A stretch of 64,000 nt of DNA, taken from Amylibacter sp. SFDW26. GTDB taxonomy: Bacteria; Pseudomonadota; Alphaproteobacteria; Rhodobacterales; Rhodobacteraceae. The notes under the pieces were generated by a model, which searched no databases, was not told the DNA's origin, and saw only the letters and a list, made by a program, of their open reading frames with translations. Below are positions 1-64,000 of the stretch, piece by piece; the first letter of the stretch is position 1, and every line of letters starts with the position of its first letter. The position numbers were made by a program, and so were the translations under genes. Location of the stretch: positions 1-64,000 of the forward strand of contig NZ_WEIC01000005.1 in the NCBI RefSeq assembly GCF_009184395.1. The letters are read 5' to 3'.

Positions 1-385
1 TAAGCGTGTAGTCAACTTGAACCAAAAGAAACGTAAGATCGTCAGCGCGATATACTTAAAACGCTCTGTCTTGGTGCCGTAGCGCCCTACGTAGCACGTA
101 AGCACGACCCGTAGGACAGTGAGCCACAGGCCTCTTGCTCCAAGGTTGTCTAGGCTCAGAAGCCATTGTTTTTGGCACGATGAGGTAACTAAAAGATTGC
201 TATTAACGCAATGCCTCTTTTCCGCCCCTATTGTCGGATGCCGCGGCCACTACGGATGTCGTGTAAGGGCTCATAACGGACATTAGCGAATGGCAGTAAT
301 GGGGGACAAAGCTGCCGTCCGCAAATACAGGTTTTGTTTCATTCTTGATAATGATAAGAATTACTTTTAGTTTTCAAGGCAATGA
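1..385. other. Left edge without a recognisable gene
   Basis: No supported gene was found here. One minus-strand frame is open from about position 180 to the left edge, but its translation resembles nothing I know and has no convincing start. The block 265-320 looks like the short degenerate non-coding intergenic sequences common in Roseobacter-group genomes, but this is only an impression. An AAGG at 376-379 is a plausible ribosome binding site for the next gene. Confidence 0.3.
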
Positions 386-691
386 ATGATGGATGAAGAT
401 AAACTAGAATATAAACTCGGTAAAGTTTGTGATGCCGATAGTTTTATTGAGTTTCTTAAGGCATTGCATGATGATAAAGTAATGTCTGAAGTACAAGAGA
501 AAACCACTCCATCAAGCCCGTATGAATCTAATGCTAATGGTTGGGAAAATACAAATTTAATCCATTTTTTCGAGGCAGCTGTTGCTTGGTCTAAAACCAC
601 TGTAGCCGATAGTATAATAAGCGATGCTACAGCGAAAGATGCATGGCTATCTGCAGCTCATATTATTTATGCTGGTAAAATATATGAGTGA
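386..691 (+). CDS. DUF7660-like small protein
   Basis: A 101-aa acidic soluble protein with no signal peptide or membrane segment. The order of conserved elements (an FIEFLKALHDD helix, a GWEN turn, a helix with FFEAAVAWSK, a C-terminal helix ending ILYAGKIYE-like as IIYAGKIYE) matches my recollection of the DUF7660 family, whose biochemical role is unknown. Such proteins are often found as isolated accessory genes near toxin/immunity loci, which is context only. A start at 389 is equally possible; AAGG precedes both. It is 9 bp upstream of another small hypothetical gene on the same strand, probably co-transcribed. Both are AT-rich compared with the following lipid genes. Confidence 0.65.
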   Translation: MMDEDKLEYKLGKVCDADSFIEFLKALHDDKVMSEVQEKTTPSSPYESNANGWENTNLIHFFEAAVAWSKTTVADSIISDATAKDAWLSAAHIIYAGKIYE

Positions 692-700
692 ATATAATCC

Positions 701-1129
701 ATGACAAGATTTGGCCGACAAGATTCACAGTTTCAATTGCCAACTTTTGCTGGAAAAACGATATCTGAATTATTTGCATATGGCGAAGTGAACAGCGCTG
801 AGACTGTAGAAATTATTATAGTAAAGCTTGATGATGACCACCTTTGGCACCGGTTCTTTTTAGATGCAGGCATTGGGTTTTATTCTGAATGTATGACTAA
901 AGATGATGCTTTAGATGGTTATAAAGTCTCTATGGAAACGGACTATACTTCTAAATGGAAATTAAAAGGAAAAACTATTAATTCGGCTCGTTGTATTGGA
1001 ACTCAGCTTAACCAACCTGAGCTTTCTCAATTCGTGTTTATGTTAGATAATGAGATAATCACTTTAAAATACTCAGATCAAAATGATATGGATTCTGAAA
1101 CAATACTGTTACTCTCTTCCAAATTATAA
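701..1129 (+). CDS. Hypothetical protein (immunity-like size)
   Basis: A 142-aa soluble acidic protein that I do not recognise. There is no signal peptide, transmembrane segment or catalytic motif. It has a predicted mix of strands and helices, with FFLDAGIGFY and a C-terminal ITLKYSDQND stretch. It follows the DUF7660-like gene by 9 bp on the same strand, so the two probably form a pair. Small acidic gene pairs like this are common among immunity proteins of interbacterial toxin systems, but no toxin gene is visible and the left edge of the window cuts the locus. Codon use is AT-rich. The reading frame is clean and closes before the convergent olsA gene. Confidence 0.5.
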   Translation: MTRFGRQDSQFQLPTFAGKTISELFAYGEVNSAETVEIIIVKLDDDHLWHRFFLDAGIGFYSECMTKDDALDGYKVSMETDYTSKWKLKGKTINSARCIGTQLNQPELSQFVFMLDNEIITLKYSDQNDMDSETILLLSSKL

Positions 1130-1182
1130 ATGTCTAGTTTGGGCTCAAAGCAGACATACAAACGTTTTAACCAAATACCTAT

Positions 1183-1998
1183 TTACGCATCATTAGGCAC
1201 CCTAAACGGCATGCCATCTGCAACGGCTTGCCAGACGTCTTGGGTTAGTTTTTTGCGATCACTGTAATCCGTGATCTTCAAAGGCTCGTGGAATACGATT
1301 TCCAAACGTCCCTGTTTGCGTTGTGATAGCACATGTCCCATATGTTCAAGCAGTCCCATATCTCCCCACCAACCGTAAAAGTCATGGCGTTTTCCTGCTG
1401 GTCCGTAATAAAGCGCTGTTACGGGCTGAACCCACATGCGATCAGCCAAGTCAGGGGAAAAGAACGCGCCAAAGAGCGATGATTTAAACGGTAATACGTG
1501 CAAGCCATCTGTGCTGGTGCCCTCTGGAAAGAACAGTAGTTTATGACCCTTTAGTGCGTGTTCTAAAAACAGGTCATGCTGACGTCTGGCATCTGTGCGT
1601 TCGCGTTTGATAAATAATGTTCCTGCGGATCGTGCCATGAAACCAATTGCGGGCCATGATTTCACTTCGTCTTTGGATGCAAAAAAGACATTATGGCAGA
1701 CGTGTAAGGTTAAAATATCCAACCACGATGAATGATTGGCAACAACGACACCCGCGTGTTTCATTGGCTTGCCTTTGGTTGTCACGGGTAAGCCAATGAT
1801 TTTCAAGCAAATCCAGCATGCTGTGCGCACGATACGTTGACCGATACGCCATGCGCCGGCAGCACGAAAGAGCATCATCGGAACCATAAGTGTGGCGATT
1901 GTGATGACGCCTAAACTGGCACGCACGACCACACGTATCCATTGCAGACCAGAAGGACGATCTAATTCGATTGGTTCCCCCCCGTCCCATCTGATCAT
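1183..1998 (-). CDS. olsA: 1-acyl-glycerol-3-phosphate acyltransferase, OlsA type
   Basis: A 271-aa PlsC-family acyltransferase. It probably transfers the second fatty acyl group from acyl-ACP to lyso-ornithine lipid, giving ornithine lipid at the inner membrane. An N-terminal hydrophobic segment (about residues 22-50) precedes the NHSSWLD acceptor motif (NHX4D, near residue 88) and the FFPEGTSTDG motif (near 157). Its start codon overlaps the stop of the upstream OlsB-type gene as ATGA (1995-1998), which implies translational coupling. This olsB-olsA order is the usual Rhodobacterales arrangement and is the main reason for preferring OlsA over PlsC of phosphatidic acid synthesis. PlsC-like side activity is possible. 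Confidence 0.85.
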   Translation of the reverse strand: MIRWDGGEPIELDRPSGLQWIRVVVRASLGVITIATLMVPMMLFRAAGAWRIGQRIVRTACWICLKIIGLPVTTKGKPMKHAGVVVANHSSWLDILTLHVCHNVFFASKDEVKSWPAIGFMARSAGTLFIKRERTDARRQHDLFLEHALKGHKLLFFPEGTSTDGLHVLPFKSSLFGAFFSPDLADRMWVQPVTALYYGPAGKRHDFYGWWGDMGLLEHMGHVLSQRKQGRLEIVFHEPLKITDYSDRKKLTQDVWQAVADGMPFRVPNDA

Positions 1999-2768
1999 GC
2001 AGCGCTGTCCCGTTCGTATAACGCTTTGTATTTTTCAGACATCTGTGCTGTGTCCATAACCAAACAAACATCAATCGTGTTAAAGGCATGATCCACAAAA
2101 GCGCCTTTGCCAATTGTCCCGCCCAACCGCAGATAGGATTTAATGAGTGCGGGCAATTGTGTTGATGCTTTTGGCCTGTTGATGTCTTCTATCGCAAGTA
2201 AATCAATTGAAATTGCATCATTACCATATGCTGAAACGCACAGATCATCTGGTGCTAAATAGTTATGGTGAAGGAAAGACAGAGCATGAGCAATGTCATT
2301 GGGATTTGTACCATGAAAAGACGCCACGCCAAACAATATCTCAATCTTGTGCGCAGCCACATAATCCGCCAATGCACTCCATAACAGATGCATTGCAGCA
2401 CCACCTCGGTAACGTTTATCCACACAGGAACGCCCAAGTTCCAATGATTTACGATCAGATTGAATGATTTTATCCAAATGAAATTCTGATGCAGAGTAAA
2501 ACCCAATACCTTTGCTTGCGACATCCCCTCGTAGCAACCTGTAAACACCAATTACATTATCTGTTTCTGGCAGTGTTTTATCTTGAAGTATTAAATGATC
2601 AACATGCGCATCAAATGCATCGCATTCCAAACCATCCTTGGCATAGTCTGGATCAACAACCCCACCAAGCTCTTTAACAAAGACACGGTATCGCAGTTTC
2701 TGGGCGGCTTGCATCTCTATAGATGTTTCCGCCAGCTTAATTGAGAATTCCGCGCTATCGTGTTTCAT
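1995..2768 (-). CDS. olsB: Ornithine-acyl-ACP N-acyltransferase OlsB
   Basis: A GNAT-like acyltransferase of the OlsB/hemolysin-like family. It adds a 3-hydroxy fatty acid to the alpha-amino group of ornithine, the first step of ornithine lipid synthesis. Family marks are AQKLRYRVFVKELGG near the N-terminus, the ECDAFDAHVDHL segment, ELGRSCVDKRYRGG, and the late FLHHNYLAPDDL stretch. I chose the ATG at 2768 (257 aa) because conserved sequence begins there. The open frame continues upstream to a TTG at 2867, but that extension looks non-coding. No strong Shine-Dalgarno precedes 2768. It overlaps olsA by four bases. Ornithine lipids replace phospholipids in phosphate-poor seawater. Confidence 0.88.
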   Translation of the reverse strand: MKHDSAEFSIKLAETSIEMQAAQKLRYRVFVKELGGVVDPDYAKDGLECDAFDAHVDHLILQDKTLPETDNVIGVYRLLRGDVASKGIGFYSASEFHLDKIIQSDRKSLELGRSCVDKRYRGGAAMHLLWSALADYVAAHKIEILFGVASFHGTNPNDIAHALSFLHHNYLAPDDLCVSAYGNDAISIDLLAIEDINRPKASTQLPALIKSYLRLGGTIGKGAFVDHAFNTIDVCLVMDTAQMSEKYKALYERDSAA

Positions 2769-2898
2769 CGTTAAAACCGTAATGTACCATCCTGTTTTGC
2801 TGATACGGCGTTTTTCAATTCCTTGCAAACATTCTGTACCAAAGTCCACAAAAGTATAACTCTGCAAAATTAAAAAATTAACTAACTTTTAATCAATA

Positions 2899-3075
2899 TC
2901 ATTTTTGATCAATCACAAGACGTAATTCTACACGCGAGCCTTTAATGACAATTTTTCCTGCATGTTCAAAATTCACTGTTATCTTTCCATCAATAACAGA
3001 TTGCACTTGCCCCAAGCCCCAATCGGATTGGGTAGGATGGCGTACAAAATCACCCGGCGTCAAAAAATCATTCAT
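2899..3075 (-). CDS. DUF3553 domain protein
   Basis: A 58-aa protein. The start (MNDFLTPGDFVRHP), the DWGLGQVQS turn, and the ITVNFEHAGK segment are the full DUF3553 domain. The family is a small beta-rich fold, related in appearance to the CarD/UvrD C-terminal Tudor-like domain, common in Rhodobacterales. Its function is not established. It lies divergent to chpT, sharing a 32-bp intergenic region. AAGG-type sequence upstream of ATG 3075 (GGATACTGC) is a weak ribosome site. The whole-domain match over its length makes this a confident small gene. Confidence 0.85.
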   Translation of the reverse strand: MNDFLTPGDFVRHPTQSDWGLGQVQSVIDGKITVNFEHAGKIVIKGSRVELRLVIDQK

Positions 3076-3107
3076 GCAGTATCCTTACTTTCGCAAAGGT
3101 CAATATA

Positions 3108-3710
3108 ATGCTTGATAAGAAATCTGACATTGCGGCAAATATAGGATCGCGCATTTGTCATGACCTTATCAGCCCTATAGGCGCTATCAGTAATGGCTTA
3201 GAACTTCTAGAGCTTTCAGGGATACCTCAAACCCCAGAGATGATATTGATTGCCGATAGTGTGCGAGCGGCCAATGCTAAGGTTCGTTTTTTACGCATAA
3301 CCTTTGGTGATGCTTCAGGTGATGGTGCTATTGGAATATCTGAGATCGCAGATATATTGGCGCATTATTATGGCAATGGTCGCTTGAATGTTAAATGGCA
3401 TGTCGACACACCGCTTAGCCGTAAAGATTTGAAGCTGTGTTTTCTCACTTTGATGTGTTTGGAAAATACGCTGCCTTATGGCGGAACCATCGCAGTTTCA
3501 GATCATGGTGATGGGTGGCAGTTCGAAGCGATTGGAGACCAAGTCAAAACAGAAGATGTTATTGATTTAGCTTCGCAGCGTTTTTACGTATCAAACGGAT
3601 CATCTACCGTTCAATACTCAATAACCCAAATGATGCTTTCTGATGGTGGGTATAAGATACGTTTTACTCAGGCTGAAAACAACTTATCCGTTTTGATTAC
3701 TTCCCAATAA
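3108..3710 (+). CDS. chpT: Histidine phosphotransferase ChpT
   Basis: A 200-aa histidine phosphotransferase that passes phosphate from the hybrid kinase CckA to CtrA (and CpdR), controlling cell cycle, motility and gene transfer agents in alphaproteobacteria. The phosphorylated His is His18 in the RICHDLISP box, followed by the IGAISNGLELL helix. The C-terminal half is the degenerate ATPase-like domain, which does not bind ATP in characterised ChpT. AAGG lies 8-10 bases before ATG 3108. It is divergent from the DUF3553 gene and its 3' end overlaps the convergent secreted-protein gene by 14 bp. Confidence 0.9.
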   Translation: MLDKKSDIAANIGSRICHDLISPIGAISNGLELLELSGIPQTPEMILIADSVRAANAKVRFLRITFGDASGDGAIGISEIADILAHYYGNGRLNVKWHVDTPLSRKDLKLCFLTLMCLENTLPYGGTIAVSDHGDGWQFEAIGDQVKTEDVIDLASQRFYVSNGSSTVQYSITQMMLSDGGYKIRFTQAENNLSVLITSQ

Positions 3711-4206
3711 ACCTAAATTCAGTTAAAGACCCAGAGCCTTCAATGTGTTTTGTAATAACAGTTATTAATTGCGGCCCACGTTTAAACTCAAATTTATTCT
3801 CACCACTTGAAGCTTTAACTGGTTTACCAGAGAAACCCATTTTCTTTAATGTAGCTAAAGATGTCTGGAATGCTTTTTGGCCTTCCGCATACTCTGTGAA
3901 AAAGAACGTTCCAATACACAAAGTATAACCGCTATTTTTCTTCCAGTTTTCAACTCTTACGCTGATATCATATGCACCTTGTTTAAGCCAATATTTGCTT
4001 TTCTTTTTTCGCAAAGTTGCTTGTTTATATCCTCGTTCAGCCAGTCCAGCCAATGCCGCGTTTTTAGTACCGATAGAATTCACACATGCCTTTGTAAAAG
4101 CAATAGTTTCAGCAACAACATCAGCGTCTTTTGCATGAGCTGCTTGCGGTATCAGAAGGCAAAACATTAAAGAAAACGCTTTGTAATATCTTAAAATATA
4201 TCTCAT
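3697..4206 (-). CDS. Secreted hypothetical protein
   Basis: A 169-aa protein with a Sec signal peptide (MRYILRYYKAF, then a hydrophobic core and AHA cleavage site near residue 25), so it is probably periplasmic. The mature part is basic, with a KKKSKYW motif, two cysteines (CVNS and TLCIG) that could form a disulfide, and a C-terminal TVITKHIEGSGSLTEF segment. I do not recognise the family; similar short exported proteins occur in Roseobacters. It overlaps the 3' end of chpT by 14 bp in convergent orientation, and lies 21 bp downstream of the carbonic anhydrase-like gene on the same strand start side, so it has its own leader. Confidence 0.6.
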   Translation of the reverse strand: MRYILRYYKAFSLMFCLLIPQAAHAKDADVVAETIAFTKACVNSIGTKNAALAGLAERGYKQATLRKKKSKYWLKQGAYDISVRVENWKKNSGYTLCIGTFFFTEYAEGQKAFQTSLATLKKMGFSGKPVKASSGENKFEFKRGPQLITVITKHIEGSGSLTEFRFIGK

Positions 4207-4227
4207 AAGAAACCTTTTTGTTTAAAT

Positions 4228-4755
4228 TTAGATTACAGATAAACCATCACGGAAACGGCGCATATTTGATTGGTACATCATTGCAGATACGGTGAGACGT
4301 TGAATGGCAGCTTCATCCAATTCTCGGATCACTTTGCCAGGCATACCCACAACCATTGATCCGTCGGGGATAACCTTACCTTCTGTGATTAACGCCCCTG
4401 CTCCGATCAAACAGTTATTGCCGATCACAGCACCATTTAACACAGTGGCACCCATCCCAATCAGAGTGTTATCACCGATGGTGCAACCATGGATCATTGC
4501 CTTGTGGCCAATCGTACAATTTTTGCCAATCGTCACAGGAAAGCCTGGGTCTGTATGGATCACTGTGTGTTCTTGGATGTTCGACCCTTCGCCCAATGTG
4601 ATTGGTTCATTATCGCCGCGCAGTGCGCAACCGAACCAAATACCAACGGCCTCTTGGATATGAACATTACCGATGACTTGAGCGTCAGGTGCCACCCAAT
4701 AATCGCCGCTTTCTGGTGTTGTAGGCTTTACGCCATCCAATGCATATAGGGTCAT
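4228..4755 (-). CDS. Gamma-carbonic anhydrase family protein
   Basis: A 175-aa left-handed beta-helix protein of the gamma-carbonic anhydrase/YrdA-PaaY family. Hexapeptide repeats run from about residue 22 to 145 (VIGNVHI, TIGKNCTIGHKAMIHGCTIGD, LIGMGATVLNGAVIGNN). Metal-binding positions are visible as HT in TVIHTDPG, and H in IGHKAMIHG. Family members may hydrate CO2, act on thioesters, or be inactive, so the reaction is not certain. Its start overlaps the stop of gmk as ATGA (4752-4755), placing it in a yicC-gmk-gCA operon, a grouping found in related genomes. Confidence 0.88.
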   Translation of the reverse strand: MTLYALDGVKPTTPESGDYWVAPDAQVIGNVHIQEAVGIWFGCALRGDNEPITLGEGSNIQEHTVIHTDPGFPVTIGKNCTIGHKAMIHGCTIGDNTLIGMGATVLNGAVIGNNCLIGAGALITEGKVIPDGSMVVGMPGKVIRELDEAAIQRLTVSAMMYQSNMRRFRDGLSVI

Positions 4756-5399
4756 GATAAAGCCTCAAATTCTGCGTTTAGATTGTTCACGTGCTCCATC
4801 AGATCATTACGGCGCACACGTTTTGTGCGTTCGGCAATCAGGATTGATTTTAACGTTTCAAATGAAGCTTCAAGATCATCGTTCACAATCAAATATTCAT
4901 ATTCACGCCAATGGCTGATTTCATCTTTGGACTTTGACATACGGTTGGCAACCACTTCGGCGCTATCTTGACCACGGCTGTTTAAGCGGCGTTCAAGCTC
5001 AGCGATGGACGGTGGTAAGATAAAGATAGAAACCACATCGCCGCTCATTGTGCTTTCGCCGATTTGCTGACCGCCTTGCCAATCCACATCAAACACAACG
5101 TCTTTGCCTATGCTTACGGCATCTTCAACGGGTTCGCGTGGAGATCCGTAGAAGTTTCCGAAAACTTCAGCGTGTTCCAGCATATCGCCGCTTGCAACCA
5201 TGGCTTCAAACCCTTCGCGGGTTTTAAAGTAATATTCGCGTCCATCTTGTTCGCCAGAACGCGGGCCGCGCGTGGTTGCGGATATTGAAAACTGTAAATT
5301 ACTGTCCCAATCCAATAACATACGCGATAATGTCGATTTACCTGCCCCTGATGGCGACGATAGGATAATCAGTAATCCACGGCGATTGTTTTCAGTCAT
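4752..5399 (-). CDS. gmk: Guanylate kinase
   Basis: A 215-aa guanylate kinase that phosphorylates GMP to GDP with ATP in the cytoplasm, an essential step in GTP and dGTP supply. The P-loop is SSPSGAGKST near residue 15. The GMP-binding segment contains TTRGPRSGEQDGREYYF (about 42-58), and the FDVDWQGGQQI motif (about 105) and the lid with NSRGQDSAEVVANRM (about 138) are intact. Length is typical. It lies 2 bp after yicC and overlaps the gamma-carbonic anhydrase gene by four bases, so the three are almost certainly one transcript. Confidence 0.97.
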   Translation of the reverse strand: MTENNRRGLLIILSSPSGAGKSTLSRMLLDWDSNLQFSISATTRGPRSGEQDGREYYFKTREGFEAMVASGDMLEHAEVFGNFYGSPREPVEDAVSIGKDVVFDVDWQGGQQIGESTMSGDVVSIFILPPSIAELERRLNSRGQDSAEVVANRMSKSKDEISHWREYEYLIVNDDLEASFETLKSILIAERTKRVRRNDLMEHVNNLNAEFEALS

Positions 5400-5401
5400 T
5401 T

Positions 5402-6295
5402 TTATTCCACATTCTGTACTTGTTCGCGCATCTGGTCGATAACGGTTTTTAACTCTAATCCGATTTGCGTCAACGCTGTATGTCCTGCTTTAGAACATAA
5501 AGTGTTGGCTTCGCGGTTGAATTCCTGTGTTAAGAAATCAAATTTACGACCAATTGGCCCTTTGGCTTTTAACAATTCACGTGCCGCATTTACATGCGCT
5601 GTCAAACGGTCCAATTCTTCCATGACATCAGACTTAACCGCTAGGATTGCCAATTCTTGCGTCAAACGCGCTTCGTCAACACCATCTGCATTTTGCAGGA
5701 TTTTTTGAATGTTGGCATGGAAAGCTTCTTTGGTTTTATCAGAACGCTCTGCCAGAATATCAGAGGATTGCTTATTCAACGTCTCAATCTGATCCACCTG
5801 TTCCGAAAGGATGGATTTCAGGCTGTCGCCCTCGGTCTGACGGGCTTTGGTAAAATCAGTTAAAACTTTTTGAAAATCTGACTTGATCGTTTTTTGAAGT
5901 GCCGCATCATCTTGTTTATCCGGGGACGCCATTTCAATAACACCGCGCACAGATAATAGATCTGCACCACGGGTCACAGCCAGCGATAAACCTTTATTCA
6001 ATGCGCGTTCTTCCGCAGTTTTCACCGCTTCAATCACAGCATCCAAGTTTTCCACATTCAAAACAGGTGCTGCATCTTCGGCGCCTTGCTTAATTCGCAA
6101 TCCGATATTCACAGTGCCACGCGCGCAAGCCTTGGCTGTTTCTGCTTTGACGAACTTTTCGATTGCATCAAATCCTTCTGGCAAACGGGTGCGAACGTCT
6201 AGGCCACGACCATTAACACTGCGTATTTCCCAGACCCAATGTGTGCCCTGATATTCGCCGCCTAATGACGCGAACCCTGTCATCGAATTAACCAT
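5402..6295 (-). CDS. yicC: YicC/YloC family endoribonuclease-like protein
   Basis: A 297-aa YicC-family protein. Members of this family have been shown to act as metal-dependent endoribonucleases involved in RNA turnover. The N-terminal signature NSMTGFA and the C-terminal signature GRKFDFLTQEFNREANTLCSKAG are both complete. A coiled-coil-rich middle (about 150-240) is typical. I chose ATG 6295 rather than 6316 because the family begins immediately before SMTGFA and because AGAGG lies about 12 bases upstream, within the longer frame. It is first in an operon with gmk and the carbonic anhydrase-like gene. Confidence 0.93.
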   Translation of the reverse strand: MVNSMTGFASLGGEYQGTHWVWEIRSVNGRGLDVRTRLPEGFDAIEKFVKAETAKACARGTVNIGLRIKQGAEDAAPVLNVENLDAVIEAVKTAEERALNKGLSLAVTRGADLLSVRGVIEMASPDKQDDAALQKTIKSDFQKVLTDFTKARQTEGDSLKSILSEQVDQIETLNKQSSDILAERSDKTKEAFHANIQKILQNADGVDEARLTQELAILAVKSDVMEELDRLTAHVNAARELLKAKGPIGRKFDFLTQEFNREANTLCSKAGHTALTQIGLELKTVIDQMREQVQNVE

Positions 6296-6428
6296 TAATG
6301 AAACTTTACCTCTCATTTGAGATGATTTTGTGTAAAAAGCACCAAAGCGGGTGTTTATAAAGTGATAACAACTCTTAACGCTTTTCTCAATAAAACACCT
6401 AAAATTAAGCGAAAATTAAAACGGTGCG

Positions 6429-7061
6429 ATGAAAATGCAAAATACAAAGCCAAAAACAGGTGTAATTCTCCAGATGCCCGCAGCCAAACAGCCAATGAAA
6501 GACAAAATCGCGGATGAGGTATTGAGCCATTGGGAAAGTTTAAGAAATGGTCGTTTGGTTCCGAAACGGTCAGATGTTGATCCACGCGCGTTGAAAAAAG
6601 CCCTAAATTACACATTCATCCTAGAGCAACATACCAATGGTGATCTGAAATTTCGTTTGGCGGGCAGTAAAGTCTGCGATTGCATGGGGATGGAAGTACG
6701 TGGGATGCCCGCACATGCCATCATCGACGTGCAAGATAGGGATCGTTTTCAATCTGCGTTACATCGTTTGCAAAAAGTGTCTGAGATTATTGATATGCAG
6801 TTAACCCAAGGTGCAAGGTTGATTTTACTGCCCTTATCCGACGAAAATAATGATGTAAGCCGCGTTTTAGGATGCCTTATTGCGAACCCTGATCGACCTG
6901 TGTTTCCGACACGAATGGGTATTTTATCCATCAATGCACAGCGGGTGGTGAATGCGCCATCTGTTAAAGCATTAGAGTTGGCAGAAACTCAAACACCGTT
7001 TCGCCCCCGCATAAAAAAGGCGGCCCGATCAGGACCGCCTGTTCTTAAACTTGTAAAGTAG
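6429..7061 (+). CDS. PAS_5 domain protein
   Basis: A 210-aa cytoplasmic protein with a PAS_5 (formerly DUF1457) domain. The typical pattern runs from SHWESLRNGRLVPKRSDVDPRALK (about residues 36-60 in sense) through FILEQ, LKFRLAGSKVCDCMGMEVRGM, to a late LLPLSDE strand. These proteins are widespread in Rhodobacterales and Rhizobiales and have no kinase or DNA-binding output, so the role is unknown. Start 6435 is an alternative. The last 15 codons overlap the intrinsic terminator of the convergent DAHP synthase gene, so the C-terminal tail sequence is partly dictated by the hairpin. Confidence 0.85.
   Translation: MKMQNTKPKTGVILQMPAAKQPMKDKIADEVLSHWESLRNGRLVPKRSDVDPRALKKALNYTFILEQHTNGDLKFRLAGSKVCDCMGMEVRGMPAHAIIDVQDRDRFQSALHRLQKVSEIIDMQLTQGARLILLPLSDENNDVSRVLGCLIANPDRPVFPTRMGILSINAQRVVNAPSVKALELAETQTPFRPRIKKAARSGPPVLKLVK
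7013..7042 (-). terminator. Intrinsic terminator of DAHP synthase gene
   Basis: On the minus strand, AGGCGGTCC and GGGCCGCCT pair across a five-base loop with one mismatch, followed by TTTTTTAT. It sits 20 bases past the DAHP synthase stop codon. It is unusual in lying wholly inside the coding end of the convergent PAS_5 gene. Confidence 0.85.
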
Positions 7062-7062
7062 C

Positions 7063-8433
7063 TTAACCCGCTTTGCGTTGTGCTTGCAGACGGTTTTCCA
7101 ACTCTTCGGCCACCAAGAATGCCAATTCAAGCGATTGGGACGCATTAAGACGTGGATCACAAGCTGTGTGGTAACGGCTGGACAGATCTTCGTCTGTTAC
7201 CGCTCGAACACCACCTGTACATTCTGTTACGTCTTTACCTGTCATTTCAAAATGAACACCACCTGGCACAGTACCTTCGGCTTTGTGAACAGCAAAGAAT
7301 TCGCGTACTTCGCGCAAGATGCTGTCGAATGGGCGAGTTTTGAAGCCTGTTGATGATTTGATCGTGTTGCCGTGCATTGCGTCACATGTCCAAAGAACAT
7401 TGCGGCCTTCTGCTTCGACAGCTTTGATCAATTTTGGTAAGTGATCACCAACATTGCCAGCGCCAAATCGTGCAATCAATGTCAAACGACCTGCTTCGTT
7501 TTCTGGGTTCAGCTTATCAATCAATCTCAACAGATCATCCGTTGTGATTGTTGGACCACATTTCAAACCGATTGGGTTTTGCACACCACGACAGAATTCA
7601 ACATGCGCACCATCAGGCTGGCGTGTACGGTCACCGATCCAAATCATGTGACCAGAACCAGCAACTGGCAAACCAGTTGTGCTGTCAGTACGGCATAATG
7701 CTTCTTCATATTCCAGCAACAACGCTTCGTGTGATGTGTAGAAATCCACTGTGTGAAGCGAATGGTTGTTATCTGAATTGATACCCGCTGCGTTCATAAA
7801 ATCCAAACTGTCGGAAATACGATCTGCCAGAACTTTGTATTGATCAGCCGCCCCTGCTGCATTGGCGAAGCCAAGGTTCCATTCGTGAACACGGTGAATA
7901 TCGGCAAAGCCACCTTGGCTGAACGCGCGTAGCAAGTTCAATGATGCAGCAGCCTGTGTGTAGGCACGTAGCATATTGTCAGGGTTTGGAATACGAGCTT
8001 CTGGTGTGAAGTCCAAAGCATTGATGATATCGCCACGGTAGCTTGGTAATTCTACGCCATCTACAGTTTCAGTCGGTGCTGAACGTGGTTTTGCAAATTG
8101 ACCGGCCACACGGCCGATTTTGATCACTGGCACTTTGGCGCCATATGTCAAAACCACAGCCATTTGTAGCATCACTTTGTAAGTGTCGCGGATCAAATCA
8201 GCGTTGAATTCATCGAAACTTTCTGCGCAATCGCCGCCTTGTAAAAGAAAGGCTTCACCGCGTGATGCAGCTGCTAATTTAGAGCGCAGATCACGGGCTT
8301 CCCCTGCAAATACCAAGGGTGGATAACGACCCAAGCGCGCCTCTACCTCTGCGAGTTTCGCAGCATCTGTGTAGTCTGGCATTTGGATGCGTTCTTTTGA
8401 ACGCCATCCCGCTTTGTCCCAAGCCATGGTCAT
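7063..8433 (-). CDS. Class II DAHP synthase
   Basis: A 456-aa class II (plant-like) 3-deoxy-D-arabino-heptulosonate 7-phosphate synthase. It condenses phosphoenolpyruvate and erythrose 4-phosphate, the first step of the shikimate pathway to aromatic amino acids. Recognised segments are WDKAGWRSK at the start, [11 protein letters not shown] (near 62), [14 protein letters not shown] (near 104), SYRGDIIN, and the [10 protein letters not shown] metal-site region (near 345) with [18 protein letters not shown] 8433 is chosen because GGAG lies seven bases upstream and the family begins MAWDKAGW; 8427 is also possible. It is divergent from the GlxA-type regulator. Confidence 0.95.
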
Positions 8434-8652
8434 TGGCCTTCTCCATAATAAATTTTCAGAACACTCCCATAGAACAATTTTACAAGGGATTCTAGTGGAC
8501 ATTTGCAATCACAGACGCCTAGGATGAAACTATCACATATTACATTTTTTAGATGAATGTACGTAAATGCTTGCTTGGGTTTAAACTTTTTGCTCTAGCT
8601 TGCTGAATAATCTTGTTAACGGTTGATTCGTCACCTTTTTGGACAATTGCCC

Positions 8653-9642
8653 ATGTCGCCTGTAGAAGCCACGATAGCCACTACGCCCACGAAAAACTTT
8701 GTGTTTTTGCTGCTGGATCAATTCTCTATGATCGCTTTCACCAGCGCCATAGAACCCTTGCGCTTGGCAAACAGCTTTAACGACAAGCCGCTTTATTCAT
8801 GGACATTGGTGTCCGAAACAGGTGGCACAGCTGTGACATCCAGCAATATTGAAGTGAGTGTCAGTGGCAGTTTGGGCGAACTGAACCGTAATGATACAAT
8901 CATTGTGTGTGGTGGCGTTAATATCAAAGAGAACACCACACGCCCTGTTTTAAACTGGTTGCGCCGCGAAGCACGTAAAGGCATGGCTGTAGGTGGTTTG
9001 TGTACCGCATCCTATTCATTGGCAGCCGCTGGATTGTTGAACAACAAAAAATGCACCATCCATTGGGAAAACTACGACAGTTTCGAAGAAGAGTTCCCAG
9101 ATGTGGAACTGGTCAAAAGCGTTTTCACGGCAGAAGGCAATCGCTTTACATCTGCAGGTGGGACTGCTTCTGTGGATTTGATGTTAAAGTTAATAGGCGA
9201 TGATCACGGCCCAGAGATTACAAATTGGTGTGCCGATCAGATGATCTATAACTCGATGCGTACCGAGCATGATGAACCGCGCTTGTCTATTCCAACGCGT
9301 ATTGGTGTCCGCCATCCAAAATTGTCCAAAGTCATTCAAATGATGGAACAAAATATCGAAGAACCGATTTCACCATCCAACTTGGCAACAGATGTAGGTA
9401 TGTCGACGCGCCAATTGGAACGCTTGTTCCGCCGCTATTTGGACCGCTCACCCAAACGCTATTACATGGAATTACGCCTGCAAAAAGCACGTAATTTGCT
9501 GATGCAAACGGATATGTCCGTGATCAATGTCGCCCTTGCTTGCGGCTTTGCCTCGCCTTCGCATTTTTCCAAATGCTACCGAACGCAATATGAAACCACG
9601 CCGTACCGCGAGCGTGGGGCCGTACCCAACCGACCACAGTAA
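8653..9642 (+). CDS. GlxA/GbdR-type AraC transcriptional regulator
   Basis: A 329-aa regulator with an N-terminal DJ-1/PfpI-like domain (about 15-200, with CGGVNIKENT and the nucleophile-elbow-like GGLCTASYSLA) and a C-terminal AraC helix-turn-helix pair (about 225-320, with LATDVGMSTRQLERLFRRYL and VALACGFASPSHFSKCYR). Family members include GbdR, which activates glycine betaine and dimethylglycine catabolism in Pseudomonas. The 24-bp gap to a downstream dimethylglycine dehydrogenase-like gene makes that role likely here, but the effector is inferred. ATG 8653 is preferred over a TTG at 8623 because GGACA is upstream and the family starts near it. Confidence 0.9.
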   Translation: MSPVEATIATTPTKNFVFLLLDQFSMIAFTSAIEPLRLANSFNDKPLYSWTLVSETGGTAVTSSNIEVSVSGSLGELNRNDTIIVCGGVNIKENTTRPVLNWLRREARKGMAVGGLCTASYSLAAAGLLNNKKCTIHWENYDSFEEEFPDVELVKSVFTAEGNRFTSAGGTASVDLMLKLIGDDHGPEITNWCADQMIYNSMRTEHDEPRLSIPTRIGVRHPKLSKVIQMMEQNIEEPISPSNLATDVGMSTRQLERLFRRYLDRSPKRYYMELRLQKARNLLMQTDMSVINVALACGFASPSHFSKCYRTQYETTPYRERGAVPNRPQ

Positions 9643-9666
9643 TCCAGACCATCAGGAGCAACGCCG

Positions 9667-12081
9667 ATGAAAAAAACAACAAGAGTTTGTGTTATCGGAG
9701 GCGGCGTTGTTGGCTGTTCCGTTCTATATCACCTAACCAAGTTGGGTTGGTCAGATGTGATGTTGGTGGAACGGTCTGAGCTGACATCTGGATCGACATG
9801 GCATGCGGCTGGCGGCTTTCACACATTGAACGGCGATACCAATATGGCTGCTCTACAAGGCTATACCATTCGTTTGTATAAAGAGTTGGAAGAGCTGACA
9901 GGCATGTCTTGCGGCTTACACCATGTGGGTGGTGTGACTTTGGCGGATACTCCAGAGCGTATGGATATGATGTTGGCGGAACGTGCTAAACATCGGTTTA
10001 TGGGGCTGGATACGGAAATCGTGACGCCAGACGAGATACAGAAAATCTCACCTATCACCAATATCGAAGGTGTGATTGGCGGTTTATATGACCCTTTGGA
10101 TGGCCATCTTGACCCATCAGGCACCACACACGCCTATGCCAAGGCTGCGCGTATGGGTGGGGCAGAGATTGTTATCCATAATCCTGTGAAAGAAACCAAT
10201 CAACGCGCAGATGGCACATGGGATGTTGTGACGGAAAAAGGCACCATTCACGCAGAACACATTGTGAATGCAGGTGGTTTATGGGCACGTGAAGTTGGTG
10301 CAATGGCAGGTGTGTATTTGCCGCTTCACCCGATGGAACATCAGTATTTAGTGACCGAAGAAACACCAGAGGTTTATGAACGCGACAGTGAGTTGCCACA
10401 TGTGATGGATCCAGGCGGTGAAAGTTATCTGCGCCAAGAAGGGCGCGGGATTTGTATTGGCTTTTACGAACAACGCTGTGACCCATGGGCTGTGGATGGC
10501 ACACCACAAGATTTCGGGCATGAATTGCTGGAAAACAAACTGGACCGCATTTCTGAAAGCGTTGAATTTGCGTTCAACCGTTTCCCTGTGCTGCAACGCG
10601 CTGGCATCAAAACCATTATCAATGGCCCCTTCACATTCGCCCCTGACGGCAATCCTTTGGTTGGCCCTGTGCCAGGGCTGCGCAACTATTGGTCTGCTTG
10701 TGGTGTTATGGCAGGGTTCAGCCAAGGGGGCGGTGTTGGCCTGTCTTTGGCGCAATGGATGATCGAAGGTGAGGCAGAACGTGATGTTCATGCGATGGAC
10801 GTGGGTCGTTTTGGTGATTGGATTACACCAGATTACACACGCCCGAAAGTCGTGGAAAATTATCAACGTCGCTTCTCGGTCTCTTATCCGAATGAGGAAT
10901 TGCCCGTAGCCCGTGAATGGAACACCACGCCGATGTATGACATCTGGAAAGAACAAGGCGCTGTATTTGGTGCCCAGTTCGGCATGGAAGTGGTGAATTA
11001 TTTCGCTGCTGATGGTGAGGCAGATTATGAAACACCAACGTTCCGCCGCTCAAACGCGTTTGAGGCAACAGCGCGGGAAGTTATGGCCGTTCGTAATTCT
11101 GTTGGCATCAATGAAGTGCATAACTTTGGCAAATACCGTGTCACAGGTGCGGGATCACGTGCGTGGTTAGATCGTATTATGGCTGGACGTATTCCAAAGG
11201 TTGGGCGTATATCTTTGACACCAATGTTAAGTGCTAGAGGTAAGATATTAGGCGATTTTACAGTGACTTGCCTGTCTGAAGAGGAATTCCTTTTAACAGC
11301 CTCTTTCGGGATGCAAGCCATCCATATGCGGTATTTCGAACAGAATACTGATAATGGTGTAAGCATTGAAAACATCTCGACCAAACGCATAGGATTTCAA
11401 ATTGCAGGACCAAAAGCGCGTGATGTTTTAGCAGCTTGCACCAATGCTGACGTCAGCCATGATGCGTTTAAGTTTATGGATGCAAAACATATCGACTTGG
11501 GCGGCATCCCTGCCCTTGTGCAGCGTGTCAGTTATACAGGTGATCTGGGGTATGAGATTTATGTCGATGCCAATCAACAGGTTGCTTTGTATGAAACACT
11601 GTCAAAAGCTGGTGCAGAATTTAATATGAAACCGTTCGGAATGCGCGCCATGATGTCTTTGCGCTTGGACAAAGGGTTTGGGTCGTGGAATGCTGAGTTC
11701 AGTCCAGATTATCTGCCAGCGGAAACAGGCATGGATCGGTTTACATCTTACGATAAACCCGCGGACTTCATCGGTAAAGCCGCTGCAATTGCCGAACGGG
11801 ATGCAGGACCAACCCGTCATTTATGCACCTTTGAAGTGGATGCAGATGATACCGATGTGGGTGGATATGAACCTATTTGGGTGGATGGCAAGGTCGTTGG
11901 GTTCTGCACATCTGGTGGCTATTCACATTATGCGCAAAAATCGATCGCTTTTGCGTTCATTCCGAGCGATTTGGTGGATACAGATTTTTCTGCGAAAATC
12001 GAAATACTGGGAAAAATGTGTAAAGCCACACGTTTGGATACGGTTTTATTCGACCTAGAAAACAGCCGCATGCGTAGTTAA
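9667..12081 (+). CDS. Dimethylglycine/sarcosine dehydrogenase-like flavoprotein
   Basis: An 804-aa two-part enzyme. The N-terminal DAO/FAD domain (about 1-390) has the Rossmann GGGVVGCSV motif and GSTWHAAGG, in which His46 matches the residue that carries covalent FAD in dimethylglycine and sarcosine dehydrogenases. The C-terminal half (about 430-800) is a GcvT-like folate-binding domain. It probably oxidatively demethylates an N-methylated glycine and passes the methylene group to tetrahydrofolate. The GbdR-type regulator upstream points to betaine catabolism, but DMSP-demethylase-like relatives share this architecture, so the substrate is not proven. Start has AGGAGCAACGCCG upstream. Confidence 0.88.
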   Translation: MKKTTRVCVIGGGVVGCSVLYHLTKLGWSDVMLVERSELTSGSTWHAAGGFHTLNGDTNMAALQGYTIRLYKELEELTGMSCGLHHVGGVTLADTPERMDMMLAERAKHRFMGLDTEIVTPDEIQKISPITNIEGVIGGLYDPLDGHLDPSGTTHAYAKAARMGGAEIVIHNPVKETNQRADGTWDVVTEKGTIHAEHIVNAGGLWAREVGAMAGVYLPLHPMEHQYLVTEETPEVYERDSELPHVMDPGGESYLRQEGRGICIGFYEQRCDPWAVDGTPQDFGHELLENKLDRISESVEFAFNRFPVLQRAGIKTIINGPFTFAPDGNPLVGPVPGLRNYWSACGVMAGFSQGGGVGLSLAQWMIEGEAERDVHAMDVGRFGDWITPDYTRPKVVENYQRRFSVSYPNEELPVAREWNTTPMYDIWKEQGAVFGAQFGMEVVNYFAADGEADYETPTFRRSNAFEATAREVMAVRNSVGINEVHNFGKYRVTGAGSRAWLDRIMAGRIPKVGRISLTPMLSARGKILGDFTVTCLSEEEFLLTASFGMQAIHMRYFEQNTDNGVSIENISTKRIGFQIAGPKARDVLAACTNADVSHDAFKFMDAKHIDLGGIPALVQRVSYTGDLGYEIYVDANQQVALYETLSKAGAEFNMKPFGMRAMMSLRLDKGFGSWNAEFSPDYLPAETGMDRFTSYDKPADFIGKAAAIAERDAGPTRHLCTFEVDADDTDVGGYEPIWVDGKVVGFCTSGGYSHYAQKSIAFAFIPSDLVDTDFSAKIEILGKMCKATRLDTVLFDLENSRMRS

Positions 12082-12136
12082 ACGGTCTTTTCAACCTGTA
12101 TAAAACCTTTAAATTAAACGTAAAAAGGGGATGTAT

Positions 12137-12919
12137 ATGCTTACAGGACGCACAGCCGTAATTACAGGATCAACCAGTGGGATTGGTCGTGGTATCGCAT
12201 TGAAATTGGCGGCTGAAGGCGCGCAAATTATGATCAATGGTTTTGGCGACAAAGCTGACATTGATGCGTTGATTGCGGAATTGGAAAAATTATCTGGTAA
12301 ACGTGCGTTTTATTCAGATGCAGATATGACCGACCCTGATCAGATCGCGGAAATGATTAAAATGGCCGATGCCAAAATGGGCGGTGTCGATATTCTGATG
12401 AACAATGCAGGCATACAACACGTCAGCCCCGTCGAAGATTTTCCTGCTGATAAATGGGAACAGATCATTGCGATTAACCTAAGCTCTGCTTTTTACACGA
12501 CCAAAGCTGTGATTACAGGCATGAAGTCACGCGGTTGGGGGCGTATTATTAATCTGGCATCTGCCCATTCCTTGGTCGCATCACCCTATAAATCGGCTTA
12601 TGTCGCAGCCAAACACGGTATAGCTGGTTTGACCAAAACTGTCGCTTTAGAAGCGGCTGAATTTGGGGTCACAGTGAATGCTGTTTCACCTGGATATGTG
12701 CTGACGCCATTGGTGCAAGCCCAGATCGATGCCGTTGCCAAAGATCGCGGCATTAGTGAAGATGAAGCAAAGCTAGAAGGGTTTCTGGCGAAACACCCAA
12801 ACAAAGATTTTATCGAAGTGGATGATGTTGCAGCCACGGTTGTTTATTTATGCTCTGATGCTGCGAAAGGCATCACGGGGACGAATATATCCATGGATGG
12901 CGGATGGACGGCTGTTTGA
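12137..12919 (+). CDS. bdhA: D-3-hydroxybutyrate dehydrogenase
   Basis: A 260-aa short-chain dehydrogenase, probably oxidising D-3-hydroxybutyrate to acetoacetate with NAD in polyhydroxybutyrate or ketone-body breakdown. The TGSTSGIG cofactor motif (near 10), NNAGIQHV (near 89), catalytic Ser in SAHS, and YVAAK (Tyr-X3-Lys, near 155) are intact. The NAGIQHV and NAVSPGYVLTPLV segments are typical of the 3-hydroxybutyrate subgroup. ATG 12137 is preferred because AAAGGGG lies six bases before it; the ATG at 12131 abuts that site. It is 55 bp after the flavoprotein gene and may be co-transcribed, though no shared pathway is obvious. Confidence 0.9.
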   Translation: MLTGRTAVITGSTSGIGRGIALKLAAEGAQIMINGFGDKADIDALIAELEKLSGKRAFYSDADMTDPDQIAEMIKMADAKMGGVDILMNNAGIQHVSPVEDFPADKWEQIIAINLSSAFYTTKAVITGMKSRGWGRIINLASAHSLVASPYKSAYVAAKHGIAGLTKTVALEAAEFGVTVNAVSPGYVLTPLVQAQIDAVAKDRGISEDEAKLEGFLAKHPNKDFIEVDDVAATVVYLCSDAAKGITGTNISMDGGWTAV

Positions 12920-12994
12920 TGAAAAATCATCATAAATCCGAGTTATAATTCCTAAGGAATTACAAACACCCGTTAACATTTCCACCCTAGTTAA

Positions 12995-13024
12995 GAGGAT
13001 ACCTTCCACAACGAAAGTATCCTC
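12995..13024 (+). promoter_or_regulatory. Hairpin abutting a start codon
   Basis: Perfect 8-bp inverted repeat GAGGATAC / GTATCCTC with a 14-base spacer. The right arm ends at the base before ATG 13025. The left arm contains the only Shine-Dalgarno-like sequence (AGAGGA), which would be paired when the hairpin forms. There is no T-run, so it is unlikely to be the bdhA terminator. A translational control role is inference. Confidence 0.45.
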
Positions 13025-13342
13025 ATGTTCCTTAATTCTAAACTCCCGCTTCTTCTCTCTACTCTAGTACTCGCAAACTGCGGAGGCGCAGGTGAAGCTG
13101 TGATAAACCGTTTTGACACGGGCCAAGATATTTCCGATTTCATCGGCCCCTCTTCGGGTGACAATATAAAAATTAGCGCAGCACCTGCAAATGCATACGG
13201 TCAACATATGACCCTTGCGAACGGTTGTTCTTACTCACGTGCGCAAGCGCCGGGATACGCACCTACATGGCATCTTATTTTGAATCCACATCACCTTGGC
13301 CAACCAAATGCACACAAAGGCTGTGCTGCAATGTTGAGTTAA
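13025..13342 (+). CDS. Small predicted lipoprotein
   Basis: A 105-aa protein with a lipoprotein-like N-terminus: Lys6, a hydrophobic core, then a VLANC lipobox with Cys19 followed by GG. The Asn at -1 is atypical. The mature part contains three further cysteines or so and the segment NGCSYSRAQAPGYAPTWHLILNPHHLG, which looks like a Rhodobacterales-specific small exported protein; I do not recognise the family. The start codon is preceded directly by an 8-bp inverted repeat rather than a normal ribosome site. It converges on the sugar dehydrogenase gene with a 9-bp gap. Confidence 0.6.
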   Translation: MFLNSKLPLLLSTLVLANCGGAGEAVINRFDTGQDISDFIGPSSGDNIKISAAPANAYGQHMTLANGCSYSRAQAPGYAPTWHLILNPHHLGQPNAHKGCAAMLS

Positions 13343-13351
13343 TAATCCAGC

Positions 13352-14425
13352 TTAGTTTGGGGTCATTCGGTAAAGCACGCCATCGCCAACGGCCAAGAAA
13401 TAGATCGAGCCATCTGGGGCTTCGCGAATGTCGCGAATACGGTCATATTTCTTGGTGAATAAGCGTTCCTCACCCGTGATCCTATCCCCTTTGCGTTCAA
13501 GACGTGAAATCATATCGAATTTGAGTGAGCCCACAAAGATGTCACCTTTCCATTCAGGCCAAAGTTTACCCGAATAGATCATCATACCAGAGGGGGCGAT
13601 AGACGGATCCCAATAAAACTTGGGCTGTTCCATCCCATCTTTATGTGTGCCTTCGCCGATTTTACCACCCCTGTAATGAATACCGTATGAAATTACAGGC
13701 CAACCATAGTTTTTGCCGCGTTCAGGTTTGTTAACCTCATCGCCGCCTTTAGCACCATGGGCCACTGTCCATAACTGGCCTTGTAAGTCCAGAGTAGCGC
13801 CTTGGGGGTTCCGGTGGCCGATTGAATAGATTTCACCGCCACCATTTGGATTTACCCGAATAACCTTGCCATTATGGTGCTGCAAGCTTTGCGCTTTGGG
13901 GCGGTCACCACGATCACCAACCGTGACATATAGAAAACCATCTTTGCCTTCGACCACGCGCGATCCAAAGTGACGCCCCGCTTTACTGGCATGTATTTGA
14001 CGGTATAGAACCTTAAAATCAGAAATTTGGGTGCCATCAGCGGACAGCCGTGCGGTTCCCAATGCCGTCCCAGCGCCGCCTTTACGGGGTTCCGCATAGG
14101 TCAGATAAACTTTGCGGGTCTTGGAGAAATCACGTGCAATAACCACATCCAGTAATCCACCTTGCCCACTGGCCCAAACCTTTGGCACACCAGAGACCTC
14201 TTGCCGCTTGCCATTCTTAAAATGGATCAAAACGCCATCACGTTCTGTAATCAACAGGCCACCATCAGGCAGAACACCAACGGCCCAAGGGGCGTATAGA
14301 TCATCTAAAACTGGTTCAATTTTGACAGTTCCACTGTCATGCCGCATCACATCAGCAACGGACATGCCTGTTGAAAGGAATATCCCCGTACAAATTTGTA
14401 AAATGATGTGCCCAGTTTTCACCAT
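13352..14425 (-). CDS. PQQ-dependent aldose sugar dehydrogenase-like protein
   Basis: A 357-aa secreted six-bladed beta-propeller of the soluble glucose/aldose sugar dehydrogenase (YliI) family. It is expected to oxidise aldoses in the periplasm with PQQ as cofactor. A signal peptide occupies about residues 1-24. Family segments are [19 protein letters not shown] (about 46-64), GGLLDV, RHFGSR with the likely catalytic His, [11 protein letters not shown], and GAKGGDEVN. The start overlaps the end of the upstream glyoxalase-fold gene by 7 bp. No PQQ biosynthesis gene is in the window, so cofactor loading cannot be judged from here. Confidence 0.88.
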
Positions 14426-14862
14426 TCACCCACATTATCCATAGAGGCCCAGGGTTCTGTCGGTTGCAAGGCATCACCTTGCTGAAGCAGTTCAATTGAT
14501 ACATTATCTGGCGACTTAATAAACGCCATTCGCCCATCACGTGGGGGGCGATTGATCGTAACACCTTTGTTCAGTAAATCATTACAGGCTTCGTATATAT
14601 TTGGCACTGAATAGGCCAAATGGCCCCAACTACGCCCTGTTTCCAATTTTTCATCGCTGTTCCAATTATACGTCAGCTCTAATTCAGGGGCATGATGTTC
14701 CGAGGAGCTTTCTTCGTCTTCTGATGCCGTTAAGAACACCAATGTAAATTTACCTTCCGGATATTCAGTGCGACTGCGTTCGATCAATCCAAATTTGTTG
14801 CACCAAAAATCCAAAGACGCGTCTAAATCACTGACGCGCACCATTGTATGTAAAAATTTCAT
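14419..14862 (-). CDS. VOC family protein, lactoylglutathione lyase-like
   Basis: A 147-aa vicinal-oxygen-chelate fold protein resembling glyoxalase I, which isomerises the methylglyoxal-glutathione hemithioacetal. Features are the first beta-alpha-beta-beta-beta module starting [19 protein letters not shown] (metal His5), the ELTYNWN strand (metal Glu), GHLAYSV (second metal His) and SIELLQ (second metal Glu). An acidic insert [13 protein letters not shown] (about 51-63) is slightly long for GloA. It overlaps the sugar dehydrogenase start by 7 bp, so the two genes are coupled. Confidence 0.87.
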
Positions 14863-15032
14863 ACCATATCTCCTGTAATATTCACCAACATCATATCCAC
14901 GTGTTTACCTTTGTCCAATGACTTCGGCGGAGTTTCACCAATGAATTCCCCCCCCTATCCGTATATCCACTGAAAGGATCATGCTTGCGATAGAACTCGT
15001 GTATGGGTATTTTCAACAAAACGGGGGAAATC

Positions 15033-15323
15033 ATGGGTTTTTATCAGACGGTCACACTCGCATTCTGCATCGGCATGGCCGTTATATGGATCGCATCCAA
15101 ATTGCCTGTGTCGCAAAACCCGCTACAAAGGCCCCTTATCCTTTTGTCTGGTATTGCAATGATTGGCGTCATATTATGGCTGCTGTTGCAGATTTTCATT
15201 GGCCTGCCAAGCCTTGCTCAAACAGTAGATTTACCAGCGATTGGTCTTGGGTTATTGATCGCTTATGGCTTTGAAAATGCAAAAAACGCTCTAATTGAAC
15301 GAGCAAAAAACAAGTTCAAATAG
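15033..15323 (+). CDS. Small three-helix membrane protein
   Basis: A 96-aa hydrophobic protein with three predicted transmembrane helices (about 6-22, 32-54, 62-80) and a basic C-terminal tail. No family recognised. The start at 15033 is chosen because GGGGGAAATC stands just upstream; an in-frame ATG at 15003 has no such site. It is the last gene before the dusA insertion site, 48 bp upstream of the dusA stub, so it marks the host flank. Function unknown. Confidence 0.6.
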   Translation: MGFYQTVTLAFCIGMAVIWIASKLPVSQNPLQRPLILLSGIAMIGVILWLLLQIFIGLPSLAQTVDLPAIGLGLLIAYGFENAKNALIERAKNKFK

Positions 15324-15371
15324 CACTTCCCATATCTTGCTCTTGTGAACGCGCATGTTATAGGTCGATTT

Positions 15372-15446
15372 ATGCAGAAAACAGCCAAACACATCCTCAG
15401 CGTCGCCCCCATGATGGACTGGAGAGAAAGAGTAAATAACTCATAG
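15372..15446 (+). pseudogene. dusA: 5' stub of the original dusA (attL)
   Basis: The first 17 codons read MQKTAKHILSVAPMMDW, the start of tRNA-dihydrouridine synthase A. The frame then leaves the family (RERVNNS, stop at 15444-15446). The complete dusA at 31849 begins with a different ten residues but the same ILSVAPMMDW. This is what remains when an element inserts in the 5' end of dusA and supplies a replacement start. The host dusA promoter should lie in 15324-15371. Confidence 0.88.
15405..15423 (+). repeat. attL direct repeat in dusA stub
   Basis: Nineteen bases ending ATGATGGACTGGA, matching 31882-31900 with one mismatch (C versus G just before ATGATG). They encode APMMDW. The identical ATGATGGACTGGA core is the probable crossover region. 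Confidence 0.85.
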
Positions 15447-15460
15447 ATTTACGAGATCTT

Positions 15461-15480
15461 CTGTGCACCATCCGTGCAGT
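15461..15480 (+). repeat. GTGCA-type repeats at left island end
   Basis: Two adjacent copies, CTGTGCACCA and TCCGTGCAGT, lie 38 bases inside the left direct repeat. CCGTGCAGT recurs exactly at 31722-31730 and GTGCACCA at the right end too. They are candidate arm-type binding sites of the island integrase. Confidence 0.6.
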
Positions 15481-15666
15481 AATTGCTATCTGTTCAGTCA
15501 ATGTAGGGAAGGATATGAACATCCCCATTATCAGTAATTCTCACTCATTTATTCAAAATCGCGCAAAATTTATTAATCCTCAAGCAATCTGATCATATAA
15601 TAATGTTTTTTCATCCATAATCAAAACATAAGGTCAAATTATAACAACATTATCAATTATGAAGAC

Positions 15667-15693
15667 AAGGCATTTAAATTATCTAAATGCCTT
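15667..15693 (-). terminator. Hairpin downstream of flavoprotein-Prx gene
   Basis: Perfect 10-bp stem AAGGCATTTA / TAAATGCCTT with a 7-base loop, 15 bases beyond the stop of the minus-strand gene at 15708. The T-run on the minus strand is poor (GTCTTCAT), so termination may be partial or the hairpin may protect the mRNA 3' end. Confidence 0.6.
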
Positions 15694-15707
15694 GCGCAGT
15701 TTTTAAA

Positions 15708-18020
15708 TTACTCGGCTGCGATTGTTGATGACGAACTTAAATATTTTAAAATCATATCAGGGGCGCTTTCACCATAAGGGTCTTCGGAATGATTGTCTGA
15801 ACGCCCAGGTTCCTCGAACCAAGCTTCAATCACACCATTATTTACGATAGCTGCATAACGCCACGAACGCAGACCAAAACCTAAATTATCTTTTTGAACC
15901 AACATTCCAATTTTACGGGTGAACTCTCCAGACCCATCAGGGATAACCTTTACATTGGTAATCTTCTGTTGCTCAGCCCATTTATTCATTACGAAACTGT
16001 CATTAACAGACATACAATAAATTTCATCAATACCTTTCTCATTAAATCTTGTAAAATTTTCCTCAAAACCAGGAAGTTGATACGTAGAGCATGTTGGCGT
16101 AAACGCCCCTGGTAATGAGAACAACACAACACGTTTTCCATCAAAATATTCTGATGTCGTTTTATCTAGCCATCTAAATGGATTATCTGATTTGATTGTA
16201 TCGTCACGAACACGCGTTTTAAATGTGACACTTGGAAGTTTTAATCCTGTTTTCATAGTTAAGTATTTCCTTGTAAAATTATGATTTCTTTCAGGGTGGT
16301 AGATAAAATGAAGGGGATGCTGTTCCCCTTTGAGAGTAGCCAATACGGCATCCGCGATAATAGGCGCTTGAGCAAATCCGCCAGTATTATGTCCGCCAGA
16401 AACAATAAATGTGCCCCCTGACGAACACACTTCACTATGATACAAACCAAGTGAAGTAGCGGTCCAAGGCCGAATGCAATATTTATAGTTTGGCTGAAAA
16501 TCATCAGCGCCTTCTGGCAAACAATCTCCAAAGTATTCTTCAGCAGTATCTTTTAATGCATCATATAATACATCCAACTGATTTTGATTTATCAATTGCT
16601 CATACTGTTTTTGCTCACTGACATCTCCAACATACCCATAACCAGAACCGATTATTAAAGCATTATGACCACGGCTATTACAGGCAACAGTTATATTTGA
16701 ATCTTCTGCCAAATGACCTTTGCGCGCAAGTTTGAGTGATTTTTGCAATGGCAATCGCTTGTGATTAGGAATTTCCAACCATGCACCTAAGACGCCATGA
16801 ATTTTCCCCTCACACGGTGTATGCTGCAAGAGCTCATTACCATAAACACCTGGTGAGATTACATAATGATCTGATTGTAATAGAGTATCGCCAGTCAATA
16901 ATCCTGCAACAACGTTATGCTTAGTACGCAACACTTTATCAATTTGCGTGTTCCAATGTAGTTTGGCACCCTTATCCGTAATAAGCTCAACTAGTTTTTG
17001 AACGAATTTATGTACATTTACAGTGAAACCTTTGACTAAAATACCACCTGCAATTTTACCTTTTTCGCAGGCCATTTTCAATGAGGGGAAATTCTCTTTT
17101 ATGTAAGTAATGTCATAAGTATCTAGCAAAGCGCCCAATTTATCCTGACGCACAATGTCCCATTCGAACTGTTGTGGCGTATTATACAAGCGTAATATTC
17201 CATCCCTATGTACAACATCTTGAAAAATCTCATTATGATTACTTACAAGATCAATCCACAAAGGTTCGGCAGCAGCATTAAGCTGATAGATATCTTCGCT
17301 ATAAACAGATGCTAACCATGGTGGAATGGAGTTATGGGTGTCCAACCACTCATGCTGCTTTCCATTCTCTCTGATATCATCTTGAATAAGCCAGCCCCCG
17401 CTTGAGATATTATTTTCAAAAATAGGGTTTTTTTGGCAAAGCCTGTCCTTAATATTGTAATTATCCATTTCTGTTAAAGTGAACATTCGCGCATCGCCGC
17501 CGCCATTAGAGCAACCATGTTCACTCCAATGACCGTTACCTGGTTTTGGCGCTTGATCAAATATATCTACGTTGTAGCCATTATCTAAGAGCTGCAAAGC
17601 AAGAATAAGATTAGTAATCCCCGCACCAACAAGCATAACGGATTTACCAGTCAATATATCAGGCATTGCTAAACGCGTAGAATGTTTCAAGAACCATTGC
17701 TCCATACTACTTAAAGCAACACCAAGACCTTCATTACTAATTTCTACTTTCTGAAAAATAACTCCTTTGGGATATGTTTGCTTTGGCAGACCTGGGTGTG
17801 CAATAAATACATCATCTTCAGCATTTGATAACCATTGTTCTACGACTGCTTTTGAGGGCGGTACGCTACAAATTAACCCCTTTGCTCCTTGCATAATAAG
17901 GTTGTTAAGCAGCTTTTTTTCGCCTTCATACCCACTGGATGTTTTTATCCAGTGGGTATTTGGCGTCGCAAACAATGACCGGTCAATTTCGGTTGTTTCA
18001 ATGTTTATGACTATCTGCAT
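15708..18020 (-). CDS. DAO-type flavoprotein fused to Prx5-like peroxiredoxin
   Basis: A 770-aa protein in three parts. Residues 1-115 are an unrecognised N-terminal domain. Residues 120-580 are a D-amino-acid-oxidase-like FAD domain with VMLVGAGITNLILAL (Rossmann, 129-142), HGCSNGGGDARMF (168-180) and RPWTATSLG (518-526). Residues 589-760 are a Prx5-type peroxiredoxin with PGAFTPTCST (637-646, peroxidatic Cys644). The oxidase would make H2O2 that the attached peroxiredoxin could remove. It starts 3 bp after the HDO gene. An internal ATG at 16256 begins the Prx domain and has AAGGAA upstream, so free peroxiredoxin may also be made. Substrate unknown. Confidence 0.82.
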   Translation of the reverse strand: MQIVINIETTEIDRSLFATPNTHWIKTSSGYEGEKKLLNNLIMQGAKGLICSVPPSKAVVEQWLSNAEDDVFIAHPGLPKQTYPKGVIFQKVEISNEGLGVALSSMEQWFLKHSTRLAMPDILTGKSVMLVGAGITNLILALQLLDNGYNVDIFDQAPKPGNGHWSEHGCSNGGGDARMFTLTEMDNYNIKDRLCQKNPIFENNISSGGWLIQDDIRENGKQHEWLDTHNSIPPWLASVYSEDIYQLNAAAEPLWIDLVSNHNEIFQDVVHRDGILRLYNTPQQFEWDIVRQDKLGALLDTYDITYIKENFPSLKMACEKGKIAGGILVKGFTVNVHKFVQKLVELITDKGAKLHWNTQIDKVLRTKHNVVAGLLTGDTLLQSDHYVISPGVYGNELLQHTPCEGKIHGVLGAWLEIPNHKRLPLQKSLKLARKGHLAEDSNITVACNSRGHNALIIGSGYGYVGDVSEQKQYEQLINQNQLDVLYDALKDTAEEYFGDCLPEGADDFQPNYKYCIRPWTATSLGLYHSEVCSSGGTFIVSGGHNTGGFAQAPIIADAVLATLKGEQHPLHFIYHPERNHNFTRKYLTMKTGLKLPSVTFKTRVRDDTIKSDNPFRWLDKTTSEYFDGKRVVLFSLPGAFTPTCSTYQLPGFEENFTRFNEKGIDEIYCMSVNDSFVMNKWAEQQKITNVKVIPDGSGEFTRKIGMLVQKDNLGFGLRSWRYAAIVNNGVIEAWFEEPGRSDNHSEDPYGESAPDMILKYLSSSSTIAAE

Positions 18021-18023
18021 GAC

Positions 18024-19073
18024 TTACATTTTCTTCATACGTTCAAGCAGAACATCACAGATGGTTCCAGCAGCATCTAAACGCCGCACTACGCCCCAGA
18101 TCATATCTGGCAGAACGTTTGGATTTTCGCTAATAAGTGGCAGAACTACGTTGTCCATCCAACCAGATGCATGCACTACATCCAAACTAATATGTTGTAT
18201 CAAATATGGCATATTTTCATCAGGAACGCCGACGCGTCTCCATCCAAAAACTTGTTTACGTAAGCGACCAGGAACAACTTCTTCGGTAGCCAAAAGCATG
18301 CCAATCAATTCAGCTAGTTTATTACGATTGAACCCTGCAAGCATGTACATATTGGCCAATGCAAGCTCTTCAACGCAAAACCCTTCTATATTTTCATATC
18401 TTTCGGCAGTAATACCGATCTTTTCCATCATATTGACGCGCATAGTGCGGTGCACGCCATCCACTTTCATTTCACCCATCTCATCAAGATAGTTATTTAA
18501 AATCTCCATTTTCATTTCATCATAAATGCCAGGCAGCATTAAAGAAACGATATCACCGAACAACATATCGAATGGCGCTTCTTGAACAATGAACTCACTC
18601 AGTTGTTCAAATGTGGCTTCATGTTCTAGGAAATCAAAAACTGGGTGATGTACGTTATGTGGGTGTTGTTTTACATGCTCTTTGATTGCACCAGAAAGAT
18701 CATCTTTGCCCGCTGCAACCAAAGCATCGAAATCCCCACTCAAACGTTTACGATCACTCGCATCCACGGCTTCACTAAACAAATGTACAATACGCATAAA
18801 AACAGGAAGCTGTGCGTTGATAGCATCTTTTTTCCAATGTAACGCAAAATTTGCGGTTAGAATTTGGAAAACAGTACGGTGCAAATCAAGGAGAGCATCT
18901 GGGTCTGCTTGCCCAAAAGCTTTTTCAATCAATTGCTTTGTATAGGATACGGCTTCTTCTTCAATGTCAGATGTACACTCACGGTCGAAGCCTTTCTTAT
19001 AAACGTTGCTTTGTGCGAACGAGAACAGGCTTGTCGCGATCTTTGCGTTACTTGGTTTAAAAAGTTGGTTCAT
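18024..19073 (-). CDS. Heme-oxygenase-like diiron (HDO) family protein
   Basis: A 349-aa protein resembling the iron-containing redox enzyme family (Haem_oxygenase_2 fold). Characterised HDO enzymes use a diiron site and O2 for N-oxygenation, C-C cleavage or desaturation. The core from about residue 140 shows HHPVFDFLE, a ligand Glu in IVQEAP (about 165), DEMGE followed by His (about 198-208), and the terminal HISLDVVHASGW, giving the late His-X4-Asp-X2-His pattern. The N-terminal 130 residues are helical and unassigned. ATG 19073 has AGAGGAAA upstream; 19094 does not. It is first in a two-gene operon with the flavoprotein-peroxiredoxin fusion. Confidence 0.75.
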   Translation of the reverse strand: MNQLFKPSNAKIATSLFSFAQSNVYKKGFDRECTSDIEEEAVSYTKQLIEKAFGQADPDALLDLHRTVFQILTANFALHWKKDAINAQLPVFMRIVHLFSEAVDASDRKRLSGDFDALVAAGKDDLSGAIKEHVKQHPHNVHHPVFDFLEHEATFEQLSEFIVQEAPFDMLFGDIVSLMLPGIYDEMKMEILNNYLDEMGEMKVDGVHRTMRVNMMEKIGITAERYENIEGFCVEELALANMYMLAGFNRNKLAELIGMLLATEEVVPGRLRKQVFGWRRVGVPDENMPYLIQHISLDVVHASGWMDNVVLPLISENPNVLPDMIWGVVRRLDAAGTICDVLLERMKKM

Positions 19074-19447
19074 TAATTTATTTCCTCTTGCCATGTGGCG
19101 ATCAATTACTAGGCGATAAAACCCAGATGCAGGCCAACAGCGGCCCTAGCATAGATTTCATGCTTGCCAGATCGTCACAAAATTCGAGGTAATATGTCTA
19201 ATACCTAAAATGGGTATTAGACATTTATATAGTGGTAAAAATTGTGAGCGAGAGTATAGAAGCCGTAATGGACTATGTAACTAAATCCATTAATAATTTT
19301 CTGTCGTCCCCACTCAAGAACAATCAGTTTTTGATCACATCCTTTGACGGCGATATTATACATTAGCTCCACGAGGCAGCCCGCAAAAACTGAATCAATC
19401 AGCAGAACTCGTCATTAAAAACCATCTTTGGTAAAGCATTATAGCAC
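19074..19447. other. Intergenic region between HDO operon and transporter
   Basis: No gene found in 374 bp. It holds the putative promoter of the HDO gene and a strong inverted repeat at 19194-19224. The part 19225-19447 lies downstream of proV and contains no clear terminator and no recognisable protein remnant. Confidence 0.5.
19194..19224. promoter_or_regulatory. Perfect 12-bp inverted repeat upstream of HDO gene
   Basis: ATGTCTAATACC and GGTATTAGACAT are perfect complements separated by TAAAATG. It lies about 120 bp upstream of the HDO start on the minus strand. It has no T-run on that strand, so an operator for a dimeric regulator (perhaps the nearby AraC protein or an unknown one) is more likely than a terminator. 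Confidence 0.5.
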
Positions 19448-20470
19448 TTATGGTACAAGTGCTCGAACAAGTTCCTTCATATGCAAAGTGCCTACGGTTT
19501 CGTCATTGTCTACAACTTCATAACAACAGTTGGTATTACCACCTGACAATGCAATTACTTTCTCTAGATTATCTGACGCCTGAACTTGCCCTGTTATTTT
19601 TAGCAGCCTGCCATCTTTTGGCGACATAACTGAACGAACCCTTAATACACGTGCACGATTAATATCGGCCACAAATTCTTCAATATACGGGTCCTTTGGG
19701 TTTAATAAAATACCTTGAGGATCGCCTTGTTGAACAACATACCCATCTTTCAAAATCACGAGATGGTCCGCCAATTTAAGTGCTTCATCTAGATCATGGG
19801 TGATAAACACAATTGTCTTATGAAGCTCTTTTTGAAGCTCTAGTAACAAATCCTGCATATCTGTTCGAATAAGGGGATCTAGAGCAGAATATGCTTCATC
19901 CATCAACATGATTTCAGAATCCGATGCCAATGCACGTGCAATACCTACGCGTTGTTGCATACCACCTGATAACTGGTGTGGGTAATGGTTATCATATCCA
20001 GAGAGGCCAACACGCTCTAACCATTTTAAATTCTTAGTGGATGTTTCCTCAATGTCTTCACCACGTACCAGCGCCGACATTCCAGTATTTTCCAAGACAG
20101 TTTTATGAGGCAATAAAGCAAACTTTTGAAACACCATCGACATCGTATTTCGTCTCAACTGGCGGAGTTCGTTAACACCATAATCAAGAACATTTTCACC
20201 ATTCACGAATACTTCACCCGATGTTGGTTCGATCAACCTGTTAAGGTGCCGGATTAATGTTGATTTACCAGATCCAGACAACCCCATTATGACTGTGATT
20301 TCCCCAGATTGGATATCTACATTTATGTTTTGCAAACCCATGACATGGGCATGTTGTTTTAGCAAATCTTGTTTGCCTAATCCATTTAGAACATGTTCCA
20401 TCATAACATCAGGATTATTACCAAATATCTTATATAAAGAGCGGATGGATATTTTCGTTGTTTTAAGCAT
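19448..20470 (-). CDS. proV: OpuA/ProV-type ABC transporter ATP-binding protein
   Basis: A 340-aa ATPase of the quaternary-amine (glycine betaine/proline) uptake family, driving import across the inner membrane. Walker A is GLSGSGKST (about 64), the Q-loop FQKFALLPHKT (about 113), the signature LSGGMQQR (about 166) and Walker B IMLMDEAYSALDP (about 187). A single CBS-like C-terminal domain (about 278-338) follows; many ProV proteins have two. It lies 11 bp after the permease gene. Ligand specificity cannot be read from this subunit. Confidence 0.93.
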   Translation of the reverse strand: MLKTTKISIRSLYKIFGNNPDVMMEHVLNGLGKQDLLKQHAHVMGLQNINVDIQSGEITVIMGLSGSGKSTLIRHLNRLIEPTSGEVFVNGENVLDYGVNELRQLRRNTMSMVFQKFALLPHKTVLENTGMSALVRGEDIEETSTKNLKWLERVGLSGYDNHYPHQLSGGMQQRVGIARALASDSEIMLMDEAYSALDPLIRTDMQDLLLELQKELHKTIVFITHDLDEALKLADHLVILKDGYVVQQGDPQGILLNPKDPYIEEFVADINRARVLRVRSVMSPKDGRLLKITGQVQASDNLEKVIALSGGNTNCCYEVVDNDETVGTLHMKELVRALVP

Positions 20471-20481
20471 TTTTATCCCTC

Positions 20482-21522
20482 TTAGTTTTGTGTAGTGTTA
20501 ATTCGGGACAAAGCAGCTTTACTGACACGATCCAATAAAATCGCCAACATGACGATACAGAACCCAGCAACCAGCCCTACGCCCAATTCAAGATTGCGAA
20601 TGCCTCGAAGTACAAGGACACCCAAACCTGGGGCAGAAACCAATGAAGCAATAACGACAAGTGACAACGCCATCATTATCGTTTGATTAAGGCCTGCCAT
20701 AATGTTTGGCATTGCTAGAGGTAGTTGTACATTAATCAATTTCTGCCTGCTATTCATGCCATAAGCGTCGGCAGCTTCTATGACATCCTTATCTACAAGC
20801 CGGATGCCCAGATCTGTTAATCTCATAATCGGAACAATTGCATATAAAATTATGGCAATGCCATATAATTTTGACTCCGTCACACTAAACAAAAAGATCA
20901 AAGGCACAAGGTATACAAATGCTGGCAATGTTTGCAACATATCCAAAATGGGGATCATAGTTTTTTTAAATACGTTACTCTTGGACATTAAAACACCTAA
21001 CGGTAGGCCTATGACAACACAAATAACAGTACAAACAGTGATAATTGATAATGTTTGAACCGCATGTAGATAATGATCAATGAAGGCAAAAAACATAAAT
21101 GTTGCTAGAACCAAACCAACGATTGCAATCGACCTGGCAACATAAAAAGCAAAAACAGCAAGCGCGGGAATTAGAACAAACCATGGCATTGCGACAAATA
21201 TTTCTAGTGAAGCATCCAAAGCCCAGCTCAATGGTTGTGTCATCGGGTCCAATACAAATTTAATTGCATCTTTTGTTGCTAAAAAGAAATCTTCCAAACC
21301 AGAAGTCATGTCTCTTGTGCGTGCAATTGCGGGGCAAGATGCGTTCAGTGCATCAAGCGATGGGAATGGTATATCCCAAAATGATGTACCCTCTATCTTG
21401 CTCACTTCATTTTGTCCGCTCTTTGACATAAAATCAGACATTGTCAAAAGGTTTCCTTCACTCTCCGATTTACACCAATCGGACAATCCAACCGATGTAA
21501 AAACATTATCATAAAACGCCAT
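20482..21522 (-). CDS. proW: OpuA/ProW-type ABC transporter permease
   Basis: A 346-aa inner-membrane permease of the BPD_transp_1 family. A long N-terminal cytoplasmic region (about 1-95) precedes roughly seven hydrophobic segments. The EAA-type loop contains DVIEAADAYGMNSRQKLINVQLPLAMPNIMAG-like sequence (about 238-269), where it contacts the ATPase. AGGAAAATAA precedes ATG 21522. It sits between the binding protein and ATPase genes and is separated from the former by a 128-bp gap holding a hairpin. Confidence 0.92.
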   Translation of the reverse strand: MAFYDNVFTSVGLSDWCKSESEGNLLTMSDFMSKSGQNEVSKIEGTSFWDIPFPSLDALNASCPAIARTRDMTSGLEDFFLATKDAIKFVLDPMTQPLSWALDASLEIFVAMPWFVLIPALAVFAFYVARSIAIVGLVLATFMFFAFIDHYLHAVQTLSIITVCTVICVVIGLPLGVLMSKSNVFKKTMIPILDMLQTLPAFVYLVPLIFLFSVTESKLYGIAIILYAIVPIMRLTDLGIRLVDKDVIEAADAYGMNSRQKLINVQLPLAMPNIMAGLNQTIMMALSLVVIASLVSAPGLGVLVLRGIRNLELGVGLVAGFCIVMLAILLDRVSKAALSRINTTQN

Positions 21523-21568
21523 TTATTTTCCTATTGTAAACTTCACCAATATACTTGGTGTGAATAAT

Positions 21569-21595
21569 GGAGGTGCGCATCTTGTGAGCACCTCC
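21569..21595 (-). promoter_or_regulatory. Intercistronic hairpin between proX and proW
   Basis: Perfect 8-bp stem GGAGGTGC / GCACCTCC with an 11-base loop, 56 bases past the proX stop. It lacks a T-run. In binding-protein-first operons such hairpins commonly stabilise the binding-protein mRNA or reduce downstream expression; that function here is inferred. Confidence 0.55.
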
Positions 21596-21650
21596 TTAAC
21601 CGTACAAACTGGGAGACAGCCCTAAAACGGTTTATCTTTTTGTTTGCTTT

Positions 21651-22634
21651 TTATTTTAAGAAGCCGCTTAATTTTTCTTTTGCATCATCATCTAACCAAG
21701 CAGCCCATGTCTCTTTGTTGTTAGATAAAAAATAAACAGCAGCTTCTTCAGACGATGCAGAGTTATCTTGTTGCCAAGCTAAGACGCCGTTCATTTGAGC
21801 ATTTGTCATAGAAACTTTGGACATAAGTTCAGCTATCTTAGGTTCTTTATCCTCAAAGCTCGTGGTAACCGCAGTAATCACGTCAGACGTTGGATAATTA
21901 GAAAGCCCTTTATTATCGCTGCATTCTGCAGAAGAGTTACACCTGTGAATTTCTTCATTCACAGGTGCAATATCAACCTTTACCATTGGATATTTACCTA
22001 AAACAGCGGTAGGTGCCCAATAATATCCAAACCACGGTTCTTTCGCTTCATATGCGGCAGCTATAGAAGCCGCAAGAGTTTCGCCTGAGCCGTGATTAAA
22101 TACTTCTATACCTTTGCTTTCCATGCTTAAAACTGCAGCCATTGACCCACTGGATATTTTACAAGCCCAACCATCTGGACAATTGTGAAAACGACTTCCT
22201 ACCAGCTCTGGATTTGCCAAAATCCCTTTTGCCGTTGTTAATTCTGGATGCTTTTCTGCGAGGTAATCAGGTATCCACCAGCCCTCTTCACCCCCGTCCG
22301 ATAAAACCTTACCAACTGTTTTTATTTTTCCAGCATCAACCAGACCTGGATAAGCAGGAACATTTGCAACCCATAATTCTGTAACAATATCAGGTTCATT
22401 AGTTTCAGAAACGGACACAATTGAAGGAATTGTATCGGAAGGTACGAGAACAACTTCACAACCGTATCCTTGTTCCATAATAAACTTTGATACATGCGTT
22501 ACAATAGAAGCAGACGCCCATCCCATTTCAGTGATGGATACTTGACCACAATCTGCATGAGCTTGTGAAGCAAACAGTGCCGTTGCAGACGTAAATGTTG
22601 CATAAACTACGGCTATTTTTGTATTTTTTTTCAT
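21651..22634 (-). CDS. proX: OpuAC-type substrate-binding protein
   Basis: A 327-aa periplasmic binding protein for a quaternary-amine-type ABC importer. A signal peptide ending SQAHA (about residue 27) is followed by the OpuAC domain with ITEMGWASASIVTHV and EEGWWIPDYLAEKHPEL segments. Tryptophan-rich segments (ELWVAN, WWIPDY, WFGYYWAP) could form an aromatic cage for a methylated ammonium group, but I cannot confirm the ligand. Four or more cysteines in the mature part (CGQVS, GCEVV, NCPDGWACK, RCNSSAEC) suggest disulfides. It is first gene of the proXWV operon, divergent from the AraC-type gene. Confidence 0.9.
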   Translation of the reverse strand: MKKNTKIAVVYATFTSATALFASQAHADCGQVSITEMGWASASIVTHVSKFIMEQGYGCEVVLVPSDTIPSIVSVSETNEPDIVTELWVANVPAYPGLVDAGKIKTVGKVLSDGGEEGWWIPDYLAEKHPELTTAKGILANPELVGSRFHNCPDGWACKISSGSMAAVLSMESKGIEVFNHGSGETLAASIAAAYEAKEPWFGYYWAPTAVLGKYPMVKVDIAPVNEEIHRCNSSAECSDNKGLSNYPTSDVITAVTTSFEDKEPKIAELMSKVSMTNAQMNGVLAWQQDNSASSEEAAVYFLSNNKETWAAWLDDDAKEKLSGFLK

Positions 22635-22894
22635 TATATTCTCCCTATTATTAATAAGTAAAATGCGTTTCTTTCTAGCAAAAATTTATTGCACGCATAT
22701 CACCTAGAGAGCTAATGATTTTAGAAGTTCGGGATCGACAAGCTCGATAAAGGTTTACAACTTGCTTCATGTACATGAGCATCAAATTGTTATTTATTTG
22801 ATCTACACATAGAAAATTACCAATAAATCTTTGGCCTACTTTCTATACTTATGGCATTAATTGAAACCTGAGCTTCGCAAAGGACAAACTAGCA

Positions 22895-24025
22895 ATGTTG
22901 AGTTTAGATAATATCTTTTTTGGCACGGCCATTCATGGTGCTGCATTAGTAGTCTTACTGTTCTTTAATGCTCATGCAAACAGAACCGCTAATAGGTTAT
23001 TGGCCATCCTCGTTGCGCTTCTTACAATAACTATGTGGAATATGTACACGCTCACTGCACAGTCTGGGCAACCAAAAAGAGTTTTCGATGTCTATATATG
23101 GGCAATACCACTTCTTTGGGCACCTTTTGTATATTTCTATATTGGCGAAATGACACGGCAAAAAAGAGTGAAAGATCAAAAGGTTTTAATTCATTGCCTG
23201 CCTGCTATTCTATTAGGCTTGGCACAAATTCCACTACATTTTTTTCAAGATACAGCAAATGGTATTCTGATAACGACTATACTGTCCAAAACCGCTGTAG
23301 TTCTGCTTTTCCCACAAGTCTTTTTATATTTTTCCTTATCTGTACGGCTATTAAAAAAGTATCGCCAAAATCTGTTAGAGCAATTCTCATCATTAGAGAA
23401 AATTAATCTTGTTTGGCTTTATGTTGTCTTAGGTGTTTTTTCTTTAATATTGTTAATCGACTATTCGATGAACATTCCAGCAACTTTATTCAATGAAGCG
23501 CGACCTTGGTTCTATAACTGGATTGTTTTGACTGAAGCTTTAACGGTATACGTAGTAGGTTATTTGTCATTGCGGCAACCAGAGATATTTCTCGGTACGA
23601 ATTCAGCTCCTGATACGCCAAACCCAACGATTGAGAAATATTTGAATTCACCAATTGATAATACGCTTGGTACAGAACTCGCTGATAACTTAGATACTTT
23701 AATGAAAAAGAAAAAGCTTTTCTTACGCAACGATCTAAACCTAACAGATCTTGCAAGTGAAATGGGTTTAGCGCCCCATCATTTATCTCAGGTCATAAAC
23801 CAACATCGCTATAAAAATTTCTATGATTATGTTAATGGTTTTCGCATTAAATATGCTGCCGATTTCTTAATAGCTAATGGCAAAACTAACCTCACCACTT
23901 TAGCTTTTGAAGCAGGATTTAATAATAGGGTTTCATTCAATAATGCTTTTCGAAAACTTACGAATAAAACTCCAACTGAATTCAGCCGAGAATATAAGTC
24001 TTCCATTACTAAACAACAACATTGA
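22895..24025 (+). CDS. Membrane-bound AraC-family regulator
   Basis: A 376-aa regulator with an N-terminal membrane domain of about seven helices (residues 5-235) and a C-terminal AraC DNA-binding domain (about 265-370) with [21 protein letters not shown] and [21 protein letters not shown] helices. This architecture suggests direct sensing at the inner membrane. It is divergent from proX over a 260-bp region, so it is the best candidate regulator of the transporter and perhaps of the HDO operon. The gene is AT-rich like its neighbours. The ATG is preceded by AAAGGACAAACTAGC. Confidence 0.85.
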
Positions 24026-24069
24026 TGGTATCGCTCTTTATATTCTGAAGCTATTAAAACATAAAATAA

Positions 24070-24479
24070 ATCAAGACTATTACTTCACCGAAGATGGCTG
24101 TCGCCGTGATGAAGATGGGTACTATTGGATCACTGGTCGTGTGGACGATGTGTTGAACGTCTCTGGTCACCGTATGGGTACAGCTGAAATTGAAAGCGCA
24201 TTGGTCGCCCATCCAAACGTGGCGGAAGCTGCTGTTGTAGGCTTCCCACATGATGTTAAGGGGCAAGGTATCTATTGTTATGTGTCCCTGAATGTAGGCA
24301 CAGAAACATCCGAAGACTTGCGCCTTGAGTTGCGTAATTGGGTGCGTAAAGAGATCGGTCCAATTGCCTCCCCTGACTTTATCCAATTCGCCCCTGGTTT
24401 GCCAAAAACACGCTCTGGCAAAATCATGCGCCGCATTCTGCGTAAGGTTGCAGAAAATGATTACGGATCATTGGGGTAA
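24070..24479 (+). pseudogene. acsA: Fragment of acetyl-CoA synthetase gene
   Basis: The frame encodes [19 protein letters not shown] through [16 protein letters not shown], the C-terminal domain of acetyl-CoA synthetase, including the acetylatable Lys region GKIMRR. It lacks the N-terminal 500 or so residues and the usual last 20 or so (it ends GSLG then stop). Codon choice is closer to the host core than to the AT-rich AraC gene 45 bp upstream, so the junction near 24030-24070 is a recombination point. Probably not functional. Confidence 0.85.
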
Positions 24480-24496
24480 GCATGATCCGTAATTTT
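24460..24496. terminator. Bidirectional terminator at end of acs fragment
   Basis: Perfect 11-bp stem ATTACGGATCA / TGATCCGTAAT with a 12-base loop, followed by TTTT on the plus strand and CATTTT on the minus. It overlaps the last codons of the acs fragment and lies 19 bases past the stop of the convergent mipA gene. Confidence 0.75.
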
Positions 24497-24514
24497 GATT
24501 GTTCACCAGAACGA

Positions 24515-25306
24515 TTAGAAGTTGAACAGAACCCCTAATGACGCTTCTTGTGTTGTGGATGATCCGTGATCGCGCACAAGTGGACTGTCAGAAATAGAAG
24601 ATCCGTATGTTTCAATAGATGCGTTTGCAAATAGGACTGTGGAATCGGTTAACGCATAATCCAAGCCTAAGCCAAATGAGGTGCCTTTATATCCGCCAGA
24701 TGCGTTATAGCTGCTTAAGCCTGAGGCAGCTGCATCTGCCGCAGTAATTCCCACTTCAGTGTTCATATGTGTGGAATTTGCAAAGCTGACGTCAACGCTC
24801 GCATTCCAAGACAGGCGATCTGTAAGTGATTTTTCATACCCTGCGCCAACAAAACCAACAAAGCCTTTGCCGCGATTACGAATGTCTTGTTGCAACCCTA
24901 GACCGATTTCGAAATTACCTAATTCACGTATAATAACGGCTTGAAACTCTACGGTGTCTTCAACTTCTTTAAAACCTGTCAGGATCGGGTCATCTGCATT
25001 ATCACGGCCAAATTCATATTCGAAGTTCAACTTAACTTTTGTCGCTTCAAAGGGTTCAAATTCTACGCCAATGCCATCTGTACCGACAGACCATGTTACA
25101 TCATTTGCTGTTGTATATGCAGCCCCTAAAAGAAAACCTGCTTCGGTTGAATATTCATCTGAGCCGACATAAGCGGGTTCGTATTCAGCACCTAAACCAA
25201 GCCTAAAGGACCAACCTTGCTCTTCTGCGAATGCGGAAGGGGCAGCCAGACAAAGGCTTAAAGGTAAAATGAGTAAAGATTCTTTACGAGAATTTAAGAT
25301 TCGCAT
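24515..25306 (-). CDS. MipA/OmpV family outer membrane protein
   Basis: A 263-aa outer-membrane beta-barrel of the MipA/OmpV family. A signal peptide ends SAFA (about residue 27). Alternating amphipathic strands follow, starting WSFRLGLGAEYEPAYVGSDEY, which is the family opening, and the chain ends in the barrel-assembly signal FNF (last Phe). MipA in E. coli scaffolds murein enzymes; other members are adhesins or of unknown role. It converges on the acs fragment and is divergent from the LuxR-type gene. Confidence 0.88.
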   Translation of the reverse strand: MRILNSRKESLLILPLSLCLAAPSAFAEEQGWSFRLGLGAEYEPAYVGSDEYSTEAGFLLGAAYTTANDVTWSVGTDGIGVEFEPFEATKVKLNFEYEFGRDNADDPILTGFKEVEDTVEFQAVIIRELGNFEIGLGLQQDIRNRGKGFVGFVGAGYEKSLTDRLSWNASVDVSFANSTHMNTEVGITAADAAASGLSSYNASGGYKGTSFGLGLDYALTDSTVLFANASIETYGSSISDSPLVRDHGSSTTQEASLGVLFNF

Positions 25307-25452
25307 ATCTGTTTCCTTGTTATTAGATATGCGGCAATTAAATGTTTAAATACGATTGCGTCATCCAGCATAGGAACTATTTAACGGTCATTTTATTCTC
25401 ATGCGTCAAATGACATATAGTGAAACAGGGTAAATTTCGCTTTATTGTAAGA

Positions 25453-25998
25453 ATGAAAATTCAACAAACATATTCACGAGAAAAACAGTTCTCAATTTTA
25501 GCATTGATATTGCTTTTACTCGCTATCGCTTTTGATATCTGGGAAGATGTTCAAGAAGGCGAAGCTTTGGTGGAATTACTAAAGGATGTTGTCGTGGTTG
25601 CGATGGTATCGCTTTTGCTTGCATACATCTATGTATTGCAACCCATGAAAACCAAATCGGATAACAAAGAATTATCCCGCAGTAATGATGCACAAGCCAT
25701 AGATATTGCGCATTTATCGCATCAAAGACAAATTCAGTTGGAAGGTTTGGCGATTTATATAGATGCACAATTTGATGCATGGAGCTTAACAGCAGCAGAA
25801 AAGGACGTGGCTTTGATGTTGTTGAAAGGGTTCTCTATGAAAGAAATTTCAGACCTAAGACAGGTTTCTGAGCGAACAACGCGTCAACAAGCGGTCACGA
25901 TTTATAGTAAAGCGGATATCGGGGGACGTGCAGAGCTTTCAGCATTTTTTTTAGAAGATCTTTTGCTGCCATCTACTTTTTCGACTGCAGCTAAGTAA
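25453..25998 (+). CDS. Membrane-anchored LuxR-type HTH protein
   Basis: A 181-aa protein with two hydrophobic segments (about 13-30 and 48-66) followed by a linker and a LuxR-like helix-turn-helix (about 115-170: WSLTAAEKDVALMLLKGFSMKEISDLRQVSERTTRQQAVTIYSKA). It lacks a receiver or autoinducer domain, so the membrane part may sense a signal. An upstream in-frame GTG at 25420 is possible, and neither start has a strong ribosome site. It is divergent from mipA and ends in a terminator shared with the tRNA-Lys fragment. Confidence 0.75.
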   Translation: MKIQQTYSREKQFSILALILLLLAIAFDIWEDVQEGEALVELLKDVVVVAMVSLLLAYIYVLQPMKTKSDNKELSRSNDAQAIDIAHLSHQRQIQLEGLAIYIDAQFDAWSLTAAEKDVALMLLKGFSMKEISDLRQVSERTTRQQAVTIYSKADIGGRAELSAFFLEDLLLPSTFSTAAK

Positions 25999-26025
25999 AA
26001 GTAAATTCATTAAGCACCAAAAACA

Positions 26026-26060
26026 AAAGGCTCAGCAAATAAATGCTAAGCCTTTGTTTT
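26026..26060. terminator. Bidirectional intrinsic terminator
   Basis: AAAGGCTCAGCA and TGCTAAGCCTTT form a 12-bp stem with one mismatch and a six-base loop. It is followed by GTTTTATT on the plus strand and by TTTTGTTTTTGG on the minus strand. It serves the LuxR-type gene and was probably the native terminator of tRNA-Lys. Confidence 0.85.
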
Positions 26061-26062
26061 AT

Positions 26063-26107
26063 TGGTGAGCCGGTCGGGGTTCGAACCCGAGACCTACTGA
26101 TTAAAAG
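26063..26107 (-). pseudogene. 3' fragment of tRNA-Lys (TTT)
   Basis: On the minus strand the sequence runs from the anticodon loop (CTTTTAATCAGT) through the variable loop and an intact T-arm (TCGGG, TTCGAAC, CCCGA) to the acceptor strand and an encoded CCA. The 5' half of the tRNA is missing; at 26108 the match stops. It stays beside its terminator. This is the classic remnant left at one end of a tRNA-integrated element. No complete tRNA-Lys is visible in the window. Confidence 0.8.
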
Positions 26108-26131
26108 TAACTAAAGCGGTAAGCGTTGTTT

Positions 26132-26231
26132 TTACTTCCCAAAGTTCCACCGTAGCAGTTCGTGGATGGTCGCAATCGCTGTTTCAATATCTTCAAGCAT
26201 CAGTTCATATTGATCTGTAGATACTTTCTCT
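26132..26231 (-). pseudogene. IS66 transposase fragment, downstream part
   Basis: The minus strand encodes KPEKVSTDQYELMLEDIETAI, the segment that follows the LFG motif in IS66-family TnpC. The matching upstream part lies on the plus strand at 31110-31234, ending ALFG. The two halves meet if the intervening 5 kb is inverted. Ends with a stop at 26132. Confidence 0.7.
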
Positions 26232-26236
26232 GGCTT

Positions 26237-26395
26237 TGGGTTGGTAGGTAAGAGCCAAGAGCGTGACAGACGGCCCACACAGGGCGAGATTGACGCGATG
26301 CTTGCCTACTTCGGTACAAATCCATCCATCATACCTATGAGCCGTATTGTACGCTTTGCGATTGCAGCAGCCATGCGCCAAGAAGAAATATGTTT
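26237..26395 (+). pseudogene. Tyrosine integrase fragment, catalytic start
   Basis: The frame reads GLVGKSQERDRRPTQGEID, then IVRFAIAAAMRQEEIC, which contains the box I catalytic Arg and following Glu of tyrosine recombinases. It continues directly the integrase core-binding segment that ends ARVALKRL at 31240 on the other strand. Truncated on the right by the serine recombinase fragment; the box II His-X2-Arg and Tyr are missing. Confidence 0.75.
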
Positions 26396-26755
26396 GATAG
26401 GTTTAGGACGTAATTTATGTCCCAACAGTCCTTGGGCCTTTTCAAACTCAGCCTTTATCACCACTGGTATGTGATTTACTGAATACAACTGTCCCTTCCA
26501 ATGGATAAATTTCGCATAAAATGGGTTCTACAGTATCTTGTATATAGTGGGGACAGCGGGATGTTTGCCGCCTGCCTTTTTCCGTAGAGGCGTTGTGTAA
26601 TTCCAATGGTTACACACCACACGGTGTACTGAACTAGGTGAATGATGCCCTGATAGTAAAAGGTCAAACATCGAACGCATGGCACCAAAATGTTCTTTGT
26701 CTAGCACAATTGTTTTAGTTACTGGACAGTTGAGATAGCCAATGGGAGCAATCAT
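26396..26755 (-). pseudogene. Large serine recombinase fragment
   Basis: The minus strand encodes the Recombinase domain of a large serine recombinase: APIGYLNCPVTKTIVLD, MRSMFDLLLSGHHSPSSVHRV, KKAGGKHPAVPTIYKIL, stop, NPFYAKFIHWKGQLYSVNH, EFEKAQGLLGH. A stop codon replaces the usual Gln before NPFYA, and both the catalytic N-terminal resolvase domain and C-terminus are absent. Non-functional remnant. Confidence 0.78.
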
Positions 26756-26995
26756 GCCTTATATTAGTCGATATATGGATTAAAATAGAATTTAAATTTA
26801 TAATATTTACTTTGTGTTGCATTGCTTGCAATCAAATAAATTAATTTAACAAACTCAATTATATTATGTGATTTTGAGCAAGAAGGTATCAAAGCCACAA
26901 TTTTTTATGGTGGTTTTATACTTGCGGATACAATTTATAACTTGCGTGTCATATTTAAAGTCAGGACATATGTGATCGAGTTGAGACATATAGCA

Positions 26996-27580
26996 CTAAT
27001 CTCGATAAGAAACTTTACCCGATATGTTAGCTCTAGGTCTATCGGATGGGGTGTTTTTACAGGAGCCAATATGAACGAGCCCAACAATTTTTTCATGCTC
27101 CATAATATCTAACTCATTCATGATAGAACGACTCTCTGTTGGAGGACCAGAGAGCCACGCCGCCGCAAACCCTTCGCTTAAACTTGCATTGACAAGTGAC
27201 AGGCAGACAGAACCCGCAGATAATAACTGTTCCCACTTTGGAACCTCTGGCTGTTCTATAGGAGAGTAAACCACACAAACAACTAATTTAGCGTTTCGAT
27301 ATAGATTGGCTATTCTAAGCCATTTTGCATTGCCATTCTTTTGTTCCATGGCTTCATGTTCAATGGAACACGATAGCTTTGTTAATGCGTTTTCTCTTAA
27401 TACAATGAGGCGCCAAGGCTGCAACCCTTTGTGATCTGGTACACGTAAACCAGAGGTTAAAATCCGATTCAATGTATCATGATCCGGGAGCGGTCCTGTA
27501 AAGAGCTTTGGTGAAGATGACCTGCGAGAAGCTAGAAACGTTGCTGGCGTAGCAATATTGTTGATTACATTATTATCCAT
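26996..27580 (-). CDS. Nitroreductase family protein
   Basis: A 194-aa FMN-dependent nitroreductase-fold protein, closest in look to the small YdjA-type group. It would use NAD(P)H to reduce nitro compounds, quinones or related substrates. Family segments are FLASRRSSSPKLF near the N-terminus (the FMN phosphate Arg pair), SGLRVPDHKGLQPWRLIVL (about 49-67), and GSVCLSLVNASLSEGFAAAWLSG (about 122-144). GAGGTAAGAT precedes ATG 27580. It is alone between recombinase remnants and a long AT-rich gap, inside the segment inferred to be inverted. Confidence 0.85.
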   Translation of the reverse strand: MDNNVINNIATPATFLASRRSSSPKLFTGPLPDHDTLNRILTSGLRVPDHKGLQPWRLIVLRENALTKLSCSIEHEAMEQKNGNAKWLRIANLYRNAKLVVCVVYSPIEQPEVPKWEQLLSAGSVCLSLVNASLSEGFAAAWLSGPPTESRSIMNELDIMEHEKIVGLVHIGSCKNTPSDRPRANISGKVSYRD

Positions 27581-28077
27581 ATCTTACCTCAGGGTTTAAA
27601 TTGAAACATTATATATAAACGTTACTTCCACTGTGTCATGATTGAATGAGTAGCAATCACAAAATAGAAGAGGTAATTCTCTAGTAAAAAAGGGGCACTT
27701 TTACTGCCATAGAGCGAGCTTAGGTATTATATTTTTGAAAGTTGGTGCGAAACACGATTGAAGTTGTTTCAAAGTAAAAGATCAGTCTTCATTTAATTCT
27801 TTATCAGAAACGAGCAAGCAAATCATAAAATACAAGAAGAACCCAAATATCCTCTTATCTATTTGTTATGAGATTAATTCTTGTTGAGACCCTCTCAATG
27901 ATTGTGCAATCATTTTACTTTTTCCTACTTTATAGGAACTGGTCGTTAAGAGTGTGCCATTCGTCGTGTTTTGTAAAGCTACTACCATTTAGAGTTGGAT
28001 TACCACTAATTGATCTTGGACATTAATATTCGCTTTTGAAAGGTTAGAATGATAAATTGATTTAGGAATTTTGATAT
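27581..28077. other. AT-rich gap, one terminator-like hairpin
   Basis: No gene found in about 500 bp. A plus-strand hairpin at 27897-27914 (AATGATT, GTGC loop, AATCATT) followed by TTACTTTTT resembles an intrinsic terminator, perhaps left from a lost gene. The nitroreductase promoter is expected near 27590-27650. Confidence 0.45.
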
Positions 28078-28317
28078 ATGATGGAACGTTCTGAAAGGCT
28101 CTGCAGGTGTTGCGAAAAATGCACGTCTTGTAGGGTGCAAAGGTTTGCAAGCATAAGCGGAGTTTGTTTTGAAAAGGATCACTTTGATATGTGGCGGTGG
28201 CGTCTGGCTGGTCAAAATGAACAAGGTGAAGATATCGTAAGTAGTGAAGCCTTTAATAATTTGGATGAGTGTAAAAAGCATATTTTATTTTTTTTGAATC
28301 AAAGGCAGAAGATTTGA
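28078..28317 (+). CDS. Small Cys-rich protein with DUF1508-like segment
   Basis: A 79-aa protein. The C-terminal part (about 37-70: WRWRLAGQNEQGEDIVSS-like, then LDECKKHI) resembles one repeat of DUF1508 (YegP-type), a small beta-alpha fold of unknown function. The N-terminal part carries CRCCEKCTSC (residues 9-18), a cluster of five cysteines that could bind metal or be redox-active and is not a usual part of DUF1508. AGGAATTTTGATAT precedes the start; ATG 28081 is an alternative. It is 26 bp upstream of the response regulator gene, so likely co-transcribed. Confidence 0.55.
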   Translation: MMERSERLCRCCEKCTSCRVQRFASISGVCFEKDHFDMWRWRLAGQNEQGEDIVSSEAFNNLDECKKHILFFLNQRQKI

Positions 28318-28343
28318 ATATTAAATTGGGACGATAATAGAAG

Positions 28344-29030
28344 ATGTACAAAAAGATATTAATTGCAGAAAACTTTAAGTTTATTAACGATAGTATTGTA
28401 TCTTTAATTAGTAAATCATTTGACGAAATTACATTTGCAACAGCTCATACATATACAGATCTATTATTCCATTTAAGTAAAAGATCTACTTTACCTGATA
28501 TGGTTATTTTAAGTTTAGATTTGCCTGATATGAAGAGCTTAGTCTCAATAAAGAAGATTTTAGATACGGCAAAAGAAGTTCAAATTTTAATACGTATTAA
28601 TGATAATATACCGATAAGTTACATCGTTGAATTAATTAACCTAGGAATTTCGGGCGTATTCTCATTAAGTACGAATACGAATAGTCTTCCGTATATTATA
28701 AAAATAATCATGACGGGGGAAAAATATATCCCTTACGATCTCGTGCCTTTGTTGCTTAAGCATCCAGAAAACGAAAGGAAAAAATATAGCCTTTCAAAGA
28801 GGGAACATACAATCTTCACGTTAATGTCTATAGGCATTAGTAATAAAGAGATCGCTAATTACACTGGCATTCAATGCAGTACAGTCAAAGTACATAATAA
28901 GTCTATTTTCAAGAAGTTGAACGTTAATACAAGAAATGAAGCAACTAAGAAATATTTTGCAGTAGCTGCGATAGCTTCGATGAGTACCAATACGGCAACA
29001 TCCTTGAATTATTCTGCTATAAATGTGTGA
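28344..29030 (+). CDS. Response-regulator-like LuxR protein with degenerate receiver
   Basis: A 228-aa protein with a receiver-like domain (about 1-120) and a LuxR helix-turn-helix (about 148-205: YSLSKREHTIFTLMSIGISNKEIANYTGIQCSTVKVHNKSIFKKL). In the receiver, the position that normally holds the phospho-accepting Asp (VLLD-type strand) is Ser57 (VILSLDLPDM), the N-terminal acidic pair is reduced to AEN, and the usual Lys near 105 is not evident. It is therefore probably not controlled by ordinary phosphorylation. Strongly AT-rich, foreign to the core. No partner histidine kinase nearby. Confidence 0.82.
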   Translation: MYKKILIAENFKFINDSIVSLISKSFDEITFATAHTYTDLLFHLSKRSTLPDMVILSLDLPDMKSLVSIKKILDTAKEVQILIRINDNIPISYIVELINLGISGVFSLSTNTNSLPYIIKIIMTGEKYIPYDLVPLLLKHPENERKKYSLSKREHTIFTLMSIGISNKEIANYTGIQCSTVKVHNKSIFKKLNVNTRNEATKKYFAVAAIASMSTNTATSLNYSAINV

Positions 29031-29162
29031 TATTCAGGGTAGTCAACATACCCATTGATTATTATTTTGCCGTATTTATAAGTTTAGCTTCAACATCTTA
29101 CAGTTGTTTTTAATAAGCGTGAATTACTATAAATATATTAATTATAATGAAAGCCATTTTAT

Positions 29163-30059
29163 ATGAATTATGAATATCTTGCTCTTGGCACTGCTTTTTT
29201 GTGGGCCGTTACGAGCCTTATACACGCTGATTTAAGCCGAAGTTTAGGCGGTACTGCATATAATAGGCTAAGACTTACTATAATGGCTGTTGTCATGCCA
29301 TTAGTTGCATTGGCTCTAGGGGGCTGGAATACGGTTGATACGTCTGATCTATTTGTTGTTATGCTTTCTGGCTTTATTGGTTTTTCTTTAGGCGACTCTG
29401 CAATGTTGATGTCGATGCAATACCTAGGCCCGCGCAGAACTCAAATTATTTATTCGTTCAATGCCCCCATGACTGTTTTTTTAGGGGTTATAATATTAAG
29501 TGAGTACCCAACGTACTTACAGCTACTTGGTGTCACGATAACATTCTTAGGAATCTTTATTGCTATCGCTTATGGTAAACGCAAAGAGCAAACCCATTCT
29601 TGGGAAGATACTGAGGGTAAATTGTGGATAGGAATTATGTGGGGGGTGTTCGGTGCATTATCCCAAGCAGTTGGCATCATTCTTTTAAAGCCAGTTCTTA
29701 ATAATGGTGCTGATCCTTTTGTTCTTGCAACAATACGTATCATGGCTGCAGGTGGTGTTATAGCATGCGTTGGTTATTTCTTGCCTCAAACACATTGGTA
29801 TAAAAATATAACTTGGAAGCAGTTTATGTGGACATTAACTGCTGGGGTATTTGGCATCATTATAGCGGTGGGCTTCTTTTTAACTTATGCATTAAAATTG
29901 GGAAATGTTGGAATCGCTACCGTTTTGTCTGCAACGACCCCAGTAATGGTGCTGCCTATTCTATGGGTTATTACACGGGAACGGCCAAGCAAGTGGGCGT
30001 GGGTTGGAGCGATATTTGTAGTATTAGGAGTTTCAACCATAATTTTAGGTAAGGCATAG
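29163..30059 (+). CDS. EamA/DMT family transporter
   Basis: A 298-aa inner-membrane protein with ten predicted helices in two EamA repeats (about 5-140 and 155-296). The end of each repeat shows the typical LGVTITFLGIFIAIAYG and WVGAIFVVLGVSTIILG pattern. Family members export or import amino acids and other small metabolites; the substrate cannot be deduced. The isocitrate lyase-like gene starts 5 bp downstream, implying a two-gene operon whose enzyme and transporter may handle related carboxylates. AT-rich. Confidence 0.88.
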   Translation: MNYEYLALGTAFLWAVTSLIHADLSRSLGGTAYNRLRLTIMAVVMPLVALALGGWNTVDTSDLFVVMLSGFIGFSLGDSAMLMSMQYLGPRRTQIIYSFNAPMTVFLGVIILSEYPTYLQLLGVTITFLGIFIAIAYGKRKEQTHSWEDTEGKLWIGIMWGVFGALSQAVGIILLKPVLNNGADPFVLATIRIMAAGGVIACVGYFLPQTHWYKNITWKQFMWTLTAGVFGIIIAVGFFLTYALKLGNVGIATVLSATTPVMVLPILWVITRERPSKWAWVGAIFVVLGVSTIILGKA

Positions 30060-30064
30060 TTATA

Positions 30065-30910
30065 ATGTTGAAACAAGAACAGCAGAGATTAGCAAAAGAG
30101 TTAATAAGGCTCCACCTTTGTGATGATATTATGGTGTTGCCGAATGCATGGGATACGGGAAGTGCTGTGATGTACTCTAAAGCTGGTTTTAAAGCTGTTG
30201 GTACAAGCAGTGCGGGCGTTGCATATTCCCTAGGGTATTCAGATTGTGAACAATTACCATTTGATTTGCTGCTTGAATACGTTGATCGCACCAGTCACAG
30301 GATAGATGTACCGCTTACAGTGGACATAGAAGAGGGCTTCGGAAGCACTCCGTGCGAGATTGCGCAAAATGTAAGTGAAGTTATCAAGAAAGGTGCCGTA
30401 GGAGTTAATCTTGAAGATAGTTTTGATGCGAAAAGCAAAACGCTAACTGCAATAGACTATCATCGAAACATTATTACTGCAGTTGCTGATTTAAAAGATA
30501 AAAACAATATACCATTCGTATTGAATGCACGGATTAACACTCATTGGTATGATTTGTCAGATAAATCACATCTTCTGGATATTGCAATTGAACGAGGAAA
30601 CGCTTGTTTAAGTGCAGGTGCGGATTGTGTATTCATACCTGGCATAGCTGATGCCGATAGCATTCGTACTTTAGTTCAGCAGATCAAGGGGCCTATAAAC
30701 ATCCTTGCATCAACTGCATGTCCATCAACTTATGCTTTACAAGAATTGGGTGTTAGTCGTTTGAGTGTAGGTTCGAGCCCTGCAAGAGCATGTCTTGGTT
30801 TGACACAAAAGATCATTGAGGAATTAATGAATCAAGGGACTTTTACAAGTATGTATGAGCAATCTATTCCCTACGATAAAGCAAACAAGCTCTTCTTAAG
30901 AGATGAGTGA
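30065..30910 (+). CDS. Isocitrate lyase/PEP mutase superfamily protein
   Basis: A 281-aa cytoplasmic TIM-barrel of the isocitrate lyase/phosphoenolpyruvate mutase superfamily, which makes or breaks C-C or P-C bonds next to a carboxylate. Visible elements are LPNAWDTGSAVMYSKAGFKAVGTSSAG (about 25-51), the metal-binding TVDIEEGFG (about 82-90), GVNLEDSFD (about 119) and VLNARINTH. The Cys of isocitrate lyase (KKCGH) is absent, so it is a C-P/C-C lyase-like member (for example PrpB-like or oxaloacetate hydrolase-like) of unknown substrate. Coupled to the EamA transporter gene. Confidence 0.85.
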   Translation: MLKQEQQRLAKELIRLHLCDDIMVLPNAWDTGSAVMYSKAGFKAVGTSSAGVAYSLGYSDCEQLPFDLLLEYVDRTSHRIDVPLTVDIEEGFGSTPCEIAQNVSEVIKKGAVGVNLEDSFDAKSKTLTAIDYHRNIITAVADLKDKNNIPFVLNARINTHWYDLSDKSHLLDIAIERGNACLSAGADCVFIPGIADADSIRTLVQQIKGPINILASTACPSTYALQELGVSRLSVGSSPARACLGLTQKIIEELMNQGTFTSMYEQSIPYDKANKLFLRDE

Positions 30911-30949
30911 AACTTCTTTTAAAGCCTATCTCAAATTTTTATGTAGCGG

Positions 30950-31065
30950 TATGCGATCCCACTCAGCATTTGGGTTTCGATATGCGAGTTTGAAAAACGT
31001 TTCTATTGTGGCATTATCATAACAATTATCTTTACCTCCTCTTGCGGCAGAGTGAATCGTATGTA
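30950..31065 (-). pseudogene. IS3-family transposase fragment
   Basis: The minus strand encodes RGGKDNCYDNATIETFFKT, the hallmark CYDNA-X2-ESFF segment of IS3-family OrfB integrases, containing the final catalytic Glu (here ETFF). Both sides diverge within about 20 codons and stop. Short remnant, not functional. Confidence 0.75.
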
Positions 31066-31109
31066 GCTTTTACAAGGTCAAGCTATCCAAGATTTGATAG
31101 GTGCAGCCT

Positions 31110-31234
31110 ATGACTTTCGCTCCAAATCTCCCCACTGATATAACCACATTACAGGCCATGGTTATTTCTAAAGATAATTGTATTGAACGGTTGGAGAAGC
31201 TTGTGTCCGACTTCAAACGTGCATTGTTTGGGGC
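31110..31234 (+). pseudogene. IS66 transposase fragment, N-terminal part
   Basis: The frame reads MTFAPNLPTDITTLQAMVI, then IERLEKLVSDFKRALFG, the N-terminal leucine-rich and LFG motif of IS66 TnpC. It breaks at AAGCC (31235-31239). Its continuation is found at 26231-26132 on the opposite strand. Confidence 0.72.
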
Positions 31235-31239
31235 AAGCC

Positions 31240-31716
31240 GTTTAAGTGCGACACGCGCCGGTCTCATACATTCTGTATCAACAGTTATCCCATGGATGGC
31301 TTGTACGTGGGTTAGCACTGTACCGATGTATGAAAGGTCAACAGCAAGGGTTACTACCCCTGCTCCTGCTTTTGCGCGTTTCTTACCGTATTGAACGATG
31401 GTCGCGCGGTCTAGGTTGCGTATCCGTGTTCGTCCCAAATCACGTTTTAAAGCTTCGAGTACGGCGTGTTTTGATCGCAAGATGGTTTCCCAACCTCATG
31501 CATATCTTCGATGTGTAAATCAATCAGATGAACAAAGCTTGATGCCTTATTAGCCAAAGGTGTTGTGACCTCTCCTCCGTTATCGATCAAATATTCAGTA
31601 TCTCGCGCCTATTCTTTCACATGACCTTTTAATCGCAATGTTTTTGATGCATATTTACCCTTGCGTCGCACTTGCGCGCGCCATGAACCTTCTTTTGTCT
31701 GAACTAATGTAGCCAT
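31240..31716 (-). pseudogene. dusA-type tyrosine integrase, N-terminal part
   Basis: From ATG 31716 the minus strand encodes an integrase N-terminus (MATLVQTKEGSWRAQVRRKG, then KYASKTLRLKGHVKE). A TAG stop at 31609-31611 stands where Trp is usual before ARDTE. A frameshift near 31485 shifts to the frame RSKHAVLEALKRDLG, then LDRATIVQYGKKRAKAG, the core-binding domain, ending ARVALKRL at 31240. The catalytic part is displaced to 26237. Its place beside dusA and reading away from it fits the dusA integrase group. Confidence 0.82.
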
Positions 31717-31721
31717 GATAA

Positions 31722-31810
31722 CCGTGCAGTCCTTCGAATCCGTGCAATTTCCGTGCACCACGTGGTGCAATATAGTGCAATTAAGTGCACGGGTGGGTGA
31801 ATCCGTGCAG
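31722..31810. repeat. GTGCA repeat cluster beside dusA
   Basis: Seven GTGCA-containing units in 89 bp: CCGTGCAGT (31722), CCGTGCAAT (31740), CCGTGCACC (31751), GGTGCAATA (31764), AGTGCAATT (31774), AGTGCACGG (31784), CCGTGCAG (31803). Two orientations appear because GTGCAC is palindromic. Two similar units occur at the other island end (15461-15480). Likely integrase arm-type sites; they may also overlap the replacement dusA promoter. Confidence 0.65.
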
Positions 31811-31848
31811 TTTTGTTCTCCCTTTACCCCTTTGAAATATGTACTAGT

Positions 31849-32838
31849 ATGCTGAAAAATAAAGAAAAAATATTATCAGTAGCCCCGATGATGGACTGGA
31901 CCGATAGGCACTGTCGGTACTTTCACCGCCTGATGTCTTCGCATGCCCTGTTGTATACAGAGATGGTGACAGCCCCTGCTGTGATCCATGGGGATCGGGA
32001 TCGATTGTTATCTTATGATGAAACCGAGCATCCTATCGCTTTGCAACTTGGAGGGTCAGACCCAAATTTAATGGCCCAAGCCACAAAAATTGGCTGCGAT
32101 TATGGATACGACGAGATCAACATCAACATCGGGTGCCCTTCGGACCGCGTACAATCAGGTGCTTTTGGGGCTTGTTTGATGCAAGACCCTGACTTGGTCG
32201 CGAAATGTGTGTCAGCCATGCAAGATGCAAGTACAGGTGCCGAAATTACGGTGAAATGCCGTATCGGTGTCGATGAACAAGACCCACATGAGGTACTTCC
32301 TGATTTCATCAAACGTGTCAGTGCGACAGGTGTTAAAACTTTTGCAATCCATGCCCGCAAAGCTTGGTTAAAAGGGTTAAGCCCTAAGGAAAACCGTGAT
32401 ATCCCACCACTGGATTATGATCTGGTGCATCAGATGAAAGCGGCAAACCCTGATCTGAACATTCACATCAATGGCGGCCTGATGACACTGAACGAAGCCT
32501 TGCCTCATTTAGAGCGCGGTTTGGATGGTATTATGATCGGGCGTGCGGCCTATCACGACCCTGCTTCTGTTTTGCTACAAGCAGACAGTTTGGTTTACGG
32601 TGATACGGATAAGACCACCGCGGAACAGGCCGTATTAGACATGCTGCCCTATATTGAAAACCACATTTCCAAAGGTGGTCGTTTAAACCAAATCACACGT
32701 CATATGCTGGGTATCTTTACAGGGCGCCCAGGTGCAAAACTATGGCGCCGGATTTTATCTGAAACAGCGCATAAAGATGGTGCAGGCCCAGAAGTGGTGT
32801 TAACTGCTTTGGACGCTATGAAACAAAAAGCCGCTTAA
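31849..32838 (+). CDS. dusA: tRNA-dihydrouridine synthase A
   Basis: A 329-aa FMN-dependent enzyme that reduces uridine to dihydrouridine in the D-loop of tRNA (positions 20/20a for DusA). It is a TIM barrel with APMMDWTDRHCRYF (about 12-25), NINIGCPSDRVQSGAFGACLM with the catalytic Cys (about 92-112), the HARKAWLKGLSPKENRDIPPL region and GIMIGRAAYHDP. ATG 31849 is preferred; the frame continues upstream 12 codons without family similarity. Its first ten codons are AT-rich and differ from the displaced stub at 15372, so the start and promoter were supplied by the island. It overlaps the convergent membrane-protein gene by four bases. Confidence 0.95.
   Translation: MLKNKEKILSVAPMMDWTDRHCRYFHRLMSSHALLYTEMVTAPAVIHGDRDRLLSYDETEHPIALQLGGSDPNLMAQATKIGCDYGYDEININIGCPSDRVQSGAFGACLMQDPDLVAKCVSAMQDASTGAEITVKCRIGVDEQDPHEVLPDFIKRVSATGVKTFAIHARKAWLKGLSPKENRDIPPLDYDLVHQMKAANPDLNIHINGGLMTLNEALPHLERGLDGIMIGRAAYHDPASVLLQADSLVYGDTDKTTAEQAVLDMLPYIENHISKGGRLNQITRHMLGIFTGRPGAKLWRRILSETAHKDGAGPEVVLTALDAMKQKAA
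31882..31900 (+). repeat. attR direct repeat in dusA
   Basis: Right copy of the 19-bp repeat, within codons 12-18 of dusA; see 15405-15423 for the left copy. Downstream of ATGATGGACTGGA the two copies differ at once (CC here, GA at left), which locates the junction. Confidence 0.85.
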
Positions 32839-33251
32839 ACCTCACTCTTTGGCACAATCGTCATGCGTCGAAAGCGTTTATATAAGAATAAGAAAAAACA
32901 TCCCCAGATTAATGCAACGACCCCGCCAAACGTAACCCCTGCAAGTATAAGCTCAAAGGCGTTCGAATCTATAAGAGATAAGAAATAAGCAGCACATGCA
33001 ATTACAGGAATAATCCCGACAGCGAACAGGCTGGCAAGAGCTATATACCGATAAGATGGTCCGAAACGACGTAGCGTATACCAAAAAGCGGGCCCTCCCA
33101 AAATAAAGTAGGGTGGCCAACCAGCAATCATCATTTCTCCTGCAACCATAGGCGACCACAACATAAGAAATGTGAAAAGGGCTGGAGCAATGACAAGAGC
33201 CGATATGAAGGCCTTAATAGACACAGGGTATTTCAAAGAACTGGTATCCAT
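32835..33251 (-). CDS. Small membrane protein, paralogue 1
   Basis: A 138-aa protein with four predicted transmembrane helices (about 12-32, 43-60, 70-92, 100-122) and a basic C-terminal tail. It shares ILGGPAFWYTLRRFGPSYR with the next gene upstream (LLGGPIYWHTVRRFGPNYR) and the same helix spacing, so the two are tandem duplicates. No known family was recognised. Its end overlaps dusA by four bases in convergent orientation. Starts at ATG 33251. Confidence 0.65.
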   Translation of the reverse strand: MDTSSLKYPVSIKAFISALVIAPALFTFLMLWSPMVAGEMMIAGWPPYFILGGPAFWYTLRRFGPSYRYIALASLFAVGIIPVIACAAYFLSLIDSNAFELILAGVTFGGVVALIWGCFFLFLYKRFRRMTIVPKSEV

Positions 33252-33315
33252 AGACGTTAACCCTTAAGGCTTTGATCTATTTTATCAACATGATATTCGC
33301 TTTCAGGCACAAGCT

Positions 33316-33729
33316 TTATCCTTTGAAATTTCTTGTATAAAAAAGAAAAAGGCACCCCCAAATCGACATTACTATGCTGCCTAGAATAGCAAACCAAAGT
33401 GAAGTGAAAAAAGCATCCCAATCTAATAAGTGTAAGGAATAGGCAGCGCTAGTAATAATCAGGACGCAGAAAAATGCAAAAATAGTTGCAATCATTGTAT
33501 GGCGATAATTTGGCCCAAAACGGCGTACCGTATGCCAATAAATGGGTCCCCCTAAGAGCAAGTAGAATGGGCCAATTAAATATAAAGAAAAGAAGCCCAT
33601 AGCAAAAAAACCAGTGCTAAACACAAAACTTAAAGGTATTGTAAGTAATAGAAAAATGAACGGAACAAGAATAAGAGCCGTTATAAAAGCCCAAAAACTA
33701 ACTGGATGACACTTAATACCGCGTTCCAT
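33316..33729 (-). CDS. Small membrane protein, paralogue 2
   Basis: A 137-aa four-helix membrane protein, paralogous to the gene 64 bp downstream. The shared centre is GGPIYWHTVRRFGPNYRHT and the shared end is SIWGCLFLF versus LIWGCFFLF. Start 33729 is chosen because GAGG stands six bases upstream and it equalises length with the paralogue; the open frame extends to 33795 without a ribosome site. Function unknown. Confidence 0.65.
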   Translation of the reverse strand: MERGIKCHPVSFWAFITALILVPFIFLLLTIPLSFVFSTGFFAMGFFSLYLIGPFYLLLGGPIYWHTVRRFGPNYRHTMIATIFAFFCVLIITSAAYSLHLLDWDAFFTSLWFAILGSIVMSIWGCLFLFYTRNFKG

Positions 33730-33865
33730 GCTCAGCCTCATTTTCTTTTGATACTTAAAGATAGTCACTCGGCTTGATCTCAAACAATGACCCAAAAGGT
33801 CACACCGTTTTCTCTTGTGAGCCTCCTAGCGCTTACCTAAAGTGCGCCAAAAGACAGGATCACAG

Positions 33866-34690
33866 ATGCAAGACGTTATTCAATATATCCCTATACTTGT
33901 TTTGCTTATGGGCATTGGTGCTTTTGCTGGTGTACTTGCAGGCTTGCTAGGTGTTGGCGGCGGTATCGTTTTGGTGCCTGCTTTTTTCTATGCCTTCCCA
34001 GCGCTTGGCTATAATTCACCGCAGTTGATGCAAATCTGTGTAGCCACCTCGTTGGCCACCATCGTGTTTACATCCATCAGGTCTGTTTCCAGTCACCATA
34101 AAAAGGGTGCTGTAGATTGGGATATCCTTAAATCATGGGCACCTGGTATTATGGTGGGCGCTATTATTGGCGTGATTATCGCCAGCAATCTGCGCTCTAC
34201 AACGTTGCAATACATCTTTGCAGGCCTTGGGTTTGCCGTTGGTCTATATATGGCTTTTGGCAAAAAGGATTGGCAGATATCGGATATCATGCCGACTGGG
34301 TTAAAACGTATCAGTCTAAGTTCTATCATTGGTTTTTTATCGGTTCTAATGGGTATCGGCGGCGGCAGCTTTGCCGTTCCGACCATGACATTGCATGGCC
34401 AGCCTATTCACCGTGCAGTAGCAACCGCTGCTGGGTTTGGTTTGGCTATTGCGGTGCCATCTGCGATAGGTTTTTTACTGACACCTGTTGTTGCAGAAGC
34501 GCGCCCACCTTTCACAGTTGGTAGCGTCAATATAGCCGCTTTCCTAATCATCATTTCCATGACCACATTCACAGCACCGATTGGAGCAAAAATTGCACAT
34601 GCAATGGACCCAAAACCGCTCAAGCGTGTGTTTGCATTTTTCCTAATCTTTGTCGCTTTGAACATGTTGCGGAAAGCATATTTTGGATAA
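33866..34690 (+). CDS. TauE/SafE family sulfite/organosulfonate exporter
   Basis: A 274-aa inner-membrane protein of the TauE/SafE (DUF81) family with about eight helices. Members export sulfite, sulfoacetate or related anions. The two repeats each carry the glycine motif: LAGLLGVGGGIVLVPAFF (about 20-37) and LMGIGGGSFAVPTMTLHG (about 162-179). AGGATCACAG precedes ATG 33866; a GTG at 33842 is less likely. The next gene begins at a TTG that overlaps its stop by eight bases, so an oxygenase-like protein is translationally coupled to this exporter. Confidence 0.9.
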   Translation: MQDVIQYIPILVLLMGIGAFAGVLAGLLGVGGGIVLVPAFFYAFPALGYNSPQLMQICVATSLATIVFTSIRSVSSHHKKGAVDWDILKSWAPGIMVGAIIGVIIASNLRSTTLQYIFAGLGFAVGLYMAFGKKDWQISDIMPTGLKRISLSSIIGFLSVLMGIGGGSFAVPTMTLHGQPIHRAVATAAGFGLAIAVPSAIGFLLTPVVAEARPPFTVGSVNIAAFLIIISMTTFTAPIGAKIAHAMDPKPLKRVFAFFLIFVALNMLRKAYFG

Positions 34691-35474
34691 GTTCTCTTTC
34701 GATACTCTTGGTTGGGCAAAAATCCCATATGAGCCAGAACTGAAATCTTGGGCACAGAATGCGTTGCCCTATGCAATAGACGCTGCAAATGACCCAAAAC
34801 ATCACACGGAATGGCTGCGATCCCAAGGCACATGGTTTGTGGGGGTTGATGCATTGGACAATGATCCAGATGGATGTGTGCACGGTTCTGATCCCTTAAG
34901 GGGCGGTGTTTTAAAAGCTGCACAATATGCAACAGGACAAGAGGCCATAAACTGGGGGTTGGGCCAAGTTTCTGTATGTTATCAAGGTTACCCTAAAAAA
35001 GGTGATGATGAAACAGACGGCATGTTCAACTATCGCCGTAACCGTGATTTTGCACATCTGGACGGTTTAAAGCCTATTGGTGATAAACGCCGTCGTATTA
35101 TGGATGAATTTCACGGGTTTATTCTGGGCATCCCATTGAACGATTACCCAGCAAAAGCATCGCCTTTTGTCATATGGGAAGGGTCCCACATTATATTCCG
35201 TGACATGCTGCAAAGCTTATATGCAGACACACCACATGATCAGTGGGATACTATTGATATTACTGAGATATATCAAGAAACCCGCCAACGTATGTTCGAT
35301 GAATGTAAGCGTGTTGAGCTTCATGCTGAAGTAGGCGAAGCTTACATCGCTCACCGTTTTTCATTACATGGTATGGCCTCTTGGCCAGATAGATTAGATG
35401 GGCCTGCGGAGGGTCGTGTCATCGCATACTTTCGCCCCTATTGGAACGGCGATATGCAACGCTGGCTGACTTAG
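34683..35474 (+). CDS. Fe(II)/2-oxoglutarate dioxygenase-like protein
   Basis: A 263-aa soluble protein with the hallmarks of a cupin-fold Fe(II)/2-oxoglutarate oxygenase: HLD at His125-Asp127, a second His at 224 or 229 in AYIAHRFSLHGM, and Arg in GRVIAYFRP (about 245-251) to bind 2-oxoglutarate. It recalls phytanoyl-CoA dioxygenase relatives but I do not assign a substrate. The only plausible start is TTG 34683, overlapping the tauE stop; no ATG occurs for many codons. Being coupled to a TauE/SafE exporter suggests a sulfonate-related substrate, which is inference. Its 3' end overlaps ppk2 by four bases. Confidence 0.65.
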   Translation: MDKFSFDTLGWAKIPYEPELKSWAQNALPYAIDAANDPKHHTEWLRSQGTWFVGVDALDNDPDGCVHGSDPLRGGVLKAAQYATGQEAINWGLGQVSVCYQGYPKKGDDETDGMFNYRRNRDFAHLDGLKPIGDKRRRIMDEFHGFILGIPLNDYPAKASPFVIWEGSHIIFRDMLQSLYADTPHDQWDTIDITEIYQETRQRMFDECKRVELHAEVGEAYIAHRFSLHGMASWPDRLDGPAEGRVIAYFRPYWNGDMQRWLT

Positions 35475-36382
35475 TATTTCTGCGGCACGTATAGGTCTTC
35501 TTGTAGAACGTGGCGTTCATAATCTGGGTTCGATACGCGGTCAGGCAGCTCAACCATATCATGTGGCACCTCTTCATATGGTATTTGTTTCAATAGATGA
35601 TCGATACAGTTCAAACGCGCCCGCTTCTTATCGTTCCCTTCTACAATCCACCACGGGGCTTCGTCGATATTCGTTCGCAAAAGCATTTCCTCTTTGGCGA
35701 TTGTATAATCTTCCCAACGGATACGCGATTGCAAATCCATAGGGCTAAGTTTCCATTGCTTCATTGGATCATAAATACGTGTTAAAAACCGATATTGTTG
35801 TTCTTCGTCTGTGATTGAGAACCAATACTTAACCAGCTTAATACCAGAGCGGCATAACATACGCTCAAATTCTGGAACGTCATTGTAAAACTGCTCAACT
35901 TGGCCTTCATCGGCAAATCCCATAACACGCTCTACGCCAGCGCGGTTATACCATGACCGATCAAAAAACACGATTTCACCACCTGCAGGCAAATGCGATA
36001 CATAGCGTTGAAAATACCACTGCGTTTGTTCCCGTTCACTTGGCGCGGGCAGCGCCACAACACGTGCAACACGTGGATTCAAACGTTGAGCCACACGCTT
36101 GATAATACCACCCTTACCAGCGGCATCACGACCCTCAAAGATTACAACAACCTTGGCCTTGGTATGGATGACCCAATCTTGCAACTTCACCAATTCGGCT
36201 TGTAAACGGAACAATTCCGTAAAATATGTATGCCGCTCCATAGGTGGTAAAGCACCAGGACGATTAATATGGCGCAATTCTTCTGGAATATGTTCATCAT
36301 AGATTTCCATTTCCAATTCTTCATCCAAGCCATCCCGGAATTCAGTTTGGATCCAGCTTTGATCTTTTAAATTATCGTCCAT
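35471..36382 (-). CDS. ppk2: Polyphosphate kinase 2
   Basis: A 303-aa PPK2 class I enzyme that transfers phosphate from polyphosphate to nucleoside diphosphates, or the reverse. The core has Walker A FEGRDAAGKGG (about 83-93), Walker B VFFDRSWYNRAGVE (about 139-152), and the lid RRVxxR-like KRVAQRLNPRVARVVALP, plus WEDYTIAKEEML. The N-terminal acidic extension is typical. Length matches the class. It is convergent with the oxygenase-like gene (4-bp overlap). A 140-bp gap separates it from panE upstream on the same strand. Confidence 0.95.
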   Translation of the reverse strand: MDDNLKDQSWIQTEFRDGLDEELEMEIYDEHIPEELRHINRPGALPPMERHTYFTELFRLQAELVKLQDWVIHTKAKVVVIFEGRDAAGKGGIIKRVAQRLNPRVARVVALPAPSEREQTQWYFQRYVSHLPAGGEIVFFDRSWYNRAGVERVMGFADEGQVEQFYNDVPEFERMLCRSGIKLVKYWFSITDEEQQYRFLTRIYDPMKQWKLSPMDLQSRIRWEDYTIAKEEMLLRTNIDEAPWWIVEGNDKKRARLNCIDHLLKQIPYEEVPHDMVELPDRVSNPDYERHVLQEDLYVPQKY

Positions 36383-36522
36383 CGTCGTCTCACTCTAAAA
36401 TTAACCCACAGAACTATCTATGGTTACGGCATATAAAAACTTAACACACTGCCCGTAACAGATTTGTAAAGTACAAGTCTGTAAATGCTCAAAATAGAGT
36501 GTTTTCACCAAAGTTTAAAGTA

Positions 36523-37539
36523 TCAAGCCTTCAAACCAATAGCTTGGGCCAATTCAAGCGCGTCATAGCGTGGCCAGTGCTTCGTCTGAGCTGTTTCAAT
36601 CAATCGGATCAAAGCTTTATTCACAGGGGCATCCAGTCCTATTGCACTTGCCAAATGTATAATTTCACCGTTAATCGTAGCAATCTCCGTGGGTTTATGC
36701 GCTTGATAATCAGATGCCATAGATGTGAGTGTTGCTTTATCAATTTTTTGCAGTCGCAATGCAGTGTGATTGAACAATATATCAGGTAATCTTAGCATAC
36801 GAACAATCAATGCAGGTGGAAATGGGCCCGTTTTTTGATACTCAACCCCAGCTGCCTTATATATGTGCAAAGCCTCTTCCAATGCAGCTGCATAGATCAA
36901 TCGATATCCACGTTTGGACATTTGTTTATGTAAAGCCATGCCAGAAAGTGCGTTCACTGGATTGATAAGATTCAGCAATAATTTTCCATATTGTATGGGT
37001 CGTAAATCATCATATAAATGTACGACAGCATCAGTTTCATCAGCGAAAGATGCTAATTTTTCGGTAAATTCACAACGTTCAAGTGCAACATTTCCCGCGC
37101 TCGAGCGATGTAAATGATCAGTGTTTTTCCAAGCGACATTATAGGGTACCATCCCAGCAACTATTGGAAATTCTGGTAAAGCTTTTTGCAGATCACGTAC
37201 AGGAGCCAATCCATTTAGCAAACTCACGATTGGTATTCCAACTGGTGCATATTGGCGAATATCTTGAATAGTTTGCGCCAAAGCTGTTGATTTTATTGCA
37301 AGAATGATAGCATGTGCATTTTCCAAACATCTAACATCATCAGTTACTTGGATAGCATCAGGCGCGACCGATAAATTAGTGTTCCCCGTAAACCGTAAGC
37401 CATCACGTTTCAAATCATTGATTGATTTAGAACGCCCAAGCAATTTAATATTCATACCACTTGCAGCCCAGTGGCAACCAGTGAAACACCCGATTGCCCC
37501 AGTTCCGATCATCACAACAGGTTTTGATATACCCGACAT
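36523..37539 (-). CDS. panE: 2-dehydropantoate 2-reductase family protein
   Basis: A 338-aa NADP-dependent ketopantoate reductase-like protein, which in the pantothenate pathway reduces 2-dehydropantoate to pantoate. The Rossmann motif is GTGAIGCFTGCHWA (about 12-25), with AIILAIKSTAL (about 76) containing the family Lys, LLNGLAPV (about 105), and the C-terminal domain catalytic Lys region KLLLNLINPVNAL (about 187-199). Several paralogues with other 2-keto acid substrates exist, so the pantothenate role is likely but not certain. Stand-alone gene. Confidence 0.85.
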   Translation of the reverse strand: MSGISKPVVMIGTGAIGCFTGCHWAASGMNIKLLGRSKSINDLKRDGLRFTGNTNLSVAPDAIQVTDDVRCLENAHAIILAIKSTALAQTIQDIRQYAPVGIPIVSLLNGLAPVRDLQKALPEFPIVAGMVPYNVAWKNTDHLHRSSAGNVALERCEFTEKLASFADETDAVVHLYDDLRPIQYGKLLLNLINPVNALSGMALHKQMSKRGYRLIYAAALEEALHIYKAAGVEYQKTGPFPPALIVRMLRLPDILFNHTALRLQKIDKATLTSMASDYQAHKPTEIATINGEIIHLASAIGLDAPVNKALIRLIETAQTKHWPRYDALELAQAIGLKA

Positions 37540-37615
37540 ACACGCCCTTCTTCACAAATATCTAGAAGATAAACGCGACCAACCTTATAACGCAATCGTA
37601 ACGCAGGGGCATATC

Positions 37616-38173
37616 TTACTTAAAATCACACCTAAATGCTAAAAAACGCCCATCTTTATTGCCTGTAACCGGCCCCAAAGGAATGGGATCATAACCGAGA
37701 CGCACGCCAAATCGCATAAACGCTGGCGGGCCCAGAAATAAACACCCTTTCGCCGCCTTCGATCTTAAAAAATCAATACCTTGGTTAATAATTTCAGCGC
37801 CAACACTATTCTGCGTAGATGCAAAACGTGTCATTTCCCAGATATTATGATCCACAGGTGGTTCTTCACTGCAAATATCACTCGGCAAGCCAGGTAATAG
37901 CTCTAAATACGCATCGCGGATCATATAGCTATATCGTGCAAATTTTCGATCTGTGCGCATTAATCGCGCGCCAGCGACCACTTCCCGACCTTCATGCGCA
38001 ATAATATAAGTCACACCAAGCGTGTCATATTGCTCGAATTCCATGCCTTCGGTTTGATAGAGTGGCCAGCGCATTTTATTGATAAAAACTTCGTTTCTCA
38101 ATTTCAGAAAGCTTGCAACAAGATCGTATTTATCAATATCCTTTGGAAAACTAAGGATTGTTATTTCGGTCAT
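37616..38173 (-). CDS. luxI: Acyl-homoserine lactone synthase (LuxI family)
   Basis: A 185-aa LuxI-type autoinducer synthase that joins an acyl-ACP side chain to S-adenosylmethionine. Conserved positions are visible: LRNEVFINKMRWPL (Arg and Trp of the SAM site, about 26-39), EFEQYDTLGVTYI (Glu and Asp, about 46-58), GARLMRTD (about 68), and WEMTRFAS (Glu and Arg, about 111-118). It is a little short and ends in FRCDFK. It is downstream of a small conserved-looking gene and a divergent luxR-type gene, forming a complete quorum-sensing locus. No good ribosome site is seen, fitting expression by coupling within an operon. Confidence 0.87.
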   Translation of the reverse strand: MTEITILSFPKDIDKYDLVASFLKLRNEVFINKMRWPLYQTEGMEFEQYDTLGVTYIIAHEGREVVAGARLMRTDRKFARYSYMIRDAYLELLPGLPSDICSEEPPVDHNIWEMTRFASTQNSVGAEIINQGIDFLRSKAAKGCLFLGPPAFMRFGVRLGYDPIPLGPVTGNKDGRFLAFRCDFK

Positions 38174-38213
38174 TCAACGGGCGTCCAGTATTCAAAATAC
38201 ACTGAACTTCCCC

Positions 38214-38456
38214 TTAATTCAGCGTAGGTTTTTTCTTTTCCTGTTTAGCCTGTTTTGGCTCGCTTGTAGAGGGATTATTTTCCGTTTCTTGTACCCTGCC
38301 GATGAACTGATGTGTGCCATTTGAAGGGTTTACGAACCACAAACCCATATTATTGCAATTTATCTTAACCACACCGTCTTTGGCGTAGCGGGGAAAGAAC
38401 TTTACCAAACTTTCGACCATCTCCATGGTCAACTCAATCTCTGTGTCTTTACTCAT
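38214..38456 (-). CDS. Small hypothetical protein in lux locus
   Basis: An 80-aa protein from ATG 38456 (SKDTEIELTMEMVESLV onward). It has an N-terminal amphipathic helix, a central NCNNMGLWFVNPSNGTHQFIGRV beta segment and a lysine/glutamine-rich tail (about 60-80). An upstream in-frame ATG at 38504 is possible. No family recognised. It lies 40 bp upstream of luxI on the same strand and faces luxR across the palindrome, so it is probably the first gene of the luxI transcript. Confidence 0.55.
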   Translation of the reverse strand: MSKDTEIELTMEMVESLVKFFPRYAKDGVVKINCNNMGLWFVNPSNGTHQFIGRVQETENNPSTSEPKQAKQEKKKPTLN

Positions 38457-38708
38457 ATCAGAACGGGCCTTGCTATTCGTACAAGTTGATTTGCACTCTC
38501 CCACTCTTCGACCATAAACCTTTGATTTCGTTTATTTTTGCATTTCACAAAAAACAACTGCATCGTTACAGGTATAATGCTCGCACTCGTTAACGCTTCA
38601 AAACACACAAATTGAATTTCTGTTTCATTACTAATCACGCAGTTCCCCCCACTACTGTGATCAGTTTTCATCCATGCAGGAAACTATCATAGTAAAATTA
38701 TTGCGAAA

Positions 38709-38735
38709 GGTACTATCGTACTGTACGATCGTACC
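38709..38735. promoter_or_regulatory. 27-bp palindrome, candidate lux box
   Basis: GGTACTATCGTAC and GTACGATCGTACC flank a central T; the two halves are complementary except at one paired position. The right half carries GATCGTAC, as in known lux boxes. It lies 40-66 bp upstream of the luxR start and about 250 bp upstream of the divergent small gene and luxI, so one site could serve both directions. Confidence 0.6.
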
Positions 38736-38774
38736 CTATAAAGACCCCCTGTAATTGCACTTAGGATATCAGAA

Positions 38775-39401
38775 TTGCTTTCATCTATAATTCCCAATTT
38801 CGACAACGAATTAAAATCGATTGAAGAGATCGCCAATAAGGGAATCGTTATTGCGTGGAATACAGGCTATAGTGGAGCAGAATATTTACTTAGTACCTAT
38901 TCAGAAAAGTGGAAAGAAGAGTACCATAGTAAAAGCTTACAATTTGTAGATCCGACAGTTTGGTGGGCTATTCGCAATACAGGCCAATGCCGTTGGAGCG
39001 AAACCGGATATATAGACATTAGTCGTGTTTTTAAAAAAGCGCGTAGATATGATATCAACTATGGTGCGATTTTTTCACGTTTGAAAAATGGTAAAAAATC
39101 TATTCTCTCAGTCTCACGCCATGATCGTGAACTAACAGATAACGAAATAATGCTACTTACGGCACAATGGGATCGTATGACCAATGCATTAATCGCAAAT
39201 GCCAATTTATCAACAGGAGAGCTAGAGGTTCTAAAGATGTTAAGGGACGGATATAATTATCCAGAAATATCTTATGCCTTAGAAGTCAGTGTTTCTGGCA
39301 TTAAAAAACGCGTTGCTAAATCAATGCATAAGCTAAATGCAAAGACACCAACACATGCCGTATCAATAGCAATTGTTCGCAGTTATTTAAACGACGGTTA
39401 A
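38775..39401 (+). CDS. luxR: LuxR-family autoinducer-binding regulator
   Basis: A 208-aa regulator with an autoinducer-binding domain (about 10-140) and a LuxR helix-turn-helix (about 145-205: LSTGELEVLKMLRDGYNYPEISYALEVSVSGIKKRVAKSMHKL). AHL-pocket positions are visible as W-X3-Y in SEKWKEEY, DP in FVDPTVWW, and Trp in CRWSE. It starts with TTG 38775, preceded by TTAGGATATCAGAA; no ATG is available near. A palindrome overlaps its promoter. It is convergent with the DUF1289 gene (3-bp gap). Confidence 0.88.
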   Translation: MLSSIIPNFDNELKSIEEIANKGIVIAWNTGYSGAEYLLSTYSEKWKEEYHSKSLQFVDPTVWWAIRNTGQCRWSETGYIDISRVFKKARRYDINYGAIFSRLKNGKKSILSVSRHDRELTDNEIMLLTAQWDRMTNALIANANLSTGELEVLKMLRDGYNYPEISYALEVSVSGIKKRVAKSMHKLNAKTPTHAVSIAIVRSYLNDG

Positions 39402-39404
39402 AAC

Positions 39405-39629
39405 TTAGGCGCGTCTTTTACGCCCGCCACGGCGTTTTGGTTTCAACAGTGGCTCTCTTGCAGGCAGTTCAGCCATAATTTCTTGACGTTCTTCACGGCT
39501 CATACGACCCCATGCCGCAATTTCGGCATTTGTGCGGTAACATCCAATACATAATTTAGATTCTGGGTGCATTACGCAAATCTTCACACAAGGACTCTGA
39601 CGTTCTTCACGTTTCCAAACTTCATCCAT
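39405..39629 (-). CDS. DUF1289 domain protein
   Basis: A 74-aa protein with the DUF1289 pattern SPCVKICVMHPESKLCIGCYRT (about 12-33), whose four cysteines probably bind a metal or Fe-S cluster, followed by the EIAAWGRMSREERQEIM helix and a basic tail (KPKRRGGRKRR). The family is small and uncharacterised. Its start shares one base with the ruvX stop at 39629, so it ends a ccmI-ruvX-DUF1289 operon as in related Rhodobacterales. Confidence 0.9.
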   Translation of the reverse strand: MDEVWKREERQSPCVKICVMHPESKLCIGCYRTNAEIAAWGRMSREERQEIMAELPAREPLLKPKRRGGRKRRA

Positions 39630-40108
39630 TAGCCTGCCCTAACATGTCCTAATCTGTCCAAAACGCCCTGCAAAATGTAAGACGCTGCTACATTATCTAT
39701 CACATCTGCGCGTTTCTTACGCGACATATCCGCCTCTATCAGCACTCTTTCCGCCGCAACGGTCGATAAACGTTCATCCCAAAAGAATATAGGTATGCTA
39801 ATCCGCGCCGACAAGTTCCGTGCAAAAGCCCGCGTAGATTGTGCACGTGGCCCTTCGGATCCATCCATATTGCGTGGCAAACCCAAAACAATACCAACAA
39901 CCTCATTTTCAGCAATCAAACGATCAATCGCGTCCGCATCTACACCAAACTTCTTACGTTTAATAGTCTCGCGCGGTGTCCCAACTGATTGCAAACGATC
40001 AGAAATCGCAACGCCAATAGTCTTGGTGCCAAAATCCAAGCCCATAAGCGAGCCAATCACACCAATCTGATCAGAAAATTTGTTAATATCTTCAATAAGA
40101 TCGCTCAA
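39629..40108 (-). CDS. ruvX: RuvX/YqgF Holliday junction resolvase-like protein
   Basis: A 159-aa RNase H-fold YqgF protein. In E. coli it is needed for 16S rRNA 5'-end processing and is called a putative Holliday junction resolvase. Motifs are MGLDFGTKTIGVAISD (first Asp, about 22-37), GIVLGLPRNMDGSEGPRA (about 71-88), and FWDERLSTVAAER (about 107-119). I chose TTG 40108 because it overlaps the ccmI stop as TTGA and matches family length; the open frame runs to 40195 inside ccmI. Part of the ccmI-ruvX-DUF1289 operon. Confidence 0.85.
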   Translation of the reverse strand: MSDLIEDINKFSDQIGVIGSLMGLDFGTKTIGVAISDRLQSVGTPRETIKRKKFGVDADAIDRLIAENEVVGIVLGLPRNMDGSEGPRAQSTRAFARNLSARISIPIFFWDERLSTVAAERVLIEADMSRKKRADVIDNVAASYILQGVLDRLGHVRAG

Positions 40109-41304
40109 AATGATATCTCTGCCCCTTGCGCCGCTTCTAACAACAAAGCCAAAGCCTCTGCATTTCCAGAAAACACATCCTGCGCCTCTTTCCAAACAGC
40201 TGAAGCATTTCCAGTTTCACCCAAAACACCATATGCACGGATCAACCGCGCCCACTCCGCTGGCGTGCCACCTTCTGTTGCCAGACGATCGGCAAGTCCC
40301 GCAACCATATCGCCAATCATTTCTTGGCGTTCGACCTCTGTCATTTGATCAGCCGCCTGCACATCTCTTGCTGATGGCCCTGGCGCATCAAGATTTACCG
40401 TATCAATACCGGCCGCACGCGCCACACCACCAATTTGCCCACGAATAGACTGTACCCAAGGTGCATCCGCAGGCCCCTCTTCCAGCAATCCCACCCACAT
40501 GCGGTACGCCACATCAGGGCGACCATTCTGCGCCAAAGTCAGCCCTGAATAATACCGTGCACGTGATGATTTTGGATCAAGTTTCAGTGCATTTGCCAAA
40601 GCACCTTCTGCTTCGACAGAGACATAACCATTGGTTGCCAAAATCATAAATTCGGCTAGATCAGCATAATCCTCACCAACGGCTTTATCACCCACCAGTG
40701 TAATCATTTTGTCTTTGGCCACCCAAGCCGCAGAAAAATTACCAATCCGCGACTCGTGTAATGCCAATAAAGCCCAACCTTTTTCATCATCAGGGCGTTC
40801 AATCATAACCGTGCGCAATTTTTCGATCAGTTCCATATATTCAGCCGTCGTTTCAATAGCTGGTGCCGTAATCTGCGCCTCTGCTTGGGCTTGGTTTGGA
40901 CGATCCGCACGCGCCTGTTTTGCCACTTCTAAGCGGGCTTGCAATGGTTGATCTGGTAATCCTGGATTGCCCAGAACTGTATAAAGCCCGAATGAGCCAC
41001 CTACCAAAACCAAACCAATCAAAGCCAAGAACGACTTTGATACACCATCAGCTGCGATACTTGTTTCATCTTGCACACGTTTGTCCGCTGCCAAAAGCCG
41101 ACGTGAGATTTCTAAACGTGCTGATGCTGCATCTTCTGGTGATAAAACCCCACGCTCTAAATCACTGTCCAAAGCTTTCAACTGATCTTTATAAACCTGA
41201 ACGTCTAATTCAGCCGCTTTCGCCCCCGCAGGAGCAATCAAAAACGCCTTAAAGATCACGTAAGTCACAGCAATCGTAATAAAAATGGCGCCAAGCCAAA
41301 CCAT
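40105..41304 (-). CDS. ccmI: c-type cytochrome biogenesis protein CcmI
   Basis: A 399-aa CcmI. It is an inner-membrane chaperone that presents apocytochrome c to the heme ligation complex. Two membrane segments (about 2-25 and 97-115) flank a cytoplasmic loop with a leucine-zipper-like YKDQLKALDSDLERGVLSPEDAASARLEISRRLL segment. The periplasmic C-terminal part (about 130-399) has TPR-like repeats. ATG 41304 is chosen because AAGGA stands seven bases upstream and it begins MVWLGAIF; the long upstream extension to 41463 is non-coding. It overlaps ruvX. Confidence 0.9.
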   Translation of the reverse strand: MVWLGAIFITIAVTYVIFKAFLIAPAGAKAAELDVQVYKDQLKALDSDLERGVLSPEDAASARLEISRRLLAADKRVQDETSIAADGVSKSFLALIGLVLVGGSFGLYTVLGNPGLPDQPLQARLEVAKQARADRPNQAQAEAQITAPAIETTAEYMELIEKLRTVMIERPDDEKGWALLALHESRIGNFSAAWVAKDKMITLVGDKAVGEDYADLAEFMILATNGYVSVEAEGALANALKLDPKSSRARYYSGLTLAQNGRPDVAYRMWVGLLEEGPADAPWVQSIRGQIGGVARAAGIDTVNLDAPGPSARDVQAADQMTEVERQEMIGDMVAGLADRLATEGGTPAEWARLIRAYGVLGETGNASAVWKEAQDVFSGNAEALALLLEAAQGAEISF

Positions 41305-41529
41305 AGGGTTATCCTTATTAATTTCCCCCTTGCTATCGAAGCGATTTAGGCAAGGAAAGCGATTTTCATATAACGCGACACTGAGGCAGCGCAAAATGTC
41401 GTGAAAAAACATGAAAGCGCCGCTGTGTGAACGGGTGGAATCGTGCATCTGACGCAAATACAATACAGACTGGTCGTTCTGCGACGATCACGCTATATCA
41501 TTCACGACACTCATCGTTAAGGTCACATT

Positions 41530-42777
41530 ATGAAACGTTATTCTGCTTTTGCTATCGCCCGTGAAGCTATGCGTCACCACACTGGTTGGGAACGCGCATG
41601 GAAATCGCCTGAGCCAAAGAAAGAATATGATGTTGTGATCATTGGCGCTGGCGGGCACGGTTTGGCAACCGCATTCTATCTTGGCAAAAACTTTGGCATC
41701 ACCAATGTTGCCGTGATTGAAAAAGGCTGGTTGGGCGGTGGTAACACAGGTCGAAACACAACAATCATTCGCTCGAATTATCTACAAGACGAGTCTGCGG
41801 CGATCTTTGAAAAAGCCCGTTCTTTGTACGAAACAATGAGCAAAGACTTGAATTATAACGTCATGTTCTCCCCACGCGGTGTGATCATGTTGGCACAAAC
41901 AGAATCCGAAATTCGCGGCTATAAACGCACAGCACATGCAAACAATCTGCAAGGTGTCGCAACGCAATATATAGACGCGCAAAAAGTCAAAGAGCTTTGC
42001 CCAATCATCGAACTTTCTGGCCCACGCTATCCTGTTTTGGGTGGTCTTTGGCAACCACGTGGCGGCACAGCACGCCATGATGCGGTGGCTTGGGGCTATG
42101 CGCGCGCCTGTTCTGACATGGGTATGGATATCATCCAACAATGCGAAGTCACGGGCATCACCCGTAAGAATGGCAAGGTAACAGGTGTTGAAACCGCCAA
42201 AGGCTATATCAAAACAAAAAAACTTGGCATCGTTGTGGCTGGTAACTCTGGTCACCTGGCTGACATGGCTGGCTTCCGCCTGCCAGTTGAATCTGTAGCG
42301 CTTCAAGCGATGGTATCAGAGCCGATTAAGCCTTGCATGGATGTTGTCATCATGGCGAACACAGTGCACGGTTACCTGTCCCAATCCGATAAGGGCGAAA
42401 TGGTTATCGGCGGTGGTACAGATGTATTCAACAACTACACACAGCGCGGCAGTTTCCACCACATTGAGGAAACAGTACGCGCCCTTGTTCAAACCTTTCC
42501 AATGTTGTCGCGCCTGAAGATGCTGCGCCAATGGGGTGGTATCGTGGATATGACAGGGGATCGTTCTGCGATTATCTCAAAAACACCCCTTGGTAACTGT
42601 TTTATCAATTGCGGTTGGGGCACAGGTGGCTTTAAAACAATTCCGGGCTCAGGTTGGGCCATGGCAGAATTAATGGCGGACGGTGAACCGCGTGCACTGG
42701 CTGCACCGTTCACGCTGGACCGTTTCAAAGAAGGTCGATTTATCGACGAAAGCGTAGCAGCGGGAGTAGCTCACTAA
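41530..42777 (+). CDS. soxB: Sarcosine oxidase subunit beta
   Basis: A 415-aa flavoprotein subunit of heterotetrameric sarcosine oxidase, which oxidises sarcosine to glycine, with H2O2 and 5,10-methylene-tetrahydrofolate. The FAD motif VVIIGAGGHGLATAFYL (about 35-51) follows an N-terminal SAFAIAREAMRHHTGWERAW leader typical of SoxB. GNTGRNTTIIRSNYL (about 73-87) and CGWGTGGFKTIPGSG (about 358-372) are also characteristic. Its stop shares one base with the next start (TAATG). First gene of a soxB-X-D-A-G operon. Confidence 0.96.
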   Translation: MKRYSAFAIAREAMRHHTGWERAWKSPEPKKEYDVVIIGAGGHGLATAFYLGKNFGITNVAVIEKGWLGGGNTGRNTTIIRSNYLQDESAAIFEKARSLYETMSKDLNYNVMFSPRGVIMLAQTESEIRGYKRTAHANNLQGVATQYIDAQKVKELCPIIELSGPRYPVLGGLWQPRGGTARHDAVAWGYARACSDMGMDIIQQCEVTGITRKNGKVTGVETAKGYIKTKKLGIVVAGNSGHLADMAGFRLPVESVALQAMVSEPIKPCMDVVIMANTVHGYLSQSDKGEMVIGGGTDVFNNYTQRGSFHHIEETVRALVQTFPMLSRLKMLRQWGGIVDMTGDRSAIISKTPLGNCFINCGWGTGGFKTIPGSGWAMAELMADGEPRALAAPFTLDRFKEGRFIDESVAAGVAH

Positions 42778-43283
42778 TGACAACACTAATTAAAACAATC
42801 GTAACAAGTTCAATTCTTTCATGTGTTGCCTTACCTGTCGTTGCCCAAAATGTTGAGGTCTTTGAAAAAGCCGAAAACTATAATGTGATGCAGGTTGCTG
42901 CGTCGAAAGTCTGTTTTGCTGTTCATGCAGGTAAATCAGAAGATGGTTCCGATTTCACATATGCCACATATAAAACTTTGGACAACGACCGTTGGCAGGT
43001 CGCGGGTTATACTGACGATAATAAAATCACATCCAAAAGCGATCTGTTGTTCATCAAGTTTGATGGTCGCAATCTAATGGCCCGCGCCGTTGATTTCAGC
43101 CGCAGTGATTTTGTTTTACCATTCACAGAAGACAACGACCTAAAAGGTTTTGATGCAGGTGTCACAACTGCAAAAACCATGTCGTTTGTTTTCAAAAATA
43201 CAAATGACACAATGAACATCGATCTAGACATTATTCGCGCAGCTCGTGCCAGCGTAGATACATGCCTAGAAGGTATCAAATAA
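42777..43283 (+). CDS. Secreted protein inside the sarcosine oxidase operon
   Basis: A 168-aa exported protein with a signal peptide (cleavage near VVAQ, residue 24) and two cysteines (VCFAVH and DTCLEG) that may form a disulfide. The mature part is predicted beta-rich and unrecognised. It is translationally coupled to soxB (one shared base) and followed 92 bp later by soxD. Cytoplasmic sarcosine oxidase has no known periplasmic subunit, so its placement is unusual. It could be an inserted gene or a co-regulated exported factor. Confidence 0.65.
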   Translation: MTTLIKTIVTSSILSCVALPVVAQNVEVFEKAENYNVMQVAASKVCFAVHAGKSEDGSDFTYATYKTLDNDRWQVAGYTDDNKITSKSDLLFIKFDGRNLMARAVDFSRSDFVLPFTEDNDLKGFDAGVTTAKTMSFVFKNTNDTMNIDLDIIRAARASVDTCLEGIK

Positions 43284-43375
43284 CACTAAAGGGTCGGTAT
43301 TAGAATGGCGTAAATGTCATACGTCAATCATACGCGGATCATACGTAAGTCATACGCTCATAATTGAGGCTCAAA

Positions 43376-43702
43376 ATGTTACTGTTAAATTGTCCATGTT
43401 GCGGCATTGATGCCGATGAAACAGAATTAGAAGCAGGTGGTGAGGCCCATATCACTCGCCACGGCGCTGGTGCATCTGACGATGATTTTGAGACGTATAT
43501 GTTCATGCGTAAAAATCCAAAAGGTGTACATTTTGAACGTTGGCGTCATGCCTATGGCTGTGGAAAATGGTTCCATGCAGCACGTTGCACAATGACATTG
43601 GAAGTGTTTGGGACTTATTCGGCACAAACGCTGGAGCCACCCAAAGCATTGATCAACAAAATCAAAAAGAAGCGCCCTGATTGGGAAGGATTTGTGAAAT
43701 GA
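43376..43702 (+). CDS. soxD: Sarcosine oxidase subunit delta
   Basis: A 108-aa delta subunit of heterotetrameric sarcosine oxidase; it carries structural zinc. The zinc ligands are seen in NCPCCG near the start and the C-terminal HAYGCGKWFHAARC segment. Start 43376 has GAGGCTCAAA before it and gives MLLLNCPCCG, the usual start. Its stop overlaps the soxA start as ATGA. Length is normal. Confidence 0.94.
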   Translation: MLLLNCPCCGIDADETELEAGGEAHITRHGAGASDDDFETYMFMRKNPKGVHFERWRHAYGCGKWFHAARCTMTLEVFGTYSAQTLEPPKALINKIKKKRPDWEGFVK

Positions 43703-46700
43703 GCACACGTTTACAATCCGGCGGCCGTTTGATCGACCGCACAAAACAAATTGAATTCAACTGGAATGGGAAACGTCTGAACGGATTTCAGGGCGATACT
43801 TTAGCATCTGCCCTTTTAGCCAATGACCAAATGCTTATGGGCCGTTCATTCAAATATCACCGCCCACGCGGTGTGGTTGCAGCAGGTCCAGAAGAACCAA
43901 ATGCGCTGATGGGCACAGGCGAAGACGGTCGTTTTGAACCAAACCAGCGCGCTACAACAACTGAGATATATCAAGGGCTTAAGTCCCACTCTCAGAACCA
44001 TTGGCCATCGCTAGAGTTTGATGTTGGTGCTATTAACACCAAGCTATCTCGCTTCTTCCCAGCTGGATTTTACTACAAGACTTTCATGGCACCGAGCTTT
44101 GCTTGGAAACATGTGTTCGAGCCGATCATCCGCAAATCCGCAGGTTTGGGTAAAGCCCCAACACATAAAGACGAAGACAGCTATGAGTACTTTTATGCTC
44201 ACGTAGATGTCGTGGTTGCTGGCGGCGGTATAGCAGGTTTGCAAGCCGCCCTGACAGCGGGTCAAGCAGGCGCCACAGTTCTTTTGATGGAACAAGCTGT
44301 CGACTATGGTGGTCGTGCGATTACAGACGGCGTGACAATCGGCGGCAAACCAGCCGCAGCATGGATCAAATCCACATTGGCCGCTTTAAAGAAACTGCCA
44401 AACGTCCAAATGCGCACTCGCATGATGGCTGCTGGTGTTTATGATCACGGTTATCTGTTGGGTTATGAACGGCTTACAGATCACATGGGCCCTTCTGATG
44501 GTCCGCGCCAGCGCTTATGGCGCATCCGCGCAAAACGTATTGTCACAGCAACAGGCGCCATTGAACGCCCGCTTAGCTTTGCTGGCAATGATATCCCAGG
44601 TGTGATGCTTGCAGGTGCCGTGCGTGATTATATCGCTGATTACGGCGTCAGCGTTGGCGATCGCACAGTTGTTGTCACCAACAACGATGATGGCTACCGC
44701 ACAGCGATTGCACTGCATGAAGCAGGTCTAAACGTTCCTTGCATTATTGACCCTCGCGGTGATTTGGACGGTGAACTGCCTGCAAAAGCCATCGCTTTGG
44801 GTATCCGTGTTGAAAACAAATCTGCCATCGGCAAAGTCAAAGGCGGCAAACGCGTTGAAGCTGTTACACTTTGCGCCCAAGCGGGCGAAGGCGCCACATT
44901 AGAAGAAATTAAATGCGATGCCGTTGCTATGTCTGGCGGCTGGTCACCTGTGGTGCACCTCTGGTCACACTGCGGTGGCAAACTGAACTGGGATGCAGAT
45001 ACAGCGATGTTCCGCCCTGACCCAGCGCGCCCACCTTTGGGTGCTGATGGAACTGGCTTCGTAATTGCAACGGGCACAGCCAACGGTCATCTTGATGCAG
45101 CGGCTGCTCTCAAAGATGGTCATGCAGCAGGCATGACCGCGGCCAAGGAAGTGGGCTATAAGCCCGCGCGTGCGGCCGCACCCCTAGCTGCAAGCGAACG
45201 CGAGGCTGCAATGATGCCTGTATGGTCTATGCCACAAGGCGCAAGTTACGAGCTTAAGTCTAAGACATTCCTTGATTACCAAAACGATGTCAAAGTCAGT
45301 GATGTGCGCCTTGCCGCGCAAGAAGGCTATGAAAGTGTGGAACATACGAAGCGTTATACAACGTTAGGTATGGCAACAGACCAAGGTAAATTGTCAAACA
45401 TCAACGGTTTAGCAGTCCTAGCTGACAGCCTGAACGCTGATATCCCAAATGTCGGCACAACAACATTCCGCCCGCCCTATCACCCTATTTCATTGGGATC
45501 GATTGCAGGGGATGCACATAATGAATTGTTTAAGCCAATCCGCAAAACACCTATGCATCAATGGATTGATGAAAACGGTGGCGATTGGGAACCTGTTGCA
45601 GATTGGCGTCGCCCCTATTGTTATAAACAAGGCAGCGAAAGTGTTGAAGACGCAGTCACACGCGAAATTCTGAACACACGTGAAAACTGTGGACTGTTGG
45701 ATGCATCTACGCTTGGTAAGATCATCGTCAAAGGGCCTGATGCGGGTAAATTCCTAGATATGATGTACACCAATATGATGAGTACATTGAAAGTCGGGCA
45801 TTGCCGTTATGGTTTGATGTGTTCTGAGAATGGGTTCTTATCAGATGACGGTGTTGTTGCGCGTTTGGATGAAAACACATTCCTATGCCACACGACCTCT
45901 GGTGGTTCCGACCGCATTCACGCCCATATGGAAGAGTGGTTGCAAACCGAATGGTGGGATTGGAAAGTTTATACAGCCAATACCACAGAACAATATGCGC
46001 AAATCGCTGTTGTTGGACCAAATGCTCGCAAAGTATTGGAAAAGTTGGGCGGTATGGATGTTTCCGCCGAAGCATTACCATTCATGACCTTTAAAGACGG
46101 CGAATTGGGCGGCATCAAAGCCCGCCCTTACCGCATCTCATTCTCTGGTGAATTGTCATACGAGATTGCCGTACCAGCATCCCAAGGCCAAGCGTTTTGG
46201 GATATGTGCATGGAAGCGGGTAAAGAGTTTGGCATTCAACCCTATGGCACCGAATGTCTTCACGTGATGCGCGCTGAAAAAGGCTTTATCATGATCGGTG
46301 ATGAAACCGATGGTACGGTTATTCCACAGGATTTGGGTTTGAATTGGGCTATTTCAAAGAAGAAAGAAGACTTCTTGGGCAAGCGTGGTCAACAAAGATC
46401 GCATATGACTGACCCGAACCGTTGGAAACTTGTTGGGCTGAAAACGGTTGATCCTGCAAAAGTCATTCCAGATGGCGCATATGCTGTTGATGGCACAATG
46501 CGTGAAAATGGCATGCACAATATGATCGGTCGCGTGACATCGACGTATTTCTCACCGACCTTAAATCACTCTATTGCTATGGGTTTGGTTTTGAATGGCC
46601 CTGACCGAATGGGTGAAGTGATCGATTTCCCGACAATCGGCGGCGAAAGCATCAAAGCAGAAATTTGTGATCCAGTATTCTTGGATAAAGAAGGGGCACG

Positions 46701-46713
46701 TCAAAATGTCTAA
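43699..46713 (+). CDS. soxA: Sarcosine oxidase subunit alpha
   Basis: A 1004-aa alpha subunit of heterotetrameric sarcosine oxidase. Order of domains: N-terminal 2Fe-2S-like fold without cysteines (GRLIDRTKQIEFNWNGKRL, about 6-90), an NAD-binding pyridine nucleotide domain (VVVAGGGIAGLQAALTAGQAG, about 170), and a C-terminal GcvT/folate domain (about 600-1000). It accepts the methylene group onto tetrahydrofolate. ATG 43699 overlaps the soxD stop. The stop overlaps soxG by eight bases. All parts are intact. Confidence 0.96.
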   Translation: MSTRLQSGGRLIDRTKQIEFNWNGKRLNGFQGDTLASALLANDQMLMGRSFKYHRPRGVVAAGPEEPNALMGTGEDGRFEPNQRATTTEIYQGLKSHSQNHWPSLEFDVGAINTKLSRFFPAGFYYKTFMAPSFAWKHVFEPIIRKSAGLGKAPTHKDEDSYEYFYAHVDVVVAGGGIAGLQAALTAGQAGATVLLMEQAVDYGGRAITDGVTIGGKPAAAWIKSTLAALKKLPNVQMRTRMMAAGVYDHGYLLGYERLTDHMGPSDGPRQRLWRIRAKRIVTATGAIERPLSFAGNDIPGVMLAGAVRDYIADYGVSVGDRTVVVTNNDDGYRTAIALHEAGLNVPCIIDPRGDLDGELPAKAIALGIRVENKSAIGKVKGGKRVEAVTLCAQAGEGATLEEIKCDAVAMSGGWSPVVHLWSHCGGKLNWDADTAMFRPDPARPPLGADGTGFVIATGTANGHLDAAAALKDGHAAGMTAAKEVGYKPARAAAPLAASEREAAMMPVWSMPQGASYELKSKTFLDYQNDVKVSDVRLAAQEGYESVEHTKRYTTLGMATDQGKLSNINGLAVLADSLNADIPNVGTTTFRPPYHPISLGSIAGDAHNELFKPIRKTPMHQWIDENGGDWEPVADWRRPYCYKQGSESVEDAVTREILNTRENCGLLDASTLGKIIVKGPDAGKFLDMMYTNMMSTLKVGHCRYGLMCSENGFLSDDGVVARLDENTFLCHTTSGGSDRIHAHMEEWLQTEWWDWKVYTANTTEQYAQIAVVGPNARKVLEKLGGMDVSAEALPFMTFKDGELGGIKARPYRISFSGELSYEIAVPASQGQAFWDMCMEAGKEFGIQPYGTECLHVMRAEKGFIMIGDETDGTVIPQDLGLNWAISKKKEDFLGKRGQQRSHMTDPNRWKLVGLKTVDPAKVIPDGAYAVDGTMRENGMHNMIGRVTSTYFSPTLNHSIAMGLVLNGPDRMGEVIDFPTIGGESIKAEICDPVFLDKEGARQNV

Positions 46714-47275
46714 TGCTGTCAGCGCAATGAACGGCGCATCGTTCAAAGGGTCTGTAACGATCAAAGACACAGGCCTACAAGGTATGATCACCCTACGTGG
46801 CGATTTCAAATCTGCCGTCGTTGCCAAAGCTCTTAAAACAGCAACGGGTACTGCTATGCCTGAAACAGGGCAAATTTTGCACAGTGCAAAAGGGTCTGCG
46901 GCATGGATGTCGCCTGATGAGTTACTCTTACTCGTGGATTACACCAAAGTAGACGCCATTATTGCTAAGCTGGATAAGGCCCTATCTGGCGAACATGCAT
47001 TGGTTATAAATGTATCTGATGCCCGTGCCATGTTTGAAATCAAAGGTGCTGCCACACGCGATATCCTCGCCAAAGGTAGCCCTGCGGATATGAGCAAAGA
47101 AGGCTTACCTGTGGGTGTTATGCGTCGCAGCCGCTTGGGGCAACTTGCTGTTGCTTTTTGGATGGACGATGAAAAGACGGCACACATGGTTTGCTTCCGC
47201 TCAGTTGGTGAACACGTCTTTATGTGGTTAAAAAATGCCTCAGAAAAAGGCAGTTTGCCCAAATACTACACATAA
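46706..47275 (+). CDS. soxG: Sarcosine oxidase subunit gamma
   Basis: A 189-aa gamma subunit, which resembles a GcvT-like fold and stabilises the alpha-beta complex. Recognisable features are ITLRGDF near the start, GSAAWMSPDELLLLVDY (about 58-74), and INVSDARAMFEIKGAATRDILAKG (about 99-122). ATG 46706 lies within the end of soxA (8-bp overlap), giving MSNAVSAMNG; the frame upstream of that is within soxA. Last gene of the operon. Confidence 0.92.
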   Translation: MSNAVSAMNGASFKGSVTIKDTGLQGMITLRGDFKSAVVAKALKTATGTAMPETGQILHSAKGSAAWMSPDELLLLVDYTKVDAIIAKLDKALSGEHALVINVSDARAMFEIKGAATRDILAKGSPADMSKEGLPVGVMRRSRLGQLAVAFWMDDEKTAHMVCFRSVGEHVFMWLKNASEKGSLPKYYT

Positions 47276-47391
47276 TCGCATAACTGTTACAATTACATAT
47301 GCGCTTAACGCATAGCGGTTTTGCGACATTGTCTGATGAAAATGTCGCTTTTAGCTCCTATATTCTAATCATGGAAGCGAAGGAGCACCAA

Positions 47392-47541
47392 ATGACTAAC
47401 CTAGACACAAAAATCGACTATGTAGCAATTGAAGCGACAGCACGCAAACTACGCGCAGAAGCAATGCAAAATGCTGGCACACAGTTTGTGGCTTGGATCA
47501 AATCATTCAAGTTGTCCCCAAAGCTACGTTTTGCGCATTAA
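47392..47541 (+). CDS. RSP_7527 family small protein
   Basis: A 49-aa basic protein matching the Rhodobacterales RSP_7527 pattern: an N-terminal acidic turn, IDYVAIEATARKLRAEAMQ helix, then a FVAWIKSF helix. Function unknown. AAGGAGCACCA in front of ATG 47392 is a near-perfect ribosome site and fixes the start; the longer frame to 47299 is not translated. It has its own promoter region and a terminator at 47605. Confidence 0.82.
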   Translation: MTNLDTKIDYVAIEATARKLRAEAMQNAGTQFVAWIKSFKLSPKLRFAH

Positions 47542-47604
47542 GCAAAACCTGCTCTAATGAGAGTGTTTTGATTTCACATCGAGACCCTATAGAGTAATCG
47601 AATG

Positions 47605-47629
47605 GCCGCTGCTTTTGCTGCGGCTTTTT
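47605..47629 (+). terminator. Intrinsic terminator after RSP_7527 gene
   Basis: GCCGCTGC and GCTGCGGC form an 8-bp stem with one mismatch and a TTTT loop, followed by TTTTTC. It lies 64 bases past the stop. The remaining sequence to 47811 holds no gene, only the promoter of the DUF6778 lipoprotein gene. Confidence 0.85.
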
Positions 47630-47811
47630 CATTTTTGAATTTGTCAAATCTGCCCAATTTAATTCAAATTGGCACAATTCAGCCCTTATTCGGCGCAAAA
47701 TCTTCTTAATATTACCTCTGAATCCCCTCACGCCTTACCAAAATCAAACACATTCAGGCGCAATAAAGAGACCATAAAATAAATCCACGCAACAAAGCGA
47801 AGGAAGAAAAA

Positions 47812-48426
47812 ATGAAAATGGTCTTGAAAACAAAAATCGCAAAATACATCGCAGGTATCGCGTTGGCATTGTCAGTAACAGCGTGTGCAAGCACACAAGC
47901 GCCTACTAAAAATGCAATCAATGCATCACCAGCACAAACAATCGAAGCACAACAACCTGTATATAAGGTTGAGCAATTAAGCGTAACAATCCCAGAAGAA
48001 CTAACAGTATCAGAAGCTAACACATTCGTTCCACGTGCAGATATCGTGTGGCGCGAAGATCCTCGCGGTAATCGCAAACACCAAGTACAAGCCATCATGG
48101 CGAACGCAATAGCAGAAGGCGTATCGCAAGTGGCAGAAGGCCAACCTGTAACAATGGAAGTACGTGTAAACCTATTCCATGCAGTTACAGAAAAAGCGCG
48201 CTACACAGTAGGTGGAAAACATAACATCAACTTTGATTACCTTTTACGTGACGTAAACACTGGTTTACCAGTTGCAGAAATAAAAAACATTGATGCATCT
48301 TTCAAAGCGCACGGCGGCAGAAAAGCCGTAGCAGCAGAACAACGCGGCGAAACACAAAAAGTTCGTATCACACAGCGTGTACGTGACATTATGTACAAAG
48401 AAATGATCGGCAATACAGAAAGCTGA
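47812..48426 (+). CDS. DUF6778 family lipoprotein
   Basis: A 204-aa lipoprotein with a lysine-rich start, hydrophobic core and VTAC lipobox (Cys at about 25). The mature part contains IVWREDPRGNRKHQVQAIMANA, matching the Rhodobacterales DUF6778 pattern, and a conserved VRVNLFHAVTEKARYTVGGKHN segment. Function unknown; likely inner or outer membrane attached. A clear intrinsic terminator follows. Start is preceded by AAGGAAGAAAAA. Confidence 0.8.
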   Translation: MKMVLKTKIAKYIAGIALALSVTACASTQAPTKNAINASPAQTIEAQQPVYKVEQLSVTIPEELTVSEANTFVPRADIVWREDPRGNRKHQVQAIMANAIAEGVSQVAEGQPVTMEVRVNLFHAVTEKARYTVGGKHNINFDYLLRDVNTGLPVAEIKNIDASFKAHGGRKAVAAEQRGETQKVRITQRVRDIMYKEMIGNTES

Positions 48427-48459
48427 TCTCTCAAGACTTTTCCCGAAAGACCAAACTTA

Positions 48460-48489
48460 AGGTGGCCTGAATATCGGTCACCTTTTTTT
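48460..48489 (+). terminator. Intrinsic terminator of DUF6778 gene
   Basis: AGGTGGCC and GGTCACCT form an 8-bp stem (one G-T pair) with a short loop, followed by TTTTTTT. It lies 34 bases past the stop. Confidence 0.88.
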
Positions 48490-48530
48490 GTGGGTTTCCG
48501 AAACTTATGAAACCCGCTACTAGCGGTGCT

Positions 48531-49727
48531 ATGACAGACAGCATTTATCCCACAATCCGCCTCCTTCCTAAAATGAATGCCCAAAAGATACGTTTTGGTT
48601 TTCCTTGGGTGTTTTCAAATGAATTAGTTATGGACAGGCGCACACGCAAGTTACCCTCTGGTAGCTTTGTGAATGTGGTTGATAGCAATGCGCATTTTCT
48701 TGGGATTTGTGCCTTTAATGCGGATTCCAAAATCGTTGCCCGTTTCATGGATCGTAAGGCTGAGCAAGTGATTGATCGTGATTGGTTGCGTGGCAAACTT
48801 ATAAACGCCGCTGCATTACGCGACCGTTTATATGATGCTCCATTCTATCGTTTGGTACATGCTGAAGCTGATGGTTTACCAGGTGTCATTATCGACCGCT
48901 TTGGTGACACGGCAGTGTTACAGCCAAACGCCAGTTGGGCAGAGAATATGTTGGATGATTTCGTGGCTGTCCTAACGGATGATCTGAATATCAAAACAGT
49001 GATTAAGAATGCTTCAGGACGTGCCCGTAAATTAGAAGGGTTAGACGAAGATAATGCCGTACTTGTAGGTACTGTAGATGGTGTAATCCCTGTTTCCATG
49101 AACGGTGCTACATTTATGGCCGACGTTGAAGGTGGTCAGAAAACAGGTTTGTTCTTTGATCAACGTCCAAACCATGCATTTGCAGCTGGTTTAGCAAAAG
49201 ATTTGCGTGTTTTAGATGTATTTTCTCATGTCGGTGGGTTTTCTTTGACTTGTTTGGCGCATGGTGCATCCGAAGTCACAGCTTTAGATGGATCAGAAGC
49301 GGCATTGGAATTAGCATCCCAAGGTGCCGCAGCAACGGGTGTTTCGGATAAGTTCAATACATTGCGCGGCGATGCGTTTGATAAAATGAAAGAATTGATT
49401 GATGCAGGCGAAAAATATGATCTTGTGATCTGTGATCCGCCAGCATTTGCGCCAAATAAAACAGCACTAAAGGCTGGTTTGCGCGCCTATGAACGCGTCG
49501 CGCGCTATGGCAGCCAGTTGGTTGCACCAAATGGATATCTCGGCCTGTGTTCATGCTCACACGCAGCGGATATTCAAAGTTTCCGCACAGCATCCCTAGC
49601 AGGCATTGGGAAATCTGGGCGTTCTGCACAAATCTTACATACAGGATTTGCAGGCGCTGATCATCCAACACATGCAAGCCTTGGTGAAAGCGCTTATCTA
49701 AAAGCTATATTCTTTAGGTTAGATTAA
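48531..49727 (+). CDS. Class I SAM-dependent rRNA methyltransferase (RlmI-like)
   Basis: A 398-aa protein of the RlmI/COG1092 family, which methylates a cytosine at C5 in 23S rRNA in E. coli. An N-terminal PUA-like domain (about 1-80, with RFGFPWVFSNEL) precedes a Rossmann methyltransferase domain (about 180-398) with VLDVFSHVGGFSL (SAM motif I), ALDGSEAAL, and the catalytic-type CDPPAFAPNK motif (about 300). The frame extends upstream to 48507. Its stop shares one base with the PIN-domain gene start. Confidence 0.88.
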   Translation: MTDSIYPTIRLLPKMNAQKIRFGFPWVFSNELVMDRRTRKLPSGSFVNVVDSNAHFLGICAFNADSKIVARFMDRKAEQVIDRDWLRGKLINAAALRDRLYDAPFYRLVHAEADGLPGVIIDRFGDTAVLQPNASWAENMLDDFVAVLTDDLNIKTVIKNASGRARKLEGLDEDNAVLVGTVDGVIPVSMNGATFMADVEGGQKTGLFFDQRPNHAFAAGLAKDLRVLDVFSHVGGFSLTCLAHGASEVTALDGSEAALELASQGAAATGVSDKFNTLRGDAFDKMKELIDAGEKYDLVICDPPAFAPNKTALKAGLRAYERVARYGSQLVAPNGYLGLCSCSHAADIQSFRTASLAGIGKSGRSAQILHTGFAGADHPTHASLGESAYLKAIFFRLD

Positions 49728-50269
49728 TGCGCATCGTTTTAGATGCTTGTGTTTTATATCCCACCGTTATGCGTGAGGTCCTTTTAGGGGCTGCAAAGAA
49801 AGGGGCATTCGATCCTATCTGGTCTGCGCGATTACTAGAAGAATGGCGTCGTGCTGCTGTGCGGCATGGAAAAGATCAAGCACAAGTAGCAGGTGTTGAG
49901 ATTGCATTACTCAAAGCGAATTGGCCAAAGGCAGAGATTGCATCAGTTCACGTTGAAAATCTTTGGTTACCAGATGAAAATGATATTCATGTTTTGGAAA
50001 CAGCAATCACGGCGGAAGCTGGTGCAATTTTGACTGTAAACATTAAAGATTTTCCAACACGGGTTTTATCCAATCATAGTATTTTACGCCGTGATCCCGA
50101 TAACTTTTTGGTTGAGTTCGCACAAGAGCACCCTAATGCGATGATCGATGTTGCAAATGAAATCAAACACGCTGCCGAACTACACTCAGGCGAACCCAAA
50201 GATATCCGAAAGCTGCTAAAACGCACAGGTTTGCCGCGTCTAGGCAAACTTCTAGCTACGCAATCCTAA
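49727..50269 (+). CDS. PIN domain protein, RSP_2648 family
   Basis: A 180-aa PIN-fold protein. PIN domains are usually Mg-dependent RNases. Acidic residues for the metal site are seen in VLDACVLYP (Asp, about 5), LEEWRRA, and DENDIHVLETAI (about 84-95), plus the late NIKDFP (Asp, about 106). The pattern matches the RSP_2648 family from Rhodobacterales. There is no neighbouring antitoxin, and it is coupled to the methyltransferase gene (one-base overlap), so it is more likely a housekeeping RNase than a toxin. Confidence 0.85.
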   Translation: MRIVLDACVLYPTVMREVLLGAAKKGAFDPIWSARLLEEWRRAAVRHGKDQAQVAGVEIALLKANWPKAEIASVHVENLWLPDENDIHVLETAITAEAGAILTVNIKDFPTRVLSNHSILRRDPDNFLVEFAQEHPNAMIDVANEIKHAAELHSGEPKDIRKLLKRTGLPRLGKLLATQS

Positions 50270-50761
50270 CACCTCTTCAATCAGGTTGCCTTGTGATCCT
50301 AATATTTTCAAAGAACCAACATCTGATAAGGATCGTTTTTCCAAAGACGACATCGTGCGTAGTTTTCGACCTGCAGTACGTTTCAGTATCTTCATGATAT
50401 CCAAAACATTTGCGTCCACTAATACTTTATGCCCCAAGTTTTTCATAACGCGCCGCAGTTCAAAATCATCTGCAGCAATAGAGCCAAACGGCCAACCCTC
50501 AAAACCCCGTTCTGAACTTCGCGTCATCAACCGCACCTTTACGGAATGGTGTAATTTATTCGACGCAACCCGCTTCATGGTTTCAGCAACTTGAGCTGCC
50601 CCGCCTTCAAGTACATGCAAATAATACCAATCGTCGTAATAAAGATAACTTGTTACACCGCATTGGGCGTTTTTAGGGGTAGAATGCGCTGTGATCTGCG
50701 CAATATCATGCGGCTTTATCCGCATCCGCGATTTACTTTGGTATATCGTTTGAACAAACAT
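50252..50761 (-). CDS. BLUF domain-like protein lacking the key Gln
   Basis: A 169-aa protein with an N-terminal BLUF-like domain (about 1-95) and a helical C-terminal part. BLUF proteins bind FAD and respond to blue light. Aligned to AppA spacing (from Tyr21), the Tyr is present (Tyr7) and the Asn is present (Asn31), but the switching Gln (AppA Gln63) is His49 in YYLHVLEGG, and the Met of the Trp/Met pair is Phe92 (WPF at 90-92). AGAGGTG precedes ATG 50761. The convergent PIN gene overlaps by 18 bp. It may be light-insensitive or have a changed photocycle. Confidence 0.7.
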   Translation of the reverse strand: MFVQTIYQSKSRMRIKPHDIAQITAHSTPKNAQCGVTSYLYYDDWYYLHVLEGGAAQVAETMKRVASNKLHHSVKVRLMTRSSERGFEGWPFGSIAADDFELRRVMKNLGHKVLVDANVLDIMKILKRTAGRKLRTMSSLEKRSLSDVGSLKILGSQGNLIEEVLGLRS

Positions 50762-50827
50762 ACATAACACCTCTTCTATTAACCATCAGCTATAGAAGGA
50801 GAGCCTTAAAAACTTGTGAAAATTTAG

Positions 50828-51508
50828 CTAAACATTCCAACGATCTTCAAGTTTTTTGATCGCATCAATACGATCAGCCGTTTTAGGGTGGCTCATCAGC
50901 CATGCCATAGGCTGACCAGATGCACCGACAAGAGCTTCTAATTTGGTGAACAGGCTTTTTTGAGCGCCTGTCCCGATCCCAGCTTTTGTGAGTAATGCAG
51001 CCGCATAAGCATCTGCTTCGTATTCATCTGAACGTGATAATCGCGCAGCCAGCATTGTTGTTAAAAAGTTGGCAATATAAACGCCAAGACCCGGGATAAT
51101 TCGCCCCAAAATCATACTGAGGGCAACGCGAATAGCATTTTGCCCTGAAAAATCCACCATACGTCTGCGCGAATGCCCCAATGCCACATGCCCCAATTCA
51201 TGCGCGATGACACTGGCAATCTCATCTGCTGTTACTTCGCCAGATCTAAACTTATTCACAAAGCCACGAGTGATGAAAATACGACCATCAGGTGCAGCCA
51301 ACCCATTTACTGGTTCTATTTCATACACGAAGACTTTGATTTTTTCTAAATCCAAAGCTTGTGCCAATTGGTCCATGATTGGTTGCAACATGGGGTCAAC
51401 CAAAAGCGTGGACTTTTCATCCAACTCCGAACGCAACCGCCATGCAGACAGGCGGTACATTACAACCGCATAGATTATAGCCAAAAGGATGGGTGTGAAT
51501 TTTAACAT
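50828..51508 (-). CDS. M48 family metalloprotease
   Basis: A 226-aa membrane-anchored peptidase. An N-terminal hydrophobic helix (about 5-20) anchors it, and the zinc motif HELGH is in VIAHELGHVALGH (about 96-108), with the third ligand Glu in RSDEYEADAYA (about 165). Members of the M48 group (BepA/HtpX relatives) handle misfolded envelope proteins. ATG 51508 is the first start. Upstream on the same strand are the TPR protein and the VWA protein. Confidence 0.88.
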   Translation of the reverse strand: MLKFTPILLAIIYAVVMYRLSAWRLRSELDEKSTLLVDPMLQPIMDQLAQALDLEKIKVFVYEIEPVNGLAAPDGRIFITRGFVNKFRSGEVTADEIASVIAHELGHVALGHSRRRMVDFSGQNAIRVALSMILGRIIPGLGVYIANFLTTMLAARLSRSDEYEADAYAAALLTKAGIGTGAQKSLFTKLEALVGASGQPMAWLMSHPKTADRIDAIKKLEDRWNV

Positions 51509-51551
51509 AGATTTGATATGGGGTCGAAAGAGGTGCTTAGCAAGTCACTTA

Positions 51552-52091
51552 TTATAATTCACCTTGGCCAGGGACGGGTTTGATCAAGCCACGCTCATTC
51601 AACCACGGATTAACCTTTTGAGCACGACGTAGGAATATTTGCGCAATATCATTACGGCCCTGTTTAATAAAAACCAAACCTTTACCAGCCAACGCACCAA
51701 AATGTTGGGGTTCTAATTCTAATGTACGGTCTAAACTGTCTGAGGATGCTTCAAGTTTATCTTGCAAGAAATACGCAAATGCCAATTGGTTATGACCTTC
51801 TGCATAATCTGGGCAATAATCCACTAAACGTGCGAATGCATCTTCTGCTGCAATGTAATCGGAAATGCGTAGGCGTGATAACCCTGTATCCAGCAATTCT
51901 TGCGCTGTTTCATCTGGAGCTTGTTGCCAAAACATCCACATTCCAGCAATAGACGCTTGGCCTTTGCGGTAAGTATCGGCATCTTTTAGGTTCTGCAAAA
52001 GCATAGCACGTTCATCATTACGATCAGCAATCTCAGAGCAGGCATAAGCCGTGTTTACACATAGAACTAAAGGGATCATAAGCCATTTCAT
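51552..52091 (-). CDS. Exported TPR protein
   Basis: A 179-aa protein with a signal peptide (MKWLMIPLVLCVNTAYA) and about two tetratricopeptide repeats (LSRLRISDYIAAEDAFARLVDYCPDYAEG and the next 34 residues, ending with LEPQHFGALAGKG). Likely a periplasmic scaffold. ATG 52091 is preferred over 52127 because it begins the signal peptide. It lies 44 bp downstream of the VWA gene. Confidence 0.82.
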   Translation of the reverse strand: MKWLMIPLVLCVNTAYACSEIADRNDERAMLLQNLKDADTYRKGQASIAGMWMFWQQAPDETAQELLDTGLSRLRISDYIAAEDAFARLVDYCPDYAEGHNQLAFAYFLQDKLEASSDSLDRTLELEPQHFGALAGKGLVFIKQGRNDIAQIFLRRAQKVNPWLNERGLIKPVPGQGEL

Positions 52092-52135
52092 AGGACGATG
52101 CTGCCAGCGCCATACCATTTCTGTCAAGTAACAGC

Positions 52136-53320
52136 TTAGCGACCCAATTCTTTCATGGCAGCTTCGATCCCTTTTAAGGTCATACCAAACATTCTATCCT
52201 CAAATATCTGGCGGATCATTTGGATGGAGTGTGTATAGCTCCATGCATCTTCGCGTACTGGATTAATCCATATGTGGTCAGGCCAGTGTTCGCGTGCACG
52301 TTCCAGCCAGATTTGCCCTGCTTCTGGATTATAATGTTCATTCGCACCGCCCACATAAGCCACTTCGTAAGGTGACATGCTGGCATCCCCTACAAAAATG
52401 CATTTGTAGTCTTTCCCATAGGTGCGCAGAACATCCCATGTTGGAATTTGTTCTGTCCAACGGCGTTTGTTATCTTTCCAAACGCCTTCGTACAGACAGT
52501 TGTGGAAATAGAAATATTCCAAATGTTTAAATTCTGTTCGCGATGCCGAAAACAATTCTTCGATCACTTTGATATATGGATCCATCGATCCGCCCACATC
52601 AAAAAACATCAATACCTTAACAGCATTGCGCCGCTCAGGGCGGGTTTTCACATCCAAGTATCCGTTTTCAGCAGTGGCTTGAACGGTGCCAGATAAATCC
52701 AACTCTTCATCAGCCCCATCTCGCGCCCAACGGCGCAAACGTTTCAAAGCTACTTTGATATTCCGCGTGCCCAGTTCCACGCTATCATCCAAATTACGGA
52801 ACTCGCGCTTATCCCAAACTTTCACAGCCTTTTGGTGACGGCTTTCATTTTGACCGATCCGAATGCCTTCTGGATTATATCCATAGGCACCAAAGGGGGA
52901 CGTACCAGCAGTACCAATCCACTTGCTGCCACCTTGGTGACGTTTTTCTTGTTCCTCGATACGTTTTTTCAACGTTTCCATAAGTTTATCAAAACCACCC
53001 AGGCTTTCGACCTGAGCCATTTCTTCTTTGCTTAGATGTTTTTCAGCAAGTTTTTTGATCCAATCTTGTGGCACATCTACGGTTTTTATAACATCTTCGA
53101 ATGTGACATTTTCCAAACCTTGGAATGTCTTTGAAAACGCTAGGTCAAACTTATCTAAGTTGCGCTCATCTTTAACCAGACAAGTGCGTGCAAGAAAATA
53201 GAACTGATCAATATCGTAGGTCGTAAGGCTCGCTTGCATTGCTTCCAATAATGTCAGGTATTCGCGCAGTGATACTGGTATCTTCGCATCTTTTAAATTT
53301 GCGAAGAGTGGTAATAGCAT
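52136..53320 (-). CDS. VWA domain protein (CoxE-like)
   Basis: A 394-aa cytoplasmic protein with a C-terminal von Willebrand A domain; the MIDAS-like motif is FFDVGGSMDPY (about 240-250), with Gly in place of the second Ser of DXSXS as is common in the CoxE-like family. These VWA proteins usually work with MoxR AAA+ ATPases as chaperones for metalloenzyme or complex assembly. A MoxR gene lies 2 kb upstream in the same direction, supporting this partnership. The N-terminal 200 residues are helical. Confidence 0.88.
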   Translation of the reverse strand: MLLPLFANLKDAKIPVSLREYLTLLEAMQASLTTYDIDQFYFLARTCLVKDERNLDKFDLAFSKTFQGLENVTFEDVIKTVDVPQDWIKKLAEKHLSKEEMAQVESLGGFDKLMETLKKRIEEQEKRHQGGSKWIGTAGTSPFGAYGYNPEGIRIGQNESRHQKAVKVWDKREFRNLDDSVELGTRNIKVALKRLRRWARDGADEELDLSGTVQATAENGYLDVKTRPERRNAVKVLMFFDVGGSMDPYIKVIEELFSASRTEFKHLEYFYFHNCLYEGVWKDNKRRWTEQIPTWDVLRTYGKDYKCIFVGDASMSPYEVAYVGGANEHYNPEAGQIWLERAREHWPDHIWINPVREDAWSYTHSIQMIRQIFEDRMFGMTLKGIEAAMKELGR

Positions 53321-53323
53321 AAC

Positions 53324-53494
53324 TTATACCCAACCTTGCCAATCAAATGCGATGGATAAAAACATACCCAGTATGAAAAAAGCTATGCCGTGTGCAAATC
53401 CATATTGCAGCATATCTAATGTGGACCCTTGTTTTCTATAGGATCGGAATGCACCAACCAACAAACCAAGAAAAAACGCAGGAACCATAATCAT
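53324..53494 (-). CDS. Small membrane protein
   Basis: A 56-aa protein with two hydrophobic helices (about 2-14 and 30-48) joined by a basic loop (RSYRKQGS). AAAGG eight bases before ATG 53494 supports this start, one base after the stop of the DUF2927 gene. It is 3 bp upstream of the VWA gene, so it is part of that operon. No family recognised; it resembles the tiny conserved Roseobacter membrane proteins of unknown role. Confidence 0.6.
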   Translation of the reverse strand: MIMVPAFFLGLLVGAFRSYRKQGSTLDMLQYGFAHGIAFFILGMFLSIAFDWQGWV

Positions 53495-53495
53495 T

Positions 53496-54869
53496 TTAGA
53501 AGCCTTTCGTGGACACCCTTGGACGTAAGGACGCAACTAGGTCTAGACGTTTAGTTATATCTGAACGGGTTGCAAGGCCATAGTGCCCCCAACTGATTGC
53601 TTCGCGTCGCAACGTCTTTGCATCGCCAAAGCGACCTAAGCCTTCATAAACTTCGGCTTTCATTGCCAAGAGACTGAACAGCAAAGATCCATTTTGCGAC
53701 TTTTGAGCAACCGGCAATGATTCATTGATGAATTTCAATGCCGCGTCGTAATGGCCGGCAGATAATGCCAATGAAGCCATTTGTACTGAAACCTGTGCAG
53801 TGTGAATATCTGATGTGCCAAATAAAGTTCTAAAGATTGAGTAAGCGCGCGCGAAATCACTAGCAGCTGTTTTTGGGTCAGGTCCTAATGATACTTGTGC
53901 GCGTGCATAATGTGCAAAACCTAAACGATGATCACGGTAACCATTATCCTGTGCAATCTTCACGGCATCAAATGCAGCATTGCGACGTTTGTCCGAACTT
54001 GCTTTTGGACCAAGAGCCACTTCAATAGCTCTCACCCAAGCTTTGCTCGTCTTTTGCAGTCTCGCAGCTGGCAGTGATTGGCCAATTGGATTCAAACGTG
54101 CCAATAAATCTGGTAAAATAGCTGCAACCTCATGACGAGACATACCATTGCGCAATTCAGGCGAATAATACGTGCGTAGAATCAACATGTCGTAAGGCGT
54201 TAATGTTATATGGAAATTATCATCATTGAATACACTATCAGGCAAACGGTAAAGATCATTAACAGGCCCTAAAGCTTGTGCAATTTCCTCGTGCAAGCAG
54301 TCCCGAGCTTCTTGGGGTGCCACATCATTTGGCATAAACACAGTCAGGTTTTTACGCTCACTCAAGCGTGTCCAATCCAGTTTGTTCTTAAAGCGATTAC
54401 GACGGTAATCAGACCAGCTTGATACATTCGGAACAACAAAACAAGCAGCTGTGGGTATCACACTTTGCAATTGGCGTTTTGGGATTGTTTCAATATGAAT
54501 ATTGGCATCTGATCCAGAAACGCGGCGAACATCCAAACCCGCCTCAGATTTAAGGCGTGTAATAAGCAGTTCTAAGTCGCGAACAACATGTTTTGGTGCA
54601 GTCCCATTGATGCCAATAGAAATTGGGCCGGAAAACTTCGTAAGAGTTGAAAGTTTTTGTCCGCTTTCCAAGGCAAAACTTAAATCGAGAAACTCTTGAG
54701 CAATATCAACATTAGATTTCTGCACGCTGCGAATTGCCACTTCATTTGGGAAGCTACGCATTGTTGTAGACGATACAAGTTCTGAAGAATTTCGACTAAC
54801 CTCTGAGGGGGCGGTCGCGGTACATCCCATAAGGGCCATTAAAGATAGTGGTAATAAAATACGTTTCAT
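53496..54869 (-). CDS. DUF2927 lipoprotein with TPR-like C-terminus
   Basis: A 457-aa lipoprotein (lipobox LMGC, Cys16). The DUF2927 domain (about 90-260) has SDANIHIETI, CFVVP, and the family-defining LHEEIAQALGPVNDLYRLPDSVFNDDNFH (about 193-221), which contains a HEE/H pattern suggestive of a metallopeptidase-like site. The remaining part (about 270-457) looks like TPR repeats. It is common in Rhodobacterales. It lies between the GNAT gene and the small membrane-protein gene in the MoxR operon. Confidence 0.85.
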   Translation of the reverse strand: MKRILLPLSLMALMGCTATAPSEVSRNSSELVSSTTMRSFPNEVAIRSVQKSNVDIAQEFLDLSFALESGQKLSTLTKFSGPISIGINGTAPKHVVRDLELLITRLKSEAGLDVRRVSGSDANIHIETIPKRQLQSVIPTAACFVVPNVSSWSDYRRNRFKNKLDWTRLSERKNLTVFMPNDVAPQEARDCLHEEIAQALGPVNDLYRLPDSVFNDDNFHITLTPYDMLILRTYYSPELRNGMSRHEVAAILPDLLARLNPIGQSLPAARLQKTSKAWVRAIEVALGPKASSDKRRNAAFDAVKIAQDNGYRDHRLGFAHYARAQVSLGPDPKTAASDFARAYSIFRTLFGTSDIHTAQVSVQMASLALSAGHYDAALKFINESLPVAQKSQNGSLLFSLLAMKAEVYEGLGRFGDAKTLRREAISWGHYGLATRSDITKRLDLVASLRPRVSTKGF

Positions 54870-54880
54870 ACTGGTTACAC

Positions 54881-55312
54881 TTATACTTGATACTTAATAA
54901 ACGACGTTCGCGTGGCCACTTTATCATACAAAACCTGCGCCTGCGCATTGTCCGTAGACGTTAACCAATAGACTGAGGCAACATTATGTTCAGAACCGTG
55001 TTTTTCTACAGCTTTAATGAGTTTTTTACCTATGCTTAATCCCCTGTGGGTAGAATCCACATATAAGTCATTTAAATAGATGCGCTCTTCAATATCCCAA
55101 AAAGATTTATGATAGAGAAAATTCACCAATCCGACGGCTTTCCCATCCTGAAACGCCAATGCAGAATACATAGATTCATTTGGGTCTATGATACGGTCCC
55201 ACGTTTTTTCATAAACTTCTGGCGGACGAGATGTTTCGTAAAACGTCAGATACGCCTCCCAAAGGGCGGACCAATCTGCTTTATCCTCTGCCTCAACCAG
55301 CCTGATGTCCAT
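54881..55312 (-). CDS. GNAT N-acetyltransferase
   Basis: A 143-aa GNAT-fold acetyltransferase. It starts MDIRLVEAEDKADWSALWEAYLTFY, which is typical of small GNATs acting on diamines or amino acids, and has the acetyl-CoA P-loop HRGLSIGKKLI (about 89-99, Q/RXXGXG/A variant). Substrate not determined. Two bases separate it from the MoxR gene, so it is within the same operon. Confidence 0.87.
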   Translation of the reverse strand: MDIRLVEAEDKADWSALWEAYLTFYETSRPPEVYEKTWDRIIDPNESMYSALAFQDGKAVGLVNFLYHKSFWDIEERIYLNDLYVDSTHRGLSIGKKLIKAVEKHGSEHNVASVYWLTSTDNAQAQVLYDKVATRTSFIKYQV

Positions 55313-55314
55313 TC

Positions 55315-56154
55315 TTATCGCTCCCCTCGCGCTAGAAACGCCAAACGTTCAAATAAATGGATATCTTGCTCATTCTTTAACAACGCACCATGCAATTTCG
55401 GCAATGCATCTTTACCATCACGACGCATATCAGCCGCATTCAAATCCTCGACCAGCAGTAGCTTCAACCAATCCAACACTTCAGATGTCGATGGCTTTTT
55501 CTTTAAACCAGCCGTTTCACGGATTTCAAAGAACTGTGTCAAAGCCTCTGCGACCAAATCCTGTTTGATACTTGGAAAGTGTACATCAACAATCTGTTGC
55601 ATCGTTTCCATATCAGGGAATCGGATATAGTGGAAAAAACAACGGCGCAAAAATGCGTCAGGCAGTTCTTTTTCATTATTGGATGTGATGATGACAATTG
55701 GGCGATTCTTTGCTTTGACTGTTTCCCCTGTTTCATAAACATGAAATTGCATCTGATCTAACTCTTGCAGCAAGTCATTTGGGAATTCGATATCTGCCTT
55801 ATCAATCTCATCAATCAATAGAACAAGACGTTCTTCTGCTTCAAAAGCTTCCCAAAGTTTACCTTTTTTAATGTAGTTAGATACATCATGCACACGCTCA
55901 TCACCCAATTGGCTATCGCGCAAACGCGATACTGCATCATATTCATAAAGCCCCTGCTGTGCCTTGGTCGTAGATTTAATATTCCATTCAATAATAGGCA
56001 AATTAAGGGCTTCAGCCACTTGTCGTGCCAACTCTGTTTTGCCCGTTCCAGGCTCACCTTTTACAATCAGAGGGCGCTCTAATGCGATGGATGCATTCAC
56101 AGCGATGGTTAAATCATCCGTCGAAACATAATTTTTTGTGCCAGTAAACTTCAT
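55315..56154 (-). CDS. MoxR-family AAA+ ATPase
   Basis: A 279-aa MoxR-type AAA+ ATPase. Walker A is GEPGTGKTELA (about 34-44), Walker B VLLIDEIDKAD (about 100-110), sensor 1 IIITSNNEKELPDAFLRRC (about 150-168). ATG 56154 (MKFTGTKNYVS) is preferred because AAGGGG is just upstream and family members begin here; the longer frame to 56283 is non-coding. It heads an operon with GNAT, DUF2927, a small membrane protein, a VWA protein, TPR protein and M48 peptidase. Confidence 0.92.
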   Translation of the reverse strand: MKFTGTKNYVSTDDLTIAVNASIALERPLIVKGEPGTGKTELARQVAEALNLPIIEWNIKSTTKAQQGLYEYDAVSRLRDSQLGDERVHDVSNYIKKGKLWEAFEAEERLVLLIDEIDKADIEFPNDLLQELDQMQFHVYETGETVKAKNRPIVIITSNNEKELPDAFLRRCFFHYIRFPDMETMQQIVDVHFPSIKQDLVAEALTQFFEIRETAGLKKKPSTSEVLDWLKLLLVEDLNAADMRRDGKDALPKLHGALLKNEQDIHLFERLAFLARGER

Positions 56155-56311
56155 TTTGCCCCTTAAACCCTTGGTTTTCCATAGACTATGCGCGTTTTCA
56201 CGATGCCGCAAGGTTACACATCTTTTGGGTGACAACCTTGTGATATTTCTATATCGAAGCATCAAATTGGCAAGACTCGCCAAGGTGAGGATGACTATTA
56301 TGGGTGTAACA

Positions 56312-56734
56312 ATGAAATCAGAAGTTATTCTGGATGCAGACTACCGTCCAGCCGATGACGAACCGTTTATGAATGAACGTCAAACTGAATATTTCCGCCG
56401 TAAACTAACGGATTGGAAAGCAGAATTATTAGAAGACACACGCGATACAATCGAAGGTATGCAAGAAGGCGCACGTAACATTCCTGATGTTGCTGACCGT
56501 GCATCTGAAGAAACAGACCGTGCATTGGAATTGCGTACACGTGATCGCCAGCGCAAATTGGTTGCCAAGATTGATCAAGCGTTGCGCCGTATTGACGAAG
56601 GTGAATTTGGCTACTGTTCAGAAACAGGTGAGCCAATTTCATTGAAACGTTTGGATGCACGTCCAATCGCGACAATGTCTTTGGAAGCACAAGAACGCCA
56701 TGAGCGTAAAGAAAAAGTACACCGCGACGATTGA
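56312..56734 (+). CDS. dksA: RNA polymerase-binding transcription factor DksA
   Basis: A 140-aa DksA. It binds the secondary channel of RNA polymerase and, with ppGpp, adjusts rRNA and amino acid promoters. The coiled coil (about 30-85) has the acidic tip ADRASEETD (Asp residues), and the C-terminal zinc-finger-like part is GYCSETGEP, in which only the first Cys remains, as in many alphaproteobacterial DksA. Starts at 56291 and 56300 are also in frame; GGTGAGG supports 56300, while family alignment (MKSEVILDADYRPADDEPF) favours 56312. Strong terminator follows. Confidence 0.92.
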   Translation: MKSEVILDADYRPADDEPFMNERQTEYFRRKLTDWKAELLEDTRDTIEGMQEGARNIPDVADRASEETDRALELRTRDRQRKLVAKIDQALRRIDEGEFGYCSETGEPISLKRLDARPIATMSLEAQERHERKEKVHRDD

Positions 56735-56762
56735 TCGCCCGTACTGACCTGCTAAAGTTTTG

Positions 56763-56794
56763 ACACCGAGGACTGAATGGTCTTCGGTGTTTTC
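56763..56794 (+). terminator. Intrinsic terminator of dksA
   Basis: ACACCGAGGAC and GTCTTCGGTGT form an 11-bp stem (one G-T pair) with a six-base loop, followed by TTTTC. It lies 28 bases past the dksA stop. Confidence 0.88.
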
Positions 56795-56812
56795 GTATCA
56801 TAAGGGCGGCAC

Positions 56813-57973
56813 ATGCCATTAAAGCATATGAACATCGCAATCATTGGCGCAGGGATTGGTGGTTTAACAGCCGCGATCGCTTTGAAACGTCATGGTGCGA
56901 ATGTGACTGTGTTTGAACAAGCAGAAGAAATTGCAGAAGTAGGTGCAGGCATTCAGATCAGCGCCAACGCAATTCGCGCTTTGATAGATATGGGATTATC
57001 CCCGCTTGAGTGGCCTCATAGCACACCCAGCGCTGTTCACTTATGTGATTATAAGAAAGGGGATGTTGTCTCTACCGTGGAATTGAACACATCACCAGAC
57101 AGCCCCTTTTTGCAATTTCACCGCGCTGACTTGATAGATGCTCTTTGGTCCGCCGCCACAAAAGCAGGTATTGATATTCATTGTGGGCAAATGATTAGCG
57201 ATATCACACCTAATGGCCAAATCCTTGGTCAAAAATATGATCTCATTGTCGGTGCAGATGGCGTTAAATCCCTAATCAGAAATACGCATTTCAAAAGTCA
57301 GGCGCCCACATTTACAGGCCAAGTTGCATGGCGTGCAATTGTAGATGCTGATGCAGAAAGTGCCCAATTCCAAAGCAAAACCCATGTCTTTATGGGCCCT
57401 CACAAACATGTTGTTGTATATCCCCTACGCGGCGGGAAGCAGATCAATATTGTAGCGGTTGAAGAACGTGCTGAATGGGTTGGCGAAGGCTGGAACCATT
57501 TGGGTGATCCAAAACAGCTTCACACTCTTTTTAAGGACTGGGCTGACCCTGTAAGCACTTTATTGCAAAAAATAGATACCCCTATAGCATGGGGGTTGTT
57601 TGCCCACCCACCCTTAGAAGCATGGGCGAATGATCGTATCGTTCTACTGGGCGATAGCGCCCATCCGATGGTACCTTTTATTGCTCAAGGCGCCTGTATG
57701 GCGATTGAAGATGCATGGGTTTTGGCAGACCAACTTGTTAATAAAACGGATTTATCACAGGCCTTACAAGCCTATGAAACGATACGCAAAACACGTGCAA
57801 CAAAAGTCCAAGAAACAGCTCTAAAATCTGGGCGAATATACCACGAAGCCAATCCAATAAAGCGCAAGATACTACATACAGGTATGCAAATTACATCGCG
57901 CCTAGCCCCACAATTCATGGCACGGCACTATGATTGGATTTACGATTACGATGTCACAAAATCAGGCGTCTAA
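56813..57973 (+). CDS. FAD-dependent monooxygenase (salicylate hydroxylase-like)
   Basis: A 386-aa class A flavoprotein monooxygenase. The GXGXXG motif is IIGAGIGGLTAAIAL (about 10-24), the DG motif YDLIVGADGVKSLIR (about 142-156), and the GD motif RIVLLGDSAHPMVPFIAQGACMAIED (about 278-303). Relatives hydroxylate salicylate, 3-hydroxybenzoate or similar aromatics with NAD(P)H and O2. No ring-cleavage genes are next to it, so the substrate is open. AAGGGCGGCAC precedes ATG 56813. It is convergent with xthA (12-bp overlap). Confidence 0.86.
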   Translation: MPLKHMNIAIIGAGIGGLTAAIALKRHGANVTVFEQAEEIAEVGAGIQISANAIRALIDMGLSPLEWPHSTPSAVHLCDYKKGDVVSTVELNTSPDSPFLQFHRADLIDALWSAATKAGIDIHCGQMISDITPNGQILGQKYDLIVGADGVKSLIRNTHFKSQAPTFTGQVAWRAIVDADAESAQFQSKTHVFMGPHKHVVVYPLRGGKQINIVAVEERAEWVGEGWNHLGDPKQLHTLFKDWADPVSTLLQKIDTPIAWGLFAHPPLEAWANDRIVLLGDSAHPMVPFIAQGACMAIEDAWVLADQLVNKTDLSQALQAYETIRKTRATKVQETALKSGRIYHEANPIKRKILHTGMQITSRLAPQFMARHYDWIYDYDVTKSGV

Positions 57974-58744
57974 TTCGACCCAAATCGGCACGTGATCAGA
58001 TGGCTTTTCACGTCCACGCGTATCGCGGTCAATCTGACAATCTTGCAATAAATCAGCACATTGTGGGGACAGTAAGAAGTGATCAATCCGAATACCGTTG
58101 TTCTTGTTCCAAGCTCCTGCTTGGTAATCCCAGAACGTGTAGTTCATCGCCGCCTGATTACGCGCACGGAATGCTTCTGTGAAACCAAGATTCATTAACT
58201 TGCGGTAAGCTTCGCGTGTTTCAGGTAAGTACAATGCATCTTCTAGCCAAGGCTTCGTATCCCAACAATCCTCAGCCTGCGGGATAACATTATAATCCCC
58301 TGCCATAAGAAATGGTTCTTCTAGAGCCATCAACTCTTGGGCGCGTGCATATTGGCGTTTCATCCATGACAATTTGTAATCATATTTCGGCCCCGGCGTT
58401 GGATTACCATTTGGCAGATACAATCCACACACACGAACGGCCTGTTTATCGCCCATAACTGTTGCTTCTATCCAGCGTGCTTGAATATCTTCGTCATCAC
58501 CTGGCAAACCACGTGTTATATCTTCCAAAGGCAGCTTTGACAGGATCGCCACACCGTTGAAACTTTTCATACCATGCGTTTCCACTTGGTACCCTAAGTC
58601 TTCAATCGGTTCGCGCGGGAAATTCTCATCCACAGATTTGATTTCTTGCAACAAAGCCACGTCAGGTTTGGCCTCTTCTAGCCACTGTAAAAGAGCAGGC
58701 AAACGCGCTTTAATGCCATTGATGTTAAACGATGCGATTTTCAT
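57962..58744 (-). CDS. xthA: Exodeoxyribonuclease III
   Basis: A 260-aa exonuclease III-family AP endonuclease for base excision repair. Motifs: SFNINGIKARL (Asn, about 5-15), LLQEIKS (Glu metal ligand, about 31-37), GDYNVIP (Asp and Asn, about 149-155), and the final IRIDHFLLSP (Asp-His, about 217-226). ATG 58744 begins MKIASFNING; the longer frame to 58774 lacks support. Convergent with the monooxygenase gene. Confidence 0.93.
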   Translation of the reverse strand: MKIASFNINGIKARLPALLQWLEEAKPDVALLQEIKSVDENFPREPIEDLGYQVETHGMKSFNGVAILSKLPLEDITRGLPGDDEDIQARWIEATVMGDKQAVRVCGLYLPNGNPTPGPKYDYKLSWMKRQYARAQELMALEEPFLMAGDYNVIPQAEDCWDTKPWLEDALYLPETREAYRKLMNLGFTEAFRARNQAAMNYTFWDYQAGAWNKNNGIRIDHFLLSPQCADLLQDCQIDRDTRGREKPSDHVPIWVELDA

Positions 58745-58814
58745 GTGATCTGCCCTATTGGTATTTTTCTGCACCCTACAAGGTTGCAGGGATCAGATGC
58801 AAGAACCAGTAAGG

Positions 58815-59150
58815 TTACATAGAGAAACTTGTGCCACAGCCGCAGCTTGATGTGGCGTTGGGGTTTTCTATCACAAAACGCGCACCAATCAATTCTTGTG
58901 AAAAATCAATCACAGCATTGGCCAAAAATGGCAAAGACACACTGTCGATCAAGACTTTTTGGCCATCTTTTTCCAAAACAAGATCATCATCAGCGACATC
59001 TTCATCCAATTTCATTTCATATTGAAAACCAGAACACCCCCCACCCTCGACTGCAATGCGCAAAGCTTGAAGTGCAGCAGTGTCTGCATTGATCTCGGCC
59101 AAACGCTCAAACGCGCGGTCCGTGACTTTTGGTGGTAATGTAAGCTCCAT
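58815..59150 (-). CDS. erpA: Iron-sulfur cluster insertion protein ErpA
   Basis: A 111-aa A-type Fe-S carrier (HesB/IscA family). The three cluster-binding cysteines are in GGGCSGFQYEM (about 37-47) and CGCGTSF at the C-terminus. The spacing fits ErpA. It is divergent from dgt, in the same relative position as in many Rhodobacterales. Confidence 0.92.
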   Translation of the reverse strand: MELTLPPKVTDRAFERLAEINADTAALQALRIAVEGGGCSGFQYEMKLDEDVADDDLVLEKDGQKVLIDSVSLPFLANAVIDFSQELIGARFVIENPNATSSCGCGTSFSM

Positions 59151-59233
59151 CTATCCAGTCGCTCCAGATTGGGGTATGTGTTGCCTAAATATAGGCGCGG
59201 ATGCACCGCGCGACAAGGCAAAGGCGAACACAA

Positions 59234-60361
59234 ATGCTTGCGAATTACGCATGTGACCCGAAAAATAGCCGTGGACGGTTGGTAAATGAGCACGAATCCG
59301 AACACAGATCCCCATTTCAGCGCGATCGAGACAGGATTATCCATTCCACCGCATTTCGCCGCCTAAAGCATAAAACACAGGTGTTTGTTGCCCATGAGGG
59401 CGATCATTTTCGCACGCGTTTGACCCATACGATTGAGGTTGGGCAAGTTGCACGCACGATTGCTTCTACTTTGGGATTGAACCAAGAATTAACTGAAGCC
59501 GTGGCATTGGCACATGATCTTGGGCACACACCTTATGGGCATAATGGCGAAGATGTACTGTCTGAATGTATGAAACCATACGGTGGATTTGACCATAATG
59601 CACAAGCTTTGAAAATTGTAACCAGTTTGGAACGTCACTATGCGGAATTTGATGGGCTAAATTTGACATGGGAAACATTGGAAGCCATCGCAAAACATAA
59701 TGGACCTGTAACCGGCACCCTACCCTTTGCCTTAGAAGATTATAATAAAACCTACGATCTGGAACTTGATACATTCGCAAGCGCCGAAGCCCAAGCAGCA
59801 GCCATTGCCGATGATATTGCCTATAACAATCACGATTTAGATGATGGATTACGAGTTGGGTTATTCACAGTAGAAGACATTCTTGACCTTCCATTGGTAG
59901 GAGATTGCTTCAAAGAAGTGGATGCTAAATACCCTGTTTTAGAACAACAACGCCGTCGCCACGAAGCATTACGGCGCGTGTTTGGGATCATGGTGCAGGA
60001 TGTTATTACTGAAAGCCAAAAACGGATCACTACCCTGTCGCCAAAATCAGCCCAAGATATCCGCAATCATTCCACCCCTGTTATCCAATTTTCAGATGAA
60101 TTATTTGCCCAGCTCAAAGAAATTCGCACCTTTTTATTCACCCGCATGTATCGCCATGATGATGTGAACAAAATGCGCCACGATACTGGGATTGTGGTGA
60201 AGGAATTGTTCAATACTTATATGGGCAACCCGACATTATTGCCCGAACGCAGACGCCCCAGAAACGCTGATAAAACCGCCCTTGCCCGCGCCGTTGCGGA
60301 TTATATTGCAGGCATGACAGACCGATTTGCGTTCCAAGAACATGAAAAGCACTGTGCTTAA
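59234..60361 (+). CDS. dgt: dGTP triphosphohydrolase-like protein
   Basis: A 375-aa HD-domain deoxynucleotide triphosphohydrolase, which removes triphosphate from dGTP or other dNTPs to control dNTP pools. HD motif residues: RLTHTIEVGQVAR (about 58-70, with His), ALAHDLGHTPYGHNGE (about 89-104, His-Asp), and ADDIAYNNHDLDDG (about 194-207, Asp). ATG 59234 is preferred because AAGGCG lies upstream; the frame also opens at 59201. 46 bp lie between it and argS. Confidence 0.9.
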   Translation: MLANYACDPKNSRGRLVNEHESEHRSPFQRDRDRIIHSTAFRRLKHKTQVFVAHEGDHFRTRLTHTIEVGQVARTIASTLGLNQELTEAVALAHDLGHTPYGHNGEDVLSECMKPYGGFDHNAQALKIVTSLERHYAEFDGLNLTWETLEAIAKHNGPVTGTLPFALEDYNKTYDLELDTFASAEAQAAAIADDIAYNNHDLDDGLRVGLFTVEDILDLPLVGDCFKEVDAKYPVLEQQRRRHEALRRVFGIMVQDVITESQKRITTLSPKSAQDIRNHSTPVIQFSDELFAQLKEIRTFLFTRMYRHDDVNKMRHDTGIVVKELFNTYMGNPTLLPERRRPRNADKTALARAVADYIAGMTDRFAFQEHEKHCA

Positions 60362-60422
60362 CGGCTGGAACGCGCTTTAAACCTGTGTTAAGTGCCGCGA
60401 AACCTAGATGGATACGACGACG

Positions 60423-62168
60423 ATGAACCTGTTCGCAGATATTAAAACCCTTGTTTTAGATGCTTTGGCACAAATGCAATCCGAAGGCAGTCTGCCTGCT
60501 GATTTGGATTTCACAAATGTGGCTGTTGAACCGCCGCGCGATCCACTACACGGCGATATGGCAACCAATGCCGCGATGGTTTTGGCAAAGTCTGCAAAAA
60601 TGAAACCGCGTGATATTGCTGATGCTTTAGCTGTGAAATTAGCCGCCGATGACCGTGTAACTGTGGCAGATGTTGCTGGGCCTGGTTTCTTGAATCTACG
60701 TCTATCCCCATCTGTATGGCTGGATGTTGTACCAAGTGCTTTGAATGCTGGTACTGATTTTGGCCGTTCAAACATGGGTGATGGTAAAAAAGTAAATGTT
60801 GAGTATGTTTCCGCGAACCCAACGGGCCCTTTGCACGTTGGTCATACACGTGGTGCTGTTTTTGGCGATGCTTTAGCAAGTCTTTTGGATTTTGCAGGCT
60901 ACAATGTTACGCGTGAATATTACATCAATGATGGCGGCGCGCAGGTCGATGTATTGGCCCGCTCAGTATACTTACGATATCTCGAAGCCAATGGTCAGGC
61001 CGTACAATTCGAAGATGGCACATACCCAGGCGACTATCTGATTGCTGTTGGCCAAGACGTCAAAGAAAAATATGGCGACACATTGGTTGGCAAACCGGAA
61101 TCCGAATGGCTAAAAGAATTGCGCGAGTTTTCAACAGAAGCAATGATGGATTTGATCCGCCGCGATCTAGCCTCTATCGGCGTAAAAATGGATGTGTTCT
61201 TTTCAGAAAAATCACTTTACGGCACAGGCCGCATTGAAAGTGCTTTGGCTGATTTAGAAGCCAAAGGATTGATTTATGAAGGTGTACTTGAACCACCAAA
61301 AGGTAAAAAGCCTGATGATTGGGAAGCACGCGAACAAACTTTGTTCAAATCGACAGAACATGGCGATGACGTTGACCGTCCTGTGAAAAAATCAGACGGC
61401 GCATGGACATATTTTGCGCCTGATATCGCGTATCACTATGATAAAGTTCAACGTGGCTTTGATGAGTTGATCGATATCTTAGGCGCCGATCATGGTGGCT
61501 ATGTTAAACGGATGAAAGCAGCCGTTTCTGCCCTCTCTGATGGTGAAGTGCCTTTGGATATTAAACTGTGCCAACTGGTGAAGCTTTATAAAAACGGCGA
61601 GCCGTTCAAAATGTCGAAACGCGCGGGCACATTCATCACCCTTAGCGATGTGGTTGAGCAAGTTGGTCCAGATGTCGCTCGTTTTGTTATGTTGACGCGT
61701 AAAAATGATGCGCCGTTGGACTTTGATTTCGACAAAGTTCTGGAACAATCAAAAGAAAACCCAGTGTTTTATGTGCAAAATGCGCATGCGCGCGTTTGCT
61801 CTGTCATAAGAAGAGCAAAACAACTAAACATAGATGTGAGTGATGATGCATTGAAATCTGCCAAGGTTGATCTTTTGACCCATGAAGCAGAACTCACTTT
61901 AATAAAGAAAATGGCAGAGTGGCCACGTATGCTAGAACTCGCAGCAAAACATAATGAACCGCATAGAATCGCTTTTTATCTCATAGAATTGGCAGCAGAT
62001 TTCCATTCTTTGTACTCACAAGGTAATTCTGACGGAGAACTAAGATTCATAAATGAGAATGAGATTGGCAAGTCTCAAGCAAAAATCAGTCTCATTAGGG
62101 CTGTTTCCGTTGTTATTTCCGCAGGACTTGGTATTTTAGGCGTAACTCCGATGGAAGAAATGCGCTAA
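60423..62168 (+). CDS. argS: Arginyl-tRNA synthetase
   Basis: A 581-aa class I aminoacyl-tRNA synthetase. The HIGH-type motif is [15 protein letters not shown] (about 125-139, HVGH), and the KMSKS-type motif is KMSKRAGTF (about 392-400). An ArgS N-terminal domain (about 1-95) and the C-terminal anticodon-binding DALR domain (about 450-581) are complete. ATG 60423 (MNLFADIK) is favoured because GGAT is nine to ten bases before it and the family starts here. It begins an argS-SPOR-nagZ cluster conserved in Rhodobacterales. Confidence 0.95.
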
Positions 62169-62245
62169 AAACAACAAAAATCGCATATTTCGGGGTTGGA
62201 GCAGGCAAATACACAAGATAGTGTATGAAAAAGAGGCAAAACCCT

Positions 62246-63148
62246 ATGTCCGAGTATGAAGAACAGAACAACCAAGCAAATCGCATCGCCCCATTAGGCG
62301 TTTTACGATTGGGTATGAACTGGATTGGCGCCATCGCATCCGTCGCTTTGGTGATCGGTTTAGTCTATTGGGTGTTCAGTTTGGGCACACGTGATCCAAA
62401 CGACATTCCAATCATTCGCGCCATGGAAGGGCCAGCCAGAACACAGCCTGAAAACCCTGGTGGAGCACAAGCAAACCACCAAGGTTTGGCTGTTAATTCG
62501 GTCCAATCTGAGGGCTCAACTGAAAAACCTGCCGAAACAGTTGTACTTGCACCAGAACAGCAATCACTAACATCAGAAGATCTAGCACAAAGTGAATTGG
62601 CTGCAGCAAAACCAGAATTGCGCCCAGAGCCAAAACCCGCAACGAAGCCAACACCTGAAGCAACAGAAGTTGCAAAGACCGAAGAACCTACACCAACAGT
62701 TCAGGATCCGTCTTTGATTGTTGAAAGCATTGTTGTGGAAAACGAAAGTACAGTGATTTCATCCAGCGACTATGCACCACTGCAATCTCCTGTCCCACAA
62801 TCACGCCCTGCAAACCTAAGCTCGCGCATTGAAGCTGCGGCTGAAGTTAAAGAAGAACCAGAAGTTACAGACCCAGAAAATGTTTCAAGTGTTCCAATTG
62901 GCACACGCTTAGTACAATTAGGTGCTTATGATAGTGAAACAATTGCTGCCATCGAATGGGATAAGTTAATTGGGAAACATGGCGATTTGCTAACGGGTAA
63001 AAAACGCCTAATTCAATCTGCCGAATCTGGCGGTCGTACATTTTTCCGACTACGGGCAATGGGCTTTAATGATGTAGAAGACAGCCGCAACCTTTGTTCT
63101 GCTCTTTTGGCACGCGGTACTCCTTGTATTCCGGTAAGCGCACGATGA
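62246..63148 (+). CDS. SPOR domain protein
   Basis: A 300-aa inner-membrane protein with a single transmembrane helix (about 27-48: WIGAIASVALVIGLVYWVF), a long low-complexity proline/alanine/glutamate-rich periplasmic linker (about 60-215), and a C-terminal SPOR domain (about 225-300: RLVQLGAYDSETIAAIEWDKL and FRLRAMGF). SPOR domains bind denuded peptidoglycan at the septum. GAGG upstream supports ATG 62246 over 62225. Its stop overlaps the nagZ start (ATGA). Confidence 0.88.
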   Translation: MSEYEEQNNQANRIAPLGVLRLGMNWIGAIASVALVIGLVYWVFSLGTRDPNDIPIIRAMEGPARTQPENPGGAQANHQGLAVNSVQSEGSTEKPAETVVLAPEQQSLTSEDLAQSELAAAKPELRPEPKPATKPTPEATEVAKTEEPTPTVQDPSLIVESIVVENESTVISSSDYAPLQSPVPQSRPANLSSRIEAAAEVKEEPEVTDPENVSSVPIGTRLVQLGAYDSETIAAIEWDKLIGKHGDLLTGKKRLIQSAESGGRTFFRLRAMGFNDVEDSRNLCSALLARGTPCIPVSAR

Positions 63149-64000
63149 CATCACAGACAGCCTGTATATTCGGCTGCGAAAGCCTGCGCTTAAGCTCTGA
63201 TGAGAAACAGTTTTACAAAAACGCCCAACCTTGGGGTTTTATTCTGTTTGCCCGCAACCTTGAAACACCCGATCAAATTCGCGCGTTAACATCTGAGCTG
63301 CGCGATACAGTCGGGTATGATGCCCCTATTCTGATTGACCAGGAAGGTGGGCGTGTTCAACGTTTACGCAACCCTGAATGGTCAGAGTGGTTACCGCCAT
63401 TAGAACAAGTCGAAGCTTTGCCAAACGAGGCAGCACAAGCCGCTATATATTTACAATACCGCATTATAGCCGCTGAATTGAAAGCGCTTGGTATAGATGT
63501 AAATTGCGCACCAATGTTAGATATAGCCACAAAAGACAGCCACGAAATCATCGAAAACCGCTGTTTTGGTCGTGATGCAGATACTGTTTCCACAATGGGG
63601 CGCGCTGCTGCAAACGGCCTTTTGGATGGTGGTGTATTACCGATCATCAAACATATCCCAGGGCATGGTCGCGCAAATATGGACAGCCATTTTGAACTGC
63701 CTGTTTTGGATACGGCTCAAGACACCTTAAAAACCAGTGACTTCGTTCCTTTTCAACGCCTGTCTGATCTGCCGATGGCAATGACAGCGCATATTACATA
63801 TACAGATATCGATCCAGATAATTGCGCAACACAATCATCAAAAGTCATCAATACTATCCGTTCTGACATTGGGTTTGATGGGCTGATCATGACCGATGAT
63901 CTGTCTATGAAAGCGCTTAAGGGCAGTTTTGCAGATCGTTGTGATGCTTCTTTTAATGCAGGATGTGATGTGGTTTTACATTGCAACGGTGTAATGGATG
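63145..64000 (+). CDS. nagZ: Beta-N-acetylhexosaminidase NagZ (partial)
   Basis: A glycoside hydrolase family 3 enzyme running off the right edge. It removes N-acetylglucosamine from muropeptides in peptidoglycan recycling. The first 285 residues show IDQEGGRVQRL (about 66-76), KHIPGHGRANMDSH (about 168-181, with the Asp-His dyad loop), and MTDDLSMKAL (about 250-259, the Asp nucleophile). ATG 63145 overlaps the SPOR gene stop by four bases. Confidence 0.95.
   Translation, partial: MTSQTACIFGCESLRLSSDEKQFYKNAQPWGFILFARNLETPDQIRALTSELRDTVGYDAPILIDQEGGRVQRLRNPEWSEWLPPLEQVEALPNEAAQAAIYLQYRIIAAELKALGIDVNCAPMLDIATKDSHEIIENRCFGRDADTVSTMGRAAANGLLDGGVLPIIKHIPGHGRANMDSHFELPVLDTAQDTLKTSDFVPFQRLSDLPMAMTAHITYTDIDPDNCATQSSKVINTIRSDIGFDGLIMTDDLSMKALKGSFADRCDASFNAGCDVVLHCNGVMD

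Follow-up and report, generated by a model that had tools for sequence, protein, structure and literature searches.

Heme-oxygenase-like diiron proteins (HDOs) form a superfamily with over 10,000 sequences, about a dozen of which have a validated function (PMC13108848). HrmI converts the side-chain amine of lysine to a nitro group; HrmI and BesC have common ligands but carry out different reactions (PMC13108848), so the ligands alone do not give the function of an HDO. Other HDOs with similar ligand sets catalyse C-C cleavage, desaturation and cyclisation (PMC13108848; for MboA, PMC13185094). The HDO-like protein DtpC is co-transcribed with the catalase KatE and limits H2O2 in dried Acinetobacter cells, according to PMC13232832. 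Aspartate N-hydroxylases of the 8CP2 type are described as nitrosuccinate-forming (PMC10404684), and the rules for insertion of dusA-specific islands are set out in PMC4482086.

The locus described here lies in a stretch of 64,000 nucleotides, referred to as the window, from the marine-type bacterium Amylibacter sp. SFDW26. An HDO gene is followed by a gene for a DAO-like flavoprotein fused to a peroxiredoxin (DAO-Prx), next to genes for an ABC importer and an AraC-type regulator. The pair of HDO and DAO-Prx is a new combination; searches of a literature library for HDOs, their partners and side links found no described pathway with this gene set, as an earlier note on this DNA had supposed. 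The genes named in that note are real and lie where it placed them, as open frames with strong family matches:

15666-15694: hairpin starting 13 bp past the DAO-Prx stop, possibly the end of the transcript
15708-18020, reverse strand: DAO-Prx fusion, 770 amino acids in a single unbroken frame, with an N-terminal domain (residues 1 to about 120), a flavin domain of predicted glycine-oxidase fold (about 125-580) and a Prx5-like domain (588-768)
18024-19094, reverse strand: HDO, 356 amino acids, PF14518
19194-19224: perfect 12-bp palindrome around a 7-nt centre, between the ABC genes and the HDO gene, a putative operator-like element
19448-20470, reverse strand: dmpV-like ATPase
20482-21522, reverse strand: dmpW-like permease
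21651-22634, reverse strand: dmpX-like DMSP-binding protein (OpuAC)
22895-24025, forward strand: AraC-type regulator, divergent from dmpX

The HDO matches PF14518 (Haem_oxygenas_2) in a profile search with an E-value of 9.7e-36 and 123.7 bits (cut-off 28.9). Candidate metal ligands, computed by alignment, are E172, E205, H215, E271, H301, D305 and H308. All but E172 are identical across the ten aligned relatives, and E172 is kept in seven of them, being absent in L040, L041 and L042. HrmI has the same residue at all seven positions, as do the relatives from Tistrella and Burkholderia. Three histidine and three carboxylate ligand positions (or 3H/4C) are thus predicted, the iron-binding carboxylates being candidates, and we infer loading with a diiron centre; the assignment to the HDO family made in the earlier note stands, and by alignment the protein keeps its candidate ligands. 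Among solved structures HrmI matches best (298 residues aligned, E 7e-32), and other solved matches are far weaker (SznF, 1e-5; BesC, 0.008). An AlphaFold2 model run without an alignment reached a pLDDT of 36.9, too low to show the seven-helix fold and its metal site. A sequence search of the genome-contig and viral-contig collections gave no confirmed relative of the HDO.

The DAO-Prx gene follows after 3 bp (18021-18023), and its uninterrupted frame joins a DAO-like and a Prx5-like part, both as previously claimed. Profile searches place a DAO match at residues 131-559 (E 9e-20; PF01266 71.9 bits, cut-off 27.9) and a Redoxin match at residues 621-740 (E 8e-26). For the flavin domain, no NCBIfam model came near its cut-off, and no PDB sequence match had an E-value below 0.09. 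Its predicted fold resembles CmiS2 (Foldseek 6e-17; TM-score 0.79 by CmiS2 length) and also matches glycine oxidase and sarcosine oxidase, with sequence identities of 11-17% among the 50 matches listed. From their names, we take these three to be oxidases, and the flavin domain would likewise act as an oxidase rather than a dehydrogenase. G132 and G134 are invariant in the family and, together with N137 in the first alignment, give a GxGxxN reading; a DAO fold with an FAD-binding Rossmann region is therefore predicted. The P..T..C motif is the context of the peroxidatic cysteine in Prx5-type peroxiredoxins. The Prx domain has the motif PGAFTPTCS with Cys644, the predicted peroxidatic residue of this type, and Cys669 is its only other cysteine. 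A free-standing Prx in the same genome is 73% identical to the fused domain and has the same motif.

The flavin-oxidase family looks uncharacterised and, in the tree, occurs in Pseudomonadota, Actinomycetota, Cyanobacteriota and Bacillota. A conserved pairing with the HDO was rejected for the loci examined: no HDO was found in 45 DAO-family loci (phmmer against home-made gene calls, with additional tblastn and profile searches), and tblastn at 1e-3 gave no DAO-family match in five HDO loci of 20-25 kb from Tistrella (L044, L118) and Burkholderia stagnalis (L043, L116, L117). The co-occurrence in other genomes that the earlier note proposed to search for was therefore not found in these loci, and since no other examined locus holds the pair, none places it in a known pathway. 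A CysK-like gene lies near the HDO in L044 and L043; the neighbours of the relatives L116 and L117 gave no functional clue.

The neighbours of the DAO family look biosynthetic. An aspartate N-hydroxylase homologue is present in at least 12 of the 45 loci (a partial piece in L048), which fall in three parts of the family tree; the L072 protein matches 8CP2 with 3e-51. The homologue was unseen in 33 of the 45 loci, 16 of the 45 extending less than 8 kb to one side. Of the seven actinomycete loci that make up the sister group of the window DAO, only L049 has it, 3 kb away. At least 25 loci contain a gamma-glutamyl/glutathione gene, L048 contains an NRPS, and a PLP decarboxylase is found in 7/45 loci. 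One type of aminotransferase, a LysE exporter and two formyltransferase types together are each found in 9/45, and EamA-like genes, recognised by eye, lie beside DAO relatives (one type in 7/45, a second, c9, in 5). All these counts are lower bounds owing to the short loci, and loci of the same clade are not independent. Since home-made gene calls err in GC-rich DNA, the counts were taken from tblastn. Thirteen control loci from other genomes (257 kb), a small set, gave no match for N-hydroxylase, GGT, GGACT, PuuD-like, GST, glutathione synthase, EamA, aminotransferase, formyltransferase, GNAT, NMO or MetRS genes; LysE matched in two of them and PLP decarboxylase in one. A glucosinolate-like route of oxime and glutathione for the DAO family is an idea only, for which the literature search returned nothing.

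Our preferred reading, held tentatively and below even odds, is that HDO and DAO-Prx make an N-oxygenated metabolite derived from an amino acid. The island described below would then carry two separate functions, DMSP import by dmpXWV for the host's own DmdA pathway and metabolite synthesis by HDO and DAO-Prx. By analogy with HrmI, the HDO would use O2 to convert an amine to an N-hydroxy, oxime or nitro group, the flavin domain would oxidise a C-N bond of the substrate or product with release of H2O2, in whichever order the steps may run, and the fused Prx would remove this H2O2 on the spot. The product might be exported by the EamA transporter of the island. This reading rests on association. 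HrmI as the nearest solved HDO with the same ligands speaks for N-oxygenation, as does the co-occurrence of the DAO family with a second type of amino-acid N-oxygenase. The biosynthesis-like neighbours, the oxidase-like fold, the recurrent EamA-like genes, the Prx fusion and the host DmdA were also counted in favour of the preferred reading. Against the preferred reading, the N-hydroxylase link lies in the DAO family and not in the window and is confined to one locus of the sister group, the ligands of an HDO do not fix its reaction, the window DAO has a long branch, and two enzymes make a very short pathway. It is tempting to speculate, though we consider it rather doubtful, that the island has moved a self-contained two-gene pathway, in which an HrmI-like diiron N-oxygenase works with a flavin amine oxidase of a new family, equipped with its own peroxidase, to convert a common amino acid or amine into a metabolite bearing an N-hydroxy, oxime or nitro group. 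The flavin family would then be a recurrent partner of amino-acid N-oxygenases across bacteria. The recurrence is drawn from the aspartate N-hydroxylase homologues in 12/45 loci and the HDO in the window. With so few validated HDOs in a large superfamily, a two-gene HDO unit would be a tractable case for a new reaction.

Biosynthesis might also proceed by other chemistry, with the HDO cleaving a C-C bond, desaturating or cyclising, the flavin oxidase acting on the product amine and the Prx removing H2O2. HDOs with similar ligands do such chemistry (UndA, BesC, MboA, PolF), the DAO neighbours can be read as general amino-acid tailoring, and the N-hydroxylase is limited to 12/45 loci; however, HrmI (7e-32) is by far the closest in sequence of the solved proteins matched, well ahead of BesC (0.008). 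We regard this as possible, with considerable doubt.

The importer had been described in the earlier note as an OpuA-type importer of quaternary amines. The family was correct, but the predicted ligand is a different one: the binding protein matches DmpX (PDB 7YLE) with an E-value of 1e-127 and keeps 8/8 residues of the RnDmpX DMSP pocket (W35, T64, W84, E113, W152, A153, Y200, W202), and DMSP, a sulfur compound from algae, is a sulfonium. A quaternary-amine importer was therefore rejected, and the system is better read as a predicted DMSP importer. The membrane part ascribed to the AraC regulator holds up (HTH_18, 3e-15; five hydrophobic stretches within residues 4-199). It would be conceivable, if unlikely, that HDO and DAO-Prx degrade what dmpXWV imports, be it DMSP itself or a closely related betaine or sulfonium; this is the earlier note's reading with quaternary amines replaced by DMSP. 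All genes adjoin on one island with similar GC, and Rhizobium rhizogenes (L086) has a DAO-family gene some 5 kb away from an ABC importer with a binding protein 37% like that of the window dmpX; L086, however, is the sole such case in 45 DAO loci. HDO, DAO and this AraC gene are absent near related ABC operons in 8/8 regions of 3.9-20 kb, some of them short; seven of these regions contain a close DmpX and the eighth a 39% homologue. Furthermore, DMSP offers the flavin domain no amine to act on, and many DAO relatives lie in biosynthesis-like loci. A DMSP demethylase, DmdA (512 bits, cut-off 410), is encoded by the host itself, so that DMSP import does not have to serve the HDO pair. A gap of 353 bp with the palindrome separates the ABC genes from the HDO, which were thus not taken as one transcript. 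The proposal that the importer supplies the pair is accordingly not upheld by the pocket, the related operons and DmdA. A riboswitch before the HDO was rejected, as nothing exceeded gathering thresholds in 15000-32000, the sole match there being a chance-level miRNA (E 0.68).

A protective role, in which the HDO limits endogenous H2O2 like DtpC and Prx takes the place of KatE as the peroxide-removing partner, appears quite improbable. The HDO gene does precede the Prx fusion, which is comparable to DtpC-KatE, but the flavin oxidase would be a source of H2O2, not a sink. Moreover, Prx is absent from 45/45 oxidase relatives, which suggests that it presumably serves something special to the window copy, without indicating what. 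The fusion itself suggests that the peroxide released by the oxidase is of consequence for the cell.

The HDO, DAO-Prx, importer and AraC genes are all carried on a genomic island inserted in the 5' end of dusA, an element that the earlier note did not mention:

15372-15423, forward strand: left scar, codons 1-17 of dusA as they stood before the insertion
15424-31878: genomic island of 16,455 bp that the relative G507 lacks
24073-26108: captured chromosomal piece with an acs 3' fragment, MipA, a LuxR-like gene (GerE match just below cut-off) and part of tRNA-Lys
26996-27580, reverse strand: nitroreductase-family protein, cargo
28344-29030, forward strand: LuxR-type regulator, cargo
29163-30059, forward strand: EamA transporter, cargo
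30065-30910, forward strand: PEP-mutase-family protein, 5 bp after EamA
31070-31716, reverse strand: broken frames like a tyrosine integrase start, recognised by eye
31849-32838, forward strand: dusA with a new, island-supplied 5' end

The left repeat is the last 19 bp of the scar (15405-15423), and the right repeat (31882-31900) lies within dusA. Relative L125 runs from the left scar point directly into dusA, the empty site being seen in one same-genus relative. GC is 0.388 on both sides of the captured segment and 0.453/0.452 in the flanks. No intact dusA-type integrase was found on the island, only broken frames, the longest of which (31073-31480) has no Pfam match; the integrase family is therefore not assignable, and the element is filed as an island relic at a dusA site, not as a full dusA-specific island member. 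That the genes are relics of decaying cargo on an island without integrase, to which the broken integrase-like frames and the captured acs fragment would point, is very improbable given that the HDO, DAO-Prx and ABC frames are intact, with no loss of the HDO ligands, the invariant residues of the DAO family or the Prx cysteine.

Compared with published dusA-specific islands, this island has the same 5'-end insertion, replaced 5' end and imperfect repeats but lacks an intact integrase. It illustrates how transfer can provide a bacterium with a DMSP importer. The importer shares gene order, the DMSP pocket and close sequence similarity with DmpXWV but differs in its setting, an island on which it is flanked by the HDO and DAO-Prx genes and by a divergently oriented AraC gene. 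The arrangement resembles DtpC-KatE of Acinetobacter baumannii in that an HDO is encoded with a peroxide remover, although in the window this partner is a Prx fused to a flavin oxidase, and a stress role would be hypothetical. The best solved match to the Prx domain is that of the Prx-Grx hybrid HI0572 (1e-48), whereas the fused domain has no Grx domain and is joined to a flavin oxidase. The flavin domain is like CmiS2, glycine oxidase and sarcosine oxidase in predicted fold but has an additional N-terminal domain, its own invariant motifs and the fused Prx; it also sits on a long branch (1.13) in the tree, so its reaction may have drifted. Finally, the lysine N-oxygenases HrmI and BelK are the nearest counterparts of the HDO, which shares its seven candidate ligands with HrmI yet is distant from it and, unlike either enzyme, is partnered with a flavin oxidase-Prx fusion.

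The locus comprises a run of five genes and a divergent regulator gene:

22634 down to 15708, (-) strand: five-gene run encoding, in this order, the binding protein, permease and ATPase of an ABC importer, a heme-oxygenase-like diiron-type protein (HDO) and a flavin oxidase-peroxiredoxin fusion (DAO-Prx); family matches far beyond chance
from 22895, (+) strand: AraC gene, divergent from the five-gene run, with a hydrophobic N-terminal half

The gap between the ATPase and HDO genes is 353 bp, that between the HDO and DAO-Prx genes 3 bp, and a hairpin is located 3' of the DAO-Prx stop codon. Open frames and strong family matches bear out the gene set described in the earlier note: the HDO, DAO-Prx 3 bp further on, the ABC genes and AraC. 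A perfect 12-bp palindrome (19194-19224) lies around 100 bp upstream of the HDO gene; a search of the window that tolerated up to 3 mismatches found no second copy. By analogy, the gene products can tentatively be combined into one mechanism, in which the HDO would oxygenate an amino group with O2, the substrate being an amino acid or an amine, DAO-Prx would oxidise a C-N bond through its flavin domain, and the fused peroxiredoxin would destroy the H2O2 in a thiol-dependent manner.

The nearest solved relative of the HDO is HrmI (7e-32), followed by SznF (1e-5) and BesC (0.008). The loss of all metal ligands, which the earlier note regarded as an argument against its proposal, is not suggested by the alignments, in which the candidate ligand positions are retained. 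The E205-H215 spacing equals that of E143 and H153 in DtpC, which the available text of PMC13232832 describes as predicted ligands whose change to alanine abolished the protective effect. That the HDO performs one of the other chemistries of such proteins is possible, if doubtful. HDO matches are scarce in the class (11 of 289 genomes at E 1e-3, own counted) and in the phylum (5/398 at 1e-20, own counted), and all 47 matches among 72,556 plasmid records (1e-5) are below 60% identity. The best relatives in the class, at 43%, belong to two genomes of one genus, taken as Tistrella. In Tistrella and Burkholderia stagnalis, a CysK-like gene is found near the HDO gene, both in an apparent small biosynthetic cluster. 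These uncharacterised HrmI-like HDO clusters (L043:10830-18913, B. stagnalis; L044:9435-15423, Tistrella mobilis) differ in their other genes.

It had been suggested that a quaternary-amine importer might feed the HDO and DAO-Prx pair; this suggestion does not hold up well. The binding protein matches PDB 7YLE (E 1.3e-127), the DMSP-bound RnDmpX, and is identical to it at 8/8 aligned positions of the pocket residues listed in the available part of PMC10030565, according to which R. pomeroyi DmpX bound TMAO, betaine, choline and carnitine little. Binding proteins of at least 52% identity occur in 8/33 genomes of the genus, the host's own counted. HDO, DAO, Prx and AraC had no match in eight fetched regions of importer relatives (3.9 to 20 kb; seven with close copies, and G142, a genome with a 39-40% homologue only), and the host encodes the DMSP demethylase DmdA (512 bits versus a cut-off of 410). 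Taken together, the importer probably explains itself independently of the HDO pair. A catabolic role of the locus is unlikely. The DmdA model hits the host genome 13 times, with one hit exceeding the cut-off, indicating that GCV_T-type proteins are numerous. Outside the island, 9667-12919 encodes an 804-aa DAO-GCV_T protein and a protein resembling 3-hydroxybutyrate dehydrogenase.

Residues 1-580 of DAO-Prx represent a family with an additional N-terminal domain, whose members elsewhere were found in 3 plasmid records and 42 genome_contigs loci. Only the host carries it among 33 genomes of the genus, and 2/394 genomes of the bacterial family do at 1e-20, own counted. In the tree, the window sequence is long-branched and clusters with seven actinomycete sequences (SH-aLRT 98). 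In the structural model, residues 1-580 are for the most part well predicted, and the Prx part, for which the alignment has no relatives, is poorly predicted; Foldseek groups the model with CmiS2, glycine oxidase, MnmC and sarcosine oxidase. Cys515, invariant among 29 aligned sequences, precedes an RPxT motif, a position that may resemble that of the cysteine through which monomeric sarcosine oxidase binds its flavin. Within the same bacterial family, 29 free-standing Prx are 70-76% identical to the Prx part, and the host's own copy is 73% identical to it. No Prx fusion was seen in the 45 other DAO loci by tblastn and tail lengths: tblastn detected Prx at two loci only, as a separate gene (34-35%), and the last family motif could be located in 36 of 46 rows, a set that includes the window domain, with no tail beyond it exceeding 45 residues. 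A protective function of the locus is quite improbable, and the idea that it is a relic is very improbable.

Homologues of the aspartate N-hydroxylase 8CP2, whose product nitrosuccinate decays to 3-nitropropionate according to the available text of PMC10404684, are found in 12/45 DAO loci (L047, L048, L049, L059, L060, L072, L075, L078, L079, L083, L089 and L090), one of them as a piece. These loci are candidate nitro or N-N natural-product clusters and fall into three separate parts of the tree: eight in a 10-row group, three from Burkholderia, each with a nitronate-monooxygenase-like gene identified by eye, and L049. A gamma-glutamyl or glutathione gene is present in 25/45 loci (PuuD-like 7, GGT 3, GGACT 9, GST 3, glutathione synthase 3); either or both types of neighbour occur in 30/45, and a class-I GATase in three more, all counts being lower bounds nested in clades. 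The co-occurrence proposed for inspection was seen in none of the other loci examined: none of the 45 DAO loci showed an HDO. As judged by eye, L049:3985-20647 (Streptomyces sp. HD) encodes an aspartate N-hydroxylase homologue, a DAO-family protein, MetRS-like and cupin-like proteins, a second DAO and a lysine-N-hydroxylase-like protein; it looks like hydrazine-forming machinery (compare the available part of PMC13061610).

The pair resides on an island (15424-31878) inserted into the 5' end of dusA. Window positions 11002-15423 align at 84% with G507, a genome of the same genus, which then continues into dusA; the window dusA resumes at 31879 (85%), and the 16,455 bp in between are absent from G507, the one relative in which the empty site was compared. 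The interrupted gene encodes DusA (495 bits versus a cut-off of 269). The left edge retains the former dusA start, the right edge supplies a new one at 31849, and an imperfect 19-bp repeat (18/19) is present at both edges, the same arrangement as in the dusA-specific islands described in the available text of PMC4482086. The GC content is 0.388 versus 0.45 outside. No intact integrase was found on the island; by eye, 31070-31849 at its dusA end contains broken frames akin to the beginning of a tyrosine integrase and to part of an IS3-type transposase. Further cargo comprises a nitroreductase-family protein, a LuxR-type regulator, an EamA transporter and a PEP-mutase-family protein, the latter two encoded 5 bp apart in this order (29163-30910), and the following piece:

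24073-26108, inside the island: captured chromosomal piece with the acs 3' end, MipA, a LuxR-like gene and part of tRNA-Lys

Over 404 bp, the acs fragment shares 99.3% identity with the host's own full acs on another contig (C5), which lacks MipA there; in G507, acs, MipA and tRNA-Lys are consecutive. The piece, with its duplicated ends, represents either a capture or a rearrangement.

Amine oxygenation coupled to C-N oxidation and H2O2 removal is the best explanation mainly on the ground of one parallel, which is guilt by association: the window may hold a candidate diiron N-oxygenase in place of the flavin N-hydroxylase of some DAO relatives. The earlier statement that no described pathway has this gene set agrees with the literature searched on the combination and on side links, in which no published description was found. 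Each component has known kin; what is new is their combination, seen in no other locus examined.
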